From a virus, in IMG/VR virus record IMGVR_UViG_3300010396_000026, positions 1 through 43,643 of that record: a stretch of DNA of 43,643 nt, one strand, 5' to 3'. This document shows, piece after piece, positions 1 through 43,643 of the stretch (position 1 is its first letter; the number at the start of each line of letters is the position of its first letter). Below the pieces are notes generated by a model. That model had not been told where the DNA came from. It did no database searches and saw only the letters and a program-made list of their open reading frames with translations. Position numbers and translations under genes: made by a program.

Positions 1-123
1 GCAAATGACGCCGAGAGAACGCGCACTCAAGACTGCGGAGGTATATTTCACGCTTAAGGATCGCGATGAAGGGGAATCCCTGATTTCTCTGATCCATAGC
101 GCCATCCTCGCCGACCGTGCCGC
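1..123. repeat. Terminal direct repeat, left copy
   Basis: The first 123 bases are identical to the last 123 bases (43521-43643). A reading frame continues correctly across the join, from the start codon at 43495 into the ORF at the left end. The simplest reading is a circular or circularly permuted genome whose assembly overlaps itself. A true short terminal repeat would look the same. Unit length is about 43,520 bp. Confidence 0.95.
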
Positions 124-655
124 AACCAAAGGATCTAGCATGAAGCCGAACCCAACAAGACAGTGGCCTTCGCAGGTGATTTTTGGACTAGTGCTGATCG
201 GCGTAATTCCGCTGTCTGCTGCGATTTTTGGTTATGCGAGCACGCCGCGCCAACTGCCGCCGCAACCCGAGCCGCGTCCCTATCACCTGATCCTGCAAAC
301 GCTGGACGACCGAATCGACATTTGGGACTCGATGACGGATCAGGAATGTCAGAAGGCCATGAGCATCGCCGAGTTCGCAGCGCCCGTGTCGCCCAAGCCG
401 GAAGCGAAGCCCGAGAAGAAGGCGGAAGCAAAACCGGCGGCGGAGCCGTCGCCAGTGGCGCAATGGGCTCAGATTCCAACAGCGACCGGCGCTGTCGTCC
501 AACCCTATTATCAGCAGTATTATTTGCCCGGAATGCCTGGGGTATACACGGTTGTTACAAACTCGGTCGGGACGATGATTCCCTATCCATATCCCTCATA
601 CTCCGCACCCGAACCCGCCCCGGCCAAATTCAAGATGTCGCGGTGCTTCCGGTGA
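2..655 (+). CDS. Small membrane-anchored protein of unknown function, 3' part (5' part at 43495)
   Basis: This is the rest of the gene whose start is at 43495; joined, it encodes about 226 residues. The N-terminal 50 or so residues are charged and helical. From the internal ATG at 140 the protein reads as a separate unit: a short basic head, one hydrophobic segment (about VIFGLVLIGVIPLSAAIFGY), then a Pro/Ala/Lys-rich linker and a Tyr/Pro-rich tail. The internal ATG has its own ribosome site (AAAGGA, 6 bases upstream), so either one fused protein or two in-frame products may be made. No family was recognised. It is the next-to-last gene of the plus-strand block. Confidence 0.6.
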   Translation, partial: QMTPRERALKTAEVYFTLKDRDEGESLISLIHSAILADRAATKGSSMKPNPTRQWPSQVIFGLVLIGVIPLSAAIFGYASTPRQLPPQPEPRPYHLILQTLDDRIDIWDSMTDQECQKAMSIAEFAAPVSPKPEAKPEKKAEAKPAAEPSPVAQWAQIPTATGAVVQPYYQQYYLPGMPGVYTVVTNSVGTMIPYPYPSYSAPEPAPAKFKMSRCFR

Positions 656-750
656 GCCGCGCCGACGGAGAAGATCGCTGGCTGCTGCTCAAGGCCGCGC
701 TGCTGGTGCTGCTGTGCCTGACGGGCTTTGGGCTGGGGTGGCGGCGCTAG
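652..750 (+). CDS. 32-residue single-span membrane protein (GTG start)
   Basis: The GTG start overlaps the stop of the preceding gene (GTGA), the coupling used throughout this genome. The product has a charged head, one leucine-rich membrane segment (about residues 11-26) and a GWRR end, which predicts the C-terminus on the cytoplasmic side by the positive-inside rule. There is no strong Shine-Dalgarno. Its TAG stop interlocks with the stop of the convergent gene at 747. Function is unknown, and its size makes the call tentative. Confidence 0.45.
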   Translation: MSRADGEDRWLLLKAALLVLLCLTGFGLGWRR

Positions 751-938
751 GCTTGCTCGTTCCGTTTCACCGCATCCAGCAACTCGCCCATCCGATCCTG
801 GCCGCCGCCGCGCAGCGCGCCGCCGTTGATGCGGCCGAACAGCGACAGTACCGAGGTCGCCGCGCCCTGCTGGAGCGTCAGGAGCTTGGTGTAGTCCTTG
901 GTCGTGAGCGGATCGAGTTGAAGCCGCAGCAATTCCAT
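747..938 (-). CDS. Small helical protein of unknown function, last gene of the late operon
   Basis: About 63 residues from the first in-frame ATG: a leucine-rich helical start, a middle rich in small polar residues, and an acidic/basic C-terminus ending in KRNEQA. Coding-like sequence in the same frame continues upstream to about 998 (including GITPEEFHEAA), across the end of the PurD-like gene. The true start may therefore be a non-ATG codon just after that gene's stop. No family was recognised. It ends at the convergent junction with the plus-strand gene at 652-750, sharing CTAG. Confidence 0.55.
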   Translation of the reverse strand: MELLRLQLDPLTTKDYTKLLTLQQGAATSVLSLFGRINGGALRGGGQDRMGELLDAVKRNEQA

Positions 939-991
939 CGAGCGCCGCAGCGACAGACTCGCCGCCTCGTGGAACTCCTCGGGCGTGATCC

Positions 992-2320
992 CTAGTACAG
1001 CAAGCTCGTCGCGTATCCGTGCTTCTGAATCTGCGGCAGTTGGCGGCTCAACCGCTGGCCGATGTCGATGCGCCACGACGGCGAGTTCGGTATCTTGATC
1101 CTTTCCAATGCTGCGTAGGCCGCGCGCCGGGCGCTCCTGACCCCATCGCCAAGGCCCGTTGCCACCAGGACGTAATCCCCCGCCGTCACCAGACACGGCG
1201 CCGTTACCACCCGGCCCGCGGTATCCTGCGGCGCCTCGCCCATCATCACCTCCAGCGGCGAGACTTTCTCCAAGAGCGAGGGCGTCAGCCCGTAGATCGG
1301 AATCCCCGTCACGTCCTTCGCCGTCGCGTGGCTGTAGGGATAATCCGGGATCGACAGTACCACCCCGCAAGCGATCCTGTTCAGCAGCAAGTCTTGCGGC
1401 CTCGCGTCGCGCCCTTCGGATAGGCATGCCAGCCATTCGATCAAATCTCCCTGATGCAGGCATCGCTGGATGTTGAGGGTGGGATAGCCGAACCGCATGG
1501 TAAATTCCAGCGGCCACGGCACGCCTTTCTCGTCGATGATGCAGTTGACATCGACATAGCCGCAATAGCCGGTCTTTTCGAGCGCCGCGGCGAGCGGCTT
1601 CAGCACCTTGTCCGCGAGCTTCGACTTCTTGACGTAGCGCAGGATGGTGCCCTGCTCGCCGGTCGAGACGCCGAGATCGCCCGCATAGAGCTTCTTGAAC
1701 TCCCAGTTCTCGCACCAGCCCTCGCTGAAGCCGCCGGGGCCGAACCAGCCGCCGACCGCCATCTCGCAGCCCTCGACCTTCTCCTGAAGGATGAAGGCGC
1801 CCTTGTGACGCTGGTTCTTTTTCCACCGCTCCAGCATGAACACCAGATCGGCCGGCGACTTGGCGACATAGGACAGCGACTTGTCAGGCTCGTCGCCGCA
1901 GGGCTTAGAAACGAAGGCGCGGCCCTCGCGCTTCACATAGGCGATCGCGGAGTCGTAATCGTTGAACTCGCGATAGGCCGGCACCTCGATGTCATGCTGC
2001 TGGAACACCTTCATGCCGAGGGTGCGGTTCAGCTCCCACTCGGCGGCTTCCTTGGTGGCGCCGACCACAAGCGTCTTGGGGTTGTTGCGGCGGAACGCAT
2101 CGGTCTCGCGCAGATAGTTGGTGTTGCTGGTCAGCACAATGAGATCGGCCCAGCGCGTCCACTCGCGCCAGTCGGCGACGCGCTTCACCATGCCCTCGCC
2201 GACGCGCTTGTTGCGGTCGGTCGGCCGCACATACCAGCGCACGTCATGGCCCGCTTCCTGCGCGCGCCAGACGAAATCCATCTCCGGCCGGTCGTCGTCG
2301 AGAACAAGCAGACGGGTCAC
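992..2320 (-). CDS. PurD-like ATP-grasp ligase (phosphoribosylamine-glycine ligase family)
   Basis: 442 residues from a GTG that overlaps the TGA of the upstream gene. The layout matches PurD (usually about 430 residues). There is an N-terminal nucleotide-binding-like region (TRLLVLDDD), a central ATP-grasp domain, the metal/substrate segment PLEFTMRFGYPT (PurD proteins have EFNxRFGDPE), and a C-terminal GARS_C-like region with VLVATGLGDGVRSARRAAY and the WRIDIG end signature. In PurD the reaction joins glycine to phosphoribosylamine in purine synthesis. Here the RFGDPE acid pair is changed to RFGYPT and the gene lies among virion genes, so a different amine or acid substrate is quite possible. 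Other purine genes are absent. Confidence 0.8.
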   Translation of the reverse strand: MTRLLVLDDDRPEMDFVWRAQEAGHDVRWYVRPTDRNKRVGEGMVKRVADWREWTRWADLIVLTSNTNYLRETDAFRRNNPKTLVVGATKEAAEWELNRTLGMKVFQQHDIEVPAYREFNDYDSAIAYVKREGRAFVSKPCGDEPDKSLSYVAKSPADLVFMLERWKKNQRHKGAFILQEKVEGCEMAVGGWFGPGGFSEGWCENWEFKKLYAGDLGVSTGEQGTILRYVKKSKLADKVLKPLAAALEKTGYCGYVDVNCIIDEKGVPWPLEFTMRFGYPTLNIQRCLHQGDLIEWLACLSEGRDARPQDLLLNRIACGVVLSIPDYPYSHATAKDVTGIPIYGLTPSLLEKVSPLEVMMGEAPQDTAGRVVTAPCLVTAGDYVLVATGLGDGVRSARRAAYAALERIKIPNSPSWRIDIGQRLSRQLPQIQKHGYATSLLY

Positions 2321-5097
2321 TGGCGGACATCCATCTTTTGCTTCAGCTTGACCTTGCGGGAGATACGTTTTTTCTCGTAGCCCGCTGCGCGCTCCGGCTC
2401 GCGGATCGAGTAGGGGGCCTGCCTGATGCCGAAAAACTGCTCCGGCCCGCTGATCTTGCTTTCCTGCATCCCGGTCTGGGGCCGGATCGAGATCGGCGAG
2501 AACTGCTGCATCAGGTAGTTGGCATAATCCTTGATGCCCTGCACCGGCTGGCCCTGCCGCGTATCGGTGATTGCGGCGCTGTTCCATTGCTCGTTGTTCA
2601 TCATGTCGTAAAGCGTGGTCCAGAGCGGGTGCACCTTGTTGATGGCCGTCTGCTCGGGCTGGTTGGCCCACTCGACGGCATCCTTCATATACCCCGGCAT
2701 CGACACGCGCTCATCGCCGCCCTGCGCATCCTTGCCGCCGGTCTTGGGAAAGAAATAATCCTTGAACTCCTGCGGCCCCTTGCCGGTCTTGATGTACTGG
2801 TAGAACGCCCCCATCATCGCCGTCATGATCGGCATCGCGACGACATAGGACGCGCGATCGGTGATCTGCTTCATCCCACCCGGAGATTTCTCGCGGCCCT
2901 TGATGCCGGTCTTGGCGATGTCCATAGCCCCGCCGCCCAGCTCCCGCAGCGTGCCGAGGTTCCAGCCGAGGGAACGCACCGCGATGTGGCCGATGTCCTT
3001 CATCGTGCGGTTCCAGAACAGATTGTCGTAGGCCAACTGGCCGAGCCGGTTGTCCACCGAGTCCCAGATGCGCCCCGCCACCTGTCGCAACTGCTTCTGG
3101 TCCATCTTCGGATTGACGCGCAGCTCGTCGCTCATCAGGTCATAGAAAACGCCGAGCTTCATCTTCGGCACCATGTCCTCCATCAGGGGGGCCATGATGG
3201 TATCCATGACACGCGGCACGAGCTGCGCCGCGGCGCGCACCTGTCCCGGCGCGATCTGCATGCCGCCGACTTTGATGGGCGCGGCGTTGCGGAACATTTC
3301 CCGCAGGTCCTGGTCGATCCTCTGCCGCCCGCTCGACCTCATGGCGGTGCCCCGGAACGCCTGCCAGAACGAGCCGGCCGGGGAGCCGCGATAGAACGAC
3401 TCCATCCGCGCCCGTCCGCCGCCGGCGATCAGCGCGTTGACGATCTTCTCCATCTCGGGGCCGTAGGTGCCTCGGCCCAGGTATTGGTTGAGCACCTTGC
3501 GGCCGGTCAGATAGTTCTCGACCGGCGCCGTCGCCTGCCGTCCGAGAAGATTGCCCAGCCCGCGCGCGATCTCGCCCGGCTCGCCACGGCTGATCTGCTT
3601 GATGCCCTTGGCGACCCGCGAGGTCGCGGCGTCGGCAATGACAAAGAGGGCATGGAAGCCGGAGAGGCCAAGCTGCGCCGAGTTCATCATGTTCCCGGCC
3701 GAGCGGATGGTGTCATAGACCGGCTGGCCCGAGAGGCCCGGCGACAGGGCACGGTTGACGATTGTGGCGGCCGGTTCGGGCGCGTAGTAATGGGCGTTGC
3801 CGGCGCGGGCGATCTTGTCCGCGATCGGTATCCAGCCTGGCGGCGGCCGCTCGTCATGCGGCACCTGCACAGCCAGTCCCTCGTCCACCATCTCGTCGAA
3901 CACGTCCCGCGCGGTGATGAAGCGGTCCATCTGGTGGAGCTGCATCAGCGACATTTCAATGGGGTTGTCGGTGACGGGCTTCAGCCCGGCCTCGATCCCG
4001 GCGCGCACCGTGGCGAAGGTGCGCTCTTTCAGGAACTTCTTGCCGCCCTCCAGCGAGCGGCCCCCATACTGGGCGAAGGTATTGGCCGCCTTGGCCGGGT
4101 CCTGCCACAGATGCGGCAGATAATCCTGCACATAGTTGGGCGCGATCCCGAGCTCATCCATCTTGCGCCAGCGCTCGTCGAACAGGCCCCGGATTTCCTT
4201 CGCCAGGCCGCCGAGCTTGGTCCCCTCGTAGGGGCCGAGTTTCCCGGTCTCGATGGCGTCCATGTAGGCAAGGCGCGCGTCCGGCGACAGCTTGCCGACG
4301 GCGGCGCCGAAGCTGCGGAGATTTTCGGCCGCCTGCTGGAAACCCTGTTCCCGGCGTGCCAGCCCCTCCCGAACCATGCCCGCCGTGGTCGATGCCGCCT
4401 CGCCGCGCTTGGCCGGCGAGAAGATGCGCCGGAAATCGTCCGCCACGCCCGAGGGCGGGATGGTCGTGTCGGCCTGCCGCTTGATGTCCTCGATCTGCTC
4501 CGGCGCCATCTCGGCCGCCATCGGCTTGGCCGACTCGGGCGCGGCCGCCGCAGAAGGCATAGGAGGGGCCTCGGGGGGCTTGCGGGTCTCCGTGGCCGTC
4601 TCGGCCCCCTTGACCGCGCCAGCGGGCTTCCCTGTGGCTCCTGGAGGCATTTCAGGCGGGGGCTTAGGTTCGCCCAGCCCCTCGGCCGCCTTTCCGGGGC
4701 CTTGCGTGCCCATCGCGACGTTGCGCGCCTGATCGAGGGTGTTCTGGTATTCCGGGCTTTTTGGATCGAGATGGCGCGCGGCCCATGCCCGCACCCCGGC
4801 CATCGTGGTCAGTTCCTTGGGATCGGCCCCGAACTCTTTGGCGGTCTGCTCGCGCTGCTCCTTGCCCAGCCCCTTGTACCATTGCCAGATGTCGTCTGCC
4901 GTGCGGGCGATGAGGCCGGGCTTCTGCTGCGGCGCAGCATCGAGCCTGAACCCCGGCGGCGGGGGGGGGGGCGCGGCAGGAGCCGCGGGCGGCTTCGTGG
5001 CGGCGTCGAGATTGAAGCCGGGAGGGGGTGGCGGCGGGGCGTTGCCCGGCTGTTTATCGAGCGTGAATCCCGGCGGCGGCGGCGGCGGTGCATCCAT
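2317..5097 (-). CDS. Large internal virion protein candidate with proline-rich N-terminal repeats
   Basis: 926 residues. The N-terminus carries three repeats of six prolines followed by GF(T/N/R)LD within the first 55 residues. A Pro/Ala/Glu-rich linker follows to about residue 190, then a long mostly helical region to the basic C-terminus (KKRISRKVKLKQK). There is no signal peptide and no clear membrane span. Size, place after the tail genes and architecture fit an internal or ejected virion protein. The helical part resembles large polyvalent-protein-associated regions (LPD38 type), but this is from memory and uncertain. An 11-base G run at 4961-4971 encodes prolines of the third repeat and is a possible slippage site. 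Confidence 0.6.
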   Translation of the reverse strand: MDAPPPPPPGFTLDKQPGNAPPPPPPGFNLDAATKPPAAPAAPPPPPPGFRLDAAPQQKPGLIARTADDIWQWYKGLGKEQREQTAKEFGADPKELTTMAGVRAWAARHLDPKSPEYQNTLDQARNVAMGTQGPGKAAEGLGEPKPPPEMPPGATGKPAGAVKGAETATETRKPPEAPPMPSAAAAPESAKPMAAEMAPEQIEDIKRQADTTIPPSGVADDFRRIFSPAKRGEAASTTAGMVREGLARREQGFQQAAENLRSFGAAVGKLSPDARLAYMDAIETGKLGPYEGTKLGGLAKEIRGLFDERWRKMDELGIAPNYVQDYLPHLWQDPAKAANTFAQYGGRSLEGGKKFLKERTFATVRAGIEAGLKPVTDNPIEMSLMQLHQMDRFITARDVFDEMVDEGLAVQVPHDERPPPGWIPIADKIARAGNAHYYAPEPAATIVNRALSPGLSGQPVYDTIRSAGNMMNSAQLGLSGFHALFVIADAATSRVAKGIKQISRGEPGEIARGLGNLLGRQATAPVENYLTGRKVLNQYLGRGTYGPEMEKIVNALIAGGGRARMESFYRGSPAGSFWQAFRGTAMRSSGRQRIDQDLREMFRNAAPIKVGGMQIAPGQVRAAAQLVPRVMDTIMAPLMEDMVPKMKLGVFYDLMSDELRVNPKMDQKQLRQVAGRIWDSVDNRLGQLAYDNLFWNRTMKDIGHIAVRSLGWNLGTLRELGGGAMDIAKTGIKGREKSPGGMKQITDRASYVVAMPIMTAMMGAFYQYIKTGKGPQEFKDYFFPKTGGKDAQGGDERVSMPGYMKDAVEWANQPEQTAINKVHPLWTTLYDMMNNEQWNSAAITDTRQGQPVQGIKDYANYLMQQFSPISIRPQTGMQESKISGPEQFFGIRQAPYSIREPERAAGYEKKRISRKVKLKQKMDVRQ
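4961..4971. repeat. 11-base G homopolymer inside a coding region
   Basis: A run of 11 G on the plus strand (C on the coding strand) lies in the third polyproline repeat of the 926-residue protein. A one-base change would truncate the protein near its N-terminus. It could be a slippage site or a sequencing problem; the frame is intact in this assembly. Confidence 0.85.
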
Positions 5098-5100
5098 GCG

Positions 5101-6264
5101 TCATTGCGCCGGCGCGGGCTTCCATTGCGTGCCGTCCCAATAGATTTTCTCGCCCTTGTCGTTGGTCGCCGTCGGCGCGCCCGGCGGGATCGCGGCGGCC
5201 GGAGCCGCAGCCGGGGCGGGTCCGGCGGCAGCGCCGGAAGCCGCCGGGGTCGTTCCTGCCGAGACCCCGGAATCGCCCTGCTGCAACTCGGCGGGCGACG
5301 GCAGGCCCGCGGTTTTGCCTTTAGTTGACCAGAACTTCACGATGGCGTCGTTGGCCTTCGCGAGCTTCGCCGTCTGGTCCGGGGTGGCGGTGCCGCCATT
5401 GGCGGCGATCTCGTCCTTGATCGCGGTGCGCTCGGCGAAGAGGGCCTTGTATTGCGCCACGGCCGCCTTGTCCTGCGAGGATGCGCCGCGTCGTGCCGCC
5501 GCGCGGGCGTCGATCCGGTCCTGCACCGTGCTGGTGCGCTGCTGCTGCGCGGCCATACTTTTGTCCTGCCGCTCGCCCGCCGCCCCGATCCGCTTGTCGC
5601 TGATGGTGATGTTGGTGGCGTTGCGCTTGTCGGCGATGATGTTCGCCATCTGCAATTTGAGATCGGCGATGCCCTCGCGGCTTTGGATATTGGCGCTGGC
5701 GATGGCCTCGCGCGTCGCATTGGCGTTGGCCGCCATCGCGAGCCGGGCGTCCAGCATCATCGACTGCATCTGGATGCGGTCCTGCGGCGCCATCACCGGC
5801 TCGGCCTGTTTCAGTGCCATGAACAGGGTCACGTTGTCGATGTTGGGATTGCGCTGCCGGATGCGGTCGGCCAGCTGGTCGATGGTCAGCATGCCCTGCG
5901 GCGGACCCGCCGCGCCTGCCGCGCCGCCGGGGGCCGGAGGGGCAACCCCTTGCGGGGCTCCGGCTGGTCCCGACGGCGGGTTCTGGGGCATGGGGGCGGC
6001 GACCGCGCCCTGTTGCTGCATCGGCGGATTGGCGGGCTGGCTGGCCTGTCCCGGCGCGGGCGGCATCGGCCCCTGCTGCGGCAGTTGCGGCGGACCCGGC
6101 TGCGCGCCGAAGGCAGACCCGGCGGCGGCTTCCGCCTGAATCTGCTTTTTCATCTGGTCGAGCTGGGCCTGCGCCTGCTGGACCTGAAGCCATTTCATCT
6201 GCGCATCGGGCAGCGCGCCGCCGAACGCGGAGCCCACCTGCGCCAGATTGCCGAGGGCCGCCAT
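5101..6264 (-). CDS. Probable internal virion protein, helical and Pro/Ala-rich
   Basis: 387 residues from the ATG two bases after the upstream stop. The N-terminus is Ala/Gln-rich and helical (GNLAQVGSAFGGALPDAQMK), followed by a Pro/Gln/Gly linker (about 55-125). Next comes a long Ala/Gln/Arg-rich helical core that is probably coiled coil (about 130-310). An Ala/Pro/Gly linker leads to a short end with YWDGTQWKPAP. No enzyme motif was seen. Composition and position between two large virion-like genes suggest an internal or ejected protein, as in the T7-type core. Function is inferred from context only. Confidence 0.5.
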   Translation of the reverse strand: MAALGNLAQVGSAFGGALPDAQMKWLQVQQAQAQLDQMKKQIQAEAAAGSAFGAQPGPPQLPQQGPMPPAPGQASQPANPPMQQQGAVAAPMPQNPPSGPAGAPQGVAPPAPGGAAGAAGPPQGMLTIDQLADRIRQRNPNIDNVTLFMALKQAEPVMAPQDRIQMQSMMLDARLAMAANANATREAIASANIQSREGIADLKLQMANIIADKRNATNITISDKRIGAAGERQDKSMAAQQQRTSTVQDRIDARAAARRGASSQDKAAVAQYKALFAERTAIKDEIAANGGTATPDQTAKLAKANDAIVKFWSTKGKTAGLPSPAELQQGDSGVSAGTTPAASGAAAGPAPAAAPAAAIPPGAPTATNDKGEKIYWDGTQWKPAPAQ

Positions 6265-6266
6265 CG

Positions 6267-7313
6267 CTAATAGGCCCCGTAGCCGGTGCCGGACTGGTCG
6301 ATGTAGCCGTAGGTCGAGGCGGGGTTGTAGGACGAGCCGCCATAGGCCACGGCGCTGTTGCCGTAGGGCGAGCCGCCGCCGAACAGGCCATTGAGCGAGT
6401 TCGACAGCGCCGGGTTCGAGAGCGAGGTGGCAAGCTGCGATCCCAGCACCTGGTTCTGGTTGAACTGCTGCTGCTGACCCTGAAGCGCGAGGCCCGAGGC
6501 GGACTGGCCGAGGTTCAGGTAGGACTGCAAATCCTGCAAGGTCTGCTGCGGCAGGCCGAACACGGCGGTCGAGGCGTTGGTCAGCGAATTGAGGCCGCCG
6601 AGGCCGGTCTGCGCCTGTCCGGTCGAGGTCGCATAGGGCGAGCCGAAGCCCGAGACCAGCGTGCCGAGCGCGCCGGTGCCGAGCTGGTTGGCGGTCGCGA
6701 AATCGAGGCCCTGCGACTGGTTGAGCCCGCTCGCCGTCTGCGCGCCGGTCTGCTCGCGGTTGAGGAGATTGTTCTGCCAGTTGATGTTGAAATTGTTGAG
6801 CGCGTTCTGGTCGAGCGAGGCCGCATAAGGCGTACCGCCGAGACCGCTTTGCGCGTTGATGGCGTTGGCCGAGTCGAGCGTGCCCTGCCGCTGCTGGGCA
6901 TAGAGCGCCTGCTGCGGATCGAAGCCGGTCTGGAGCGCCTGATTGATGTAGGGCGAGAAGCCCTGCCCCTGGTTGAACGCGGTCTGCGCGCCGCCCAATT
7001 GCATGTTGGTGACTTGCGGCGTCGCCCCAGCCGCGAGGTTGGCCCCGCCCTGCGCCGGCGCGGCATAGGGATTGTTGGTGAGTTGTCCCGCCTGTTGCTG
7101 ATACTGCGGATAAAGCTGCTGCGGCAGGTTCTGGCCGAACGCCTGCATCTGCGCCACGATGTCGCGATAGTTGGTGGCTTCCTGCTTCTGGTCCGGCAGT
7201 TGCGTCGGCTGTGGCACGGAGCCGCCACCACCGCCGCCGCCGAACAGCGAGCTGGCCGACGAGGCGATGGAACCGATGGCGCCGACCGCGCCCAATGCCG
7301 CCGCGATACCCAT
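6267..7313 (-). CDS. Gln/Asn/Gly-rich probable virion protein
   Basis: 348 residues. It opens with a hydrophobic Ala/Gly stretch (about MGIAAALGAVGAIGSIAS) and a seven-glycine run, then is rich in Gln, Asn, Gly, Ser and Tyr to the end (GTGYGAY). The low-complexity, charge-poor composition is typical of internal virion proteins encoded after the tail genes in podovirus-like genomes. It overlaps the GNAT gene by one base (TGATG). No specific family was recognised. Confidence 0.5.
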   Translation of the reverse strand: MGIAAALGAVGAIGSIASSASSLFGGGGGGGSVPQPTQLPDQKQEATNYRDIVAQMQAFGQNLPQQLYPQYQQQAGQLTNNPYAAPAQGGANLAAGATPQVTNMQLGGAQTAFNQGQGFSPYINQALQTGFDPQQALYAQQRQGTLDSANAINAQSGLGGTPYAASLDQNALNNFNINWQNNLLNREQTGAQTASGLNQSQGLDFATANQLGTGALGTLVSGFGSPYATSTGQAQTGLGGLNSLTNASTAVFGLPQQTLQDLQSYLNLGQSASGLALQGQQQQFNQNQVLGSQLATSLSNPALSNSLNGLFGGGSPYGNSAVAYGGSSYNPASTYGYIDQSGTGYGAY

Positions 7314-7888
7314 CAGCCGACAAACCTCCCGTAGCTGGTCTCGAACGCCTTATACCCCAACCACGTCAAAACCGCACCCAGCGTATCGCCCTGCGGCCCG
7401 TCGGTCAGTTTCAGCCCGAACTCGTGCTCGAGCACCATCAGCGCCTCGACCGCTTCGAGGCTGTCCTGCGGCCCCATCTTCAAGTCCTTGGCCTGGTAGA
7501 CCACGCGCACCGGCTTGGGCGCGCTCCATTCCTGCAATTCGCGGTCGGCGCTGAGGATTAGCCGTAGCCCGGTCAGGCCGCGATGCTCCGGCACGACATA
7601 GATCGCATCGTTCATCGCGTGCGGCGTGGTACGGTAGTGGGGATGGCCGCGGAACGTCATGAACGAGCTGAAGCCGATCAGCTTGCCGCCGAGCCGCGCG
7701 CCCATGCAGCGGAACAGGCCGTTATCCTCCATGCGCTGATACTCGTCCCAATCGAGGTCGAGCGGCATGCGGTCGCGGTCGATGGCGACTTCCTCCCACT
7801 CGCGCCGCACCAGCGCCTCGATGCCGTCATCGAGCAGCCGCCCCAGCGGCTCCCACGCGAAGGTCGGATCAGCCGTCCGCTTCGCCAT
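7313..7888 (-). CDS. GNAT-family N-acetyltransferase
   Basis: 191 residues, close to the usual GNAT length. Visible features are a central strand pair (GARLGGKLIGFSSFM), then the strand and acetyl-CoA loop IYVVPEHRGLTGLRL, which matches the V-x-P-E-x-R-G pattern of motif A. A C-terminal Gly-Tyr-x-x-x-E-T strand region follows. Such enzymes move an acetyl group from acetyl-CoA to an amine. The target is unknown. It sits next to a hydroxylase and within virion genes, so a phage structural protein or host protein is a possible substrate. Confidence 0.75.
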   Translation of the reverse strand: MAKRTADPTFAWEPLGRLLDDGIEALVRREWEEVAIDRDRMPLDLDWDEYQRMEDNGLFRCMGARLGGKLIGFSSFMTFRGHPHYRTTPHAMNDAIYVVPEHRGLTGLRLILSADRELQEWSAPKPVRVVYQAKDLKMGPQDSLEAVEALMVLEHEFGLKLTDGPQGDTLGAVLTWLGYKAFETSYGRFVG

Positions 7889-8453
7889 TGATCCGTCTCA
7901 TCTCGAAAATCAGGTGGATGCGCATCGACGCGCCCCAGTTCGCCGCCGAGTGGACGGCGCGGTTGTTGAACCACCACACCGAGCCGACCGGCATGTGGAC
8001 CTGCTCGTTGCCGGAATAGAGCGTCACGCCGGGGTTGGTGACGAGCGGGATATGGAAGCGCGCGTGCTTGTCGTGATAGGGGCCGTCGTCGCGGTGCCAC
8101 ATGATCGTGCCGCCCGGCTCCAGCACGGTCAGCATGGCCCGCGCGATCGGCGCGCTGTTGTCGAGCGCGGCGCGCAGGAGATTGTGCTGAAGGATTTGCT
8201 TCCGCGCGCGGTCGAGGAGCCGCTTCATCGAGGCCCATTTCTCGATCTCGGGGCAGTCATGCACCGGCAAGTCCTCAAGCCAGTTCTCGACCGTGGGCTT
8301 GTTGTGCGCCCGCAGCAGAATCGAGCGGGCCGGCAGCCGCGTGTCGCCGATCTCGCCCCGCGCCTGCACTCCACGCCAGTGCGCCGGGTCCATCTTCGCG
8401 AGGATCGGCATCACCGGAAACGTATCGACATGTCCCACCCAGATGAAATTCAC
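7869..8453 (-). CDS. Aspartyl/asparaginyl beta-hydroxylase-like 2-oxoglutarate/Fe(II) oxygenase
   Basis: 194 residues from a GTG that overlaps the TGA of the upstream zinc-finger gene. The C-terminal half has the family pattern: the iron-binding H-x-D in WHRDDGPYHD, then RFHIPLV, a Val-Trp-Trp-Phe-Asn-Asn segment, the distal iron ligand in AVHSAAN, and the 2-oxoglutarate-binding Arg in RIHLIFE. The family hydroxylates Asp, Asn or related residues using 2-oxoglutarate and oxygen. The N-terminal 90 residues have no recognised domain. Being inside the late operon suggests action during virion assembly or on a host protein late in infection. An upstream in-frame ATG (8483) is possible, but the GTGA overlap is preferred. 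Confidence 0.8.
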   Translation of the reverse strand: MNFIWVGHVDTFPVMPILAKMDPAHWRGVQARGEIGDTRLPARSILLRAHNKPTVENWLEDLPVHDCPEIEKWASMKRLLDRARKQILQHNLLRAALDNSAPIARAMLTVLEPGGTIMWHRDDGPYHDKHARFHIPLVTNPGVTLYSGNEQVHMPVGSVWWFNNRAVHSAANWGASMRIHLIFEMRRINGEADG

Positions 8454-8611
8454 GGCCTGTACCTCGTCTCGGTTGCCCGCCATTCCGCCCGCCGCGCCAG
8501 CACCGCCGCCGTGACCCACGGCTCGGCTTCATGCTCAACGACGATGTGCCGCAAACAATCGCCGCAAAAGGCCACGCGGCTCGGCAGCCCGCAGCACAGG
8601 CAGCGTTTCAC
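8450..8611 (-). CDS. 53-residue four-cysteine zinc-finger protein
   Basis: GTG start overlapping the TGA of the upstream gene; its own TGA overlaps the next GTG. The N-terminus has a Cys-x-x-Cys pair (residues 4-7, with an extra Cys at 6), and FCGDC gives a second pair about ten residues later, the pattern of a treble-clef or ribbon zinc site. The rest is an Ala/Arg/Glu-rich helix. The role is unknown. The fully interlocked starts and stops on both sides support it as real despite its size. Confidence 0.65.
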   Translation of the reverse strand: MKRCLCCGLPSRVAFCGDCLRHIVVEHEAEPWVTAAVLARRAEWRATETRYRP

Positions 8612-8814
8612 AACTCGGCGCTCTCGACCCGCTTGCGGTAGCCCTTCTTGGCCTGACCCGATTCCTTCAACGCGATCGCGACCGCCTGTTTTCGGTTCTT
8701 GACCTTCGGCCCCTTGGCGCTGCCGCTGTGGAGCTGGCCACGCTTGAAGCGCCCCATCTCCTCCTTCATCACGGCCTTCTTGCCGGACTTGGTTTTCGGC
8801 TTGCGAATCGGCAT
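8608..8814 (-). CDS. Small basic protein, DUF6496-like
   Basis: 68 residues, very Lys/Arg-rich. The order MPIRKPKTKSGKK, then EMGRFKRGQLHSGS, GPKVKNRKQAVAIAL and KKGYRKR matches a small phage and bacterial family I know as DUF6496. The start is set by GGAGGAG 8 bases upstream; an earlier in-frame start would add residues unlike the family. The charge suggests nucleic-acid binding or DNA condensation in the head, but function is unproven. Confidence 0.65.
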   Translation of the reverse strand: MPIRKPKTKSGKKAVMKEEMGRFKRGQLHSGSAKGPKVKNRKQAVAIALKESGQAKKGYRKRVESAEL

Positions 8815-8885
8815 CTTCTTTCTCCTCCGTCCCGCGATGTAGTTGCTGCTGTCGGCCGAGACGCTCCCGGCCGTGACCGCCGCCA

Positions 8886-9038
8886 CTACGCGTCTCTCGG
8901 CCCCAATGTCTTCGGGTTCTTCGCCACGCTGTCGCGCGTCGCTTCGGAATTGACCGAGGGCGATTTCGGCAGGCTCACCGACTTGTCCACGCCGGGCGGG
9001 GATTTCCGCTTCAGCCCTTCCATCAGATTCTTGGTCAT
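8886..9038 (-). CDS. 50-residue protein of unknown function
   Basis: ATG preceded by AGGAGAG at proper distance. The product is basic at the start (MTKNLMEGLKRK), rich in Ser, Pro and Lys in the middle (SVSLPKSPSVNSEA), and ends in NPKTLGPRDA. It is hydrophilic with no membrane segment or Cys motif. It lies between the membrane-protein pair at 9052-9608 and the basic DUF6496-like gene. Confidence 0.6.
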   Translation of the reverse strand: MTKNLMEGLKRKSPPGVDKSVSLPKSPSVNSEATRDSVAKNPKTLGPRDA

Positions 9039-9051
9039 GCCGCTCTCCTGG

Positions 9052-9321
9052 TTAAAACCATTTCATGAGGATGGCGCCCAACTTACCACCGAGGACGCCG
9101 CCAGCCAACGATGCGCCCGCAATGATGCCGATGCCGATGTTTTTGGCGCGCATCAGGGCGTCCACCTTATCGTTGATCGCCTGCGTCGCCCTCTTGGCGG
9201 CCTCGATGGCTTCGCGGTTCTGGGCATGCTGGTCGATGTTCTGGCGCCGGAAGGTGCGCAGCTCGCCTTCGAGTTGGCCGAGCGCCCGCGCGATCTGCAT
9301 TTCGTCCCGGCCGTCCATCAC
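9052..9321 (-). CDS. Small membrane protein, coiled coil plus C-terminal hydrophobic segment
   Basis: 89 residues. The first 60 form a charged, probably coiled-coil helix (QLEGELRTFRRQNIDQHAQN...). Residues 61-85 form a glycine-rich hydrophobic segment (GIGIIAGASLAGGVLGGKLG) consistent with one membrane span near the C-terminus. GTG at 9321 overlaps the upstream TGA and ATG at 9318 is the alternative. Similar small phage proteins are often called holin-like or unknown. The better holin candidate here is 32726-32926. Confidence 0.65.
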   Translation of the reverse strand: MMDGRDEMQIARALGQLEGELRTFRRQNIDQHAQNREAIEAAKRATQAINDKVDALMRAKNIGIGIIAGASLAGGVLGGKLGAILMKWF

Positions 9322-9608
9322 CGGCCCTTTTGCGTTTGAAATACTCTATCTACGTAATAACACAAACCATCAATGCTATCCCAGATTGCGGGCGTTTCCA
9401 CCTTTTGTTCGGCCATCCCGGCTGCGTGGCCTTCCGCCATCGCGGCTTGGGTGCTGACCGCAAGCAATTGATCCATCCGGCTGTTCATCGTCAGGTGGAT
9501 TTCTTGAATCTTGCTGCGGTTGAGAAAGCCGAGCGCGACGGCGCCGACCGCGCCGAGGGCCGAGAGGATCGAGGGGCCGTGATTGGCGAGCCACGACAGC
9601 ACGTCCAT
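9318..9608 (-). CDS. Small membrane protein with N-terminal span
   Basis: 96 residues from the ATG two bases after the micro-ORF stop. Residues 8-26 are hydrophobic (NHGPSILSALGAVGAVALGF). HLTMNSRMDQLLAVSTQAA then resembles a motif common in small phage membrane proteins (xxMNSRLDxLLxx). It ends in a soluble tail and overlaps the next gene (GTGA). Together with 9052-9321 it may form a membrane pair. The role is unknown. Confidence 0.65.
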   Translation of the reverse strand: MDVLSWLANHGPSILSALGAVGAVALGFLNRSKIQEIHLTMNSRMDQLLAVSTQAAMAEGHAAGMAEQKVETPAIWDSIDGLCYYVDRVFQTQKGR

Positions 9609-9609
9609 A

Positions 9610-9690
9610 TCAATGCACCGGCACCACGCCCGGCGATGCGCCGCGGCCGACAGCAAGAAAGTCGGTAAGATGCCCAGTCTCGTCGCTCAT
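9610..9690 (-). CDS. 26-residue micro-ORF bridging two genes
   Basis: The ATG overlaps the TGA of the signal-peptide gene at 9687 (ATGA). Its stop is followed after one base by the ATG of the gene at 9608. The product starts MSDETGHLTDF and ends in GVVPVH. It fills an otherwise empty 80-base gap exactly, which supports real translation or translational coupling. Too short to classify. Confidence 0.45.
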   Translation of the reverse strand: MSDETGHLTDFLAVGRGASPGVVPVH

Positions 9691-10019
9691 TTTTTATGAC
9701 TGGCTTGCTCTAACTTTTGCGCCTTGGCTTTCTCCGCGCCGAGTTGGCGGCGCAAATCGAAAATCTCCGTATCCTTCTTTGTCGCGTCGGCCTTCGCCGA
9801 CATGACTTGCTGATTGAGCGTTTGAACCACTTGCTGCAATTCCTTCACCACCGCCTTGAAGCGGTCGAGCATCGCGGTCGTGGCCGCGCGGTCGGCCTGC
9901 GCGGCCTCTAACTGATCCTGCACGTTTTGCAATTGCTGTTGTAGCTGCGCCGGATTCGGCGTCTGCGCGAGCGCGGGAACCACCAAGAGGCAAAGGGCAA
10001 AAGCGAGTGCGTATTTCAT
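9687..10019 (-). CDS. Exported coiled-coil protein with Sec signal peptide
   Basis: 110 residues starting MKYALAFALCLLVVPALAQ, a textbook signal peptide with an AxA-type cleavage site near residue 19. The mature part is almost entirely Gln/Ala/Lys/Glu-rich coiled coil ending in SHKK. A start six codons earlier is possible but would put polar residues before the signal. It would be periplasmic in a Gram-negative host. It is the last of six adjacent signal-peptide genes. A spanin-like or chaperone role is conceivable but not shown. Confidence 0.7.
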   Translation of the reverse strand: MKYALAFALCLLVVPALAQTPNPAQLQQQLQNVQDQLEAAQADRAATTAMLDRFKAVVKELQQVVQTLNQQVMSAKADATKKDTEIFDLRRQLGAEKAKAQKLEQASHKK

Positions 10020-10074
10020 CGTGCTGAAATTCCCCATTTCCAGAGTTCGTTCGGTGCTTGCGAATATAGCACAA

Positions 10075-13000
10075 TCATTGAAGCCAGCCCGGACCTTCCG
10101 GGTAGTCGGTTTTCAACAACGTACCAGAGACGGCCATTCGCGTTTGCATCTCGCTGATAAGGCTCGCGGCGGAGGTTACCAGCGGCGGCACGCCTACGTG
10201 CTTAAACATCCACAATGCTCCAAGCGCATAGGACGCGTAGCTGTTCGGGCCAAAATCCGCCGTGGCATCCAATGTTGACATGCCAGCCGAGGCAATCGGA
10301 CAGGAAGTGCCAAAGGTGAAGGTCAGCGTCGTGCTGCTAACTGATTGGGACGGACTGATCGCCCAAGTGCCAGATGGGCCGCTAGGAAGATAATTATAGA
10401 CGCCGTTGCCAATCGGCGGTGCGTTTGGCTGGCCCAAGACTGTGCCGCCAGTGACGCCAGTTCCGGTAACGGTGGAACCCGGTTGTGGGTTTAGACCTCC
10501 GGTGTCCGTCATTACGAGACCCGAGATCGAGCCTGTATTCGTGACCGTCGTTTGAGTCGCGAAAGATTGCCCCGCACCCAGAAATTTGGTGTAGGCAGTC
10601 GAGCGCGAGCCAGCGGTCGCTTCAACCGTATTAGTATAGGCATTAGCACCAAACTCACATCCCGCCGTCGTTGAGTCGGCGGAATCGTTCGTGCCATACA
10701 CAAAATTGACGCCGTAGCCCGTCAGGAATGAAAGCATCGTCGAATTGCCGCGCCACGCTTCGAGAGCACCAGTCAGATACGCCATATAAAATTCCCACGG
10801 CGCGGAGCAGCCTGCTGTGTTGTTTGGGCAGCCATTGTCCATGGTGTTATGGACGCCGTCATCGAGATTGCCGAGAGCGGCGTAATTGGCGTTCTGATTT
10901 CCGCCCCACGCTACGAGATATGCGGAAGTGTCCGCCATCAGATCGGCAAGGTAAGGCTGCACTGGATCATTGATGGGGGTGACCCACAGTGCATTCGAGA
11001 CGTGATCGGTTGACCACGCGTTAGCACGGGGCTGCGCTGCGTCAGGTGTGTTTATCAGCCCCCAATAAGTTACACCGCCTATCGTGGCGCTGGTCGGCTC
11101 CGTGCTGAGCGCCCCGCGCTGCGCGAGTGTGAAATTGTTGGAGAGGCTCTGAATTTCCCTCAAATAAGTAATGTCGCCGGTTTGCAGATACGGGCCATAC
11201 CCAGGGTTTGGTAAATGCGACGACGTTGCGATTCCGGTTTCTTGACCGGACGAAAACTGGTTGGTGTCGGCAAGCGTTGTGCTAACCGTCCCCGGCACCG
11301 GAGACCCGGCCCCGGCAAAGATGCCATAATCTGGATTGACTGGCGCGAAGCCAGCATAGGTCACGCCGTTCTTAGCGTGGCCGTCATTGAGTATTCCCAT
11401 GCAATGACAACGCTCGTCCATGAGCGCCGCCATCGTGAAGCCTTGGAACGTGTGCGCCAGAACTTTGGCGTTCCAGCAATCCTTTGTATCAACTGCGCTC
11501 GCAGCCATCGAGTAGAGGCACCGCACGGCGCTATGGTTCATCACGCCGACGTTTTCTCGGCCAACATTATCGCCGAAATTGTCGATGTTTCCCGGCCACG
11601 GCAGCGAGTTTTGGCTAAACGCTAGAATTTCCTGGAAGCCGCCCGACGCGCAGCACGGAGCCGTGACGTTATTGATCGTGATTCCAGATTGCCACGGCAG
11701 CACGGCTTTGCTCTTGGTTGCAAGATAGGTGAAGTCCTGCCCCTGCAAAACCGTGGCGACCGAGTTTCCGATACGCTCACCGCCTGGCGGTACCAACATC
11801 GCTTCCGTGCGTGGGAAGGTCGCGATCAAGGGGGAGAAAGTTATCGTGCCGCTGCCCTGCGTCGTGAACAACGTACCAATAAAATCCCAAACACAAGTTC
11901 CATCGGTGATTCCGTTGGCAGCGGTCGATGTGAATGGATTGGAGCCGCCAGAGGTGCAGGGCTGCGCCCCGTCTTGTTTATAGAGAATGTTGTTGGCAAC
12001 TACGCCAGTTGAGCCAGTCGCATAGGTGTTGTAGCCTGTTGTTGCGCTCCACGTCCCGCCAAAATTTCCTCCGTCATTCCAGCCAACCGATTGTGTCTGA
12101 TTTGGTGCAAGGAAGGCCGTACTGCCGCCCGGCGCAACATACTGATTACATGCGAGCCAGTAGGGCGTTGAAGAACTAAGTCCGCTCGGGAGCGAGCCGC
12201 TAAGTTGCCACGGAGCGCCGCCGCTACCGTAAGTCGTATTAGCTTCGCTGCATCCTGTTGTTCCACCTGCATTAGGGAGCGTTACATAACCGCCCGCGAC
12301 ATTGAACGCCGTACTCGATACGGTGAACTTACGCGTGTCGTTTACACCGCCGAAATAGCCGATGACACTCGCGCCGTTCAAAATCTCGGCGGTGAAATAG
12401 TGCGCCCCCTCTGGTGTCGTGCCGACCGTGCCCGCGTCGTTCGGGCCGTACATATTTTCCTGTGCGACGCTGCCGTTGACCTCGAAATTACCGTCCGACC
12501 ATGCGCGGATGTCGAGCTTGCCAACGAGGAATTTATGAAACGCCCCGTCAGTAGTGCGCTGTAGAACACCCCAGCACTCGATCTCGATGTCCGAAGGGCC
12601 GGAACGAATTTGCTGACAACCTTCGATGGGCACGGTTTTTGTCACACTCGCCAGCGTCTGCGAGATATTGACCGAGTACGTACCCGCACCACCCGGCGTT
12701 CCGCTCAATTGCGATGTAATGATCGTCCCTGTCGCCGCGCCGACAACAGCGTTGCCCGCTGCGATGTAACCGCAGCTAGACGCTCCAACCGTCAGCATGG
12801 TTCCGCTGATCGACGAACTTGTCAGGCATCCCGACCCGCCAGGTGTTCCGGTTTCGACGCCCCACGAAAACGCCGTCGCACCGACATTGATGATGTTGTT
12901 TACAGTGACATCCCAATTATCGGTGCCGAGATCGCCGCCCGCACCCGTGACCTGCAATATCCAATTAGAATTACCGGCAAGCTGAGTCAGCGTTTCCCAA

Positions 13001-13677
13001 GGTGTATTGTTCGGAGCAACAGAACTGGCGTAGAGGTCATAAAGGATCGTGCTTCCTGCCGTGATTGTATCCGGCGAAATGAACGATGGCACCACGAATG
13101 AATAACTGCCGTCGGTGTTCTGCCTTGCGCCTTGATCCATCTGCACGTTCGATATGATCGTGCTGCTGCCGTGGGCGCGCAGTTGCAACGAATATCCGTT
13201 CGGCAGATCGCCTAATTGAAGCGGCTGGCCGAAACTTAAATCAGGGTTCGTAAGGGTAGAAGGGCCGTTGTTCAAAAACGTAATGGAAATGCCGAGGCTC
13301 GTTGCTGAACTCCCCGTCAATGTCTCGGGTTGCGTGAACGGCGAACTGCTGGCCCCCGCCATAGTCGCAATGAGATTGATCGAATAAGTGCCCGCCGCGA
13401 CCGTGCCGTTGCACTCCAACGAACTGCCGGAAACCTTGAAGCTCGCCGCATCGGTGCCTGAGAGCGAATAGCTACCGGTGAACGATCCGCCCGTCGTCGT
13501 CGTGGAGATCGTCGCAATAACGGTACTGTCGGCGCAGGAGGTCAGGAATGAGTTGGTGCTGAGGCTGACGCCTGTAATCGTGACGCCGCCTGCACCTGCG
13601 CTGATTGGCATCAAGAACGCATGAGCATTGCCACCCAGCCCCAAGAGAACCGCGAAGGCGAGAAGCAGGCGGCGCAT
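10075..13677 (-). CDS. Very large secreted tail-spike-like protein with signal peptide
   Basis: 1200 residues beginning MRRLLLAFAVLLGLGGNAHA, a Sec signal peptide. The N-terminal third is Ser/Thr/Gly-rich and beta-structured (SLSGTDAASFKVSGSSLECN, an Ig-like pattern). Two copies of a phage-tail module follow, one near VGAATGTIITSQLSGTPGGA and one near STVTGTGVTGGTVLGQ, each ending in an SQT/SQS-V motif. The long region between is Trp/Asn/Tyr-rich (ANAWSTDHVSNALWV, AYLVAWGGNQNANY) and may be an alpha/alpha-toroid glycan-active domain; this is a guess. Base composition is clearly less GC-rich than the head genes, suggesting separate acquisition. Probable receptor-binding or depolymerase protein. 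Confidence 0.6.
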   Translation of the reverse strand: MRRLLLAFAVLLGLGGNAHAFLMPISAGAGGVTITGVSLSTNSFLTSCADSTVIATISTTTTGGSFTGSYSLSGTDAASFKVSGSSLECNGTVAAGTYSINLIATMAGASSSPFTQPETLTGSSATSLGISITFLNNGPSTLTNPDLSFGQPLQLGDLPNGYSLQLRAHGSSTIISNVQMDQGARQNTDGSYSFVVPSFISPDTITAGSTILYDLYASSVAPNNTPWETLTQLAGNSNWILQVTGAGGDLGTDNWDVTVNNIINVGATAFSWGVETGTPGGSGCLTSSSISGTMLTVGASSCGYIAAGNAVVGAATGTIITSQLSGTPGGAGTYSVNISQTLASVTKTVPIEGCQQIRSGPSDIEIECWGVLQRTTDGAFHKFLVGKLDIRAWSDGNFEVNGSVAQENMYGPNDAGTVGTTPEGAHYFTAEILNGASVIGYFGGVNDTRKFTVSSTAFNVAGGYVTLPNAGGTTGCSEANTTYGSGGAPWQLSGSLPSGLSSSTPYWLACNQYVAPGGSTAFLAPNQTQSVGWNDGGNFGGTWSATTGYNTYATGSTGVVANNILYKQDGAQPCTSGGSNPFTSTAANGITDGTCVWDFIGTLFTTQGSGTITFSPLIATFPRTEAMLVPPGGERIGNSVATVLQGQDFTYLATKSKAVLPWQSGITINNVTAPCCASGGFQEILAFSQNSLPWPGNIDNFGDNVGRENVGVMNHSAVRCLYSMAASAVDTKDCWNAKVLAHTFQGFTMAALMDERCHCMGILNDGHAKNGVTYAGFAPVNPDYGIFAGAGSPVPGTVSTTLADTNQFSSGQETGIATSSHLPNPGYGPYLQTGDITYLREIQSLSNNFTLAQRGALSTEPTSATIGGVTYWGLINTPDAAQPRANAWSTDHVSNALWVTPINDPVQPYLADLMADTSAYLVAWGGNQNANYAALGNLDDGVHNTMDNGCPNNTAGCSAPWEFYMAYLTGALEAWRGNSTMLSFLTGYGVNFVYGTNDSADSTTAGCEFGANAYTNTVEATAGSRSTAYTKFLGAGQSFATQTTVTNTGSISGLVMTDTGGLNPQPGSTVTGTGVTGGTVLGQPNAPPIGNGVYNYLPSGPSGTWAISPSQSVSSTTLTFTFGTSCPIASAGMSTLDATADFGPNSYASYALGALWMFKHVGVPPLVTSAASLISEMQTRMAVSGTLLKTDYPEGPGWLQ

Positions 13678-13678
13678 T

Positions 13679-14698
13679 TTATGAGTGCGTGTAGGTTACG
13701 ACGATGCCGCCGGGACACCCGTTGCCAGTGCCGCCCGGCGTGGTCGAGCCGAAAGCACCGCCGCCGCCGCCCGCACCCCATCCGTTCGTCGGGCAGGAGC
13801 CGCCGCCATATCCTGTAGCCGTATTATTGCCGCCGCCGCCACCGCCGCCGGTCGGGCCATAGGTGCCGCCGTAAAGCACTTCGATGCCACCCGATGCGCC
13901 GGGATTCGTGTCTCCATTGCCATATCCGCCTTGACCACCGCCGCCAACGGTGCCCGCCCCTGGTGGGGGGACTGAACTTGTTCCCCCACCAGTACCACCA
14001 GTACCATTACCGCCGTTTGCGCCCGAGCTGCTAGTCGCGCCTGTTCCTGCGGTGCTGCTTCCACCATCCGAGCCGCCGCCGCCTGAGCCACCTGCGCCGA
14101 AGGAGAGACCGGCATCGCCACCGCCCGCCTTGCCGACGCCGGTTGGCCCCGGAGAACCCGCGCCGCCGCCGCCGCCCGTATTATTGGTGACGCCGCCTGC
14201 TGCGCCGTTGTTTTTCGTATCGCCCGTGCCCGTTGAACAGCCTGTCCCCGCCGTCCCGGTCGCGGTGCTGTTGCCGCCCGTCCCCGCGCTTGCTGTACCG
14301 TTCCACGCCGTCGCGGTGCCGCTGCCATGCGCGCCTATCGTGTAGGAAACCGTGCCGCTCGGCGTGACCGTGCCGATGTAGGTGCCCGTTGTCGCGGTGA
14401 CGTAGCAACCAGAGCCGCCACCGGAACCGGATTGATAAGCCGTCGTCGTGCCCGCGTGGCCGTCGCCGCCCGCTCCGTATAATTCTACTTTCGTGACGGC
14501 GCAAAGATTAGCGGGGACAGACCAGTTATTCGTGCCGGTCGTCGTGAGTTCGACGACGGTTGTGCCGACGACGCTGCAACCGCCGCCCGCCTTCTTCGTA
14601 TCCCCATACACTCCCCCGCCGATGATGGTGGAGTTCTGGGCGAGGGCTGGCGACAGCCCCGCCAACAGGAAAGCCAGCGCAACGATAAATCTCCGCAT
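13679..14698 (-). CDS. Glycine-rich tail-fibre-like protein with signal peptide
   Basis: 339 residues. Starts MRRFIVALAFLLAGLSPALAQ, a clear signal peptide. The N-terminal third has hydrophobic strands (VTKVELYGAGGDGHAG), and the rest is dominated by Gly, Thr, Ser and Asn with several runs of four to seven glycines. Such glycine-rich tips resemble the polyglycine sheets of some phage adhesins (for example the T4 gp38 type), but no specific match was seen. It lies two bases from the 1200-residue gene, so the two probably act together. Confidence 0.6.
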   Translation of the reverse strand: MRRFIVALAFLLAGLSPALAQNSTIIGGGVYGDTKKAGGGCSVVGTTVVELTTTGTNNWSVPANLCAVTKVELYGAGGDGHAGTTTAYQSGSGGGSGCYVTATTGTYIGTVTPSGTVSYTIGAHGSGTATAWNGTASAGTGGNSTATGTAGTGCSTGTGDTKNNGAAGGVTNNTGGGGGAGSPGPTGVGKAGGGDAGLSFGAGGSGGGGSDGGSSTAGTGATSSSGANGGNGTGGTGGGTSSVPPPGAGTVGGGGQGGYGNGDTNPGASGGIEVLYGGTYGPTGGGGGGGNNTATGYGGGSCPTNGWGAGGGGGAFGSTTPGGTGNGCPGGIVVTYTHS

Positions 14699-14701
14699 GG
14701 C

Positions 14702-16210
14702 CTAGTACCCGTAGTAACCCTGGGCCGAACAGTAAACGGTGCTGACACCACTGCTTGCGGTGAAGGTCAGGGCGGTATTTGCGGCAACGACGAGCGGAAC
14801 CAAAAAATGACTATTGTTCCCGCCGCCACCGCCATTATTCGGCAGGACCAAAATGGTTGATGCTCCGTCATTCAAGGTGACATAGATCGCCGTTGTTCCT
14901 GCGTCAGTACGGCCACATTCAACATCGGTCACATACTCTTTCAGCGAAGCACTGCCGCTCGCGGCTAGAATAGTTCCTGCACTTGTGTCGGTTTTGCTCG
15001 CGCTTCCCCGCACATAATTTTCGCGGTTGGCGTAAGGCGAGGTCACTTCCTTGCCAACGAGATCACGGAAATCATCTGCCGTATTTCCGGACGTAACCTT
15101 GGTCGGCTCGGTAACGCCCGAGCCAAAGCCAATGCCCTGCACCAGCGAGCCGTTACCCGCTGCCGCGTTATTTGCCGTGCCAGTATTCGGTGACACCGCA
15201 ACCACAAGGGCCTTGTCTGTCGCCGCAGGCGCAGTGCTGGCGGCTTTGACGGCCGCCGGGCCATTGGTGTTATCAGTGATTGCGGAGAAAATACCATTTG
15301 TAGCCGACAACACTGAGCCGCCTTGGTTAAGAGTCGCCGTCGCCAGGATCGGCGTCATTGACGCGATGCCTTGAATCGTGACCACGCCAGAATTTGCGCT
15401 TCCGGCAGTTCCAGCGCCGATAACCGTAGCATTAAGATTGGATGCCGTTGCCTGACTCACTTGCACCGGGGTCATGCCGGTGATGCCCTGCACCGTCAGA
15501 ACGCCTGTTGCGGGCGTCCCAGCCGATGCCGAGCCTGTTGCCGTCACCTTCAGATTTGCTGCTGTGGGCTGCACAACAGTCACTGCGCTTTGATCGCTCG
15601 CGATCACAACCGGCAGAGACGCCGCGCTCAAGGCAGAACCGAGAGCGATATTCGAGCCGCCGACTTGCGTAAGATTGACATTGCTGCTGGCCCCGGCGCC
15701 AGCGCCGCCGCCATAACATGTGTTGCCGAGGCCCGAGCCGCCGATGAGATTAAGGGTGGTCGTGCTTGATGCCGTGATGCCCGCGATGAATCCATTGGCT
15801 CCGACGGTAACGGTACAGCCACCTAACGCGGGAACGGCCAAGTCCGAAGTTGTAGCCGTTACGCCTGACGTTGTCCCCAGCTTTATGTAGGCGACATTTG
15901 ATCCAATGTTTTGCACGAGCACCACGGCGCTTGCCGCCGGTAATGCCGTCTCGCTGGTGCTATTCGAGACAGAAAGCGGCGTGGCATCGGTGCCGTTGGG
16001 GGTGAAGCCCGTCGTGGTCGCGGAAAAGCTGCCCGTAATTTTGAGATTGCCGTTCGCGTCCATCTGGAACGGCGCGGTTTGGTAATTCGTGAGGGTGGGC
16101 GGCGTCGAATTATAGATGCCGCCATTGACCGCGTCCGGCTTGGTCTGCTGCGCCTCGGCGGAAAAAGCGGCGAGGCAAAGAAGCCCCGCCGCCAGGATCG
16201 CCCGCATCAT
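14702..16210 (-). CDS. Tail-associated protein with signal peptide and beta-rich body
   Basis: 502 residues from a double ATG after the upstream TAG. Starts MMRAILAAGLLCLAAFSAEAQ, a signal peptide. The body is Ala/Thr/Ser/Gly/Val-rich with repeating strand units: a VLTVQGITGMTPVQVSQATA unit is echoed by VVTIQGIASMTPILATATL about 40 residues later. The C-terminus (FLVPLVVAANTALTFTASSG, then VYCSAQGYYGY) resembles jelly-roll ends of phage surface proteins. Function is inferred from position among tail genes. Confidence 0.6.
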   Translation of the reverse strand: MMRAILAAGLLCLAAFSAEAQQTKPDAVNGGIYNSTPPTLTNYQTAPFQMDANGNLKITGSFSATTTGFTPNGTDATPLSVSNSTSETALPAASAVVLVQNIGSNVAYIKLGTTSGVTATTSDLAVPALGGCTVTVGANGFIAGITASSTTTLNLIGGSGLGNTCYGGGAGAGASSNVNLTQVGGSNIALGSALSAASLPVVIASDQSAVTVVQPTAANLKVTATGSASAGTPATGVLTVQGITGMTPVQVSQATASNLNATVIGAGTAGSANSGVVTIQGIASMTPILATATLNQGGSVLSATNGIFSAITDNTNGPAAVKAASTAPAATDKALVVAVSPNTGTANNAAAGNGSLVQGIGFGSGVTEPTKVTSGNTADDFRDLVGKEVTSPYANRENYVRGSASKTDTSAGTILAASGSASLKEYVTDVECGRTDAGTTAIYVTLNDGASTILVLPNNGGGGGNNSHFLVPLVVAANTALTFTASSGVSTVYCSAQGYYGY

Positions 16211-16211
16211 G

Positions 16212-17450
16212 CTAGAAATCCGAACTGAACGTGACGGTATTGGCCGCCCCGGTGTTGGCGTAGAGGCCGACATGCATGGTGCCGACCGCAGCGGTTTCCG
16301 ACAGGGCGCAAGTGAACTTGGCGCTGTACAGTGTCGCGGTCGAGGCAACGATTGCCAGCGTCGAGCAGGCCCCGGCGGTGCCGTCCGCCACCTTCGTCAT
16401 GCCGAAGGATGTCGCGGTCGCCACGGCAATGGTGGGGGCTACCCGCATTGTCTGGGGGAACGCCATCAGGCACGCCGCCACGGTGTTGGCGGTGTACTCG
16501 GTGCAGGTCATCGGCAGCACGTAGGTGGCCGCCTGGTTATCGGCCAGCTGCCAGTAATAACGCTGCGCCTGGACAAGTTCCTCGCCATAGGGGCGATACT
16601 CGAACGCGGAGGCGGTCGAGCCCTGCTCCAGCTGCGCGCCGGTGAAGCGGAAGCCATCGGTCGCCCCCGCCGTGCCGCCCGTGGTCGGCGTCCAGCACAG
16701 CGCCATCGCCGCCTCGGTCGCCGTCGCCGGGACCTGGAACGTCGCGGTGTAGCGCGCCCAGGACGAGGTGATGGTGAAGGCCGCCGTCTGCGAGGACGAG
16801 ATGCCAGTGAAGGCGGGCGTGACCGCCGGCGAGGCGGTGAAGGATTGCAGCCCTTCATCGGCCCCGGTGCCGGTGAACAGATAGGCGTTCACCGTCGTGC
16901 TCTCGGCCAGCATGTTGGCAAGGCCCTGGATATAGACCGAGAAAGTCACGGCCTGACCCTGAAGCGGGGTGATGCGGCTGGTCGGGATTTCCTGCATCAC
17001 GCATTGCGGCTGCGCCAGCGAACCCGAGGTGCGATAGAACAACTGCGCCGCGTTGAAGATCGGCTGCGTCGGGAGGCTGGCCGCGATGACCTGAAGCGTG
17101 CCCGCGCCGGACGTGACGTTGACATTGCAGCCCCAGCGGTCGGCGGAATAGGCCGAGGACGGGATGGTGGTGGTGCCGCAGGTGCGGGTGCCGGTGCCGC
17201 GCTGTTGCACCTGCATCTGCCCATTATCGAGCAGATTGCGCGGCGTCGAGAAGGTCGCGACGGATTGCGGCGTGATGTACGAGTTGATCGCGTTGATCAA
17301 CTGGTTGAGCGTCGCGATGCCCGGCGGCTGGTCGGCGGTCGGGTTCGATCCCGAGGGGCCGGTGAACAGCGGGATGCTGGCCGCATAGGCGGCGGTCGAA
17401 ATGAGGGCGGCGGCGATGCCGAAAGCCCCCAGCCATTTCGGAAATCTCAT
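16212..17450 (-). CDS. Phage tail protein with signal peptide and carbohydrate-binding-like domain
   Basis: 412 residues from the ATG preceded by GGAGGAG. Starts MRFPKWLGAFGIAAALIS and continues to a cleavage site near TAAYAAS. After a linker comes NLLDNGQMQVQQRG, then YSADRWGC. Near the end of the domain is FEYRPYGEELVQAQRYYW. This set (N-x-x-x-N-G-x-x-x-x-Q-R-G, Y-x-x-D-R-W, P-Y-G-x-E-L-x-x-x-Q-R-Y-Y) is common in phage tail-fibre and baseplate proteins with a carbohydrate-binding-like sandwich. The C-terminal 100 residues are a separate beta-rich domain. A signal peptide on this family is unusual. Confidence 0.75.
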   Translation of the reverse strand: MRFPKWLGAFGIAAALISTAAYAASIPLFTGPSGSNPTADQPPGIATLNQLINAINSYITPQSVATFSTPRNLLDNGQMQVQQRGTGTRTCGTTTIPSSAYSADRWGCNVNVTSGAGTLQVIAASLPTQPIFNAAQLFYRTSGSLAQPQCVMQEIPTSRITPLQGQAVTFSVYIQGLANMLAESTTVNAYLFTGTGADEGLQSFTASPAVTPAFTGISSSQTAAFTITSSWARYTATFQVPATATEAAMALCWTPTTGGTAGATDGFRFTGAQLEQGSTASAFEYRPYGEELVQAQRYYWQLADNQAATYVLPMTCTEYTANTVAACLMAFPQTMRVAPTIAVATATSFGMTKVADGTAGACSTLAIVASTATLYSAKFTCALSETAAVGTMHVGLYANTGAANTVTFSSDF

Positions 17451-17520
17451 TGTCTTTCTCCTCCGCCGTCTCGGCGTCTGTTGCGTGTGTAACACAAAAA
17501 CCGTTTCCGCTGTAGCGCGG

Positions 17521-18765
17521 TCAATATCGCCCCTGAAGGATGATGGATTGGTTCGGCGATCCGCCAAAGGTCATCGAGCCGACCGCGCCGCCCCATTCCA
17601 TCGCCTGTGCGAAGTGCAGACCCAGCAGGGGAGCCGTGGCCAGATTGACAAATACCATCCCTTTGTTGCTTCCGGTCGTCCCGCCGGGCTGCGTGTAGGT
17701 TCCATTGATCGTTGGCGTTCCGCTCGTCGCATCGAAAAGAATGCCGATGGCCCCCGATGCGGTGGCCGCTGTGAGAGTAATCTGGTCCTGATACGAGGCC
17801 GTGACGGAAATCTGTTGCAGGCCGTCCAGCCATGTCGCGCGGTTGTTGTTGTTGTTGTCCGCGACCCGCCACGTCGAGGTGTTGTAACTCCACGGGACAT
17901 TGCTGTCCGCCGAGGACAGTTTTGCGGACACGCGGTTATAGGCGTTGAACAATCCCGCGATGGCGTTGCCGCCGCCCGCCGCCGAAACCGGGGCAACGTC
18001 CATCGTGGTCTGGCCGTTTCCGGTGGCATAGATCGAGCCGAGATAGGTGCCCTTGTTGGCCGCGATCGCGCCGTAATCGGTGGTTCCCGATGCGCCGCCC
18101 CAGCAATGGGTCAGCGATACCGTGTTCGTCCACAGCCCCAGGGATTGGTCGATCTGCGTGGTGCCCGCGCCGGTGCCGCGCGTGCTCGTAGTTGACCATG
18201 CCGGGCCGGTGCAGGTGGCGAGCGTCCCGGAATTGCTGACGCCGAAAACGTCATAGATGCTGCCGCTTGCGATGTGCGGTGTGCCGGAATCGAGGCCCAT
18301 TGCCAGATTGCCGGACGGGATCGCCAGCGCCACGAAGTTGGTGCCGTTCCAGACCGGCACGGCGAGGCCGGTATAGGCGACGTAATAAACGGTGGTGGCC
18401 GCCGAGACGTTGCCCGTCATCACGGCGACGGCGCTGGTGAGCGACAGCCGCCCCTGTGGCGTCGTCCCGCAGGCACCCGAGACCCATGCCGGGGTCGAGT
18501 TGCCGACGAGGCAATTGTAGTTGGCGGCGGCAACGCCGGTCGGCGAGTTGTCGCCATGCGAGATAACCGCCTGCCCACTTGAGGGCCATGTCACCGTCAG
18601 CGAAGATACGCTCGCGCCGGAATCCCCCGCCTGCTGCCGGTTCGAGGTCGCGGAATAAAGATGCCCCGAGGTGATCGAGGCGGGCGCGTTGACCGGGTTC
18701 GGCACCTGCTGGCCCCATGCCGGGGCGGCGGCGAGGAGCAGCGCGGCGAGGAGATAGCGCATCAT
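17521..18765 (-). CDS. Tail-fibre-like protein with signal peptide
   Basis: 414 residues. The double ATG overlaps the stop of the upstream gene. Starts MMRYLLAALLLAAAPAWGQ, a signal peptide. The body is beta-rich, with GTGAGTTQIDQSLGLWTNTV, GTYLGSIYATGNGQT and STWRVADNNNNN, a pattern seen in many tail proteins of alphaproteobacterial phages and prophages. It ends in GGSPNQSIILQGRY. Likely a fibre or fibre-tip protein; the enzymatic content, if any, is unknown. Confidence 0.65.
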   Translation of the reverse strand: MMRYLLAALLLAAAPAWGQQVPNPVNAPASITSGHLYSATSNRQQAGDSGASVSSLTVTWPSSGQAVISHGDNSPTGVAAANYNCLVGNSTPAWVSGACGTTPQGRLSLTSAVAVMTGNVSAATTVYYVAYTGLAVPVWNGTNFVALAIPSGNLAMGLDSGTPHIASGSIYDVFGVSNSGTLATCTGPAWSTTSTRGTGAGTTQIDQSLGLWTNTVSLTHCWGGASGTTDYGAIAANKGTYLGSIYATGNGQTTMDVAPVSAAGGGNAIAGLFNAYNRVSAKLSSADSNVPWSYNTSTWRVADNNNNNRATWLDGLQQISVTASYQDQITLTAATASGAIGILFDATSGTPTINGTYTQPGGTTGSNKGMVFVNLATAPLLGLHFAQAMEWGGAVGSMTFGGSPNQSIILQGRY

Positions 18766-19169
18766 GGCACTTGCACCCATTGGCTTCCGTTGAACTGAAT
18801 TTTGAGCATTTCGTAAGGGAGACTCAGCGTCGGGTTTGACGACCCTCCCTGGTAATTGTTGCCGTTCAAGGCGATCGTCACCGGGTTGGTGTTGGCGTTC
18901 CCCGAGGTATCGACGAACACAATTTCGTCCCATTGGCTCGGCGAGGCGTTGAGCGTCGCCGTCATCGCCCCGGCGCTGGTCTGGCAATGGTAGATGCCGC
19001 CCGCGGCCGCGCTGAAGCTCGACGTCTCGATGGTCGGCGTCGCCACCACCTGCCGGACATTGCTCACCGCCGTCTTGACGTTGGCGCCGCCCTGCACCAG
19101 CGGCACCAATTCGCTGCCGGAAAGCGGCAGCGTCGCGTCGGGCAATTGGGAGATTTTTTCGTCGCTCAT
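18762..19169 (-). CDS. Small tail-fibre attachment-type protein
   Basis: 135 residues. MSDEKISQLPDATLPLSGSE followed by LVPLVQGG is the widespread opening of phage tail proteins (ISxLPxATxPLxGxELVPxVQGG). A beta-rich C-terminal unit follows (MTATLNASPSQWDEIVFVD) and ends KIQFNGSQWVQVP. In other phages this opening is fused to a fibre; here it stands alone just before the signal-peptide fibre genes and overlaps both neighbours by ATGA. It has no signal peptide, unlike the next six genes. Confidence 0.7.
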   Translation of the reverse strand: MSDEKISQLPDATLPLSGSELVPLVQGGANVKTAVSNVRQVVATPTIETSSFSAAAGGIYHCQTSAGAMTATLNASPSQWDEIVFVDTSGNANTNPVTIALNGNNYQGGSSNPTLSLPYEMLKIQFNGSQWVQVP

Positions 19170-21502
19170 GGCGAGCTTTCGAGAAGGAGGTCGCCGCTGC
19201 TGTCCTCAAGCACGATCTTGAAGCCAGTTTCCAGCAACAGATATTCCGGCACCACGACCGGCGGCACGATGGGACCGATCTGGTAGCCCAAAATCTGGTA
19301 GCGCATGTAAAGGTTGCCGATCTCGACGTTCTGCGCCGCCTCGAACGTGGCCGTCACCGCCATCTGCTTGAAGACGACGGGCGCGGGCCACGGCAGGGCC
19401 TGCTGCGCCAGATTGCCGCCCACCCCCGGCAGCGTCACCGTGCCGAGGAGATTGTCGTTCTCGTCGGTTGCCGTCACGGTCACGGCGAACGGGGTCTTGA
19501 ACATCAGCGACGATTCGACGACGGCGTTTTCCGCCATCATCTGGTTGTCGGGCAGGAGCGCGGTCTCGTAGGTGCATTGCAGCGTGGTGCCGTTCTCGAC
19601 GTAATCGGTGCCGAAGATCGACACCACCGGCGACTCCCAAAGCTGGTTCGGCTGGTCGTAGGGGAAGCCGACAAAGCCGTGATCGGCGTTGCCGACGGTG
19701 CGGCCCTGCCACGGCGCGATGAGGCGCATCGGAAAACTGTGCGGCCCCGACCATACCTTGAGCCGGAAATCGTACCAGTATTCCTCGTAAGGCTGATCGG
19801 CCTTCGCGCCGTTCTGAACCGAGACGCGGTAGACGTTCTGATTGTAGGCGGCGCACATCCGCGCCGGCCATACCGCGTTGATGAACGGCACCGAAACGCC
19901 GTCGCCGTTGGCCCCGATGGGCGGCGACAGCACCGCGAAGAAATTGAGGATGCGCAGCCCATCCGTCCCCATGAAAGCAAGACCGGCGTCGGTCTGGACG
20001 ATGGTGTTGGGCGCAAGGCACCCGGTGCCGACCGAGATGTTGTTGCGGGCGAGGTTGTTGGTCGCGGCGTCGCCGGTGATCTGGGCCATGTTGGAATCGC
20101 CCTGGAACACCACCAGCGCCTGCACCATGCCGCCCAGCGAGGTCGAGTTGAGGGGTAGTTGCGCGAGCGCCGTGACGGCGAGGCCGTTGGCGAAGGTGAT
20201 GGCCTGCACCGAGGAAAGGTTGCTGACCTGCGTCGCGTTGAGCGTGTCGGAAAAGACGAGGCCAAAGCTGCCGCCGTAATAGGCGCGGCCGTTGAACTCG
20301 GCCACCGTCGCCGGGATGCCGGGCAGGGCGAAGCCGTTGGTGTTGCCCGAGGCCCATTGCGGCGCGACCGGGGTGCCGCCGTCGATGGTCAGGGTGTCGC
20401 CGACATTGGCCGAGGTGGTGTTGGCCGAGATCGTGATCGTGGCCCCGCCGGTGAAATCGACCGCGAGCGAGGTGCTGGTGGCGGTCGCCGCCGCCGAGAG
20501 GGTGACAGTATTGCCGCCGTCGATAGTGAGCGAGTCGCCCGAGTGCGAGCCGGTCGCGGCCTTGGTCAGCACGATGGTCGAGACCGTGACGCTTGCCACC
20601 AGCGTGCCCGCCGGGATGTCGCCGCTGCCGTCGGTGATCGACATGCCGGGCAGCACGCCCGTGGTGGAGGCGACGCCCGAGATCGTGGTGGTGCCGTTGG
20701 TGGTGCCGGTGGTCGAGAGCGAGAAGGTGCTGACGGAGGACACCGTGGTGCCGGCCAAGATCGCCGGGCCGGAGACCTGCATGCCCGCCAGCACGCCCGT
20801 CACATCCTGCACGTTGGTGATGATGAGGCTGCCCGCGTTGAAATTCCCGTCGGTCTGAAGGTCGAACGAGGGCCGGGTCATGGCGATGACGGTCGAGTTG
20901 GCCGGGATGCCGGTGCCCGAGATCGTCATGCCGATGCCGACGCCCGCGGCGATGGGGTCGGTCGAGAGGCTGGTAATCACCGCCGTCGAGCCGTCGGTGT
21001 TGCCAGTCAGCGTCGCCGAGGAATAGGACGAAATGTCGAGCCAGCCGAAAAAGCCGTTGCTCGATCCCAAAAAACCGGGATGGCAGAAGATCACGCGGCT
21101 GCCGACGAGGGCGATGATGGGCGGGGTCCAGTTGCCCGTGGTCGATTGGCTGACCGGCAGGTTCGAGGCCGTGATGCCGCTGATCGAGAGGAAGGTGCCG
21201 GTGTTGAGATTATAGGCCCACGGCACATCGTAGCCCGAATACGTGCCCGACGAGCAGCCCATGAAGCCATAGGCGATGTTGCCGACGACGAGCAGCCCGG
21301 TGCCGACCGTCGGCGCCGCGATGCCGGAGAATGCCGTGACCTGCCCCGAGGCCGGGCGCGGCACCCACGCGTCCTTGGTGGTGGGCGATGGGATCAGGTT
21401 GATGAGCTGCTGCATCGCGCCCGGAAACGAGTCGGTCGCGTCCTCGGTGTCGGAAAGACCCTTCGGTTTCCAGATCAGCGGGCGGGCGTTGCGGATCGCC
21501 AT
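19166..21502 (-). CDS. Tail tube/stabilisation protein (P22 gp10- or T7 gp12-like position)
   Basis: 778 residues. Both ends read as one beta-propeller-like protein typical of podovirus tail nozzles: ARPLIWKPKGLSDTEDATDS at the start, and VYRVSVQNG, YEEYWYDFRLKVWSG, YMRYQILGYQIGP near the end. Residues of about 170-400 hold tandem inserted modules of the pattern G-M-x-(I/V)-S-G-x-x-I-x-A-(G/N)-(S/T)-T-V, at least three copies, followed by a TLTIDGG-rich stretch. It directly follows the gp4-like gene, the P22-type order. Predicted to form the tail tube or close the portal; the exact counterpart is inferred. Confidence 0.7.
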   Translation of the reverse strand: MAIRNARPLIWKPKGLSDTEDATDSFPGAMQQLINLIPSPTTKDAWVPRPASGQVTAFSGIAAPTVGTGLLVVGNIAYGFMGCSSGTYSGYDVPWAYNLNTGTFLSISGITASNLPVSQSTTGNWTPPIIALVGSRVIFCHPGFLGSSNGFFGWLDISSYSSATLTGNTDGSTAVITSLSTDPIAAGVGIGMTISGTGIPANSTVIAMTRPSFDLQTDGNFNAGSLIITNVQDVTGVLAGMQVSGPAILAGTTVSSVSTFSLSTTGTTNGTTTISGVASTTGVLPGMSITDGSGDIPAGTLVASVTVSTIVLTKAATGSHSGDSLTIDGGNTVTLSAAATATSTSLAVDFTGGATITISANTTSANVGDTLTIDGGTPVAPQWASGNTNGFALPGIPATVAEFNGRAYYGGSFGLVFSDTLNATQVSNLSSVQAITFANGLAVTALAQLPLNSTSLGGMVQALVVFQGDSNMAQITGDAATNNLARNNISVGTGCLAPNTIVQTDAGLAFMGTDGLRILNFFAVLSPPIGANGDGVSVPFINAVWPARMCAAYNQNVYRVSVQNGAKADQPYEEYWYDFRLKVWSGPHSFPMRLIAPWQGRTVGNADHGFVGFPYDQPNQLWESPVVSIFGTDYVENGTTLQCTYETALLPDNQMMAENAVVESSLMFKTPFAVTVTATDENDNLLGTVTLPGVGGNLAQQALPWPAPVVFKQMAVTATFEAAQNVEIGNLYMRYQILGYQIGPIVPPVVVPEYLLLETGFKIVLEDSSGDLLLESSP

Positions 21503-21503
21503 G

Positions 21504-22262
21504 TCACCAGCCGATCGTCTTGGTGTTTCTCAAGACGCTGAACTGACTGCCGAAGCGGCGGCGGTCGAGCTTCACCTTCTTGGCCCGCGTCTCGGGATTG
21601 TCGATCATGGGCAGGATGCGGCGCAGGATACCTTGAGCGCCTTCCGGCCCCTCGCCCAGAAAGGACTGCCAGCGCGCATCGTCCGCGAGCTTCATCATCT
21701 CGCCGGCGAGGCGGGTGTAGAGATAGGTCGAGGACGGGAACCACAACGTCGCTGTCGAGGTCGGCGAGGTCGAAGTCGGCACCGCGTTGCCCGCCCGGTA
21801 GCGGACATAAACCGGGAAATTGCCGGACGGCGGCGGGTAGACATACATGCCCGCGTTCTCGCTGGCGTCCTGCCCCAGAATCACCGTGTACCAGTAGGGA
21901 TAGGCTTGCAGCCCGGCCTGCTGCACCGTCATATCGAACTCGAAGGGATCGAGGGCGATCATCGGGTACGGCACGCCGAGCAGCGTCCAGAACACATCGC
22001 CGAACTCGGCGCGGAGAAAATCGGCCGGCATCGGGTAAGGCCCCGACCCGACCTGCACCGGCGAAGACGCGGGCGGCGTCAGCGCGGTGTTGAAGTTGAA
22101 GGTGAAGAACTTTTCCTGCGCGTCGAAATCGTAAGTCTGCGCCAGTTCCTCAAGGATCGCGACAAGGATCAGCGCCGCCTGCGAGGCAAAGCCCGGCGTC
22201 TTGGCGATCTGGTTCGCGACGGTGATGATCTGCGCGAATGTGAGCTGTGCGCTGGCCGGCAT
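21504..22262 (-). CDS. Head-tail adaptor, P22 gp4-like
   Basis: 252 residues. The middle has PYPMPADFLRAEFGDVFW and PYPMIALDPFEFD, and the C-terminus KKVKLDRRRFGS, a combination familiar from gp4-like tail accessory proteins of podovirus-like phages. It lies directly before the nozzle-like gene, one base away from its ATG. It is expected to extend the portal channel and hold packaged DNA. Confidence 0.65.
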   Translation of the reverse strand: MPASAQLTFAQIITVANQIAKTPGFASQAALILVAILEELAQTYDFDAQEKFFTFNFNTALTPPASSPVQVGSGPYPMPADFLRAEFGDVFWTLLGVPYPMIALDPFEFDMTVQQAGLQAYPYWYTVILGQDASENAGMYVYPPPSGNFPVYVRYRAGNAVPTSTSPTSTATLWFPSSTYLYTRLAGEMMKLADDARWQSFLGEGPEGAQGILRRILPMIDNPETRAKKVKLDRRRFGSQFSVLRNTKTIGW

Positions 22263-22265
22263 CGC

Positions 22266-22859
22266 TCATGCCGTCATGCCCACGATACGCTTGCGCTTGT
22301 CGATCTCGGCCTCGATGCGGGTGATTTCCTCCTCGTACCGCTTTACCCCGGTCTGATCGTGGCCCCGGATGAACTCGGCCCGCTCCGCCTCGGCCTTGGC
22401 CTTGGCCTCGGCGATCTTCTCGATAGCCGCGTCCACCGTTTTTTTGCGGGACTGCATCGCGTTGGAGAGGGCATAAGGACCCTGCTTCCGCGCCGCGTGG
22501 GCAGCCCGGTCCTTCTCCATTTCTTCATTATAAATCCGCCGCAGCGTCTCGATCTCGACATCGCGGGCGGCCTGCTCCTTTTTATAGGCAGCTTCGGCCA
22601 CCGGCATGTCCTCGGTGAAGCGTGTCAGCGTCATCCGGTTCTTGCGCAGTTCCTCGGCGAGGTCGTCGAGCTCGTAGCGCGCCTTTTGCCGGTCGAACAC
22701 GCGGAACACGCGATCGACGATGACATGCGCATCGGCCTCGCTGGTGTCCTGCCGCAGCATGGTGCGCACCGCCATCTGGCGATCCTGGCCAAAATTCCCG
22801 GTCAGCGTGATGTCGATGCCGGGAACCTCGGTCTCGATCTTGCCCGTTCCGTCCGGCAT
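22266..22859 (-). CDS. Coiled-coil protein of unknown function in the head-tail region
   Basis: 197 residues; the ATG overlaps the upstream stop (TGATG). The N-terminus (about 1-40) is beta-like (IETEVPGIDITLTGNFG). Residues 60-190 are strongly charged heptad-type helix with many Glu, Lys, Arg and Ala, almost certainly coiled coil. No enzymatic motif. Its place between connector-type genes suggests a virion or assembly role. Confidence 0.55.
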   Translation of the reverse strand: MPDGTGKIETEVPGIDITLTGNFGQDRQMAVRTMLRQDTSEADAHVIVDRVFRVFDRQKARYELDDLAEELRKNRMTLTRFTEDMPVAEAAYKKEQAARDVEIETLRRIYNEEMEKDRAAHAARKQGPYALSNAMQSRKKTVDAAIEKIAEAKAKAEAERAEFIRGHDQTGVKRYEEEITRIEAEIDKRKRIVGMTA

Positions 22860-23320
22860 CAGGCCCCCGTCGGCGCGTTGCTGACCGCGCCCGATTTCAT
22901 CGAGACCTTGGTGAGGCGCTGGCGCTGATAGAACTGCGTCAGCGGCTCGTCCTTGAGGGTGTGCTCGTGGCGCCAGGTGTTGAACATGATCTCGCGCAGG
23001 GAGTCGGCGACGCGGCGCTTGCAGGTCACGATCTGGCCCGGCCAATACTGTCGCCCGTCGAGGGTGATGTTCGGCGCGTAGGGCGCGATGTCGATCTGGA
23101 TGGTGACGAGATCTCCGCCGGTATCGTCGTCCGGCCGCATGTTTTCCTCGTCGGCGAGGCGGCGGATTTCCTGCTCCTCGACCATCTTGGCCGCGACCTT
23201 CTTGCGGTCGGCGATGATCTTGGCGCGGGCCTTGGCCTGCGCCGCCTTGAACTCCTCGTTGGTCAGGTCGGGATGAAGCCGGGGCTCGTCCGCCTCGGCC
23301 TTCTGGGTTTTCTCGGTCAT
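22859..23320 (-). CDS. Conserved-looking phage protein of unknown function
   Basis: 153 residues from the ATG preceded by GAGGG. A charged helical N-terminal half (EEFKAAQAKARAKIIADRKK) is followed by a compact beta-rich part with ITLDGRQYWPGQIVTCKRRV and SLREIMFNTWRHEH. I do not know the family. The position between capsid-associated and adaptor genes suggests a head-completion or connector role. Confidence 0.55.
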   Translation of the reverse strand: MTEKTQKAEADEPRLHPDLTNEEFKAAQAKARAKIIADRKKVAAKMVEEQEIRRLADEENMRPDDDTGGDLVTIQIDIAPYAPNITLDGRQYWPGQIVTCKRRVADSLREIMFNTWRHEHTLKDEPLTQFYQRQRLTKVSMKSGAVSNAPTGA

Positions 23321-23333
23321 CTTGCCCTCAAGA

Positions 23334-23888
23334 TCAGGAATGCGTGAAATCCGACACGGTGAGCGTGCCGCCGACATTGGTGCCGGTGGCCGCCGCCGAC
23401 AGGACGAGGCTCAAGCCCCCCGCCGCGATCGACACGATCAGCGTTCCCGCCGGGATGTCGCTGTTGCTCGACTTGATGAGCATACCGGGACGCCACCCGA
23501 GGGTAAAGACGTTGACGGAAAGACTGTCCACCAGCGTCGTCGTGTGGGTATTGCCGGTCGCCGTCAGGGTCGCGGGCAGCGAGGAGAACGGGATCAGGAA
23601 CGGGAAGCCCTCGGCATCGACCGCCACCCAGTCCCCCGGCCGCATCTGAAGGACGCCGCGGTTGGGGATATAGAGGAGGCCGTTCGAGGAGAACGCGCCC
23701 GGCCAGATCTTCTCCTTGCTGCCGAGCCCCGCCCCGACCGGCGCCGAGGGCTGGCCGCCCGCCGTCGCGAAGTCGTCCATGATGGCATTGGCGATGGTGG
23801 CGACATCCGCCGCTGCCATGCCGCCCGGCTGGAATTGCAGCGCGGTGAGGCTGGTGGTGGCGTTGGTGCCAAGCGTCTTGGTTGCCAC
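23334..23888 (-). CDS. Capsid-associated protein, possible decoration protein
   Basis: 184 residues from a GTG (MATKTLGTNATTSL). The middle has LQMRPGDWVAVDAEGFPFLI. The C-terminal 65 residues carry a module also found in the nozzle-like protein: GM-x-I, then DIPAGTLIVSI, then AATG and LTV. That module looks like a small beta barrel for surface display. The location just after the capsid gene fits a head decoration or stabilising protein. No family was named. Confidence 0.5.
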   Translation of the reverse strand: MATKTLGTNATTSLTALQFQPGGMAAADVATIANAIMDDFATAGGQPSAPVGAGLGSKEKIWPGAFSSNGLLYIPNRGVLQMRPGDWVAVDAEGFPFLIPFSSLPATLTATGNTHTTTLVDSLSVNVFTLGWRPGMLIKSSNSDIPAGTLIVSIAAGGLSLVLSAAATGTNVGGTLTVSDFTHS

Positions 23889-23891
23889 CGA

Positions 23892-24149
23892 TCAGCCCCC
23901 GCCGGTTGCGAAGCCCTGGATGCGCCCGATCTGCGCGTTGAGCGCCCCCGCCAGATTGGTGGCGAGCGTCGAGCACGCGGTCGAGACGTTGGCCGTCGAG
24001 GGCGCGTCGGCCCCCGGCACCAGAACCGGGCCGCCGTTGCCGCCGAACAGGGTGTTGACCGTCAGCGTCTGCGCGCTCTGGACCGACATCGGGCCGGCGC
24101 CGTCCGGCACCCACGCGATGCTGATGCTGCCTACGACTTGGTATGCCAT
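23892..24149 (-). CDS. 85-residue probable head protein
   Basis: The ATG has a strong AAGGAG site 8 bases upstream, right after the capsid gene. The product starts MAYQVVGSISIAWVPDGAGP and is rich in Ala, Gly, Thr and Val with few charges; it is probably beta then helix. High expected translation and placement next to the major capsid protein suggest a head decoration or minor capsid protein. Uncertain. Confidence 0.55.
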   Translation of the reverse strand: MAYQVVGSISIAWVPDGAGPMSVQSAQTLTVNTLFGGNGGPVLVPGADAPSTANVSTACSTLATNLAGALNAQIGRIQGFATGGG

Positions 24150-24162
24150 GTCAGATTGCTCC

Positions 24163-25617
24163 TTAGCCGAAGGTCGCCGAGAACGCCGAGGTCGACTCGA
24201 TGCGCGCCGCGAACTGCGCATTGAGAATGATCGTGCCGTAGTAGGCTTTCCAGCCCACGATGCGCAACTGATTGAGGGGGTCGCTCTTGTCGGCGTCCTT
24301 GAGGTAGGTGAATTTGGCGTTGTCGAGCATGACCTGCCCGTAAGCGCCGCGCCCGAACAGGAACGACGGATAGACCGTGATGCCGCTGCCGGGCGCCGCC
24401 GGGGGCGACTGCGCGACGCCGAGGCCGGTAATGACCGCCGTGGTGCCGGGCTGCAATTGCACCGCCTGACCCTGGAGGGGGCCGACCGTCGGGCCCGCCG
24501 CCGAGAGGCCCAGCTGGCCGGGCGAGGTGGTGGTGCCGACATAGATGTTGTAGGTGAAGCCCGGATTGGCGGCGAGGACCACGCTGATCGAGCCGTTGGG
24601 GCCGGTCACGCTGATCGAGTTCGAGACCGCGTAGATCTGGCTCTCGTACTGGTTCTGCGTGTCGGACGCGGTGACGATGATGTAGTAGGTGCCGGTGGCG
24701 AGGCTGCCCGCCGTGCCCGGCGTGCCGTTGACCTGCGCGTAGCCGGTGAAGGTCGGCACCATGTTGGACTGGCACCAGCGCGTCCCGGCCCACTCGCCGA
24801 TCTCGTAATTGTAGAGCCGGTTGAGGTCGGAATAGGACCGCGCCAGCACAACGGTCGCGTTCTGCGACCAGTCGGCGGTGACGAGGGTGTGGCAGATGCC
24901 GACATAATGCGGCATGCCGCGCGGATTGGCCGAGGCCCGCGCGCCGCCCGCTTCGGCGGCGATCTTGGTGTCGGTCATCTCGTCGCCCACGAAGCGCGGC
25001 GCGCCGATGGTCTGGAGCGCGGCCGAGGTGCGCAGTACGGTCGTGGTGTCGAGCACGTCGCCGGCGACAAGGGCGCCGCGGCTGCCGCGCGAGTTGACGT
25101 AATTGACCTGGGTGAGGCCCATCAGCGCGTTGAAGGTGTTGCGCTCCAGGGTTTCCGAGAGCTGCAGGCCGACCAGCTCGATGGCCTTCTTGAACAAGGG
25201 GTGCTTGGTGGTGAGCTCGGCCACGTCGGTGATCGTCACCTTGTCGCCCCATTGCTGGGCGACGGCGCTGACCTGCTGGATGGTCATGGTCTCGCCGATG
25301 GGCGGCACGCCTTCCGAGAGCGGGGCTTGCGGCAGCGGGATACGATTGTACCGGGTGGCGGTGTAGGTATTGCCCATGCCCTTGGGGAGGGTCAGGGGGT
25401 CGCCGAACTGGTAGGCGACCAATTGGCGGCGGGCGAGCGGCAAGGTCTCGTCCGCGATGTAATTCTGCATGTCGGACGAGAACTGGCTCGCCGAGTTGGT
25501 GGCGAAGGCCACGTTGGGCGAATGGTATTCGCCGAACTGATCCCACCGCGATGGCGCGTGGAACGATTGGAAATCGCCGCCGGGTGCGGCGCCGGAACTG
25601 AAGTCGAAACCTTCCAT
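24163..25617 (-). CDS. Major capsid protein, N4-gp56 family, with inserted Ig/FnIII-like domain
   Basis: 484 residues. The N-terminal 280 match the N4-gp56-type capsid: ADETLPLARRQLVAYQFGDP, then a polar E-loop region (PKGMGNTYTATRYNRIP), TIQQVSAVAQQWGDKVTITD, and ELVGLQLSETLERNTFNAL. The C-terminus (VYPSFLFGRGAYGQVMLDN to the end) completes the fold. Residues of about 290-410 are an extra beta domain (ATGTYYIIVTASDTQNQYES, TYNIYVGTTTSPG) between two core segments, as in capsids with surface-displayed Ig-like domains. The ribosome site GGAGGG sits in a hairpin (see 25623-25658). Forms the head shell after cleavage-free or scaffold-led assembly. Confidence 0.88.
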   Translation of the reverse strand: MEGFDFSSGAAPGGDFQSFHAPSRWDQFGEYHSPNVAFATNSASQFSSDMQNYIADETLPLARRQLVAYQFGDPLTLPKGMGNTYTATRYNRIPLPQAPLSEGVPPIGETMTIQQVSAVAQQWGDKVTITDVAELTTKHPLFKKAIELVGLQLSETLERNTFNALMGLTQVNYVNSRGSRGALVAGDVLDTTTVLRTSAALQTIGAPRFVGDEMTDTKIAAEAGGARASANPRGMPHYVGICHTLVTADWSQNATVVLARSYSDLNRLYNYEIGEWAGTRWCQSNMVPTFTGYAQVNGTPGTAGSLATGTYYIIVTASDTQNQYESQIYAVSNSISVTGPNGSISVVLAANPGFTYNIYVGTTTSPGQLGLSAAGPTVGPLQGQAVQLQPGTTAVITGLGVAQSPPAAPGSGITVYPSFLFGRGAYGQVMLDNAKFTYLKDADKSDPLNQLRIVGWKAYYGTIILNAQFAARIESTSAFSATFG

Positions 25618-25622
25618 CGTTA

Positions 25623-25658
25623 CCCTCCGTTGGACGGAGGGCTACGAAGTCCTCCGTC
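25623..25658 (-). promoter_or_regulatory. Capsid-gene leader with two mutually exclusive hairpins
   Basis: On the coding strand the 36 bases between the scaffold stop and the capsid ATG hold three related segments. Segment 1 is GACGGAGG (25658-25651, beginning inside the scaffold stop codon). Segment 2 is CCCTCCGTC (25641-25633). Segment 3 is ACGGAGGG (25630-25623), which contains the capsid ribosome site. Segment 2 can pair with 1 (8 bp, 9-10 base loop), leaving the ribosome site free. It can instead pair with 3 (CCCTCCGT-CCA-ACGGAGGG, 8 bp), hiding it. A translational switch is inferred. Confidence 0.55.
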
Positions 25659-26439
25659 AGATCATGCCGTCGCGGTCGTACTCGTCGATCCGCTTCTGGA
25701 GCGCGTTGGCGGTGCCGCCGCGCCCCGGTGCCGTTACATCGCTGCCCCTGCCGCCACGCGCCGGAACGGTCTGGCGCGCCCGTCGCGCCTCGGCCCCGTT
25801 GCGCTGCCGCGTCGCGGCCGCCGGGCCGCGCTTGAGCGCCTCATCGCCAAGAATCCATCGCAGAACCTCAGCCCTGCCGGGGTTGGAGCCATTGTTGCGA
25901 CGCCACTCCTGCAAAGTTTCCTCGACCCTTTCGCGGTACTTTTCCGCGACCGGGTTGCGGTCGCACAGCCGGTCGAATTTCGCCTGGTCGATGGCGTCGG
26001 CCGTCTGAAACTGCATCCCGCCAATACGGGCATTGAACTGCTCACGCTGCTCATTGAGTAAAAACTCGGTCCTCTGTTCCGGGTCCATCAGCGCCAGCCG
26101 CTGGCGGCGCTCCTCCTGAATCCTCGCCTGTTCCATCGGGTCGGGCGCGCGCGGCGCAGCCTGCCGACGGAGATAGTCGTCCCGCTCGCGTTCCGCTTTC
26201 TGCGCGCGTTCGCGCAACTGGCGGATGGTGCGGGCGGCCTTGCTCTCGGTCTTGGCCGGCGCCGAGACTTGATCGACCTCGACTAGATCGGGGTCGATCT
26301 CATCGGGCTCGGCGGCATCGGGTTCGGCGGCGGGTTCCGCGCCGTCCTCGTCGCCTGCTTCCGCCTCGGTGTCGATCTCGTCGAGTTCGTCGGGTTCAAG
26401 ATCGTCCGTTGCGGTGCCCGGTTTCGGATCGTCGGCCAT
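25657..26439 (-). CDS. Scaffolding protein
   Basis: 260 residues between portal and capsid genes. The first 60 residues are extremely acidic (DDLEPDELDEIDTEAEAGDE). A long charged coiled coil follows (TIRQLRERAQKAERERDDYL onward), and a basic end (RQTVPARGGRG, LQKRIDEYDRDGM) follows that. This acidic start, helical middle and basic capsid-binding tail is typical of phage scaffolds. The start has GGAGGA about 6 bases upstream. Confidence 0.8.
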   Translation of the reverse strand: MADDPKPGTATDDLEPDELDEIDTEAEAGDEDGAEPAAEPDAAEPDEIDPDLVEVDQVSAPAKTESKAARTIRQLRERAQKAERERDDYLRRQAAPRAPDPMEQARIQEERRQRLALMDPEQRTEFLLNEQREQFNARIGGMQFQTADAIDQAKFDRLCDRNPVAEKYRERVEETLQEWRRNNGSNPGRAEVLRWILGDEALKRGPAAATRQRNGAEARRARQTVPARGGRGSDVTAPGRGGTANALQKRIDEYDRDGMI

Positions 26440-26480
26440 ATCAGTCCTCCAGCACCTTACGGGTGCGATTTCGGGTGGTT

Positions 26481-26497
26481 GACCGCTTCCGGCGGTC
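26481..26497. other. Hairpin between portal and scaffold genes
   Basis: GACCGC-TTCCG-GCGGTC, a perfect 6-bp stem with a 5-base loop, in the 128-base gap (26440-26567) between the portal stop and the scaffold start. No T run follows it on the transcribed strand, so it is not a classical terminator. It could be a processing or stability element. I saw no convincing promoter in the gap. Confidence 0.4.
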
Positions 26498-26567
26498 GGT
26501 CGCAGCCCCTTCCGGAGGCCAGTCGCTTTTCACCACTGATACAAAAAATGCGTCGCGTCAAGGTATT

Positions 26568-28655
26568 TTACATTTTTCTCGGCATGCCCACGGCCCCGGC
26601 GCGGGCCATGCTGTCGGGCCTGATGAGGCCCGGCGGCCCTTTCCCTTGACGCGGCGGGGCGACCTGGCCCCCCGGTCGCGGCGTGCCCGCGACGCCAGGC
26701 CCCGCGCCCCCCGGCACGCCCGGATTGCCCTTCGGCATGTTGGCGATCGCCTTCATCTGCACCGCCCGCAAATGCATCTGGATATGGGCGTCGCGCTGCG
26801 GCGACTGCGGCAGTTCCATATGCACCTCGATGTGCTTCTGGTCGTCGTCGAGGGGATGGGTCAGCACGTCGAAGGTCTGCTGGAGGAGCCTGTTCTCGTT
26901 GTGGGGATCGGCCCCGAGCTGGTGCTTCAAGTCGGTGAGGATGCGGCCGGCGAGGCGCGGCCCGAACACGTTGAGGGCGGCGTGCATCAAAAGCGGCGCC
27001 ATGTGCAATTGCAGCCCTTCGAGTTTCTCGGGCGGGATGCCGTTCAGGACGTTCATGAAGCTGATCTGCTGCTGAATCTGCTGCGCGTTGCGCTGCGCCT
27101 CGACGCCGAACCAGCGCAACTGCCAGCGGTTGTTCATCTGGATCGGCGGGATTTGCTCCATCGTGACGTGGACGCCCATCTCGCCGAACTGGCGGATCGT
27201 AATGTCGTCGTCGCGGAACTGGTGGTCGTATTCGGCAAAACGCTGGACCAGCGGCGTCAGGATGCCGCCTTCCAGCACCGTCACCGCGTCCGAGGTGTTG
27301 AGGAGATCGACCTGCTGCTCCTGCGCCACCATCGCCTGGTTCTGCTTGGCCTTGGGGTTCTGCTGCGGGATCATCGAGGAGGTAACGCCGAGGGACCGGC
27401 TGATGCCCTGCCGCGCCGCGGCGATCTTCTCCAGCCCTTGCGTCGTGGCGTCGGGGAACTGGACGAACTTCGTCGATTTGGGATCGGCCTCCCACACCGC
27501 CGCAAGGTCCAAGACCATCGAGGCGTAGCGCGGGTTGCGCTCGGGATCGGTCATGACAATCGGCAGCATCGAGAAATGGCCCTGGTCGGCCATCTCGTTG
27601 GCAGTGTCGTTGGCCCAGATTTGCAAATCCATGACGCCGGGCGAGACCAAGGACATGCCCTTGAACACGCCGCTGATCTTCTCGACCGGCGCGGAGATCA
27701 CCGGAATCTTGTCGCACCAGAACGGGTTTACCTTGCAGCCCAGCACCACATCGTCGCCGCCGTAATAGGCGCGGCAAAGGCGCATCTTCCCGTCCACCTT
27801 GAGTCGGGTCCAGGTCTCGTAACCGAGGCAGTATTTGCCCGATTCGGAGGTCTTGATGCCCGCTGTCTCGGCCTGCTTCTTGGGGATATTGGCGCTGCCC
27901 GGCCCGTCCTTTTTGGACATGGCCTCGAGCACCGTCTCGCCCGCTTCCTCGGTGAAGTCGCCGTCCTCGATCATGCGGTGGATTTCGGCCTTCGACCAGC
28001 GCCGCCGCACCGTCACCGAGCCGCCGCGCTGCAAGGCGCGATCGAGGCTGTCCACCGTCACCGGCAGCACCAGAAAATCGGCGTCCGAGATCAACTCGAC
28101 CACCGGCCCCTCGTCGGGGATGGTCTCCTCGGTGATGTCCTCGATCTCGCCGAAATCGGGCTGCGGGATGCCGTCGATCTCGACCGGCTTGGTTTCACGT
28201 GAAACAACATGCCGCTCGGCCTTGGCCCAGTCGATATAGATAGTGTACTGGCCCTCGACATCGCCGTTGACGAGGAGGGCTGGCATCACCTCGGTGCGCA
28301 GCTTCACCTTATCGACGTAGTGCTCCATCAGCGCGATGATGGCGTTGATGTTGTCGGCGTCCTGCGCCACGACATCGACATAGCGGCCGATCGGCGGGAA
28401 CATCTGGTTGATGAAGCGGGTGCGCCGCGCCTTGATGGCGTCGCGCACGAGCGGCAGAAAGAGCTTCGAGTTGCCGTTGTAGAACTGGCGCGAGCCGAGG
28501 ACGCAGTTATAGGCGTCCCAGTAGTCGAGCGTGTCGTCGGCGCGCTGCTGCTGATCGGTGAAGCCCTTGTCCACCTCGGCAAAGAGCTTCGTCAGCTTCT
28601 CGCGGATTTTGGCGCGGCCGGAGAGTTCCTCTTCGCGTGATGTGACCTTGGGCAA
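26568..28655 (-). CDS. Portal protein (P22-like head-tail connector), TTG start
   Basis: 695 residues. Typical content of large podovirus portals: SREEELSGRAKIREKLTKLF, YWDAYNCVLGSRQFYNGNSK, SKLFLPLVRDAIKARRTRF, a long mixed core, AAARQGISRSLGVTSSMIPQ, and a helical barrel-like C-terminus before a Pro/Gly-rich tail (GVPGGAGPGVAGTPRPGG). The start codon is TTG, chosen because GGAGG lies 6 bases upstream, at the end of the terminase gene, and the next in-frame start would delete conserved-looking sequence. It forms the ring through which DNA enters and leaves the head. Confidence 0.85.
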   Translation of the reverse strand: MPKVTSREEELSGRAKIREKLTKLFAEVDKGFTDQQQRADDTLDYWDAYNCVLGSRQFYNGNSKLFLPLVRDAIKARRTRFINQMFPPIGRYVDVVAQDADNINAIIALMEHYVDKVKLRTEVMPALLVNGDVEGQYTIYIDWAKAERHVVSRETKPVEIDGIPQPDFGEIEDITEETIPDEGPVVELISDADFLVLPVTVDSLDRALQRGGSVTVRRRWSKAEIHRMIEDGDFTEEAGETVLEAMSKKDGPGSANIPKKQAETAGIKTSESGKYCLGYETWTRLKVDGKMRLCRAYYGGDDVVLGCKVNPFWCDKIPVISAPVEKISGVFKGMSLVSPGVMDLQIWANDTANEMADQGHFSMLPIVMTDPERNPRYASMVLDLAAVWEADPKSTKFVQFPDATTQGLEKIAAARQGISRSLGVTSSMIPQQNPKAKQNQAMVAQEQQVDLLNTSDAVTVLEGGILTPLVQRFAEYDHQFRDDDITIRQFGEMGVHVTMEQIPPIQMNNRWQLRWFGVEAQRNAQQIQQQISFMNVLNGIPPEKLEGLQLHMAPLLMHAALNVFGPRLAGRILTDLKHQLGADPHNENRLLQQTFDVLTHPLDDDQKHIEVHMELPQSPQRDAHIQMHLRAVQMKAIANMPKGNPGVPGGAGPGVAGTPRPGGQVAPPRQGKGPPGLIRPDSMARAGAVGMPRKM

Positions 28656-28658
28656 CCC

Positions 28659-30662
28659 CTACCTCCGTGGCATGGTCGAGCGATAGGGCGCCCGATCCGC
28701 GACGGTAGCATAGTGAAAATTGTCGCGCTCGTCATCCGGCTCGCCGGTCTTGAGCAATCCGGCGAAGGATTCGAGGCCCTCCATCAGCACCCGGTACGGC
28801 CCTTCCTCGGCAAAATCGGCGAGGAGGCCGCCCCTCAGGATCGCGCGGGCATAGCCGCCGCTCATAGCGTTAAGAACCCACCGTGCTTCCGTGGACACCA
28901 TGAATGAGGGCATGCCTCGTGTTGTTTTACGCAAATAACTGCGGATTTCCCCTCGACCGCTATCAGGCCGCACCCCCCGCCGTACATCCGTAACGGTTCG
29001 GCGAACAGACTGGACAAGGCCGACGTTGTTGTACTGGTCGAAGTGGAGGGGGCCGACAATAAGATTGACCTTGGTTCCTGCGGCAAGATTGGCCTCCGTT
29101 ACGATGTCGGCGACGACCGCGCCGGGATCGCCCTCGCGCACCCAGTCGGCGAAGATGCGCAAGGCGCCGTCGAGGAGCTGGACGAGGATGCCCGTGGTCA
29201 TGGCCTGGGTGGCGTTCAAGGCAAGCCAGCACGGCCGGCCCGGCGCCGGGGACAATTCCTCGGCGATGTTCTGCATGGTGAAGTCGTCGTAGATCGGCGC
29301 GCCCGGCCGCATCCTGAGGGCATAGGCGAGGGCGTTCATGCCGTCGATGCGGCCCGTCGGGAAGTTGGCGAAGAGGGCGCGGGCCTCCTGATTGTCGGAG
29401 GCGAGCACGATCTCGCGGGCCTGGGCGAAGGGCTGAAGGCCCCGGATGAAGTCGAGCTTGCCCTTGGGGGCCTTCTCGGCCTTGACCGGCAGGACGACGC
29501 CGCGGCGGAGCTGCTCCTGCCGGATCGGCTGCATCAGCCATTCGTTGAGGCCGTCCGCTTCGACGCCCTGGACCACCGGATGATACCGCTCATGCTCGTC
29601 GAACAGGGAAGCGACGATCTCGTGCGGCATCAGGGGCCGCTGCCATAATTCCCAAATTAGTAATTTCGGGCCCACCCAGGACCACACCGCGCCGCCGGTA
29701 TAGGCGGCGTTGGGGCCGACCGTGCGCGCCGGGTCCTTCATCGAGTAGACCGCCTGCCAGGCATGGACCGTGGGCTCGACGCGGATCATGTCGGGCTTGA
29801 AGGGTTTGCTCTCCGGCGACTCGGAATGGCACATATACTCGCGCTCGTACTCGGCGCCGCGCCCGAGGCTGTAAAGCTGGCGGCGCTTCAATTCGATGGT
29901 TTCGAGCGGGTAGCGGTCGGGCCAGGTCGCGAGGCGCTCGCCGTGCTCGCCGCGATATTCCCAGGGATAGACCCGGACGACGAAGCCCGAATCGGGGGAT
30001 TTCAGCTTGTTGGCGATGCACTCGGGATGCATGTCGTTGGCGAGCATGCGCACCCGCAAGGTCGGCTCGTCGCCCGCGGGCAGCAATTCGGTGAAGAACC
30101 AGACCTGGACCTTCTCGCGGCCTTCCTGAGTCGAGACCGAGGTGAGGTCCTCGATGTCGTCGGCGAGGATGAAGTCGGGGCGGTAATCGACGTTTTTGGT
30201 GCCGCGGATCGCCTGCCCGCGCCCCATCGCAAGGAGGGTAGCCCCGGTGGACAATTCCAATTGGTCGTCGCCCCAGGGCTGGCCCCGGAGATCGCCGAAG
30301 AGTGCGAGGATGCGGGCGTTTTTCTCGAACTGGCGGCGGATGGCGTGGAGCCGTTCCTGCGCCTTGTCGAGCGAAGCGCCGACGATGAGGCCGTGCTTGA
30401 TCTCGCGGGCGATGGTCTTGATGACGATCCCTTCCTCGGCGATGGTCGATTTGGCCGAGCCGCGGAACGCGATCTCGCAGAGATTGCGCATCTGGGGCGC
30501 TTCCGAGTGGAAGTCGTCGATCATCTCCAAATGAAAGGGCGCGGTTTTCGAGCGGTGGCGGTGCTCGAACAACACGGCATGGGCGAGGCGGCGATCGCGC
30601 AGGAGCTTGAGAATCGTGGCGTCGCGGACGGCGTCAGACGTAATGATAACCGCTCCTGTCAC
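28659..30662 (-). CDS. Terminase large subunit
   Basis: 667 residues. Walker A is FRGSAKST (residues 66-73, the phage R-G-x-x-K-S/T variant). Walker B with catalytic acid is FILADDIED (164-172). The C-terminal nuclease half has SMKDPA (about 307-312), VEADGLNEW and FPTGRIDGMNALAYAL, fitting the RNase H-type nuclease acids. It pumps DNA into the head and cuts it. The assumed GTG start overlaps the upstream gene by 29 bases. AGGAG followed 8 bases on by ATT is an alternative initiation point seven codons later. A small terminase was not identified by sequence. Confidence 0.88.
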   Translation of the reverse strand: MTGAVIITSDAVRDATILKLLRDRRLAHAVLFEHRHRSKTAPFHLEMIDDFHSEAPQMRNLCEIAFRGSAKSTIAEEGIVIKTIAREIKHGLIVGASLDKAQERLHAIRRQFEKNARILALFGDLRGQPWGDDQLELSTGATLLAMGRGQAIRGTKNVDYRPDFILADDIEDLTSVSTQEGREKVQVWFFTELLPAGDEPTLRVRMLANDMHPECIANKLKSPDSGFVVRVYPWEYRGEHGERLATWPDRYPLETIELKRRQLYSLGRGAEYEREYMCHSESPESKPFKPDMIRVEPTVHAWQAVYSMKDPARTVGPNAAYTGGAVWSWVGPKLLIWELWQRPLMPHEIVASLFDEHERYHPVVQGVEADGLNEWLMQPIRQEQLRRGVVLPVKAEKAPKGKLDFIRGLQPFAQAREIVLASDNQEARALFANFPTGRIDGMNALAYALRMRPGAPIYDDFTMQNIAEELSPAPGRPCWLALNATQAMTTGILVQLLDGALRIFADWVREGDPGAVVADIVTEANLAAGTKVNLIVGPLHFDQYNNVGLVQSVRRTVTDVRRGVRPDSGRGEIRSYLRKTTRGMPSFMVSTEARWVLNAMSGGYARAILRGGLLADFAEEGPYRVLMEGLESFAGLLKTGEPDDERDNFHYATVADRAPYRSTMPRR

Positions 30663-30924
30663 CCCGCAGATAGACTGCCCAAGGCTGAGCCGGGCGCTGT
30701 GTCGAAAGCCCGGCGCTGACGCCGGCTTTAATCGTCACAACACGCCAGTTATGGGCATGCACGTCAATCTCGATCTCGCCAGATCGGACAAGGTGCTCGG
30801 TTGCCTTGCGAATATCGCCGCCCTGCACCAGCAGCGCACTCAGTTGCCCGTAGGTAGGGCAGCGCAAGCCTTCCCTCGCGTGCCGCACGAACACGTCAAA
30901 AATTTCATTCTCCAGCGGCGTCAT
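30634..30924 (-). CDS. Winged-helix-like small protein upstream of the terminase
   Basis: 96 residues from the ATG with GGAGG 6 bases upstream; another ATG two codons earlier is too close to that site. Pattern: TPLENEIFDVFVRHAREG, then a probable recognition region TYGQLSALLVQGGDIRKATE, then HLVRSGEIEIDVHAHNWR, a wing-like hairpin. This reads as a winged helix-turn-helix. The position directly before the large terminase makes a DNA-recognising small terminase role possible, but it could equally be a regulator. Confidence 0.55.
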   Translation of the reverse strand: MTPLENEIFDVFVRHAREGLRCPTYGQLSALLVQGGDIRKATEHLVRSGEIEIDVHAHNWRVVTIKAGVSAGLSTQRPAQPWAVYLRGDRSGYHYV

Positions 30925-31024
30925 CGTCATCCTCCTCGCCGGTCTCGTCGTAATAATCCTGCTCGAACGAGTAGCAGAACGGGGTCTCGTCCAGATCGTC
31001 GATGATGTCGGCGCTATCCGGCAT
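30905..31024 (-). CDS. 39-residue highly acidic protein
   Basis: Overlaps the KTSC gene by 11 bases and the wHTH gene by 20. About 40 percent Asp/Glu (DIIDDLDETPFCYSFEQDYY, then EEDDDDAAGE), with no basic residues. Such acidic micro-proteins can act as DNA mimics or inhibitors, but nothing else supports that here. Its tight coupling on both sides supports translation. Confidence 0.5.
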   Translation of the reverse strand: MPDSADIIDDLDETPFCYSFEQDYYDETGEEDDDDAAGE

Positions 31025-31235
31025 GAGGCCGGTGATTGTAGCGGCCTTTGACGTGGCGGTGGAAGTACTGGCCGGCCGAGCGCGCCGTGGTGACGCCGTG
31101 AAACACCGCGGGCGGCACCTTCTCGTAATCGTGCCGCGAGCCGTCGGCCATGCGGATGGTCAGCGTCTGGTCGGCGTCGTCATATTCCCACTGGATCGAG
31201 TGGGAGGATTGGGGGGTGTCGTGGACGTGCTTCAT
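31014..31235 (-). CDS. KTSC-domain protein
   Basis: 73 residues; the ATG overlaps the endolysin stop. SSHSIQWEYDDADQTLTIRM, HDYEKVPPAVFHGVTTARSA and GQYFHRHVKGRY match the KTSC family pattern (S-x-I-x-x-V/W-x-Y-D, Y-x-Y/E-x-V-P, A-x-S-x-G-x-Y-F-x-x-x-I/V-x-x-x-Y). The domain is common in phages and bacteria. Its biochemical role is not established to my knowledge. Confidence 0.75.
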   Translation of the reverse strand: MKHVHDTPQSSHSIQWEYDDADQTLTIRMADGSRHDYEKVPPAVFHGVTTARSAGQYFHRHVKGRYNHRPHAG

Positions 31236-31630
31236 TTGACGTCGCGATAGAAAATCTGGGTGCCGAACTGGCCGCAGAAGGTCGCCCCCTTAACCCAGAA
31301 CGGCTCGGGAATGGTGGGCGAGTAATAGTGGGTCGAACCGTTGGTGAAGTCGTTTTCCTCGCCGCCCGTGACCTGTTCGATGATCGCCTTGCATTGCGCC
31401 AGAGCCGGATCGTCCGGGTTGGTGATGGCGAGGCGGCGGCGGTTGGGGTCGGAGGTGTTCCAGCACGAGAACTGGAGCGGGTGGAGGCAGACGGCGGCGA
31501 GGAAGGGACCCCAGCGCGGGTCCTTCGAGCGGTTGACGAGGACATGGGCGACGGCGCGCTTCCCCTCCTCAGGCTCGGCGGAGGCCTCCATCCACAACGT
31601 CATCGTCGCGATTTCCATGTCATAGGCCAT
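31232..31630 (-). CDS. Endolysin, SleB-type cell-wall hydrolase (Hydrolase_2)
   Basis: 132 residues. TLWMEASAEPEEGKRAVAHV carries the family's catalytic Glu region (normally W-x-E-A-R/S-G/x-E). LVNRSKDPRWGPFLAAVCL and PLQFSCWN are hallmark segments. It ends with FWVKGATFCGQFGTQIFYRD. The family cleaves peptidoglycan. There is no signal peptide, so release should need the holin-like protein at 32726. GAGGAG lies 7 bases before the ATG. It sits in a lysis cluster with spanin-like genes. Confidence 0.88.
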   Translation of the reverse strand: MAYDMEIATMTLWMEASAEPEEGKRAVAHVLVNRSKDPRWGPFLAAVCLHPLQFSCWNTSDPNRRRLAITNPDDPALAQCKAIIEQVTGGEENDFTNGSTHYYSPTIPEPFWVKGATFCGQFGTQIFYRDVK

Positions 31631-31730
31631 CGTCGGTCTCCTCGGGATAGGGCGGGGCGGGGCGGAAAGAAAAAGCGGCGAGGCCGCCGATGATGATGCC
31701 GACGAGAAGGCCGAGGACGAACCAGGTCAT
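31620..31730 (-). CDS. 36-residue single-span membrane protein in the lysis cluster
   Basis: MTWFVLGLLVGIIIGGLAAF forms one membrane span, followed by a short Pro-rich acidic tail (PPYPEETDDGL). The ATG overlaps the stop of the o-spanin-like gene; its end overlaps the endolysin start by 11 bases. It could be a small holin, pinholin or antiholin subunit, or a lysis accessory. Assignment by location only. Confidence 0.6.
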   Translation of the reverse strand: MTWFVLGLLVGIIIGGLAAFSFRPAPPYPEETDDGL

Positions 31731-31942
31731 GGGCAGTGGGCCTTGAGGTAATCATTCACGGTGTCGGCCCAGACGAGATCGGCATGGTCCATGCCCGCCA
31801 CCGCCTTGCCGGTGAATTTGTGCGGCGCGATGGCGGCGCAGATGGCGTCGCGCGTGACGACGGGATCAGGGCTCGCGGCGCAGCCGCTCGCGCAGAGCGT
31901 CGTCAGAAAGAGCATCGTTACGGCCTTCGATCGAGCGCGCAT
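31727..31942 (-). CDS. o-spanin-like small lipoprotein (Rz1-type candidate)
   Basis: 71 residues. A basic start (MRARSK), a hydrophobic core (TMLFLTTLCAS) and a Cys after A-S-G (CASGCAAS) form a plausible but not perfect lipobox near residue 21. The mature part would be about 50 residues. The gene begins inside the i-spanin-like gene in another frame, overlapping it by 77 bases, which is the overlapping Rz/Rz1 arrangement. The mature part is not Pro-rich as in many Rz1 proteins, so the call rests on topology and location. Confidence 0.6.
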   Translation of the reverse strand: MRARSKAVTMLFLTTLCASGCAASPDPVVTRDAICAAIAPHKFTGKAVAGMDHADLVWADTVNDYLKAHCP

Positions 31943-32099
31943 CCTCGGCTGCCTTCAGGGTTGCATCCTCGTCCGCCGCGCGCTGCCGGTCCTGACCCTG
32001 CTCGATGTTCTCCTTGCGCTCGACGAAGCCGAGGATGGCCTTCAGTGCCGAGAAGAGGGAGCCGAGGAAGGAGAGGGCGGCGCCGGCAAAGCCCAGCAT
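31866..32099 (-). CDS. i-spanin-like protein (Rz-type candidate)
   Basis: 77 residues. An N-terminal hydrophobic segment (LGFAGAALSFLGSLFSALKA) is followed by a charged helical domain (ERKENIEQGQDRQRAADEDA) ending in NDALSDDALRERLRREP. One inner-membrane anchor plus a periplasmic helix, with a lipoprotein gene overlapping its 3' end out of frame, is the layout of phage spanins that fuse inner and outer membranes at lysis. There is no sequence match to a named spanin family, so it is a candidate. Confidence 0.6.
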   Translation of the reverse strand: MLGFAGAALSFLGSLFSALKAILGFVERKENIEQGQDRQRAADEDATLKAAEDARSIEGRNDALSDDALRERLRREP

Positions 32100-32357
32100 T
32101 TACGCGGCGGGCTGTTCCGGGGACACCGCCACGGCCGGGGCCAGCACGTTCTGGAGAGGCCCGCCGGCGGCCTGGAGCGCGGCATGAGCGGCGCCGAGAT
32201 TGGCCCAGAACTGCGCTTCCTGCTCCGCCGTGATCGGCGTGGTCTGGCCGATGAGGTGGGCGATGTTCTGCACCAGCGTCAGGAGTTGGGGAATCTGCGG
32301 CAGGAACGCCTGAAGGCCGGCGATGATGGCGGCGATGATGGGGAGAAGGGCTTGCAT
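32100..32357 (-). CDS. Small hydrophobic protein in the lysis cluster
   Basis: 85 residues from an ATG at the first hydrophobic stretch (MQALLPIIAAIIAGLQAFLP). A second amphipathic segment (IPQLLTLVQNIAHLIGQ) and an Ala/Pro-rich C-terminus follow. Probably one or two membrane-associated helices. It might be a holin component. No family was recognised. Confidence 0.6.
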   Translation of the reverse strand: MQALLPIIAAIIAGLQAFLPQIPQLLTLVQNIAHLIGQTTPITAEQEAQFWANLGAAHAALQAAGGPLQNVLAPAVAVSPEQPAA

Positions 32358-32367
32358 ATCGAGTATC

Positions 32368-32724
32368 CTATTGCAGCTTGAGGCCGGTGGTGAGCGCGCC
32401 GAAAGCGGCGACGGCATTGGCGGCCGGCGTCAGATCGACGGAGCAGGGGGTGATCTGCCCCGGCGGGCATTGCGCCAGGATCGCGGTGCGCGCCGTCGAG
32501 AGGGCGAGGAAGGCGGTATTGTCCGCCTGCTTGATCCGCTCCACCGTCGCCGGGTCGGAGCATACCGCCGTGGCGCCCGCGGCGCCGCAGGCGGGAAGCC
32601 TGATATAGGCCGTCGCCGTGATCTCGGCACCGGTATAGGTCTGCTCGATGGCGGCGAGGTCGTTGATCACCGGGGTCGAGCACGCGGCCACCATGAGGGC
32701 GGCCAGCAGCAAAATCCGTTTCAT
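32368..32724 (-). CDS. Lipoprotein of the lysis cluster
   Basis: 118 residues. MKRILLLAALMVAACS is a clean lipoprotein signal with lipobox V-A-A-C (Cys at residue 15). The mature part is Ala/Thr-rich with four more Cys (CGAAGATAVC and CPPGQITPC), suggesting two disulphide pairs in the periplasm. Phage lipoproteins may act in lysis, as an outer-membrane spanin partner, or in superinfection exclusion. Which applies here is not clear. Confidence 0.7.
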   Translation of the reverse strand: MKRILLLAALMVAACSTPVINDLAAIEQTYTGAEITATAYIRLPACGAAGATAVCSDPATVERIKQADNTAFLALSTARTAILAQCPPGQITPCSVDLTPAANAVAAFGALTTGLKLQ

Positions 32725-32725
32725 G

Positions 32726-32926
32726 TCACGCTCCCAAACTGTGCGGCAGATAATAAACCAGGATCGCGGTGATGAGGCCCTGCGCCTCGCCGTCCCAGGT
32801 CTGCCCCAGATCGATGCCGTATTTCTGCAAGGGGATCAGGATCAGCGGCATCAACACCCCCGCCGCCAGCGCCGCCACCGCCTTGTTGGGGCCAATGCCC
32901 CCGCCATTGCCGTTCTGATTGCTCAT
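32726..32926 (-). CDS. Holin-like small membrane protein, first gene of the late operon
   Basis: 66 residues from the ATG with GGGGGTGG 6-8 bases upstream. A polar Asn/Gly-rich head is followed by two hydrophobic segments (AVAALAAGVLMPLILIPL and LITAILVYYLPHSL) separated by GIDLGQTWDGEAQ. This two-span hairpin with a polar N-terminus resembles small phage holins of the alphaproteobacterial type. As first gene behind the late promoter it would be expressed with the spanin-like and endolysin genes. Confidence 0.65.
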   Translation of the reverse strand: MSNQNGNGGGIGPNKAVAALAAGVLMPLILIPLQKYGIDLGQTWDGEAQGLITAILVYYLPHSLGA

Positions 32927-32951
32927 CGGGTCCACCCCCTGTTGCGCTCCA

Positions 32952-32980
32952 CCTATATCGTGGCTTGCATGATCATGCAA
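32952..32980 (-). promoter_or_regulatory. Candidate late promoter
   Basis: On the minus strand: TTGCAT (32980-32975), 17 bases, TATAGG (32957-32952), a sigma70-like spacing. Transcription would begin about 20 bases before the holin-like ATG and could read the whole 32-kb block. The -35 and upstream spacer lie inside a perfect 16-bp palindrome, so binding there should block it. Confidence 0.5.
32965..32980. promoter_or_regulatory. Operator candidate site 1 (perfect palindrome)
   Basis: TTGCATGATCATGCAA, a perfect 16-bp palindrome, the most symmetric member of the TTGC-N8-(G/A/C)CAA set. It covers the -35 of the late promoter. Confidence 0.65.
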
Positions 32981-32998
32981 ATGCTATTTGCAAAAATG

Positions 32999-33014
32999 TT
33001 GCTGCAAAAGGCAA
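32999..33014 (-). promoter_or_regulatory. Operator candidate site 2
   Basis: Minus-strand TTGCCTTTTGCAGCAA, 13 of 16 bases identical to the site at 34058. It lies 18 bases upstream of site 1, so the late promoter also has a pair of sites. Confidence 0.5.
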
Positions 33015-33133
33015 TGCTGTTTTCTGGAACAGCGAATAATTCTTGGGTGAGGGGTAAAATCTCTTCTCTCCCCCGTCCCTGCCCGGATTTTCCCCGAATG
33101 AGCTTTCCCCACGACTCGCGCGTATCACCAGGC

Positions 33134-33155
33134 GCTCATGCTCTCCGGCATGAGC
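33134..33155. repeat. Perfect 8-bp hairpin
   Basis: GCTCATGC, loop TCTCCG, GCATGAGC. No T run follows on either side. It is immediately followed by an ACTTAAC/GTTAAGT inverted repeat. Possible origin or control structure. Confidence 0.6.
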
Positions 33156-33198
33156 TACTTAACCGGATTGTAGTTAAGTTCCGGGGTTGTTTCCCATC

Positions 33199-33231
33199 CC
33201 CAAATTAGTTGGGCACCCCAATCATTTGGGT
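33199..33231. repeat. Two adjacent inverted repeats
   Basis: CCCAAATTAGTTGGG (33199-33213) and ACCCCAATCATTTGGGT (33215-33231). Both have CCCAA...(T)TGGG arms around an AT-rich centre, about 18 bases apart. They look like paired binding sites or short stems. Confidence 0.55.
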
Positions 33232-33356
33232 AACTGATTGTGTGGTGTTCACATCACTATGCGTGTCTGCGCGCATGCGTGCGTGAAAGGGCTTCCCCTC
33301 TGTCTGCATCTGATGGCCCCTTTTCCGTGGCCCACTTCGACAGCCTTCGGCGTTGT

Positions 33357-33388
33357 CCCTTGCGATGGTCGCTATCGCTTCGCAAGGG
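33357..33388. repeat. Perfect 9-bp inverted repeat with 14-base loop
   Basis: CCCTTGCGA and TCGCAAGGG enclose TGGTCGCTATCGCT. An AT-rich stretch (taataacatatacat) follows. Strong stem without a terminator T run; fits an origin-type or regulatory hairpin. Confidence 0.6.
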
Positions 33389-33450
33389 TCTAATAACATA
33401 TACATAAGGAAACAGTCCTTTTTCTCAATGATTTCAATGGGGGTAATAAC

Positions 33451-33478
33451 TTGACCGATACCGGTTTTCTACTATACC
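33451..33478 (+). promoter_or_regulatory. Candidate promoter for the RepL-like gene
   Basis: TTGACC (33451-33456), 16 bases, TATACC (33473-33478), 31 bases before the ATG at 33509. A GGGAG ribosome site sits 6 bases before that ATG. No TTGC-N8-CAA site was seen here, so it may be outside that control. Confidence 0.5.
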
Positions 33479-33508
33479 GTACATGCCTTTCCACTTTGGG
33501 AGTATAAA

Positions 33509-33898
33509 ATGCGGCGTTATGCAGAGGCTCCGCTGATCGCGATCCGGCCACGGCTGGCGCATCCGTATGGAGATTTTATGCAGTTCAGCCAACTTCATTT
33601 GCGCCGCCTTGCTCAGGGCCGCGCGCTCGGCCAGGAAGCCACCCGCTTGTGGTGGGCCTGCCTTGCCCTCGCCGACTACGAAAACCGCATCGACGCCGAC
33701 GCGGCCGATCTCTCGCGCTTCTGCGATATGCAGCTAAGCGCCGTCTACCGCGGCCTGAAGGTCCTCAAGGAGCAGGAGCTCATCGAGCCGCACCCGACGC
33801 GCCATCGCGCCTTGCGCGTCAATCCCCTCGTCGCGTGGAAGGGGTCCGTCAAATCGCTCAAGGACGAGCTGCGCCGCATCGAGCAGCGTGCCGCATGA
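33509..33898 (+). CDS. RepL-like winged-helix replication protein candidate
   Basis: 129 residues. The N-terminal part is FMQFSQLHLRRLAQGRALGQ. The winged helix-turn-helix is ADLSRFCDMQLSAVYRGLKV followed by LKEQELIEPHPTRHRALRVN and PLVAWKGS. This order, including the hairpin wing and the N-P-x-x-A-W-K/R-G end, resembles RepL-type plasmid replication initiators. The start is supported by GGGAG with 6-base spacing. It sits beside the repeat-rich non-coding region, a natural origin. It could also be a transcription regulator. Confidence 0.6.
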   Translation: MRRYAEAPLIAIRPRLAHPYGDFMQFSQLHLRRLAQGRALGQEATRLWWACLALADYENRIDADAADLSRFCDMQLSAVYRGLKVLKEQELIEPHPTRHRALRVNPLVAWKGSVKSLKDELRRIEQRAA

Positions 33899-34056
33899 TC
33901 GCACGCGCCGCCGAGCTCGCCCTCGTCTGGCTCCTCATCATCCTCTTTTCCGCCCTCAGCGCCTGGACCTTCCTCGGCTTCATCTGGTGGTCCCTCACCG
34001 GCACCATCTCCCCTCATTTCGCCCTCCTGGCCTGGCTGGCTGGTCTCCTGCATTAG
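33895..34056 (+). CDS. 53-residue two-span membrane protein
   Basis: The ATG overlaps the RepL-like gene's stop (ATGA). Two hydrophobic segments: AELALVWLLIILFSALSAWT, which continues into FLGFIWW, and HFALLAWLAGLL. It has a short basic head (IARAAE). No family was recognised. Being coupled to a replication-type gene, it might anchor a complex at the membrane, but nothing shows this directly. Confidence 0.6.
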   Translation: MIARAAELALVWLLIILFSALSAWTFLGFIWWSLTGTISPHFALLAWLAGLLH

Positions 34057-34057
34057 C

Positions 34058-34073
34058 TTGCATAATGCAGCAA
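34058..34073 (+). promoter_or_regulatory. Operator candidate site 3
   Basis: TTGCATAATGCAGCAA, ending 8 bases before the -35 of the promoter at 34082. Confidence 0.55.
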
Positions 34074-34081
34074 TGTTTCTG

Positions 34082-34111
34082 TTGACAGGACAGAAGCGGC
34101 CGCGCTAGTCT
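34082..34111 (+). promoter_or_regulatory. Candidate promoter for 34144
   Basis: TTGACA (34082-34087), 18 bases, TAGTCT (34106-34111). Site 3 lies just upstream and site 4 begins at the base after the -10. The same arrangement surrounds the promoter at 37481. Confidence 0.6.
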
Positions 34112-34127
34112 TTGCATGTAACGCCAA
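34112..34127 (+). promoter_or_regulatory. Operator candidate site 4
   Basis: TTGCATGTAACGCCAA; one base differs from the TTGC-N8-GCAA form. It covers the expected transcription start. Confidence 0.45.
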
Positions 34128-34143
34128 CCTACGGGGGATTACC

Positions 34144-34359
34144 ATGGACAACGACATTATCTGGCAGGGCATGCAACATTCCGTGCGCCGCGAGCTGTGG
34201 GGCTACGGCGTCTATTGCGAGGGCACAACCCACGCCACGCTGGTGGGCCGCTACGGGCTGAGTCAGGGCGAGGCCGGCCGCGCCATTCACGATGCCGAGC
34301 GGCGCGACGGCGAGCTCGACTTCGGGCCGCTGATCCGGGTCCCGATGGTGACGCGATGA
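34144..34359 (+). CDS. 71-residue protein of unknown function under a controlled promoter
   Basis: Preceded by GGGGGA about 5 bases upstream and by the promoter at 34082. Reads MDNDIIWQGMQHSVRRELWG, then THATLVGRYGLSQGEAGRAI and HDAERRDGELDF. The middle could be a helix-turn-helix (LVGRYGLSQGEAGRAIHDAE), which would make it a regulator controlled by the same operators. Not recognised as a named family. It overlaps the next gene by ATGA. Confidence 0.6.
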   Translation: MDNDIIWQGMQHSVRRELWGYGVYCEGTTHATLVGRYGLSQGEAGRAIHDAERRDGELDFGPLIRVPMVTR

Positions 34360-34484
34360 GCACCCTCCTCGACGCGATCGCCCTCATCGTGCTGGTCGGC
34401 GGCGTCACGCTGTTCCTGTGCGGCACGATGGGGTTTTTGCTGTTTGTCGGCGGCCTCATCCTCGAAGCGCGCCGCCTGCGCTAG
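34356..34484 (+). CDS. 42-residue membrane protein
   Basis: ATGA overlap with 34144. One long hydrophobic region (LIVLVGGVTLFLCGTMGFLL continuing to FVGGLIL), probably two short spans, and a basic end EARRLR. Its TAG stop shares the CTAG with the convergent ATPase gene. Function unknown. Confidence 0.55.
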   Translation: MSTLLDAIALIVLVGGVTLFLCGTMGFLLFVGGLILEARRLR

Positions 34485-35368
34485 AACGGCATAGAATCGT
34501 GTTCCTGCGGCTCGGACCAGTTCCGGGCCGCAGTCGTTTCCACCCGCTCGAACACGCCCTGCCGCCATTTCAACTCGACCTTGCCGCCCGAGGCCGAGTA
34601 GTTGGATTTCCGCACCCGCAGGAACCGTATGTCGGGCTTGTCCTCGGCCTGCTTTCCGGCATCGGTCAGATACATCATCGAGCGCACCTCGTTGCGCCAG
34701 GCGCGGTTGCCCGCGATGCCGGAGCCGGTCGAGATGCCCTCGTTGGAAGGGTGCAAGGTGAACAACACGGTGCCGCCGATCTCGATGGCGAGACGCCGCA
34801 GCATCACCGCATAGGCCGTGACCTGCTGATCGTTGATCTCGTTGCCGCCGAAGGTCTTGCGCGCGGTGTCGAGCACCACGAGCTGCGCCCCGGACTCCTT
34901 GACGCTGGCCCGCACCGCGCCCCACAATGGCGTCGGCACCATCCCGCCCTCGAAGCGGTTGGGAAAGCGGCAGAGATAGCTGGTCTGATCGACCCGGCTG
35001 GTCAAGGTCATGTCCTCGCCCAAATCGTCCATCTCGCAGCCGTAATGCCGGTTGATGTCGGCCTGCCGGCGCTGCAATTCCGCCATCGCATCCTCGCAGA
35101 ACATGCCCCAGACCCGCACCTTGCGCGTGCCGAAGCCGAGCCACGGCCGCCCCAGCGCCATCGCCGTCATCAATTGCTGGACGATCAGCGATTTGCCGTG
35201 CCCGCCATCGCCCGAGAGCATGGTGACGGTGCCGGGCGAGATAAGATCGTCCACCAGCCATTGCCGCCGCGGCACCGGCTGGCCGTGCCAGAGATCGGGC
35301 GAGAAGGTGCGAAGCTCGTCCGCCTCGTCACGCTTGGCCTGCCGCGGGAAATTCTCGATATTGCTCAT
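34481..35368 (-). CDS. RepA-like RecA-fold ATPase (AAA_25 type)
   Basis: 295 residues; the ATG overlaps the zinc-ribbon stop. Walker A GDGGHGKS (53-60) sits in VTMLSGDGGHGKSLIVQQL. Walker B is LVVLD (163-167), and TVLFTLHPSN resembles the sensor strand with HxxK-like position. KVELKWRQGVF is near the end. The set matches RepA-like hexameric helicases and ATPases of plasmids and phages. It likely unwinds DNA or loads replication factors. It is the last gene of a replication/recombination block with RusA and a zinc ribbon. Confidence 0.8.
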   Translation of the reverse strand: MSNIENFPRQAKRDEADELRTFSPDLWHGQPVPRRQWLVDDLISPGTVTMLSGDGGHGKSLIVQQLMTAMALGRPWLGFGTRKVRVWGMFCEDAMAELQRRQADINRHYGCEMDDLGEDMTLTSRVDQTSYLCRFPNRFEGGMVPTPLWGAVRASVKESGAQLVVLDTARKTFGGNEINDQQVTAYAVMLRRLAIEIGGTVLFTLHPSNEGISTGSGIAGNRAWRNEVRSMMYLTDAGKQAEDKPDIRFLRVRKSNYSASGGKVELKWRQGVFERVETTAARNWSEPQEHDSMPF

Positions 35369-35592
35369 GGCCGGACGCCGCAGACGACAATGCTGCCGCG
35401 GCTGCGGACGGAACCAGACCAAAAAGCGCGGCCGCAATCCGGGCACGCCGCAGATTCGTGTTCCTCAAGAACATGGCCGGAGGGATGGCCGACCACGAAG
35501 CTCATCAGGCACTGGCCACAGACCAGCCGCCCATCCTCCCGCGTCGTATCAGGCCGGCGCTTGATCTGGCCGTGTATTTTGGACTTCCCCAC
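35365..35592 (-). CDS. Zinc-ribbon protein (GTG start)
   Basis: 75 residues. GTG is chosen because GGAGGA lies 4-5 bases before it; a longer ORF upstream is out of character. LVCGQC (Cys 25 and 28) and ACPDCG (Cys 50 and 53) make a four-Cys zinc ribbon, with His residues between (GHPSGHVLEEHE). The N-terminus is basic (KSKIHGQIKRR). Placement before a helicase-type ATPase suggests a primase-like or nucleic-acid-binding helper. It overlaps the upstream gene by 44 bases. Confidence 0.65.
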   Translation of the reverse strand: MGKSKIHGQIKRRPDTTREDGRLVCGQCLMSFVVGHPSGHVLEEHESAACPDCGRAFWSGSVRSRGSIVVCGVRP

Positions 35593-36058
35593 CGTTTCCT
35601 CCGTCGATGATGATTCTGGGCACCAGGACAGGCCGCTCCAGGAGCCGCCGCAGCTCCATCGCGTGCTCGATGTCCTCGCCCGCCACCCCGCCGCAGCCGA
35701 GCAGCAGCCGTTGCTGATCCGCCGGCAGGCCCAGCGGCACAATGCCCCGGCATTTGCCGCGCAGCCATGACGCCACGCCACGCCGCACCGGAACCGGCTC
35801 GGGATTGAGATATTGCGGCTCGAAATGCCCAAGGCACTCGCCGAGGCCGGTCCGCATCAGCAAACCCGGCTCATCCGGCCGCCACGCGATCAGATCGACG
35901 ATCTCACCCCAGAAGGTCTCCAGCATCGGTGTATCGGTCTCGACCTCCCAGCCGCGCAGCGGGGTAACGAAGAGTCTGGAATGGCCCTCCGGAGCCCACA
36001 GAAGCCCGCCGGCGAGCTTTTCGGCCAGAACCACGCCGACCATGCCCATCGCAATCAT
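35549..36058 (-). CDS. Conserved-looking replication-region protein of unknown function
   Basis: 169 residues from the first ATG: LAEKLAGGLLWAPEGHSRLF, then EIVDLIAWRPDEPGLLMRTG, YLNPEPVPVRRGVASWLRGK and CRGIVPLGLP. I recall similar proteins near RepA-like ATPases in alphaproteobacterial prophages but cannot name a domain. The same frame is open and protein-like upstream (SDIAILRHYSVPDA). A CTG at 36109 overlaps the stop of the 18-codon ORF (CTGA), so the true start may be that CTG, adding 17 residues. Confidence 0.6.
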   Translation of the reverse strand: MIAMGMVGVVLAEKLAGGLLWAPEGHSRLFVTPLRGWEVETDTPMLETFWGEIVDLIAWRPDEPGLLMRTGLGECLGHFEPQYLNPEPVPVRRGVASWLRGKCRGIVPLGLPADQQRLLLGCGGVAGEDIEHAMELRRLLERPVLVPRIIIDGGNGGEVQNTRPDQAPA

Positions 36059-36105
36059 TGCATCAGGGACGCTGTAGTGGCGCAGGATGGCAATGTCCGA
36101 GGGGA

Positions 36106-36162
36106 TCAGCGCGGCAACCGCCCCGCCATCTCGACCTCAAGCTCGACCGAAAGCTCGGTCAT
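36106..36162 (-). CDS. 18-residue micro-ORF, possible leader
   Basis: The ATG overlaps the stop of the gene at 36159 (ATGA) and reads MTELSVELEVEMAGRLPR. Its TGA overlaps the candidate CTG start of the next gene. It fills the gap between the two genes. It may be a translated coupling leader rather than a functional peptide. Confidence 0.35.
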   Translation of the reverse strand: MTELSVELEVEMAGRLPR

Positions 36163-36341
36163 TTTTTGGGGAGATCGACAATTAGCTTATTGGCGAGCGC
36201 GTATTTTCGGGCTTCTTGATAGGAAATTCCGCGCGATTCGGCGATGCTTTGGATGTAGGCCGCGCGTTGGGCACTTTCGCGGGGTTTCCCGCGCCACTCG
36301 ACGAGGCGGCGCGTGTTGTGTACTTGAGGCAATTCGGACAT
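36159..36341 (-). CDS. 60-residue basic protein of unknown function
   Basis: Start set by AGGAGGGG 4 bases before the ATG. MSELPQVHNTRRLVEWRGKP, then AQRAAYIQSIAESRGISYQE, then ARKYALANKLIVDLPKK. The second half could be a small helix-turn-helix (IAESRGISYQEARKYALA). No family was named. The repeats at 36409-36469 lie just upstream and could control it. Confidence 0.6.
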   Translation of the reverse strand: MSELPQVHNTRRLVEWRGKPRESAQRAAYIQSIAESRGISYQEARKYALANKLIVDLPKK

Positions 36342-36408
36342 TTTCCCCTCCTGATCGTCCCCACCGGAAAAGACGAGGGCGGCGCCGAGCGGGGAAGGAC
36401 CCGGCATT

Positions 36409-36426
36409 GGCGGCCAACCTGCCGCC
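36409..36426. other. Hairpin in the gap before 36341
   Basis: GGCGGC, loop CAACCT, GCCGCC: a perfect 6-bp stem next to the iteron-like repeats. Lacks a T run, so it is not a clear terminator. Confidence 0.45.
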
Positions 36427-36433
36427 CTCGCTA

Positions 36434-36469
36434 CCGGTTATAATCCGGTTACGGGCCGGTTACAACCGG
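36434..36469 (+). repeat. Helically phased CCGGTTA repeats (iteron-like)
   Basis: CCGGTTA occurs at 36434, 36445 and 36456, exactly 11 bases apart, and CCGG again at 36466. The array overlaps the last codons of the GcrA-like gene. The decamer AATCCGGTTA (36442-36451) is found inverted at 33160-33169 in the main non-coding region. One-turn spacing suggests side-by-side protein binding on one DNA face, as in operators or replication iterons. Confidence 0.6.
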
Positions 36470-36820
36470 ATTTGTTGCCGTATCGTGCAAATTGCGCCCA
36501 TGCGCCAGCGCGTCGTGTTCCGGACAATAGGGCTTCATCCAGATCGCCGCCTTGCCGCACATGCGGAAGCCGGGCTGGCCGGGATGGCCGATGGGCCACT
36601 GGCACTCCTTGGGCCGCGGGACTGGCGGGCCGGGCGGCCTGGCGCGTGGTGTGCCCGGCCGGCGCGACGCGACGCCGATGCGATGGGCCTTGCCGACCAC
36701 CTGGTTCTTGTTGAGGCCGAGCGCCGCCGCGATGGTCTCGTACCGCTCGCCGCGCTCCGCCAGCGTTATCAGGCGTTCTTCAAGCTCCGGCGTCCACGGA
36801 TTCTTGTCTTTCCAGTACAT
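36449..36820 (-). CDS. gcrA-like: GcrA-family cell-cycle regulator homologue
   Basis: 123 residues from the ATG preceded by GGAGGG. The N-terminal DNA-binding part is WTPELEERLITLAERGERYE, then TIAAALGLNKNQVVGKAHRI (GcrA proteins read W-T-x-E-R-V-x-x-L-x-x-L-W, then I-A-x-x-L-G-x-x-x-R-N-A-V-I-G-K-x-H-R-L). The C-terminal part has KECQWPIGHPGQPGFRMCG and KPYCPEHDALA, the family's C-Q-W-P-I-G and P-Y-C-x-x-H pattern. GcrA is an alphaproteobacterial transcription factor that works with sigma70 at CcrM-methylated GANTC sites. The phage copy probably redirects host or phage promoters. Confidence 0.88.
   Translation of the reverse strand: MYWKDKNPWTPELEERLITLAERGERYETIAAALGLNKNQVVGKAHRIGVASRRPGTPRARPPGPPVPRPKECQWPIGHPGQPGFRMCGKAAIWMKPYCPEHDALAHGRNLHDTATNPVVTGP
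36475..36490 (-). promoter_or_regulatory. Operator-like site inside the GcrA-like gene
   Basis: Minus-strand TTGCACGATACGGCAA, a full TTGC-N8-GCAA match and 14 of 16 identical to the site at 37458. The shared run AATTTGCACGATAC is 14 bases. It is coding sequence here, so it may be a roadblock or remote site, or chance. Confidence 0.35.
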
Positions 36821-37166
36821 CCCCCGCCCTCCATGCCTCGATCTCGACCGCGCAGCCCTCGACCGCGCCCCAGCGCAGGTGGATTTCCTCCGCCAGCGAA
36901 TCGTCGGCGACGATGCCCATGTACACCAGCGCATCGCTCACCGCCTTCTCGCAATTCCCGAGATCGCCACGCCCGCGCTCGATGACGAGCGAGAGGGTGT
37001 AGCGGCCTACGAGCGGCCACGGCTGGCCGACGCGCTGCACCATGATGAGCTGGTGCGCCTCGTTGCGCCACCGCTGATACCGATCGGTGCGGGCGCGCGA
37101 GCCGCGTTTGGTGGTGAAAAAGAGATTGTTGACCGACGGCGGCCTGGGCAGCCGGAAGGTGATCAC
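36780..37166 (-). CDS. rusA: RusA-type Holliday junction resolvase
   Basis: 128 residues from a GTG that overlaps the repressor-like gene's TGA. ITFRLPRPPSVNNLFFTT is the family's opening (P-x-P-x-x-N). RGRGDLGNCEKAVSDALV and GIVADDSL hold the catalytic acids (D-x-x-N-x-x-K-x-x-x-D-x-L and D-D). EIHLRWGAVEGCAVEIEAW follows. RusA dimers cut four-way junctions. In this phage it would resolve structures made by YqaJ/Bet recombination and branched DNA before packaging. It overlaps the GcrA-like gene by 41 bases. Confidence 0.85.
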   Translation of the reverse strand: MITFRLPRPPSVNNLFFTTKRGSRARTDRYQRWRNEAHQLIMVQRVGQPWPLVGRYTLSLVIERGRGDLGNCEKAVSDALVYMGIVADDSLAEEIHLRWGAVEGCAVEIEAWRAGDVLERQESVDAGA

Positions 37167-37435
37167 GACTCCGCTACCGCCGGCGCATCGTACCAGTCGA
37201 GGCATTGACGGATCGTGACCTCGCCGCCCGTCGCCGTCTCGATGCGCTTCAGCGTGTCGAGGCGCGGCATCACCGGCTTGCGGTTCTTGTTCGGCGAGTC
37301 GTCCTGATCGACCATGTAGTAGATGGTGCGGAAGGTGAAGCCGTATTCCTGCGCGAAGGTCAGCGGCGTCATCTGCCGTCCCGAGGGCGCGGTCTGCTTC
37401 TCGATCCACGCCAGAAGCGGATGCTTGGGTCTCAT
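37163..37435 (-). CDS. Helix-turn-helix repressor-like regulator
   Basis: 90 residues. HPLLAWIEKQTAPSGRQMTP, then a probable HTH in LTFAQEYGFTFRTIYYMVDQ, then RLDTLKRIETATGGEVTIRQ and CLDWYD. The ending TLxxIExATGGEVT is typical of Cro/YdaS-like phage regulators. It is transcribed away from the recombination block, and the 103-base gap between them holds two operator candidates. It is the best candidate to bind the TTGC-N8-(G/A/C)CAA sites and control itself, the right block and late genes. No clear promoter of its own was seen. Named family uncertain. Confidence 0.75.
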   Translation of the reverse strand: MRPKHPLLAWIEKQTAPSGRQMTPLTFAQEYGFTFRTIYYMVDQDDSPNKNRKPVMPRLDTLKRIETATGGEVTIRQCLDWYDAPAVAES

Positions 37436-37457
37436 GCCGCGACCCTACCAATTAAAT

Positions 37458-37473
37458 TTGCACGATACAACAA
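37458..37473 (+). promoter_or_regulatory. Operator candidate site 5
   Basis: TTGCACGATACAACAA, ending 7 bases before the -35 at 37481; the counterpart of site 3. Confidence 0.55.
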
Positions 37474-37480
37474 TAATTGC

Positions 37481-37509
37481 TTGACCCGCCATCGGGGAGA
37501 GGTTAGTTT
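37481..37509 (+). promoter_or_regulatory. Candidate early promoter of the recombination block
   Basis: TTGACC (37481-37486), 17 bases, TAGTTT (37504-37509). Laid out like the promoter at 34082: an upstream site, then the -35, a TAGTYT-type -10, and a second site at the transcription start. It should drive 37539 onward through the joint. Confidence 0.65.
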
Positions 37510-37523
37510 GCATGACATAGCAA
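37508..37523 (+). promoter_or_regulatory. Operator candidate site 6
   Basis: TTGCATGACATAGCAA overlaps the last two bases of the -10 and the expected start point, so binding should repress. Confidence 0.55.
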
Positions 37524-37538
37524 TGAATGGAGCGGCCA

Positions 37539-37817
37539 ATGGAGAGGGAAGATTTGTTGTTGATGCTGGAGCACATCACGGAGCTGGCGGCGGAGAACGA
37601 GGGCAAGCGCCTTCGCATCGAGCGCCTCAACCAGTGCGTCGAACGGCTGAAGCGCGAGCGTGACGAGGCGCGGCTTCATGCCGAGACGCTGACGCGGGAG
37701 GTCAACGATTTGCGCGCGGCGCGGCTACCATCGGGCAACCCCCTCGCCAATCCTCTCCTCGGCAATTCGACCGGCTTCGGCGGCGGCAGCGGCACTCTCG
37801 GCCCGGTGGTCCGATGA
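37539..37817 (+). CDS. Coiled-coil protein, first gene of the recombination block
   Basis: 92 residues from the ATG with GGAG 6 bases upstream; an earlier in-frame ATG at 37527 lacks a ribosome site. REDLLLMLEHITELAAENEG through LKRERDEARLHAETLTREVN is continuous heptad-type helix. The C-terminus is a flexible Gly/Asn/Ser tail. There is no catalytic motif. The ATG of YqaJ overlaps its stop, so the two are probably co-translated; a partner or regulator of the recombinase is possible. Confidence 0.65.
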   Translation: MEREDLLLMLEHITELAAENEGKRLRIERLNQCVERLKRERDEARLHAETLTREVNDLRAARLPSGNPLANPLLGNSTGFGGGSGTLGPVVR

Positions 37818-38614
37818 TTCAGCTTGGCTTAACCGCAGCCGCGATTGAGGAGCACAAGCTCGGCATCGGCGGCAGCGATGCCCGCAAGATCATCGAGGGC
37901 GACTGGCATGCGCTGTGGCTCGACAAGACCTCGCGCGCCGAGCCCGAGGATTTGAGCCGCAATCTCGCGGTGCAGATGGGCAGTTTCACCGAGCCGCTCA
38001 ATCTCTACTGGTTCGAGCTGATGGGCCACGGCGCGGTGTCGAACCAAGGCCTCGTCTGCGTCCACGATACCCACAAGTTCATGCGCTGCACCCTCGACGG
38101 GATTGCTGATGTCTCGACGCCGAAGGCGCGCGTCATCCAGTGCAAGCACGTCTCTGGCCGGCAACCCATCGAGGAGGTGGTGGCGCGCTACACGCCGCAG
38201 GTCAGCCACGAGATGATCGTGACCGGGTTGGAGCGCGGCGTCCTCTCGCTCTTGATCGGCACCGACCGCTTCGAGGTCGTGGAACTGGAACTCGATGAGC
38301 TTTATGCGGCCGAGTACATCGAACGCTGCGCCGAGTTCTGGAAATATGTCGAGAACGACATCGAGCCGGAACAGGGCCGGCCCTTGCCACCCCCGCCGCC
38401 GATCACGCAGTTCCGCGCCGTCTCGATGGAAGGCAACAACGCCTTCGCCGATGCGGCGGCGCGCTGCCTCGCCCATAAGGCCGGCGCCGAGGCGTTCGAG
38501 CGGGCCAAGAGCGACATCAAGGCGCTGATCGAACCCGATGTCGGGCTGGCGACGGGTTACGGCGTGGCGGTGAAGCGCGATAAACGCGGTCTTTCGATCA
38601 AGGAGCAAAAATGA
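37814..38614 (+). CDS. YqaJ-family (lambda-exonuclease-type) recombination nuclease
   Basis: 266 residues. [20 protein letters not shown] is the family's opening. [27 protein letters not shown] (catalytic Asp), [10 protein letters not shown] (the E/Q-x-K position, here Q-C-K rather than the common E-x-K) and [13 protein letters not shown] follow. The family resects linear double-stranded DNA to give a 3' single strand for an annealing protein, here Bet two genes on. The C-terminal third (about 185-266) is an extra helical region. Confidence 0.85.
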
Positions 38615-38802
38615 GCATCCGCCCAACACTGAGCGACGACGAGGCCGAAACGCTGCTGGCTTGCCTCGATTTCTGCATCGACCGGCTCGATGTCCGGTTG
38701 GGGAAATACCAGGAGGCCGTCGAGGCGTTCGCGCTGTCGATGGCGCGTCACAAGATTTTGAAACTGCGGGCCAAGCTGTTCCCGCCGAAGGGGCAAAAGT
38801 GA
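38611..38802 (+). CDS. 63-residue protein between exonuclease and annealing protein
   Basis: ATGA overlap with YqaJ and GTGA overlap with Bet. Helical: [20 protein letters not shown], then [20 protein letters not shown], then a basic end [11 protein letters not shown]. The conserved order suggests a helper of the recombination pair. No family was recognised. Confidence 0.65.
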
Positions 38803-39707
38803 TGGCTGACGAACTGATGGCGCATGGCGCGCTGGCGACCTTCAATCCGACCGCCGAGCAGGTCGATCTCATCAAGCGCACGATCTGCCGCGGCGCTTCC
38901 GACGAGGAATTGAGGCTGTTCCTCTACCAGTGCAAGCGCACCGGCCTCGACCCGCTGGCCCGCCAGGCCTATGCGGTGAAGCGGTGGGACAACGCGCTTC
39001 AGCGCGAGGCCATGACGATCCAGACCGGCATCGACGGCTTCCGCCTCATTGCCGAGCGATCGGGCAAGTATGCCGGCCAGGTCGGCCCCGAATGGTGCGG
39101 CGAGGACGGCGCATGGCGCGATGTGTGGCTGGCGAAGGAGCCGCCCCACGCGGCCCGCGTCGGCGTCTTGCGCACCGATTTCAAGGAGCCGCTCTATGCC
39201 GTGGCGCGGTTCTCGACCTACGCGCAGAAAAAGAAGGACGGCGGCCTGACCAAGTTCTGGTCGAGCATGCCGGACCTGATGATCGCGAAGGTGGCCGAGG
39301 CGCTGGCGCTGCGCCGCGCCTTCCCGCAAGAACTCTCGGGCCTCTATACGTCCGACGAGATGGACCAGGCGTCAACCGGAGAGGAGGTGGTGCAACATAC
39401 CGGACCTAGACAAACCTCGGGCCCCGCAGACAATAAGGCGACGGCCGCGGTAATTGATGCCGCGGCCGATCCCCAATCCCGGACCGAGGCGCAGGAGAAA
39501 TACAAGGCCCTGAAGCGCCGCATCGAGACCGCGCCGACGGCGGCGGCTCTCGACAACACGATGCGCGACCATGCCGACGATCTCGCCTTCATCAAGGCGG
39601 TCTCGGAAGCGGGCTACAACCAGATCATGGCGTTGAGCGTGCGGCGCAAGGATTCGCTGGCCGAGGAGGACATGCCGCGCGGCCCGGACACGGAGATCGT
39701 TCCGTGA
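38802..39707 (+). CDS. bet: Bet/RecT-type single-strand annealing protein
   Basis: 301 residues. [40 protein letters not shown] and [10 protein letters not shown] match the Bet opening. [20 protein letters not shown] is the hallmark segment, followed by [20 protein letters not shown] and [17 protein letters not shown]. It pairs single strands made by YqaJ. The last 90 residues are a linker and a helical extension. GTG at 38799 just before the ATG is also possible. Confidence 0.9.
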
Positions 39708-39874
39708 CCGGCCCCTTGGCGGCGGCAGCAGCCGGAATGGCATGGGCCATCGTTTTCGCGGCCACGGCCTATATGCCGTGCAAAACGGAACGCGCCCAGC
39801 GTTCCCAGAACAACATCATGATTCTGGCGATTTTCATGCTGATCATCGCGTCTATCCGGGCGCTCGTCCTGTGA
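39704..39874 (+). CDS. 56-residue two-span membrane protein
   Basis: GTG overlapping the Bet stop. Two hydrophobic segments, [18 protein letters not shown] and [20 protein letters not shown], separated by a basic loop ([10 protein letters not shown]). It overlaps the next GTG. No family was recognised. Confidence 0.6.
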
Positions 39875-40038
39875 CCTACGAGGACATCGTGCTTGCGGGC
39901 ATAACCCTATGTCTCATCGCCGCGCTGATCGTGATCGACCGGCTGCGCCACCAGCTTGAGGACGCCTCGAAGCGCCTCCGGCGGCTTGCCTACCTCCTCG
40001 ACCAGGCCGACCGCGCCCATCGCTATGTCCGCTATTGA
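39871..40038 (+). CDS. 55-residue protein with N-terminal membrane span
   Basis: GTG start overlapping the upstream TGA. Span: DIVLAGITLCLIAALIVIDR. A basic helical tail follows (RHQLEDASKRLRRLAYLLDQ). One anchor plus a coiled helix; function unknown. It overlaps the following gene by 14 bases. Confidence 0.6.
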   Translation: MTYEDIVLAGITLCLIAALIVIDRLRHQLEDASKRLRRLAYLLDQADRAHRYVRY

Positions 40039-40345
40039 CGATTTCATGACCGAGTACGGCGAGGCGCTTCAGGAAGCCGCCCGTCTCGGCCCCATCGCCG
40101 AGCATGAGGAACACATGCGCAAGGTGGTGCTGGCCGAGGTGGCGGCGGAGATCGGCGGCGCAGTGGCGCAAGCGGAGAATCGGGCGCGGGCCAGCGAGCG
40201 ATATGCCATGCAGCTGGCGAAGCTGCTGCTGGCGCGCACGGCGGCGGAGAAGGCGAAGGCTCGTGTGACGCATATGGCGGCGCGGCTTGATGTGTGGCGC
40301 TCCAAAGTCTCGACCGAGCGCGAAAGGATGAAGCATGTCCAATGA
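40025..40345 (+). CDS. 106-residue helical protein of unknown function
   Basis: MSAIDDFMTEYGEALQEAAR, then a long Ala/Glu/Arg-rich helix (VLAEVAAEIGGAVAQAENRA) and WRSKVSTERERMKHV. No membrane segment; probably coiled coil. It overlaps both neighbours by about 10-14 bases, typical of this block. Confidence 0.6.
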   Translation: MSAIDDFMTEYGEALQEAARLGPIAEHEEHMRKVVLAEVAAEIGGAVAQAENRARASERYAMQLAKLLLARTAAEKAKARVTHMAARLDVWRSKVSTERERMKHVQ

Positions 40346-40577
40346 GGAACAGCAGGCCCCCAGCTTCGGCTATGTCCGAATTGTCACCCTGCGCGGGCTG
40401 GTGGTCGATCTGGCCTTGAGCCTCGATTTTCAGCGATGGCTCAAGGATGTGCGCGGCGACGGCATGGTGCTGTCGAATCTCGGCGCGATCCCCTACCACG
40501 CAATCGACTCGATCCAGTTCTCACGCACGCCGTTTCAACCAATGCTCGGGAGCGTCCCGATGGCAGGCAACGCATGA
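40335..40577 (+). CDS. 80-residue beta-rich protein of unknown function
   Basis: FGYVRIVTLRGLVVDLALSL, then RWLKDVRGDGMVLSNLGAIP and YHAIDSIQFSR look like a small mixed alpha/beta fold. There are no motifs. Coupled (ATGA) to the ATPase gene that follows. Confidence 0.55.
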   Translation: MSNEEQQAPSFGYVRIVTLRGLVVDLALSLDFQRWLKDVRGDGMVLSNLGAIPYHAIDSIQFSRTPFQPMLGSVPMAGNA

Positions 40578-41368
40578 TCCTCGCAGACCTCATCGGGCAG
40601 GAATTGCCCGCCGATCCGCCGTTCCCGGTTTATGGCGAGTCGGCCGAGTGGACGCGCGCCGCCAACATGCTGTTCGCGGTTGGCTGCGAGCCGCAGGCGT
40701 TCGTCCTCCTCGCCAGCCTCGCCTCGCCGCGGATGGCGCTGATCGAGCACAAGGAGGGCGGCGCCGTCGTCTCGATCCACGGCGGCAAGGGCGCGGGCAA
40801 AACCGTGGCGCTGACCGCCGCCGCCTCGGTGTGGGGCGCGGCCCCCGATGAACTGAGTGATCTCGGCATCGGCCTCGGGCAACTCCCGTCGATCCTGACG
40901 CGGCTCGCCAACCAGGACCCGGCCGTGATCCGTCAGCGCCTCCAGTCCTTCGCCCTGGGGCCGGGCCGCAAGGCGGTGCTGATCTCGGCGACCGGCGCGC
41001 CGCTGCCGCTCAATCCCGGCGAGATACCGGGCGTCGAGTTCGATCTTCGGGTGCCGCGCGCGCTGATCGCGCCGAAGGACGGCGATCGCATCGCGGGGCA
41101 CCTCCTTGCCAACCGGGGCCATGCCGGCGAGAAATACCTGCGCTATCTGGCCGATGCCGATGCGGCGATCTGGGCGCGGAAGCGCCTCGCCAGCGCGATC
41201 GCGGGGCTACGGGATGAGCTCGCAGAGGTGCCGGATGCTTGGCGCTTCGCGATCCGCCTCATTGCCGCATGTCGTGTCGCGGGCGAGATCGCCGTGCGGC
41301 TCGAACTGATCGAGGCCGACCCCGACCGCATCGCGCGGTGGGCCGTGGAGAAGGGGCTGAAAGCATGA
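40574..41368 (+). CDS. P-loop ATPase, DUF927/helicase-like
   Basis: 264 residues. Walker A GGKGAGKT (70-77) sits in VVSIHGGKGAGKTVALTAAA, followed by SVWGAAPDELSDLG, a pattern seen in DUF927-type phage and plasmid ATPases. RKAVLISATGAPLPLNPG may carry the second strand, and PGVEFDLRVPRAL follows. The length is shorter than typical DUF927 proteins, so this may be a reduced form. Possible role in replication or DNA processing. Confidence 0.65.
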   Translation: MILADLIGQELPADPPFPVYGESAEWTRAANMLFAVGCEPQAFVLLASLASPRMALIEHKEGGAVVSIHGGKGAGKTVALTAAASVWGAAPDELSDLGIGLGQLPSILTRLANQDPAVIRQRLQSFALGPGRKAVLISATGAPLPLNPGEIPGVEFDLRVPRALIAPKDGDRIAGHLLANRGHAGEKYLRYLADADAAIWARKRLASAIAGLRDELAEVPDAWRFAIRLIAACRVAGEIAVRLELIEADPDRIARWAVEKGLKA

Positions 41369-42033
41369 CCGACCGCGCCAAAGAGCTTATCGCCCGCGTC
41401 CGCGAGCTAGACAAAGCCGCGACGCCGGGGCCGTGGATTGCTGATGGGTATGGCTTCGAGACGCTTCATCCCGACCATCAGAATATCGACAGCGGCTCCG
41501 GCTGGCGTGAACCGTCAAATGCTGTGGGGCGCTGTAGCGATGGCGAATATGTCGAAAATGGCAACGCCGAGAATGACGCCGCCTTCATCGCCTTCTCCCG
41601 CACCGCCCTTCCCGACGTCGCCACCCTCGCGGAGCAAGCGATAGCCCGCGCCGAGAAAGCCGAAGCCGAACTCAAAATGCTGCACGATGATCCGGTCGCC
41701 GTGCATCTGAACATCCTGCGCGGGACGTTAGCCAAACCCGACATCAGGTCGTTGCTGCATTTGCACGGAAAGGAAGCGTTGGCGCGCTGGGATAACGCCG
41801 AGAAAGCCGAAGCCGATCTAGCCGAGGCGCGGCGGATGCTCAAGGAGGCGGAACACGGACGTAATGACGCCGAGCATGATCTGGTCGAGGGCATCAGCTA
41901 CATCCGACAGACAAGCCGCTACGTCAATGATGACCGCGATTGCCGCGCGGCCTGGTCTTGGGCTGACGATCTACAGCAGCGCCACGACGCACGGGTAAAT
42001 GCCCGCCATCAGGCGAGAGAGGGGAAATCGTGA
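41365..42033 (+). CDS. Ead/Ea22-like phage protein
   Basis: 222 residues. The N-terminus KELIARVRELDKAATPGPWI, then ENDAAFIAFSRTALPDVATL and AEQAIARAEKAEAEL, is the Ea22-type pattern (L-x-x-A-T-P-G-P-W ... N-D-A-A-F-I-A). A helical coiled-coil tail follows with two related AEKAEA segments. Lambda Ea22 is an accessory early protein of unclear role. The C-terminus is encoded by the 18-bp repeat shared with 42542. Confidence 0.75.
   Translation: MTDRAKELIARVRELDKAATPGPWIADGYGFETLHPDHQNIDSGSGWREPSNAVGRCSDGEYVENGNAENDAAFIAFSRTALPDVATLAEQAIARAEKAEAELKMLHDDPVAVHLNILRGTLAKPDIRSLLHLHGKEALARWDNAEKAEADLAEARRMLKEAEHGRNDAEHDLVEGISYIRQTSRYVNDDRDCRAAWSWADDLQQRHDARVNARHQAREGKS
42006..42023 (+). repeat. 18-bp direct repeat, copy 1
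   Basis: CCATCAGGCGAGAGAGGG, identical to 42542-42559. Here it encodes the end of the Ea22-like protein and supplies the ribosome site for the next gene. Confidence 0.85.
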
Positions 42034-42536
42034 TGTGGCGCTATTCGCATCGCGCCGATCCGCGCGCCCGCGTCATTGCCGACCGTCACTACAACCGGCA
42101 AAAGATCGGCTCGCCGCAATTCGTGCCGCCTGGGCGCTGTCTTGTCCTCTACGCCGAGACGCCGACTGGCGAGGCGCTTTGGGTCACGTCATGGCCCTTC
42201 GCTGAATACGTCAAACATGCGTGGGCGGGCGCTTGGGTTTGTTCGGCGTTTCGCAACGAAGGAGCTGGTGTCGCCTCCGTCCTGATCCGCGAGGCTTTGG
42301 CCGCGACGCGCGCCGAAATGGGCGAGCCGCCCGCGCTTGGGATGATTACGTTCGTGGATCGCGACATGGTGAAGCCGACCCATGTTCGCGGCGAACTGGT
42401 GTGGGGCTGGACATATCGCCGCGCCGGTTTCCAAGAAGTCGGCGAAACCAAAGGCGGATTGCTGGCGCTGCAAATCCTCCCCGACGCCATGCCTATGCCT
42501 TGTAGGCCGCTACTTGATTTGGAGGCAATGGCATGA
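42030..42536 (+). CDS. Conserved phage protein, GNAT-like, of unknown function
   Basis: 168 residues from a GTG overlapping the upstream stop. DPRARVIADRHYNRQKIGSP, then QFVPPGRCLVLYAE, AWVCSAFRNEGAGVASVLIR, MITFVDRD and RRAGFQEVGETKGGLLALQI. I know this set from phages of several bacterial groups, notably actinophages. The fold looks like a GNAT acyltransferase (A-S-x-L-I-x-x-A, then A-G-F at the end), but the activity is not established. Confidence 0.65.
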   Translation: MMWRYSHRADPRARVIADRHYNRQKIGSPQFVPPGRCLVLYAETPTGEALWVTSWPFAEYVKHAWAGAWVCSAFRNEGAGVASVLIREALAATRAEMGEPPALGMITFVDRDMVKPTHVRGELVWGWTYRRAGFQEVGETKGGLLALQILPDAMPMPCRPLLDLEAMA

Positions 42537-42724
42537 GTCTACCATCAGGCGAGAGAGGGACGATGAAATACACTGTTGACGCCTGGGTATTTGGCAAGGC
42601 GACGCAGTACGAGGTCGAGGCCAAGAGCCTCGCCGAAGCGCGGCGCATCGCCAGACAGGAAATGAGCAAGTTGTTCCACGGCGGGCAAATTACGAACGTG
42701 CGCCCTACTGCCGGAACGTCGTGA
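42533..42724 (+). CDS. Small protein of unknown function
   Basis: 63 residues from the ATGA-coupled start, or 53 from the ATG at 42563, which has GAGAGGG 4 bases before it. MKYTVDAWVFGKATQYEVEA, then SLAEARRIARQEMSKLFHGG: a strand-strand-helix unit like small phage regulatory or DNA-binding proteins. The first ten codons come from the 18-bp repeat, so the shorter start is favoured. Confidence 0.55.
   Translation: MSLPSGERGTMKYTVDAWVFGKATQYEVEAKSLAEARRIARQEMSKLFHGGQITNVRPTAGTS
42542..42559 (+). repeat. 18-bp direct repeat, copy 2
   Basis: Exact copy of 42006-42023, read in a different frame, again just before a start codon (42563). Confidence 0.85.
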
Positions 42725-42771
42725 CCGCCCTTCAATCCGGCCTCACCCAAGCCAAAGGAAAATCGCGATGA
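42721..42771 (+). CDS. 16-residue micro-ORF bridging two genes
   Basis: GTG overlaps the upstream TGA; its own TGA overlaps the next ATG. Reads VTALQSGLTQAKGKSR. It exactly spans the gap and includes the AAAGGA ribosome site of the next gene. Most simply a coupling device. Confidence 0.4.
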   Translation: MTALQSGLTQAKGKSR

Positions 42772-43169
42772 GCGACGATTTTGATATTCCGCCCTTGCGC
42801 CATAGGCAAGAAATCAAAGCCCTCAAATCCGACCTCGCCGCCCACAAGGCGGCGCTGGCGGATGTGGTAGAGAGGGCGGCGCAGGTAACAGATGCATCGG
42901 CCAAAATCTGCGACGAAGAAGGGAAGCCGGGGCCTGCCCTATATTTTCGCATTGCATCGTCGAAAATCCGCTCCCTCGCCCCGCCCGACGCAGCGCCCTA
43001 CGCCAGGGTGCTGGAGGCGGCGCGGGCGTGGCGCGAAGCGAAGCGTAGAGGAAGCGGATCGGTTGAAAATCGCGAAGCGTTGGTAGTTGCCGGTTTGCAA
43101 TTGCAGGAAGCGGTGGTCGCCCTCGCCGCGATAGAGGAACCCCGCCTCGCGGGCATAGGGAGGGGATGA
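42768..43169 (+). CDS. 133-residue helical protein of unknown function
   Basis: RHRQEIKALKSDLAAHKAAL and ADVVERAAQVTD form a charged helix. LYFRIASSKIRSLAPPDAAP and RVLEAARAWREAKRRG follow, then an Ala/Val-rich end. No motif. It resembles many small accessory proteins of phage early regions; the same AARAWREA-type segment is common in Ea22-like neighbours. Confidence 0.55.
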   Translation: MSDDFDIPPLRHRQEIKALKSDLAAHKAALADVVERAAQVTDASAKICDEEGKPGPALYFRIASSKIRSLAPPDAAPYARVLEAARAWREAKRRGSGSVENREALVVAGLQLQEAVVALAAIEEPRLAGIGRG

Positions 43170-43498
43170 TGGCCGTCTATGTCGATGACCACGCAGCCCC
43201 ATACGGTCGAATGGTCATGCACCACATGCTCGCCGACACCGACGAAGAACTACATGCGATGGCCGACAAGATCGGCGTCGCGCGCCGCTGGCACCAGAAC
43301 GGCATGAGCGGATCGCATTACGACATCAGCAAGGGCAAGCGCGACCTCGCGGTGGAGTTTGGCGCGATTGAAATTACGGTTCGCCAAGCCGCGATGATGG
43401 CGCGCACCCGGCGACATACAGGCGCGCTGGGCAAGCCTGATCCTTATTACGGGCACGAATACGATCCAGCAAAACCACGCGAGGAACCCCGCCGATGA
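43166..43498 (+). CDS. DUF4031-like protein
   Basis: 110 residues. MAVYVDDHAAPYGRMVMHHM, then LADTDEELHAMADKIGVARR, WHQNGMSGSHYDISKGKRD and LAVEFGAIEITVRQAA match DUF4031 (M-x-V-Y-V-D, then L-H-x-x-A, H-Y-D-I/L-x-x-x-K-R-x-x-A). The role is not known to me. It overlaps both neighbours by ATGA. Confidence 0.75.
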   Translation: MMAVYVDDHAAPYGRMVMHHMLADTDEELHAMADKIGVARRWHQNGMSGSHYDISKGKRDLAVEFGAIEITVRQAAMMARTRRHTGALGKPDPYYGHEYDPAKPREEPRR

Positions 43499-43643
43499 CC
43501 GAGCCGATGACAGCGCGCGAGCAAATGACGCCGAGAGAACGCGCACTCAAGACTGCGGAGGTATATTTCACGCTTAAGGATCGCGATGAAGGGGAATCCC
43601 TGATTTCTCTGATCCATAGCGCCATCCTCGCCGACCGTGCCGC
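43495..43643 (+). CDS. 5' part of the gene continued at base 2
   Basis: ATG overlaps the DUF4031 stop (ATGA). Reads MTEPMTAREQMTPRERALKT and runs off the window in frame with the ORF at bases 2-655. The in-frame continuation across the joint is the best evidence for circularity. See the entry at 2-655 for the protein. Confidence 0.75.
   Translation, partial: MTEPMTAREQMTPRERALKTAEVYFTLKDRDEGESLISLIHSAILADRA
43521..43643. repeat. Terminal direct repeat, right copy
   Basis: This is an exact copy of bases 1-123. It lies inside a coding sequence (start at 43495), which is unusual for a physical phage terminus and favours an assembly overlap of a circular or permuted molecule. Confidence 0.95.

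Follow-up and report, generated by a model that had tools for sequence, protein, structure and literature searches.

Why would a virus furnish a whole run of fibre-like late genes with signals for export from the cytoplasm? The question is raised by six consecutive and tightly coupled late genes (9687-18765, minus strand) of the window analysed here, the window being the whole 43,643-base stretch of a single IMG/VR virus record. The accepted site of tail-fibre assembly is the cytoplasm, which counts against a model of exported fibres. We nevertheless lean, with some reserve, toward the reading that the receptor-binding fibres of this phage are exported via Sec, oxidized in the periplasm and attached to the virion at lysis.

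The minus strand of the window carries genes for a terminase (28659-30662), a portal/adaptor (26568-28655), a major head protein (24163-25617), a 252-aa protein of the late region (21504-22262) and a 778-aa tail protein (19166-21502), the last lacking matches in the viral contigs and deposited phages searched; because of this gene set, we read the virus as probably a short-tailed phage. The tail protein gene precedes that of a stand-alone, adaptor-like protein of 135 aa (18762-19169, minus strand), which is without a signal peptide, lies directly upstream of the six genes, overlapping the first of them, and has an orthologue at L001:7269-7673 (55% identical). This protein matched Pfam T4_gp9_10_N weakly (E 6e-4, below cut-off), as it did phrog_972, a tail fibre proximal subunit (2.5e-5), with a stronger match to phrog_31104 of unknown function (3e-15). 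Separate from the exported block, the likely lysis region (minus strand, within 31.2-32.9 kb) comprises putative genes for a lipoprotein-like protein (32371-32724), a holin-like protein (32103-32357), an overlapping spanin-like pair (31869-32099 and 31730-31915) and a Pfam cell-wall hydrolase (Hydrolase_2; 31235-31630). Also on the minus strand of the late region are genes for an aspartyl/asparaginyl beta-hydroxylase family protein (7872-8519) and an ATP-grasp (GARS-like) enzyme (995-2242).

The first-pass annotation had ascribed a basic start, a hydrophobic core and an AxA-like site to the six proteins, which start at 18765 (or 18762), 17450, 16210 (or 16207), 14698, 13677 and 10019, and the sequence confirmed this at all six, each N-terminus displaying the anatomy of Sec/signal peptidase I substrates with a basic n-region, an uncharged hydrophobic h-region of at least 8 residues and a small-x-small site. 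Likely cleavage, marked by a slash and given in order from P0001 to P0006, is at APAWG/QQ, TAAYA/AS, SAEA/QQ, SPALA/QN, NAHA/FL and VPALA/QT, with the sites of P0001, P0003 and P0005 read by eye and placed elsewhere by our scorer. This home-made, rule-based scorer (net positive start, uncharged hydrophobic core, small-x-small site) was applied to home-made gene calls from metagenomic contigs. On a control stretch of E. coli K-12 with 42 genes, scores of at least 5 went to ompA, csgI, appA, gfcA, gfcB, gfcC and gfcE, all encoding envelope proteins, with no cytoplasmic gene called and the Tat substrate hyaA missed. In the window, 8 of 50 genes were called vs. an average of 0.25 (maximum 2) after shuffling of the first 40 residues, and the longest run of calls, six, had a permutation p of 6e-5, bearing out the claim of six consecutive late genes with signal peptides. 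Across the window and related loci (561 kb), there were 81 calls on the sense strand vs. 13 on the antisense strand. Chance or a high-GC artefact as the source of the signal peptides was ruled out by the antisense and shuffle controls. The start codons are supported by their coupling to preceding stops, the ATG at 18765 overlapping the stop before it (ATGATG) and the starts at 16210, 14698 and 13677 lying 1-4 nt past the previous stop.

Database matches bear out a fibre-like nature for just part of the block: P0002 (412 aa; 16212-17450, signal peptide 17450-17382) matches the tail fibre family phrog_4492 (E 2.1e-31), but P0003, P0004 and P0005 had no family match in Pfam and phrog searches and P0006 is a predicted coiled coil. 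P0002 comprises an N-terminal module, a CBM4/22-like carbohydrate-binding sandwich of tail-fibre type (residues 67-282) and a C-terminal domain. The suggested check of the fibre fold by structure prediction succeeded for this protein, with an AlphaFold2 model (pLDDT 79) resembling CBM4-2 (Z 15.8) as well as the solved CBM-like phage tailspikes and fibres (Z 12-14) CBA120 TSP4 (5w6h), K2-2 TSP (8iq9), Klebsiella Kp7 gp52 (7xyc) and the Pa193 tail fibre (9b45), and matching phage tail fibres throughout the viral structure library; the single-sequence prediction for P0005 (pLDDT 31) was unusable. P0002 thus shares with the CBM-domain tail fibres and tailspikes of phrog_4492 its carbohydrate-binding fold, sequence family and genome place. 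By sequence homology and by its tail/fibre gene slot it belongs with Caudoviricetes tail fibres of this type, and it departs from a usual, if not strictly defining, trait of theirs in carrying an export signal.

The remaining genes of the block are likewise on the minus strand. P0001 (414 aa; 17521-18765, signal peptide about 18765-18712) has a fibre-like body, and its mature N-terminus (residues 19-48) is 57% identical to that of L001:8270-9865, from which the body differs. P0003 (502 aa; 14702-16210, signal peptide about 16210-16151) has a GGIYNSTPPTLTN...DANGNL-type N-terminal domain homologous to L013:11247-11726, with the cysteine pair of the L013 homolog jointly absent; a search of viral contigs yielded no confirmed homolog of P0003. 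P0004 (339 aa; 13679-14698, signal peptide 14698-14639) is glycine-rich, and the large P0005 (1200 aa; 10075-13677, signal peptide about 13677-13618) had no homolog in the viral contigs or deposited phages searched. Family searches of P0001 to P0005 revealed no hydrolase domain and no spanin feature (lipobox, or transmembrane anchor with coiled coil). P0006 (9687-10019, signal peptide 10019-9966), a 110-aa coiled coil without a mature cysteine, is probably a periplasmic accessory and not a fibre. Its matches were weak coiled-coil ones only, e.g. the spanin phrog_3268 (E 0.0024); P0006 may be the i-spanin, but the window has another spanin-like pair, with overlapping genes, at 31730-32099. Short cysteine-free signal-peptide proteins (85-87 aa), comparable with P0006, also occur near exported fibre genes at L023:4405, L029:15619 and L031:14589.

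If the signal peptides work, the proteins fold in an oxidizing compartment, and paired mature cysteines are therefore expected. For P0002, the full-length comparison covered 25 homologs with a signal peptide (the window's included) and 5 plain ones with ordinary phage N-termini; all 25 retain the signal peptide though its sequence diverges freely, and a maximum-likelihood tree placed the exported and plain homologs on opposite sides of one branch (support 100/98). The number of mature cysteines was even in 25/25 exported homologs (4, 6, 8 or 10) and changed at least 9 times on the tree; the plain homologs had 6, 3, 1, 6 and 3 cysteines. Individual pairs covaried: C91 and C108 were both present in 13 homologs, both missing in 16 and single in one, this exception being a plain homolog, and C150-C252 were found together in 24 and singly in none. 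The C-terminal domain mostly has C316-C327 plus C362-C381, or else C325-C393, and in the P0002 model C316/C327 and C362/C381 are predicted to lie on consecutive strands, the placement required for a cross-strand disulfide. All 5 plain homologs, but none of the 25 exported ones, had a lone cysteine, Cys295 (LCQRYY). Plain phrog_4492-type homologs (n=5) thus lack a signal peptide and the covarying pairs and keep the lone cysteine, whereas P0002 is the reverse.

Other loci showed the same parity. Among all called proteins of at least 150 aa in the window and L001-L032, cysteine number was even in 58 of 65 signal-peptide proteins vs. 94 of 215 others (Fisher p 1.4e-11); a second set, L035-L081, gave 68/72 vs. 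48/115 (p 1.5e-14), and 43/44 for its signal-peptide proteins outside the GTTADA family. Neither p-value corrects for common descent or for near-copies; for the P0002 family on its own, a conservative bound of about 0.002 follows from the nine changes on the tree. Cysteine density per 100 aa was 1.5-1.6 in signal-peptide proteins vs. 0.65-0.72 in others, and P0001 to P0005 have 4, 8, 4, 6 and 20 mature cysteines, respectively, with none in P0006. Parity and covariation, along with the signal peptide kept in 25/25 homologs, lend strong independent support to the earlier proposal of periplasmic export of fibre-like proteins, and we consider Sec export with disulfide formation very probable. In signal-peptide anatomy and even, paired cysteines, the block resembles Gram-negative Sec/signal peptidase I substrates with periplasmic disulfides, but unlike these it consists of phage fibre proteins without a known secretion role.

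Comparison with plain relatives bears on what is exported. Residue 6 onward of the plain L012:8522 aligns with residue 25 onward of the exported L003:8195, at 38% identity across 292 columns, and a weaker alignment of this kind joins L014:6129 and L003:3328; as judged from sequence, ordinary fibre proteins have simply gained a signal peptide at the N-terminus. The final base of the tail-protein gene is where the exported fibre gene starts in L003 and L004, which is the usual slot for a fibre; this placement after the tail protein is conserved in L001-L014. In the rest of the L002 and L003 records, both from near-complete relatives, no plain fibre was recognized in the gene list, which a sequence-dissimilar fibre could escape, and further exported fibre-like genes were found (L120:5994 and L122:5642). 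The mature N-module of P0002, ANIPLxTGPxDPSQLxATLNxLI, precedes a P0002-type body in 16 proteins; a further 19 hits, some of them near-copies and one truncated, join it to a different or an incomplete body. Plain fibre-type proteins occur alongside exported ones in L012 (8522) and L007 (5762); given these and the plain 135-aa adaptor of the window, the exported proteins may be extra in some phages.

Three fates had been offered for the exported proteins, namely assembly onto virions after membrane breakdown, release as glycan-degrading or decoy proteins, and a coat on the infected cell. Assembly onto virions fits best because of the fibre slot, the lack of another recognized fibre in L002 and L003 and the sharing of the N-module by unrelated bodies. 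We surmise that P0001 to P0005 would be the receptor-binding fibres of a short-tailed phage that follows an exported-fibre strategy. Their late translation would be coupled to that of the tail genes, as gene order and overlaps attest; Sec would carry them across the inner membrane and signal peptidase I very likely remove the first 18-23 residues, after which folding with paired disulfides would very likely proceed in the oxidizing periplasm, as parity and covariation strongly suggest. The exported fibres would then build up as capsids and tails fill inside the cytoplasm; once the envelope is breached by holin and endolysin, the fibres would come into contact with these particles and their mature N-modules would dock onto the tail, probably via the 135-aa adaptor in the window phage. 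The CBM-like domain of P0002 would serve to bind surface polysaccharide or exopolysaccharide, and P0006 would act as a separate periplasmic helper. Given export, we regard attachment to the virion on or after lysis as moderately probable. Finished particles can acquire P22 tailspikes or T4 fibres in vitro, which makes late attachment chemically plausible; no report of docking at lysis for exported fibres was found in the literature searched. Receptor-binding proteins can dock via a short N-terminal segment on an adaptor, as in branched Klebsiella phage systems. The block shares with these a conserved N-module, exchanged bodies and an adjoining adaptor gene but differs in that its N-module begins directly after the signal peptide cleavage site.

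A less likely account, though one with a real share of our belief, is that the proteins are exported and never enter the virion, acting as soluble glycan-binding or -degrading proteins, as decoys for receptors or debris, or as an envelope-retained block to superinfection. Such proteins would bear an identical export signature, and the CBM-like domain and the several different bodies per genome suit them; moreover, related signal-peptide proteins that share the N-terminal Cys-pair domain are encoded next to an Rhs gene on a Rhizobium plasmid, so domains of this type can have roles outside virions. Against this account are the following: 1) two near-complete relatives would be left without a recognizable virion fibre; 2) the genes occupy the fibre slot; 3) fibre-type N-terminal domains and a common mature N-module are retained. 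We would argue, without claiming proof, that a purely secreted decoy would not need alignment with plain fibres, the fibre slot or a shared N-module.

We think it improbable that the block is mixed, with one or two exported fibres in the virion and P0004, P0005 and P0006 being secreted accessory (matrix-binding or enzymatic) proteins, an arrangement in keeping with the absence of a fibre-family match for P0004 and P0005, of any homolog found for P0005, and with the coiled coil of P0006, but at odds with the operon and export signature common to P0001-P0005. Less probable still is that the hydrophobic N-terminus is an assembly or trimerization element kept in the virion while the fibres stay cytoplasmic: the same body does occur with other, plain N-termini in homologs, whereby N-terminal modules are evidently exchangeable, yet very divergent homologs have canonical three-part signal peptides with small-x-small sites, and cysteine parity, cysteine density and loss of the lone cysteine would go unexplained.

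The search of related phages for the exported block showed that exported fibre-like genes are not unique to the window phage. Close homologs of P0002 were found in 10 viral contigs, a number that rose to 30 with an alignment-based search; a further homolog lies on a contig assigned to a Hyphomicrobiales metagenome-assembled genome, although this contig may be of phage origin and have been binned there. A second fibre family has the N-terminal domain GVPCSLPFNLQNGTTADATQVMANYNALVACL; it was detected in 49 viral contigs and almost always carried a signal peptide, and together the two families span roughly 70 metagenomic viral contigs. Tblastn of 50,697 deposited phage records with P0002, P0005, L003:8195, L022:9584, L022:12134 and a 68-aa signal-peptide-type N-domain revealed no signal-peptide version of these families; matches were few, partial and C-terminal, and the ctXG6705 homolog has an ordinary N-terminus. 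The Alphaproteobacteria control phages Cd1, SIO1 and Lo5R7ANS had no signal-peptide fibre, and 297 genomes from the order of the Hyphomicrobiales bin had plain prophage-type fibres and one exported homolog, L032. To the wider claim, that a widespread lineage of short-tailed phages exports its fibres via Sec, locks them with disulfides in the periplasm and mounts them only during lysis, we give an even chance.

Other signal-peptide genes turned up in these searches. On Rhizobium etli plasmid pRetIE4803d (L084), three in tandem (9921-12894) lie beside YD-repeat and Rhs genes and share the N-terminal Cys-pair domain with exported phage fibres, a possible bacterial reuse of the domain. Signal-peptide proteins of ~215-235 aa that start ADLxxKAP... 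and have GFYxG stretches occur at L005:6290-6931, L010:5189-5866 and L122:2320-3030, with further ones of the type at L046 (about 3611-4297) and L075 (about 648); the four checked in Pfam had no match. They recall outer-membrane barrel proteins of Rhizobiales, and a phage-encoded outer-membrane protein is possible. Twin-arginine type N-termini (SRRGF...) at L020:204-515 and L046:2294 suggest that some related phages also encode Tat substrates.

In the phage papers surveyed here, the known uses of Sec signals are in lysis proteins, namely SAR endolysins as in JG068 (PMC3765740) and Rz1-type spanin lipoproteins as in JC1 (PMC9144972); these have host export signals as in the block but are lysis proteins, not fibres. 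Our literature search on signal peptides and phage tail proteins, in which subscription journals were thinly covered so that an earlier description is possible, found no exported fibres reported. The new element here appears to be tail fibres of a known kind with an unusual assembly route. Exported fibres would contradict the usual picture of phage fibres being made and mounted in the cytoplasm. The combination of a signal peptide with even cysteines offers a sequence signature for finding receptor-binding proteins in metagenomes, and recombinant fibres of such phages may need periplasmic expression. If the model is true, assembly of a tailed phage spans two compartments, its fibres can use disulfides, its intracellular virions are fibre-free and hence unable to bind intracellular precursors of glycans or receptors, and lysis could time the addition of fibres.

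Follow-up and report, generated by a model that had tools for sequence, protein, structure and literature searches.

Does one small protein control the recombination, middle and late operons of a phage together, through a single short site placed at each of their promoters? The question is raised by the window, that is, the whole stretch of 43,643 nucleotides analysed here, which is a complete genome since it carries a 123-bp terminal repeat. It represents a previously unnamed lineage, and neither protein nor DNA searches found a near relative among named phages. Its left 33 kb form a late block on the minus strand, with genes for terminase (28659-30662), major head protein (24163-25617) and cell wall hydrolase (31232-31630). 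The genes of the operator region (sites and promoters spanning 32952-37523) encode winged-helix (33509-33898), AAA ATPase, GcrA-like (36449-36934), RecE and RecT proteins, all recognised by Pfam and PHROG matches, together with a regulator that has neither kind of match and a protein that we read as RusA-like. The recombination block (37527..39707, plus strand) consists of a small gene followed by those for a RecE-like exonuclease (37814-38614) and RecT (38661-39707). A preliminary description proposed that a 16-bp site, TTGC-N8-(G/A/C)CAA, is read at the promoters of all three blocks by one regulator, probably the helix-turn-helix protein encoded at 37163-37435.

Candidate operators and promoters in the window

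All seven sites of that description are present where it had placed them, and the promoter plan that it drew is borne out: a site, 7-8 bases, TTGAC(A/C), 17-18 bases, TAGTYT and a second site. At the promoter of the recE/recT operon (TTGACC ... TAGTTT, 37481..37508, plus strand), rec1 (37458..37473, plus) lies before the -35 and rec2 (37508..37523, plus) at the start point, 50 bp from rec1. At the middle promoter (TTGACA-N18-TAGTCT, 34082..34111, plus strand), mid1 (34058..34073, plus) likewise precedes the -35, with mid2 (34112..34127, plus) at the start point, 54 bp away. The late promoter (TTGCAT-N17-TATAGG, 32952..32980, minus strand), which precedes the first of the late genes (ATG at 32926), has its -35 covered by the perfect palindrome TTGCATGATCATGCAA (late1, 32965..32980, minus), as had been claimed, and a weaker upstream site (late2, 32999..33014, minus) is recognised by pattern match and matrix rank. 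The seventh site, p4 (TTGCACGATACGGCAA, 36475..36490, minus), had been described as lying in coding sequence. It does fall within the GcrA-like ORF, at its 3' end, but TTGTAA-N17-TATAAC also stands 9 bases downstream of it on the minus strand (36465..36437), and we therefore assign it to a fourth promoter, which serves a small gene ending at 36159 and near which Rfam has no match. Finally, the regulator gene has a putative promoter of its own (TTGTAT-N17-TAGGGT, minus strand), which lies 6 nt before the ATG and contains rec1; this promoter, like the late and fourth ones, was recognised by inspection of the sequence. A short site appears to be shared by at least four promoters in the window.

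The relation of p4 to the fourth promoter is the same as that of rec1 and mid1 to theirs, each of the three promoters having a site centred at about -50 to -52, and the fourth having this upstream site alone. This arrangement would fit a dual regulator that activates from sites centred near -51 and represses from those over start points or the -35, producing a switch in time, but we find such a role doubtful, the place of rec1 being explained by autorepression through its overlap with the regulator's own promoter.

Could the repeats be a product of chance or base composition? The loose pattern gives 18 strand-wise matches, against 4.0 +/- 2.3 in dinucleotide shuffles (none of 100 reaches 18); outside 32952-37523 it occurs at 5 loci, near the number expected by chance, which taken by itself would fit such an origin. 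Within the region, however, the strict palindrome TTGC-N8-GCAA is found 5 times against 0.12 expected (with a maximum of 2 in 2000 Markov simulations), and only once in the other 39 kb, and no other of the 256 four-letter palindromes with this gap is as common there as TTGC. A held-out test, in which a 17-column weight matrix built from the site pair of one promoter was used to rank 87,254 window positions, contradicts a chance origin directly. The rec-pair matrix (37457, 37507) placed 36475(-), 32965(-), 34057 and 34111 at ranks 3, 4, 5 and 6, its top six genome positions being operators without exception, while p4, rec2, rec1 and late1 filled ranks 3-6 with the mid-pair matrix. Late2 is the weakest site, at rank 33 with the former matrix and 9 with the latter. 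A plain comparison of best 17-mers is not significant (matched by 30/400 random segments for rec-mid and 35/400 for rec-late), and it is position, spacing and matrix ranks that carry the case for a shared candidate operator. With the concerted change in relatives described below added to the regional excess and the held-out ranks, a chance or compositional artefact is extremely improbable. The window sites are real and promoter-linked.

The same promoters in relatives

The complete genome IMGVR_UViG_3300036790_000318 (G001, with a 127-bp terminal repeat) keeps the gene order of the window, with 92% identity in MCP, 80% in TerL, 74% in RecE and 57% in the regulator. TTGC-N8-GCAA is absent from it, and none of 46 loci with RecT has the motif as a set; the right test is one of position and not of shared letters. 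Where the window has its motif, G001 carries TTnCCATCnTnnCACAA, in the same places and with the same spacings: TTTCCATCCTACAACAA and TTTCCATCATATCACAG at the recombination promoter (3585/3635, 50 bp apart like their window counterparts), TTGCCATCCTGTCACAA and TTGCCATCGTAAGCCGC at the middle promoter (40132/40186, again 54 bp apart), TTTCCATCGAGGCACAA over the minus-strand -35 of TTGTGC-N17-TAAGGC (38121), just as the palindrome lies in the window, and CTACCATCCCCACACAG, the counterpart of p4 (2903, minus), before TTGTTT. The putative regulator promoter reads TTGTAG-N17-TATGGT. These sites are not palindromic, and matrix column 4 is G at every window site and C at every G001 site. A matrix built from the G001 rec pair puts mid1 third and the late site fourth of 82,532 positions, with weaker ranks for mid2 (64) and p4 (25); the best 17-mer match between rec and late regions, equalled by 90/400 random segments, is not significant.

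This conservation of layout bears on which protein reads the sites. The GcrA-like and winged-helix proteins both have DNA-binding domains according to their Pfam and PHROG matches, and GcrA-type proteins act at promoters in Alphaproteobacteria, which would make either of them, or a host factor, a conceivable alternative to the regulator. However, G001 has the operator layout in full although no homolog of either protein could be detected there, and they are therefore improbable as common readers; as for a host factor, it would not be expected to have sites that change in step with a phage regulator. Binding by any of these other proteins is, in our judgement, quite unlikely.

A second relative, the 5.6-kb L156, has a regulator 70% identical to that of the window and 52% to that of G001 (tblastn). 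Its recombination promoter has the same plan, with sites TTTCCATCAATCAGCAA and TTACCATGATACGGCAA flanking TTGACA 48 bp apart, which combine a G001-type CCAT left half with a window-type GCAA right half, an apparent intermediate form between the two. The p4 counterpart CTTCTATCCCACAGCAA (2535, minus) stands before TTGCGC and ranks third of 11,132 with the L156 rec-pair matrix, and the regulator promoter would be TTGCTG-N17-TATGGT. Further out, G003, which encodes a more distant regulator homolog, has a site of its own, TTCCCGCTnGCGAGACT, at both the recombination and late regions. There the late match of 16/17 is significant (1/400 random segments is as good), whereas short-word matches are not (136/150 random segments also have one). 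L158, with CTTGCAACGGGTTGCAAG and a near copy 2 kb away in an intergenic stretch (a weak match, reached by 35/400 random segments), and L053, with a CCCTTC-type site at the recombination and middle promoters (also weak, 16/400), are suggestive in that they fit the pattern, and we do not count them as proof. In G012 (L153), and likewise at several RecE loci of marine origin, other small genes lie upstream of recE.

The candidate regulator and its specificity

The protein to which these sites point is encoded on the minus strand at 37163..37435 and has 90 residues. It has no Pfam family at E<=1 and no PHROG match, HTH_3/XRE profiles find no HTH_3 in the window or G001, and a PDB sequence search with the regulator profile gave nothing; among its relatives there are weak matches to HTH_7, HTH_35 and HTH_28, in one relative each. 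As a single-sequence query it finds no viral relatives, and a two-row profile has G001 as its sole match among viral contigs and none among genome contigs. Its class is predicted from structure: the AlphaFold2 model (mean pLDDT 85) has five helices (6-13, 24-31, 35-42, 59-68 and 75-83), and the VIA-align list is composed almost only of XRE-type proteins (HigA, SinR, 434 repressor and Cro, P22 C2 and YdaS) at Z 6-7.7, where values below 8 can reflect a common arrangement. Foldseek E-values are weak (best 0.014). Homologs occupy the same place in G001, L156, G003 and L158, and in the window, G001 and L156 the gene is divergent from the recE operon with shared operators between them. Taken together, model, alignments and homologs in place suggest a Cro/CI-like protein of XRE fold.

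It is in the comparison with G001 that the protein becomes most informative. Identity is 16/19 over residues 1-19, 11/41 over residues 20-61 and 21/24 from residue 62 onward, that is, the ends are conserved and the helix-turn-helix middle is the diverged part. By mapping the protein by eye onto 434 repressor, we arrived at positions 35, 36 and 40 as the likely base contacts; they are Phe-Arg-Tyr in the window, Phe-Arg-Leu in L156 and Tyr-Arg-Leu in G001, and further out Lys-Thr-His in G003 and Gln-Arg-Arg in L158. Leu40 goes with CCAT sites and Tyr40 with GCAy sites, a correlation across three phages. Because the sites differ in concert and the regulator has diverged in its helix-turn-helix with its ends conserved, operators and regulator have changed jointly between these relatives.

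Both parts of the original proposal gain from this comparison. Control of the late, middle and recombination blocks by one regulator is supported by sites that keep their promoters and spacing and change in concert in G001 and L156; the choice of the 37163-37435 protein is supported by its being the sole DNA-binding gene found common to the window, G001 and L156, with a diverged helix-turn-helix. One site sequence is thus found at the promoters of several operons and changes with the regulator between relatives.

Probable repression, lifestyle and known systems

From position and conservation, the 37163-37435 protein is very probably an autoregulated Cro/CI-like repressor of the recombination, middle, late and fourth promoters. 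It would bind 16-17 bp TTGCAyGAT-type sites, paired or single, at these four promoters, hiding the start points at rec2 and mid2 and the -35 at late1. Since rec2 and mid2 lie over start points and late1 over a -35, the bound protein should block polymerase, and since rec1 lies inside the putative regulator promoter, it should repress its own gene through that site. Upstream and start-point sites may cooperate: the conserved spacings of 50 and 54 bp, near five helical turns and identical in G001, are the sole basis for this idea and would suit looping or cooperativity. Lambda repressor cooperates between spaced sites; the 90 residues of the present protein leave no evident extra domain for the purpose.

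What might such a repressor be for? One answer is immunity in a temperate phage that has no integrase and is maintained as a plasmid or by host functions, the divergence of operators then being heteroimmunity of the lambdoid type. A single repressor that shuts both early and late promoters is typical of immunity repressors, those of cluster A mycobacteriophages co-diverge with their sites likewise (PMC6550527), and the seemingly leaderless-type regulator promoter resembles those of cI and paaR2 (PMC8630535). However, neither tyrosine integrase (PF00589), resolvase (PF00239) nor ParA (PF13614) was found in the window, G001 (both complete) or G003, no HTH_3 partner repressor was found in the window or G001, and TerL relatives occur in just 1/385 genomes of the host-like class, on a short, 13-kb phage-like contig. 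Lysogeny is therefore a real but minority possibility, and a Cro-like role in lytic timing is at least as likely, for these same reasons. The repressor would then time the lytic operons, rather than or besides maintaining lysogeny, with release possibly coming when replication multiplies the operators. Taken to its full extent, this would describe an obligately lytic lineage in which one 90-residue regulator and about seven sites govern all main operons as a replication-titrated clock and not a lysogeny switch, with a regulon rewired site by site, L156 as intermediate and residue 40 of the recognition helix, which is Tyr in the window but Leu in both L156 and G001, tracking the change from GCAy to CCAT, a picture that we put forward only tentatively.

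Several known systems come close. The relatives 434, P22 and lambda differ in operator specificity, and in Streptomyces phage phiC31 one phage repressor binds inverted repeats that are conserved at its early as well as its late promoters. The latter arrangement is what we propose for the window, but phiC31 is temperate, with an integrase and a larger repressor. The lambdoid Cro/CI pairs, including YdaS/PaaR2 of prophage CP-933P (PMC8630535), which would be a close working parallel, share with the window a small protein of (here predicted) XRE fold whose gene is divergent from the operon under its control, inverted-repeat operators of 16-18 bp that overlie back-to-back promoters, autoregulation (likewise predicted here) and an operator specificity that varies between relatives. 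They differ in that the window has one regulator gene, neither a second CI-like repressor nor an integrase being found in the complete genomes, and in that it has operators on its late and fourth promoters as well, with pairs of sites that straddle a promoter at a distance of 50-54 bp. Cluster A mycobacteriophages have one repressor with many genome sites, the repressor and the site motif co-diverging, but these stoperators lack symmetry, are oriented with transcription, number up to about 30 per genome and for the most part lie outside promoters (PMC6550527, PMC9283540), whereas the window has about seven, all at promoters and several of them palindromic, with chance-level matches outside the region. 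Phage repressors that act through many sites and diverge together with these are thus already known, in cluster A (PMC6550527) as in lambdoid phages, and the interest of the present case lies in its clean intermediate, L156, and in the apparent absence of lysogeny genes.

How a regulator and all of its binding sites can change together while the network stays unbroken is an old question, for which these phages offer a case that is both small and complete, with about seven sites on four promoters, a regulator of 90 residues, and two complete genomes plus an apparent intermediate. They would provide a natural example of gene-network rewiring, in which the switch protein and every copy of the site word have changed side by side, and they suggest that a global repressor may operate in phages with no visible integration system.

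Leader and repeats at the fourth promoter

Between the fourth promoter of the window and its gene lies a foldable leader (36347-36430, minus strand) with counterparts in the complete syntenic relative G001 (2772-2862, minus strand) and in the 5.6-kb relative L156 (3077-3183, plus strand). In all three phages, a long closed stem with inner hairpins is predicted to be possible, with folding energies of -37 to -40 kcal/mol. The arms of this stem pair as GAGGGCGGC...GCCGCCCTC, which become GAAGGCGGC...GCCGCCTTC in L156, a paired change. The leader, which has no match in Rfam, is a possible attenuator or structured leader. The promoter itself contains three copies of TAACCGG (GTAACCGG/ATAACCGG, 36437-36470), possibly sites for another regulator. 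In G001, GAGGCACAAGAG occurs twice upstream of the late genes, at 38121, where it overlaps the late operator, and at about 38305.

Other DNA-binding genes and genome ends

The window encodes two other putative DNA-binding proteins. One, absent from G001, is GcrA-like with a Myb/D5-like HTH (36449-36934, minus strand) and suggests an alphaproteobacterial host. The other is a winged-helix protein (33509-33898, plus strand) with weak MarR and DnaD-like matches and a homolog in L014, which is possibly a replication starter or regulator. The genome in this record is complete, as shown by a terminal repeat of 123 bp in which positions 1-123 recur exactly at 43521-43643.

Marine RecE loci

Many of the marine RecE loci L055-L127 have, approximately 1 kb upstream of recE, a short minus-strand frame that resembles the 90-residue regulator only very weakly. 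They may represent the same layout in distant phages.
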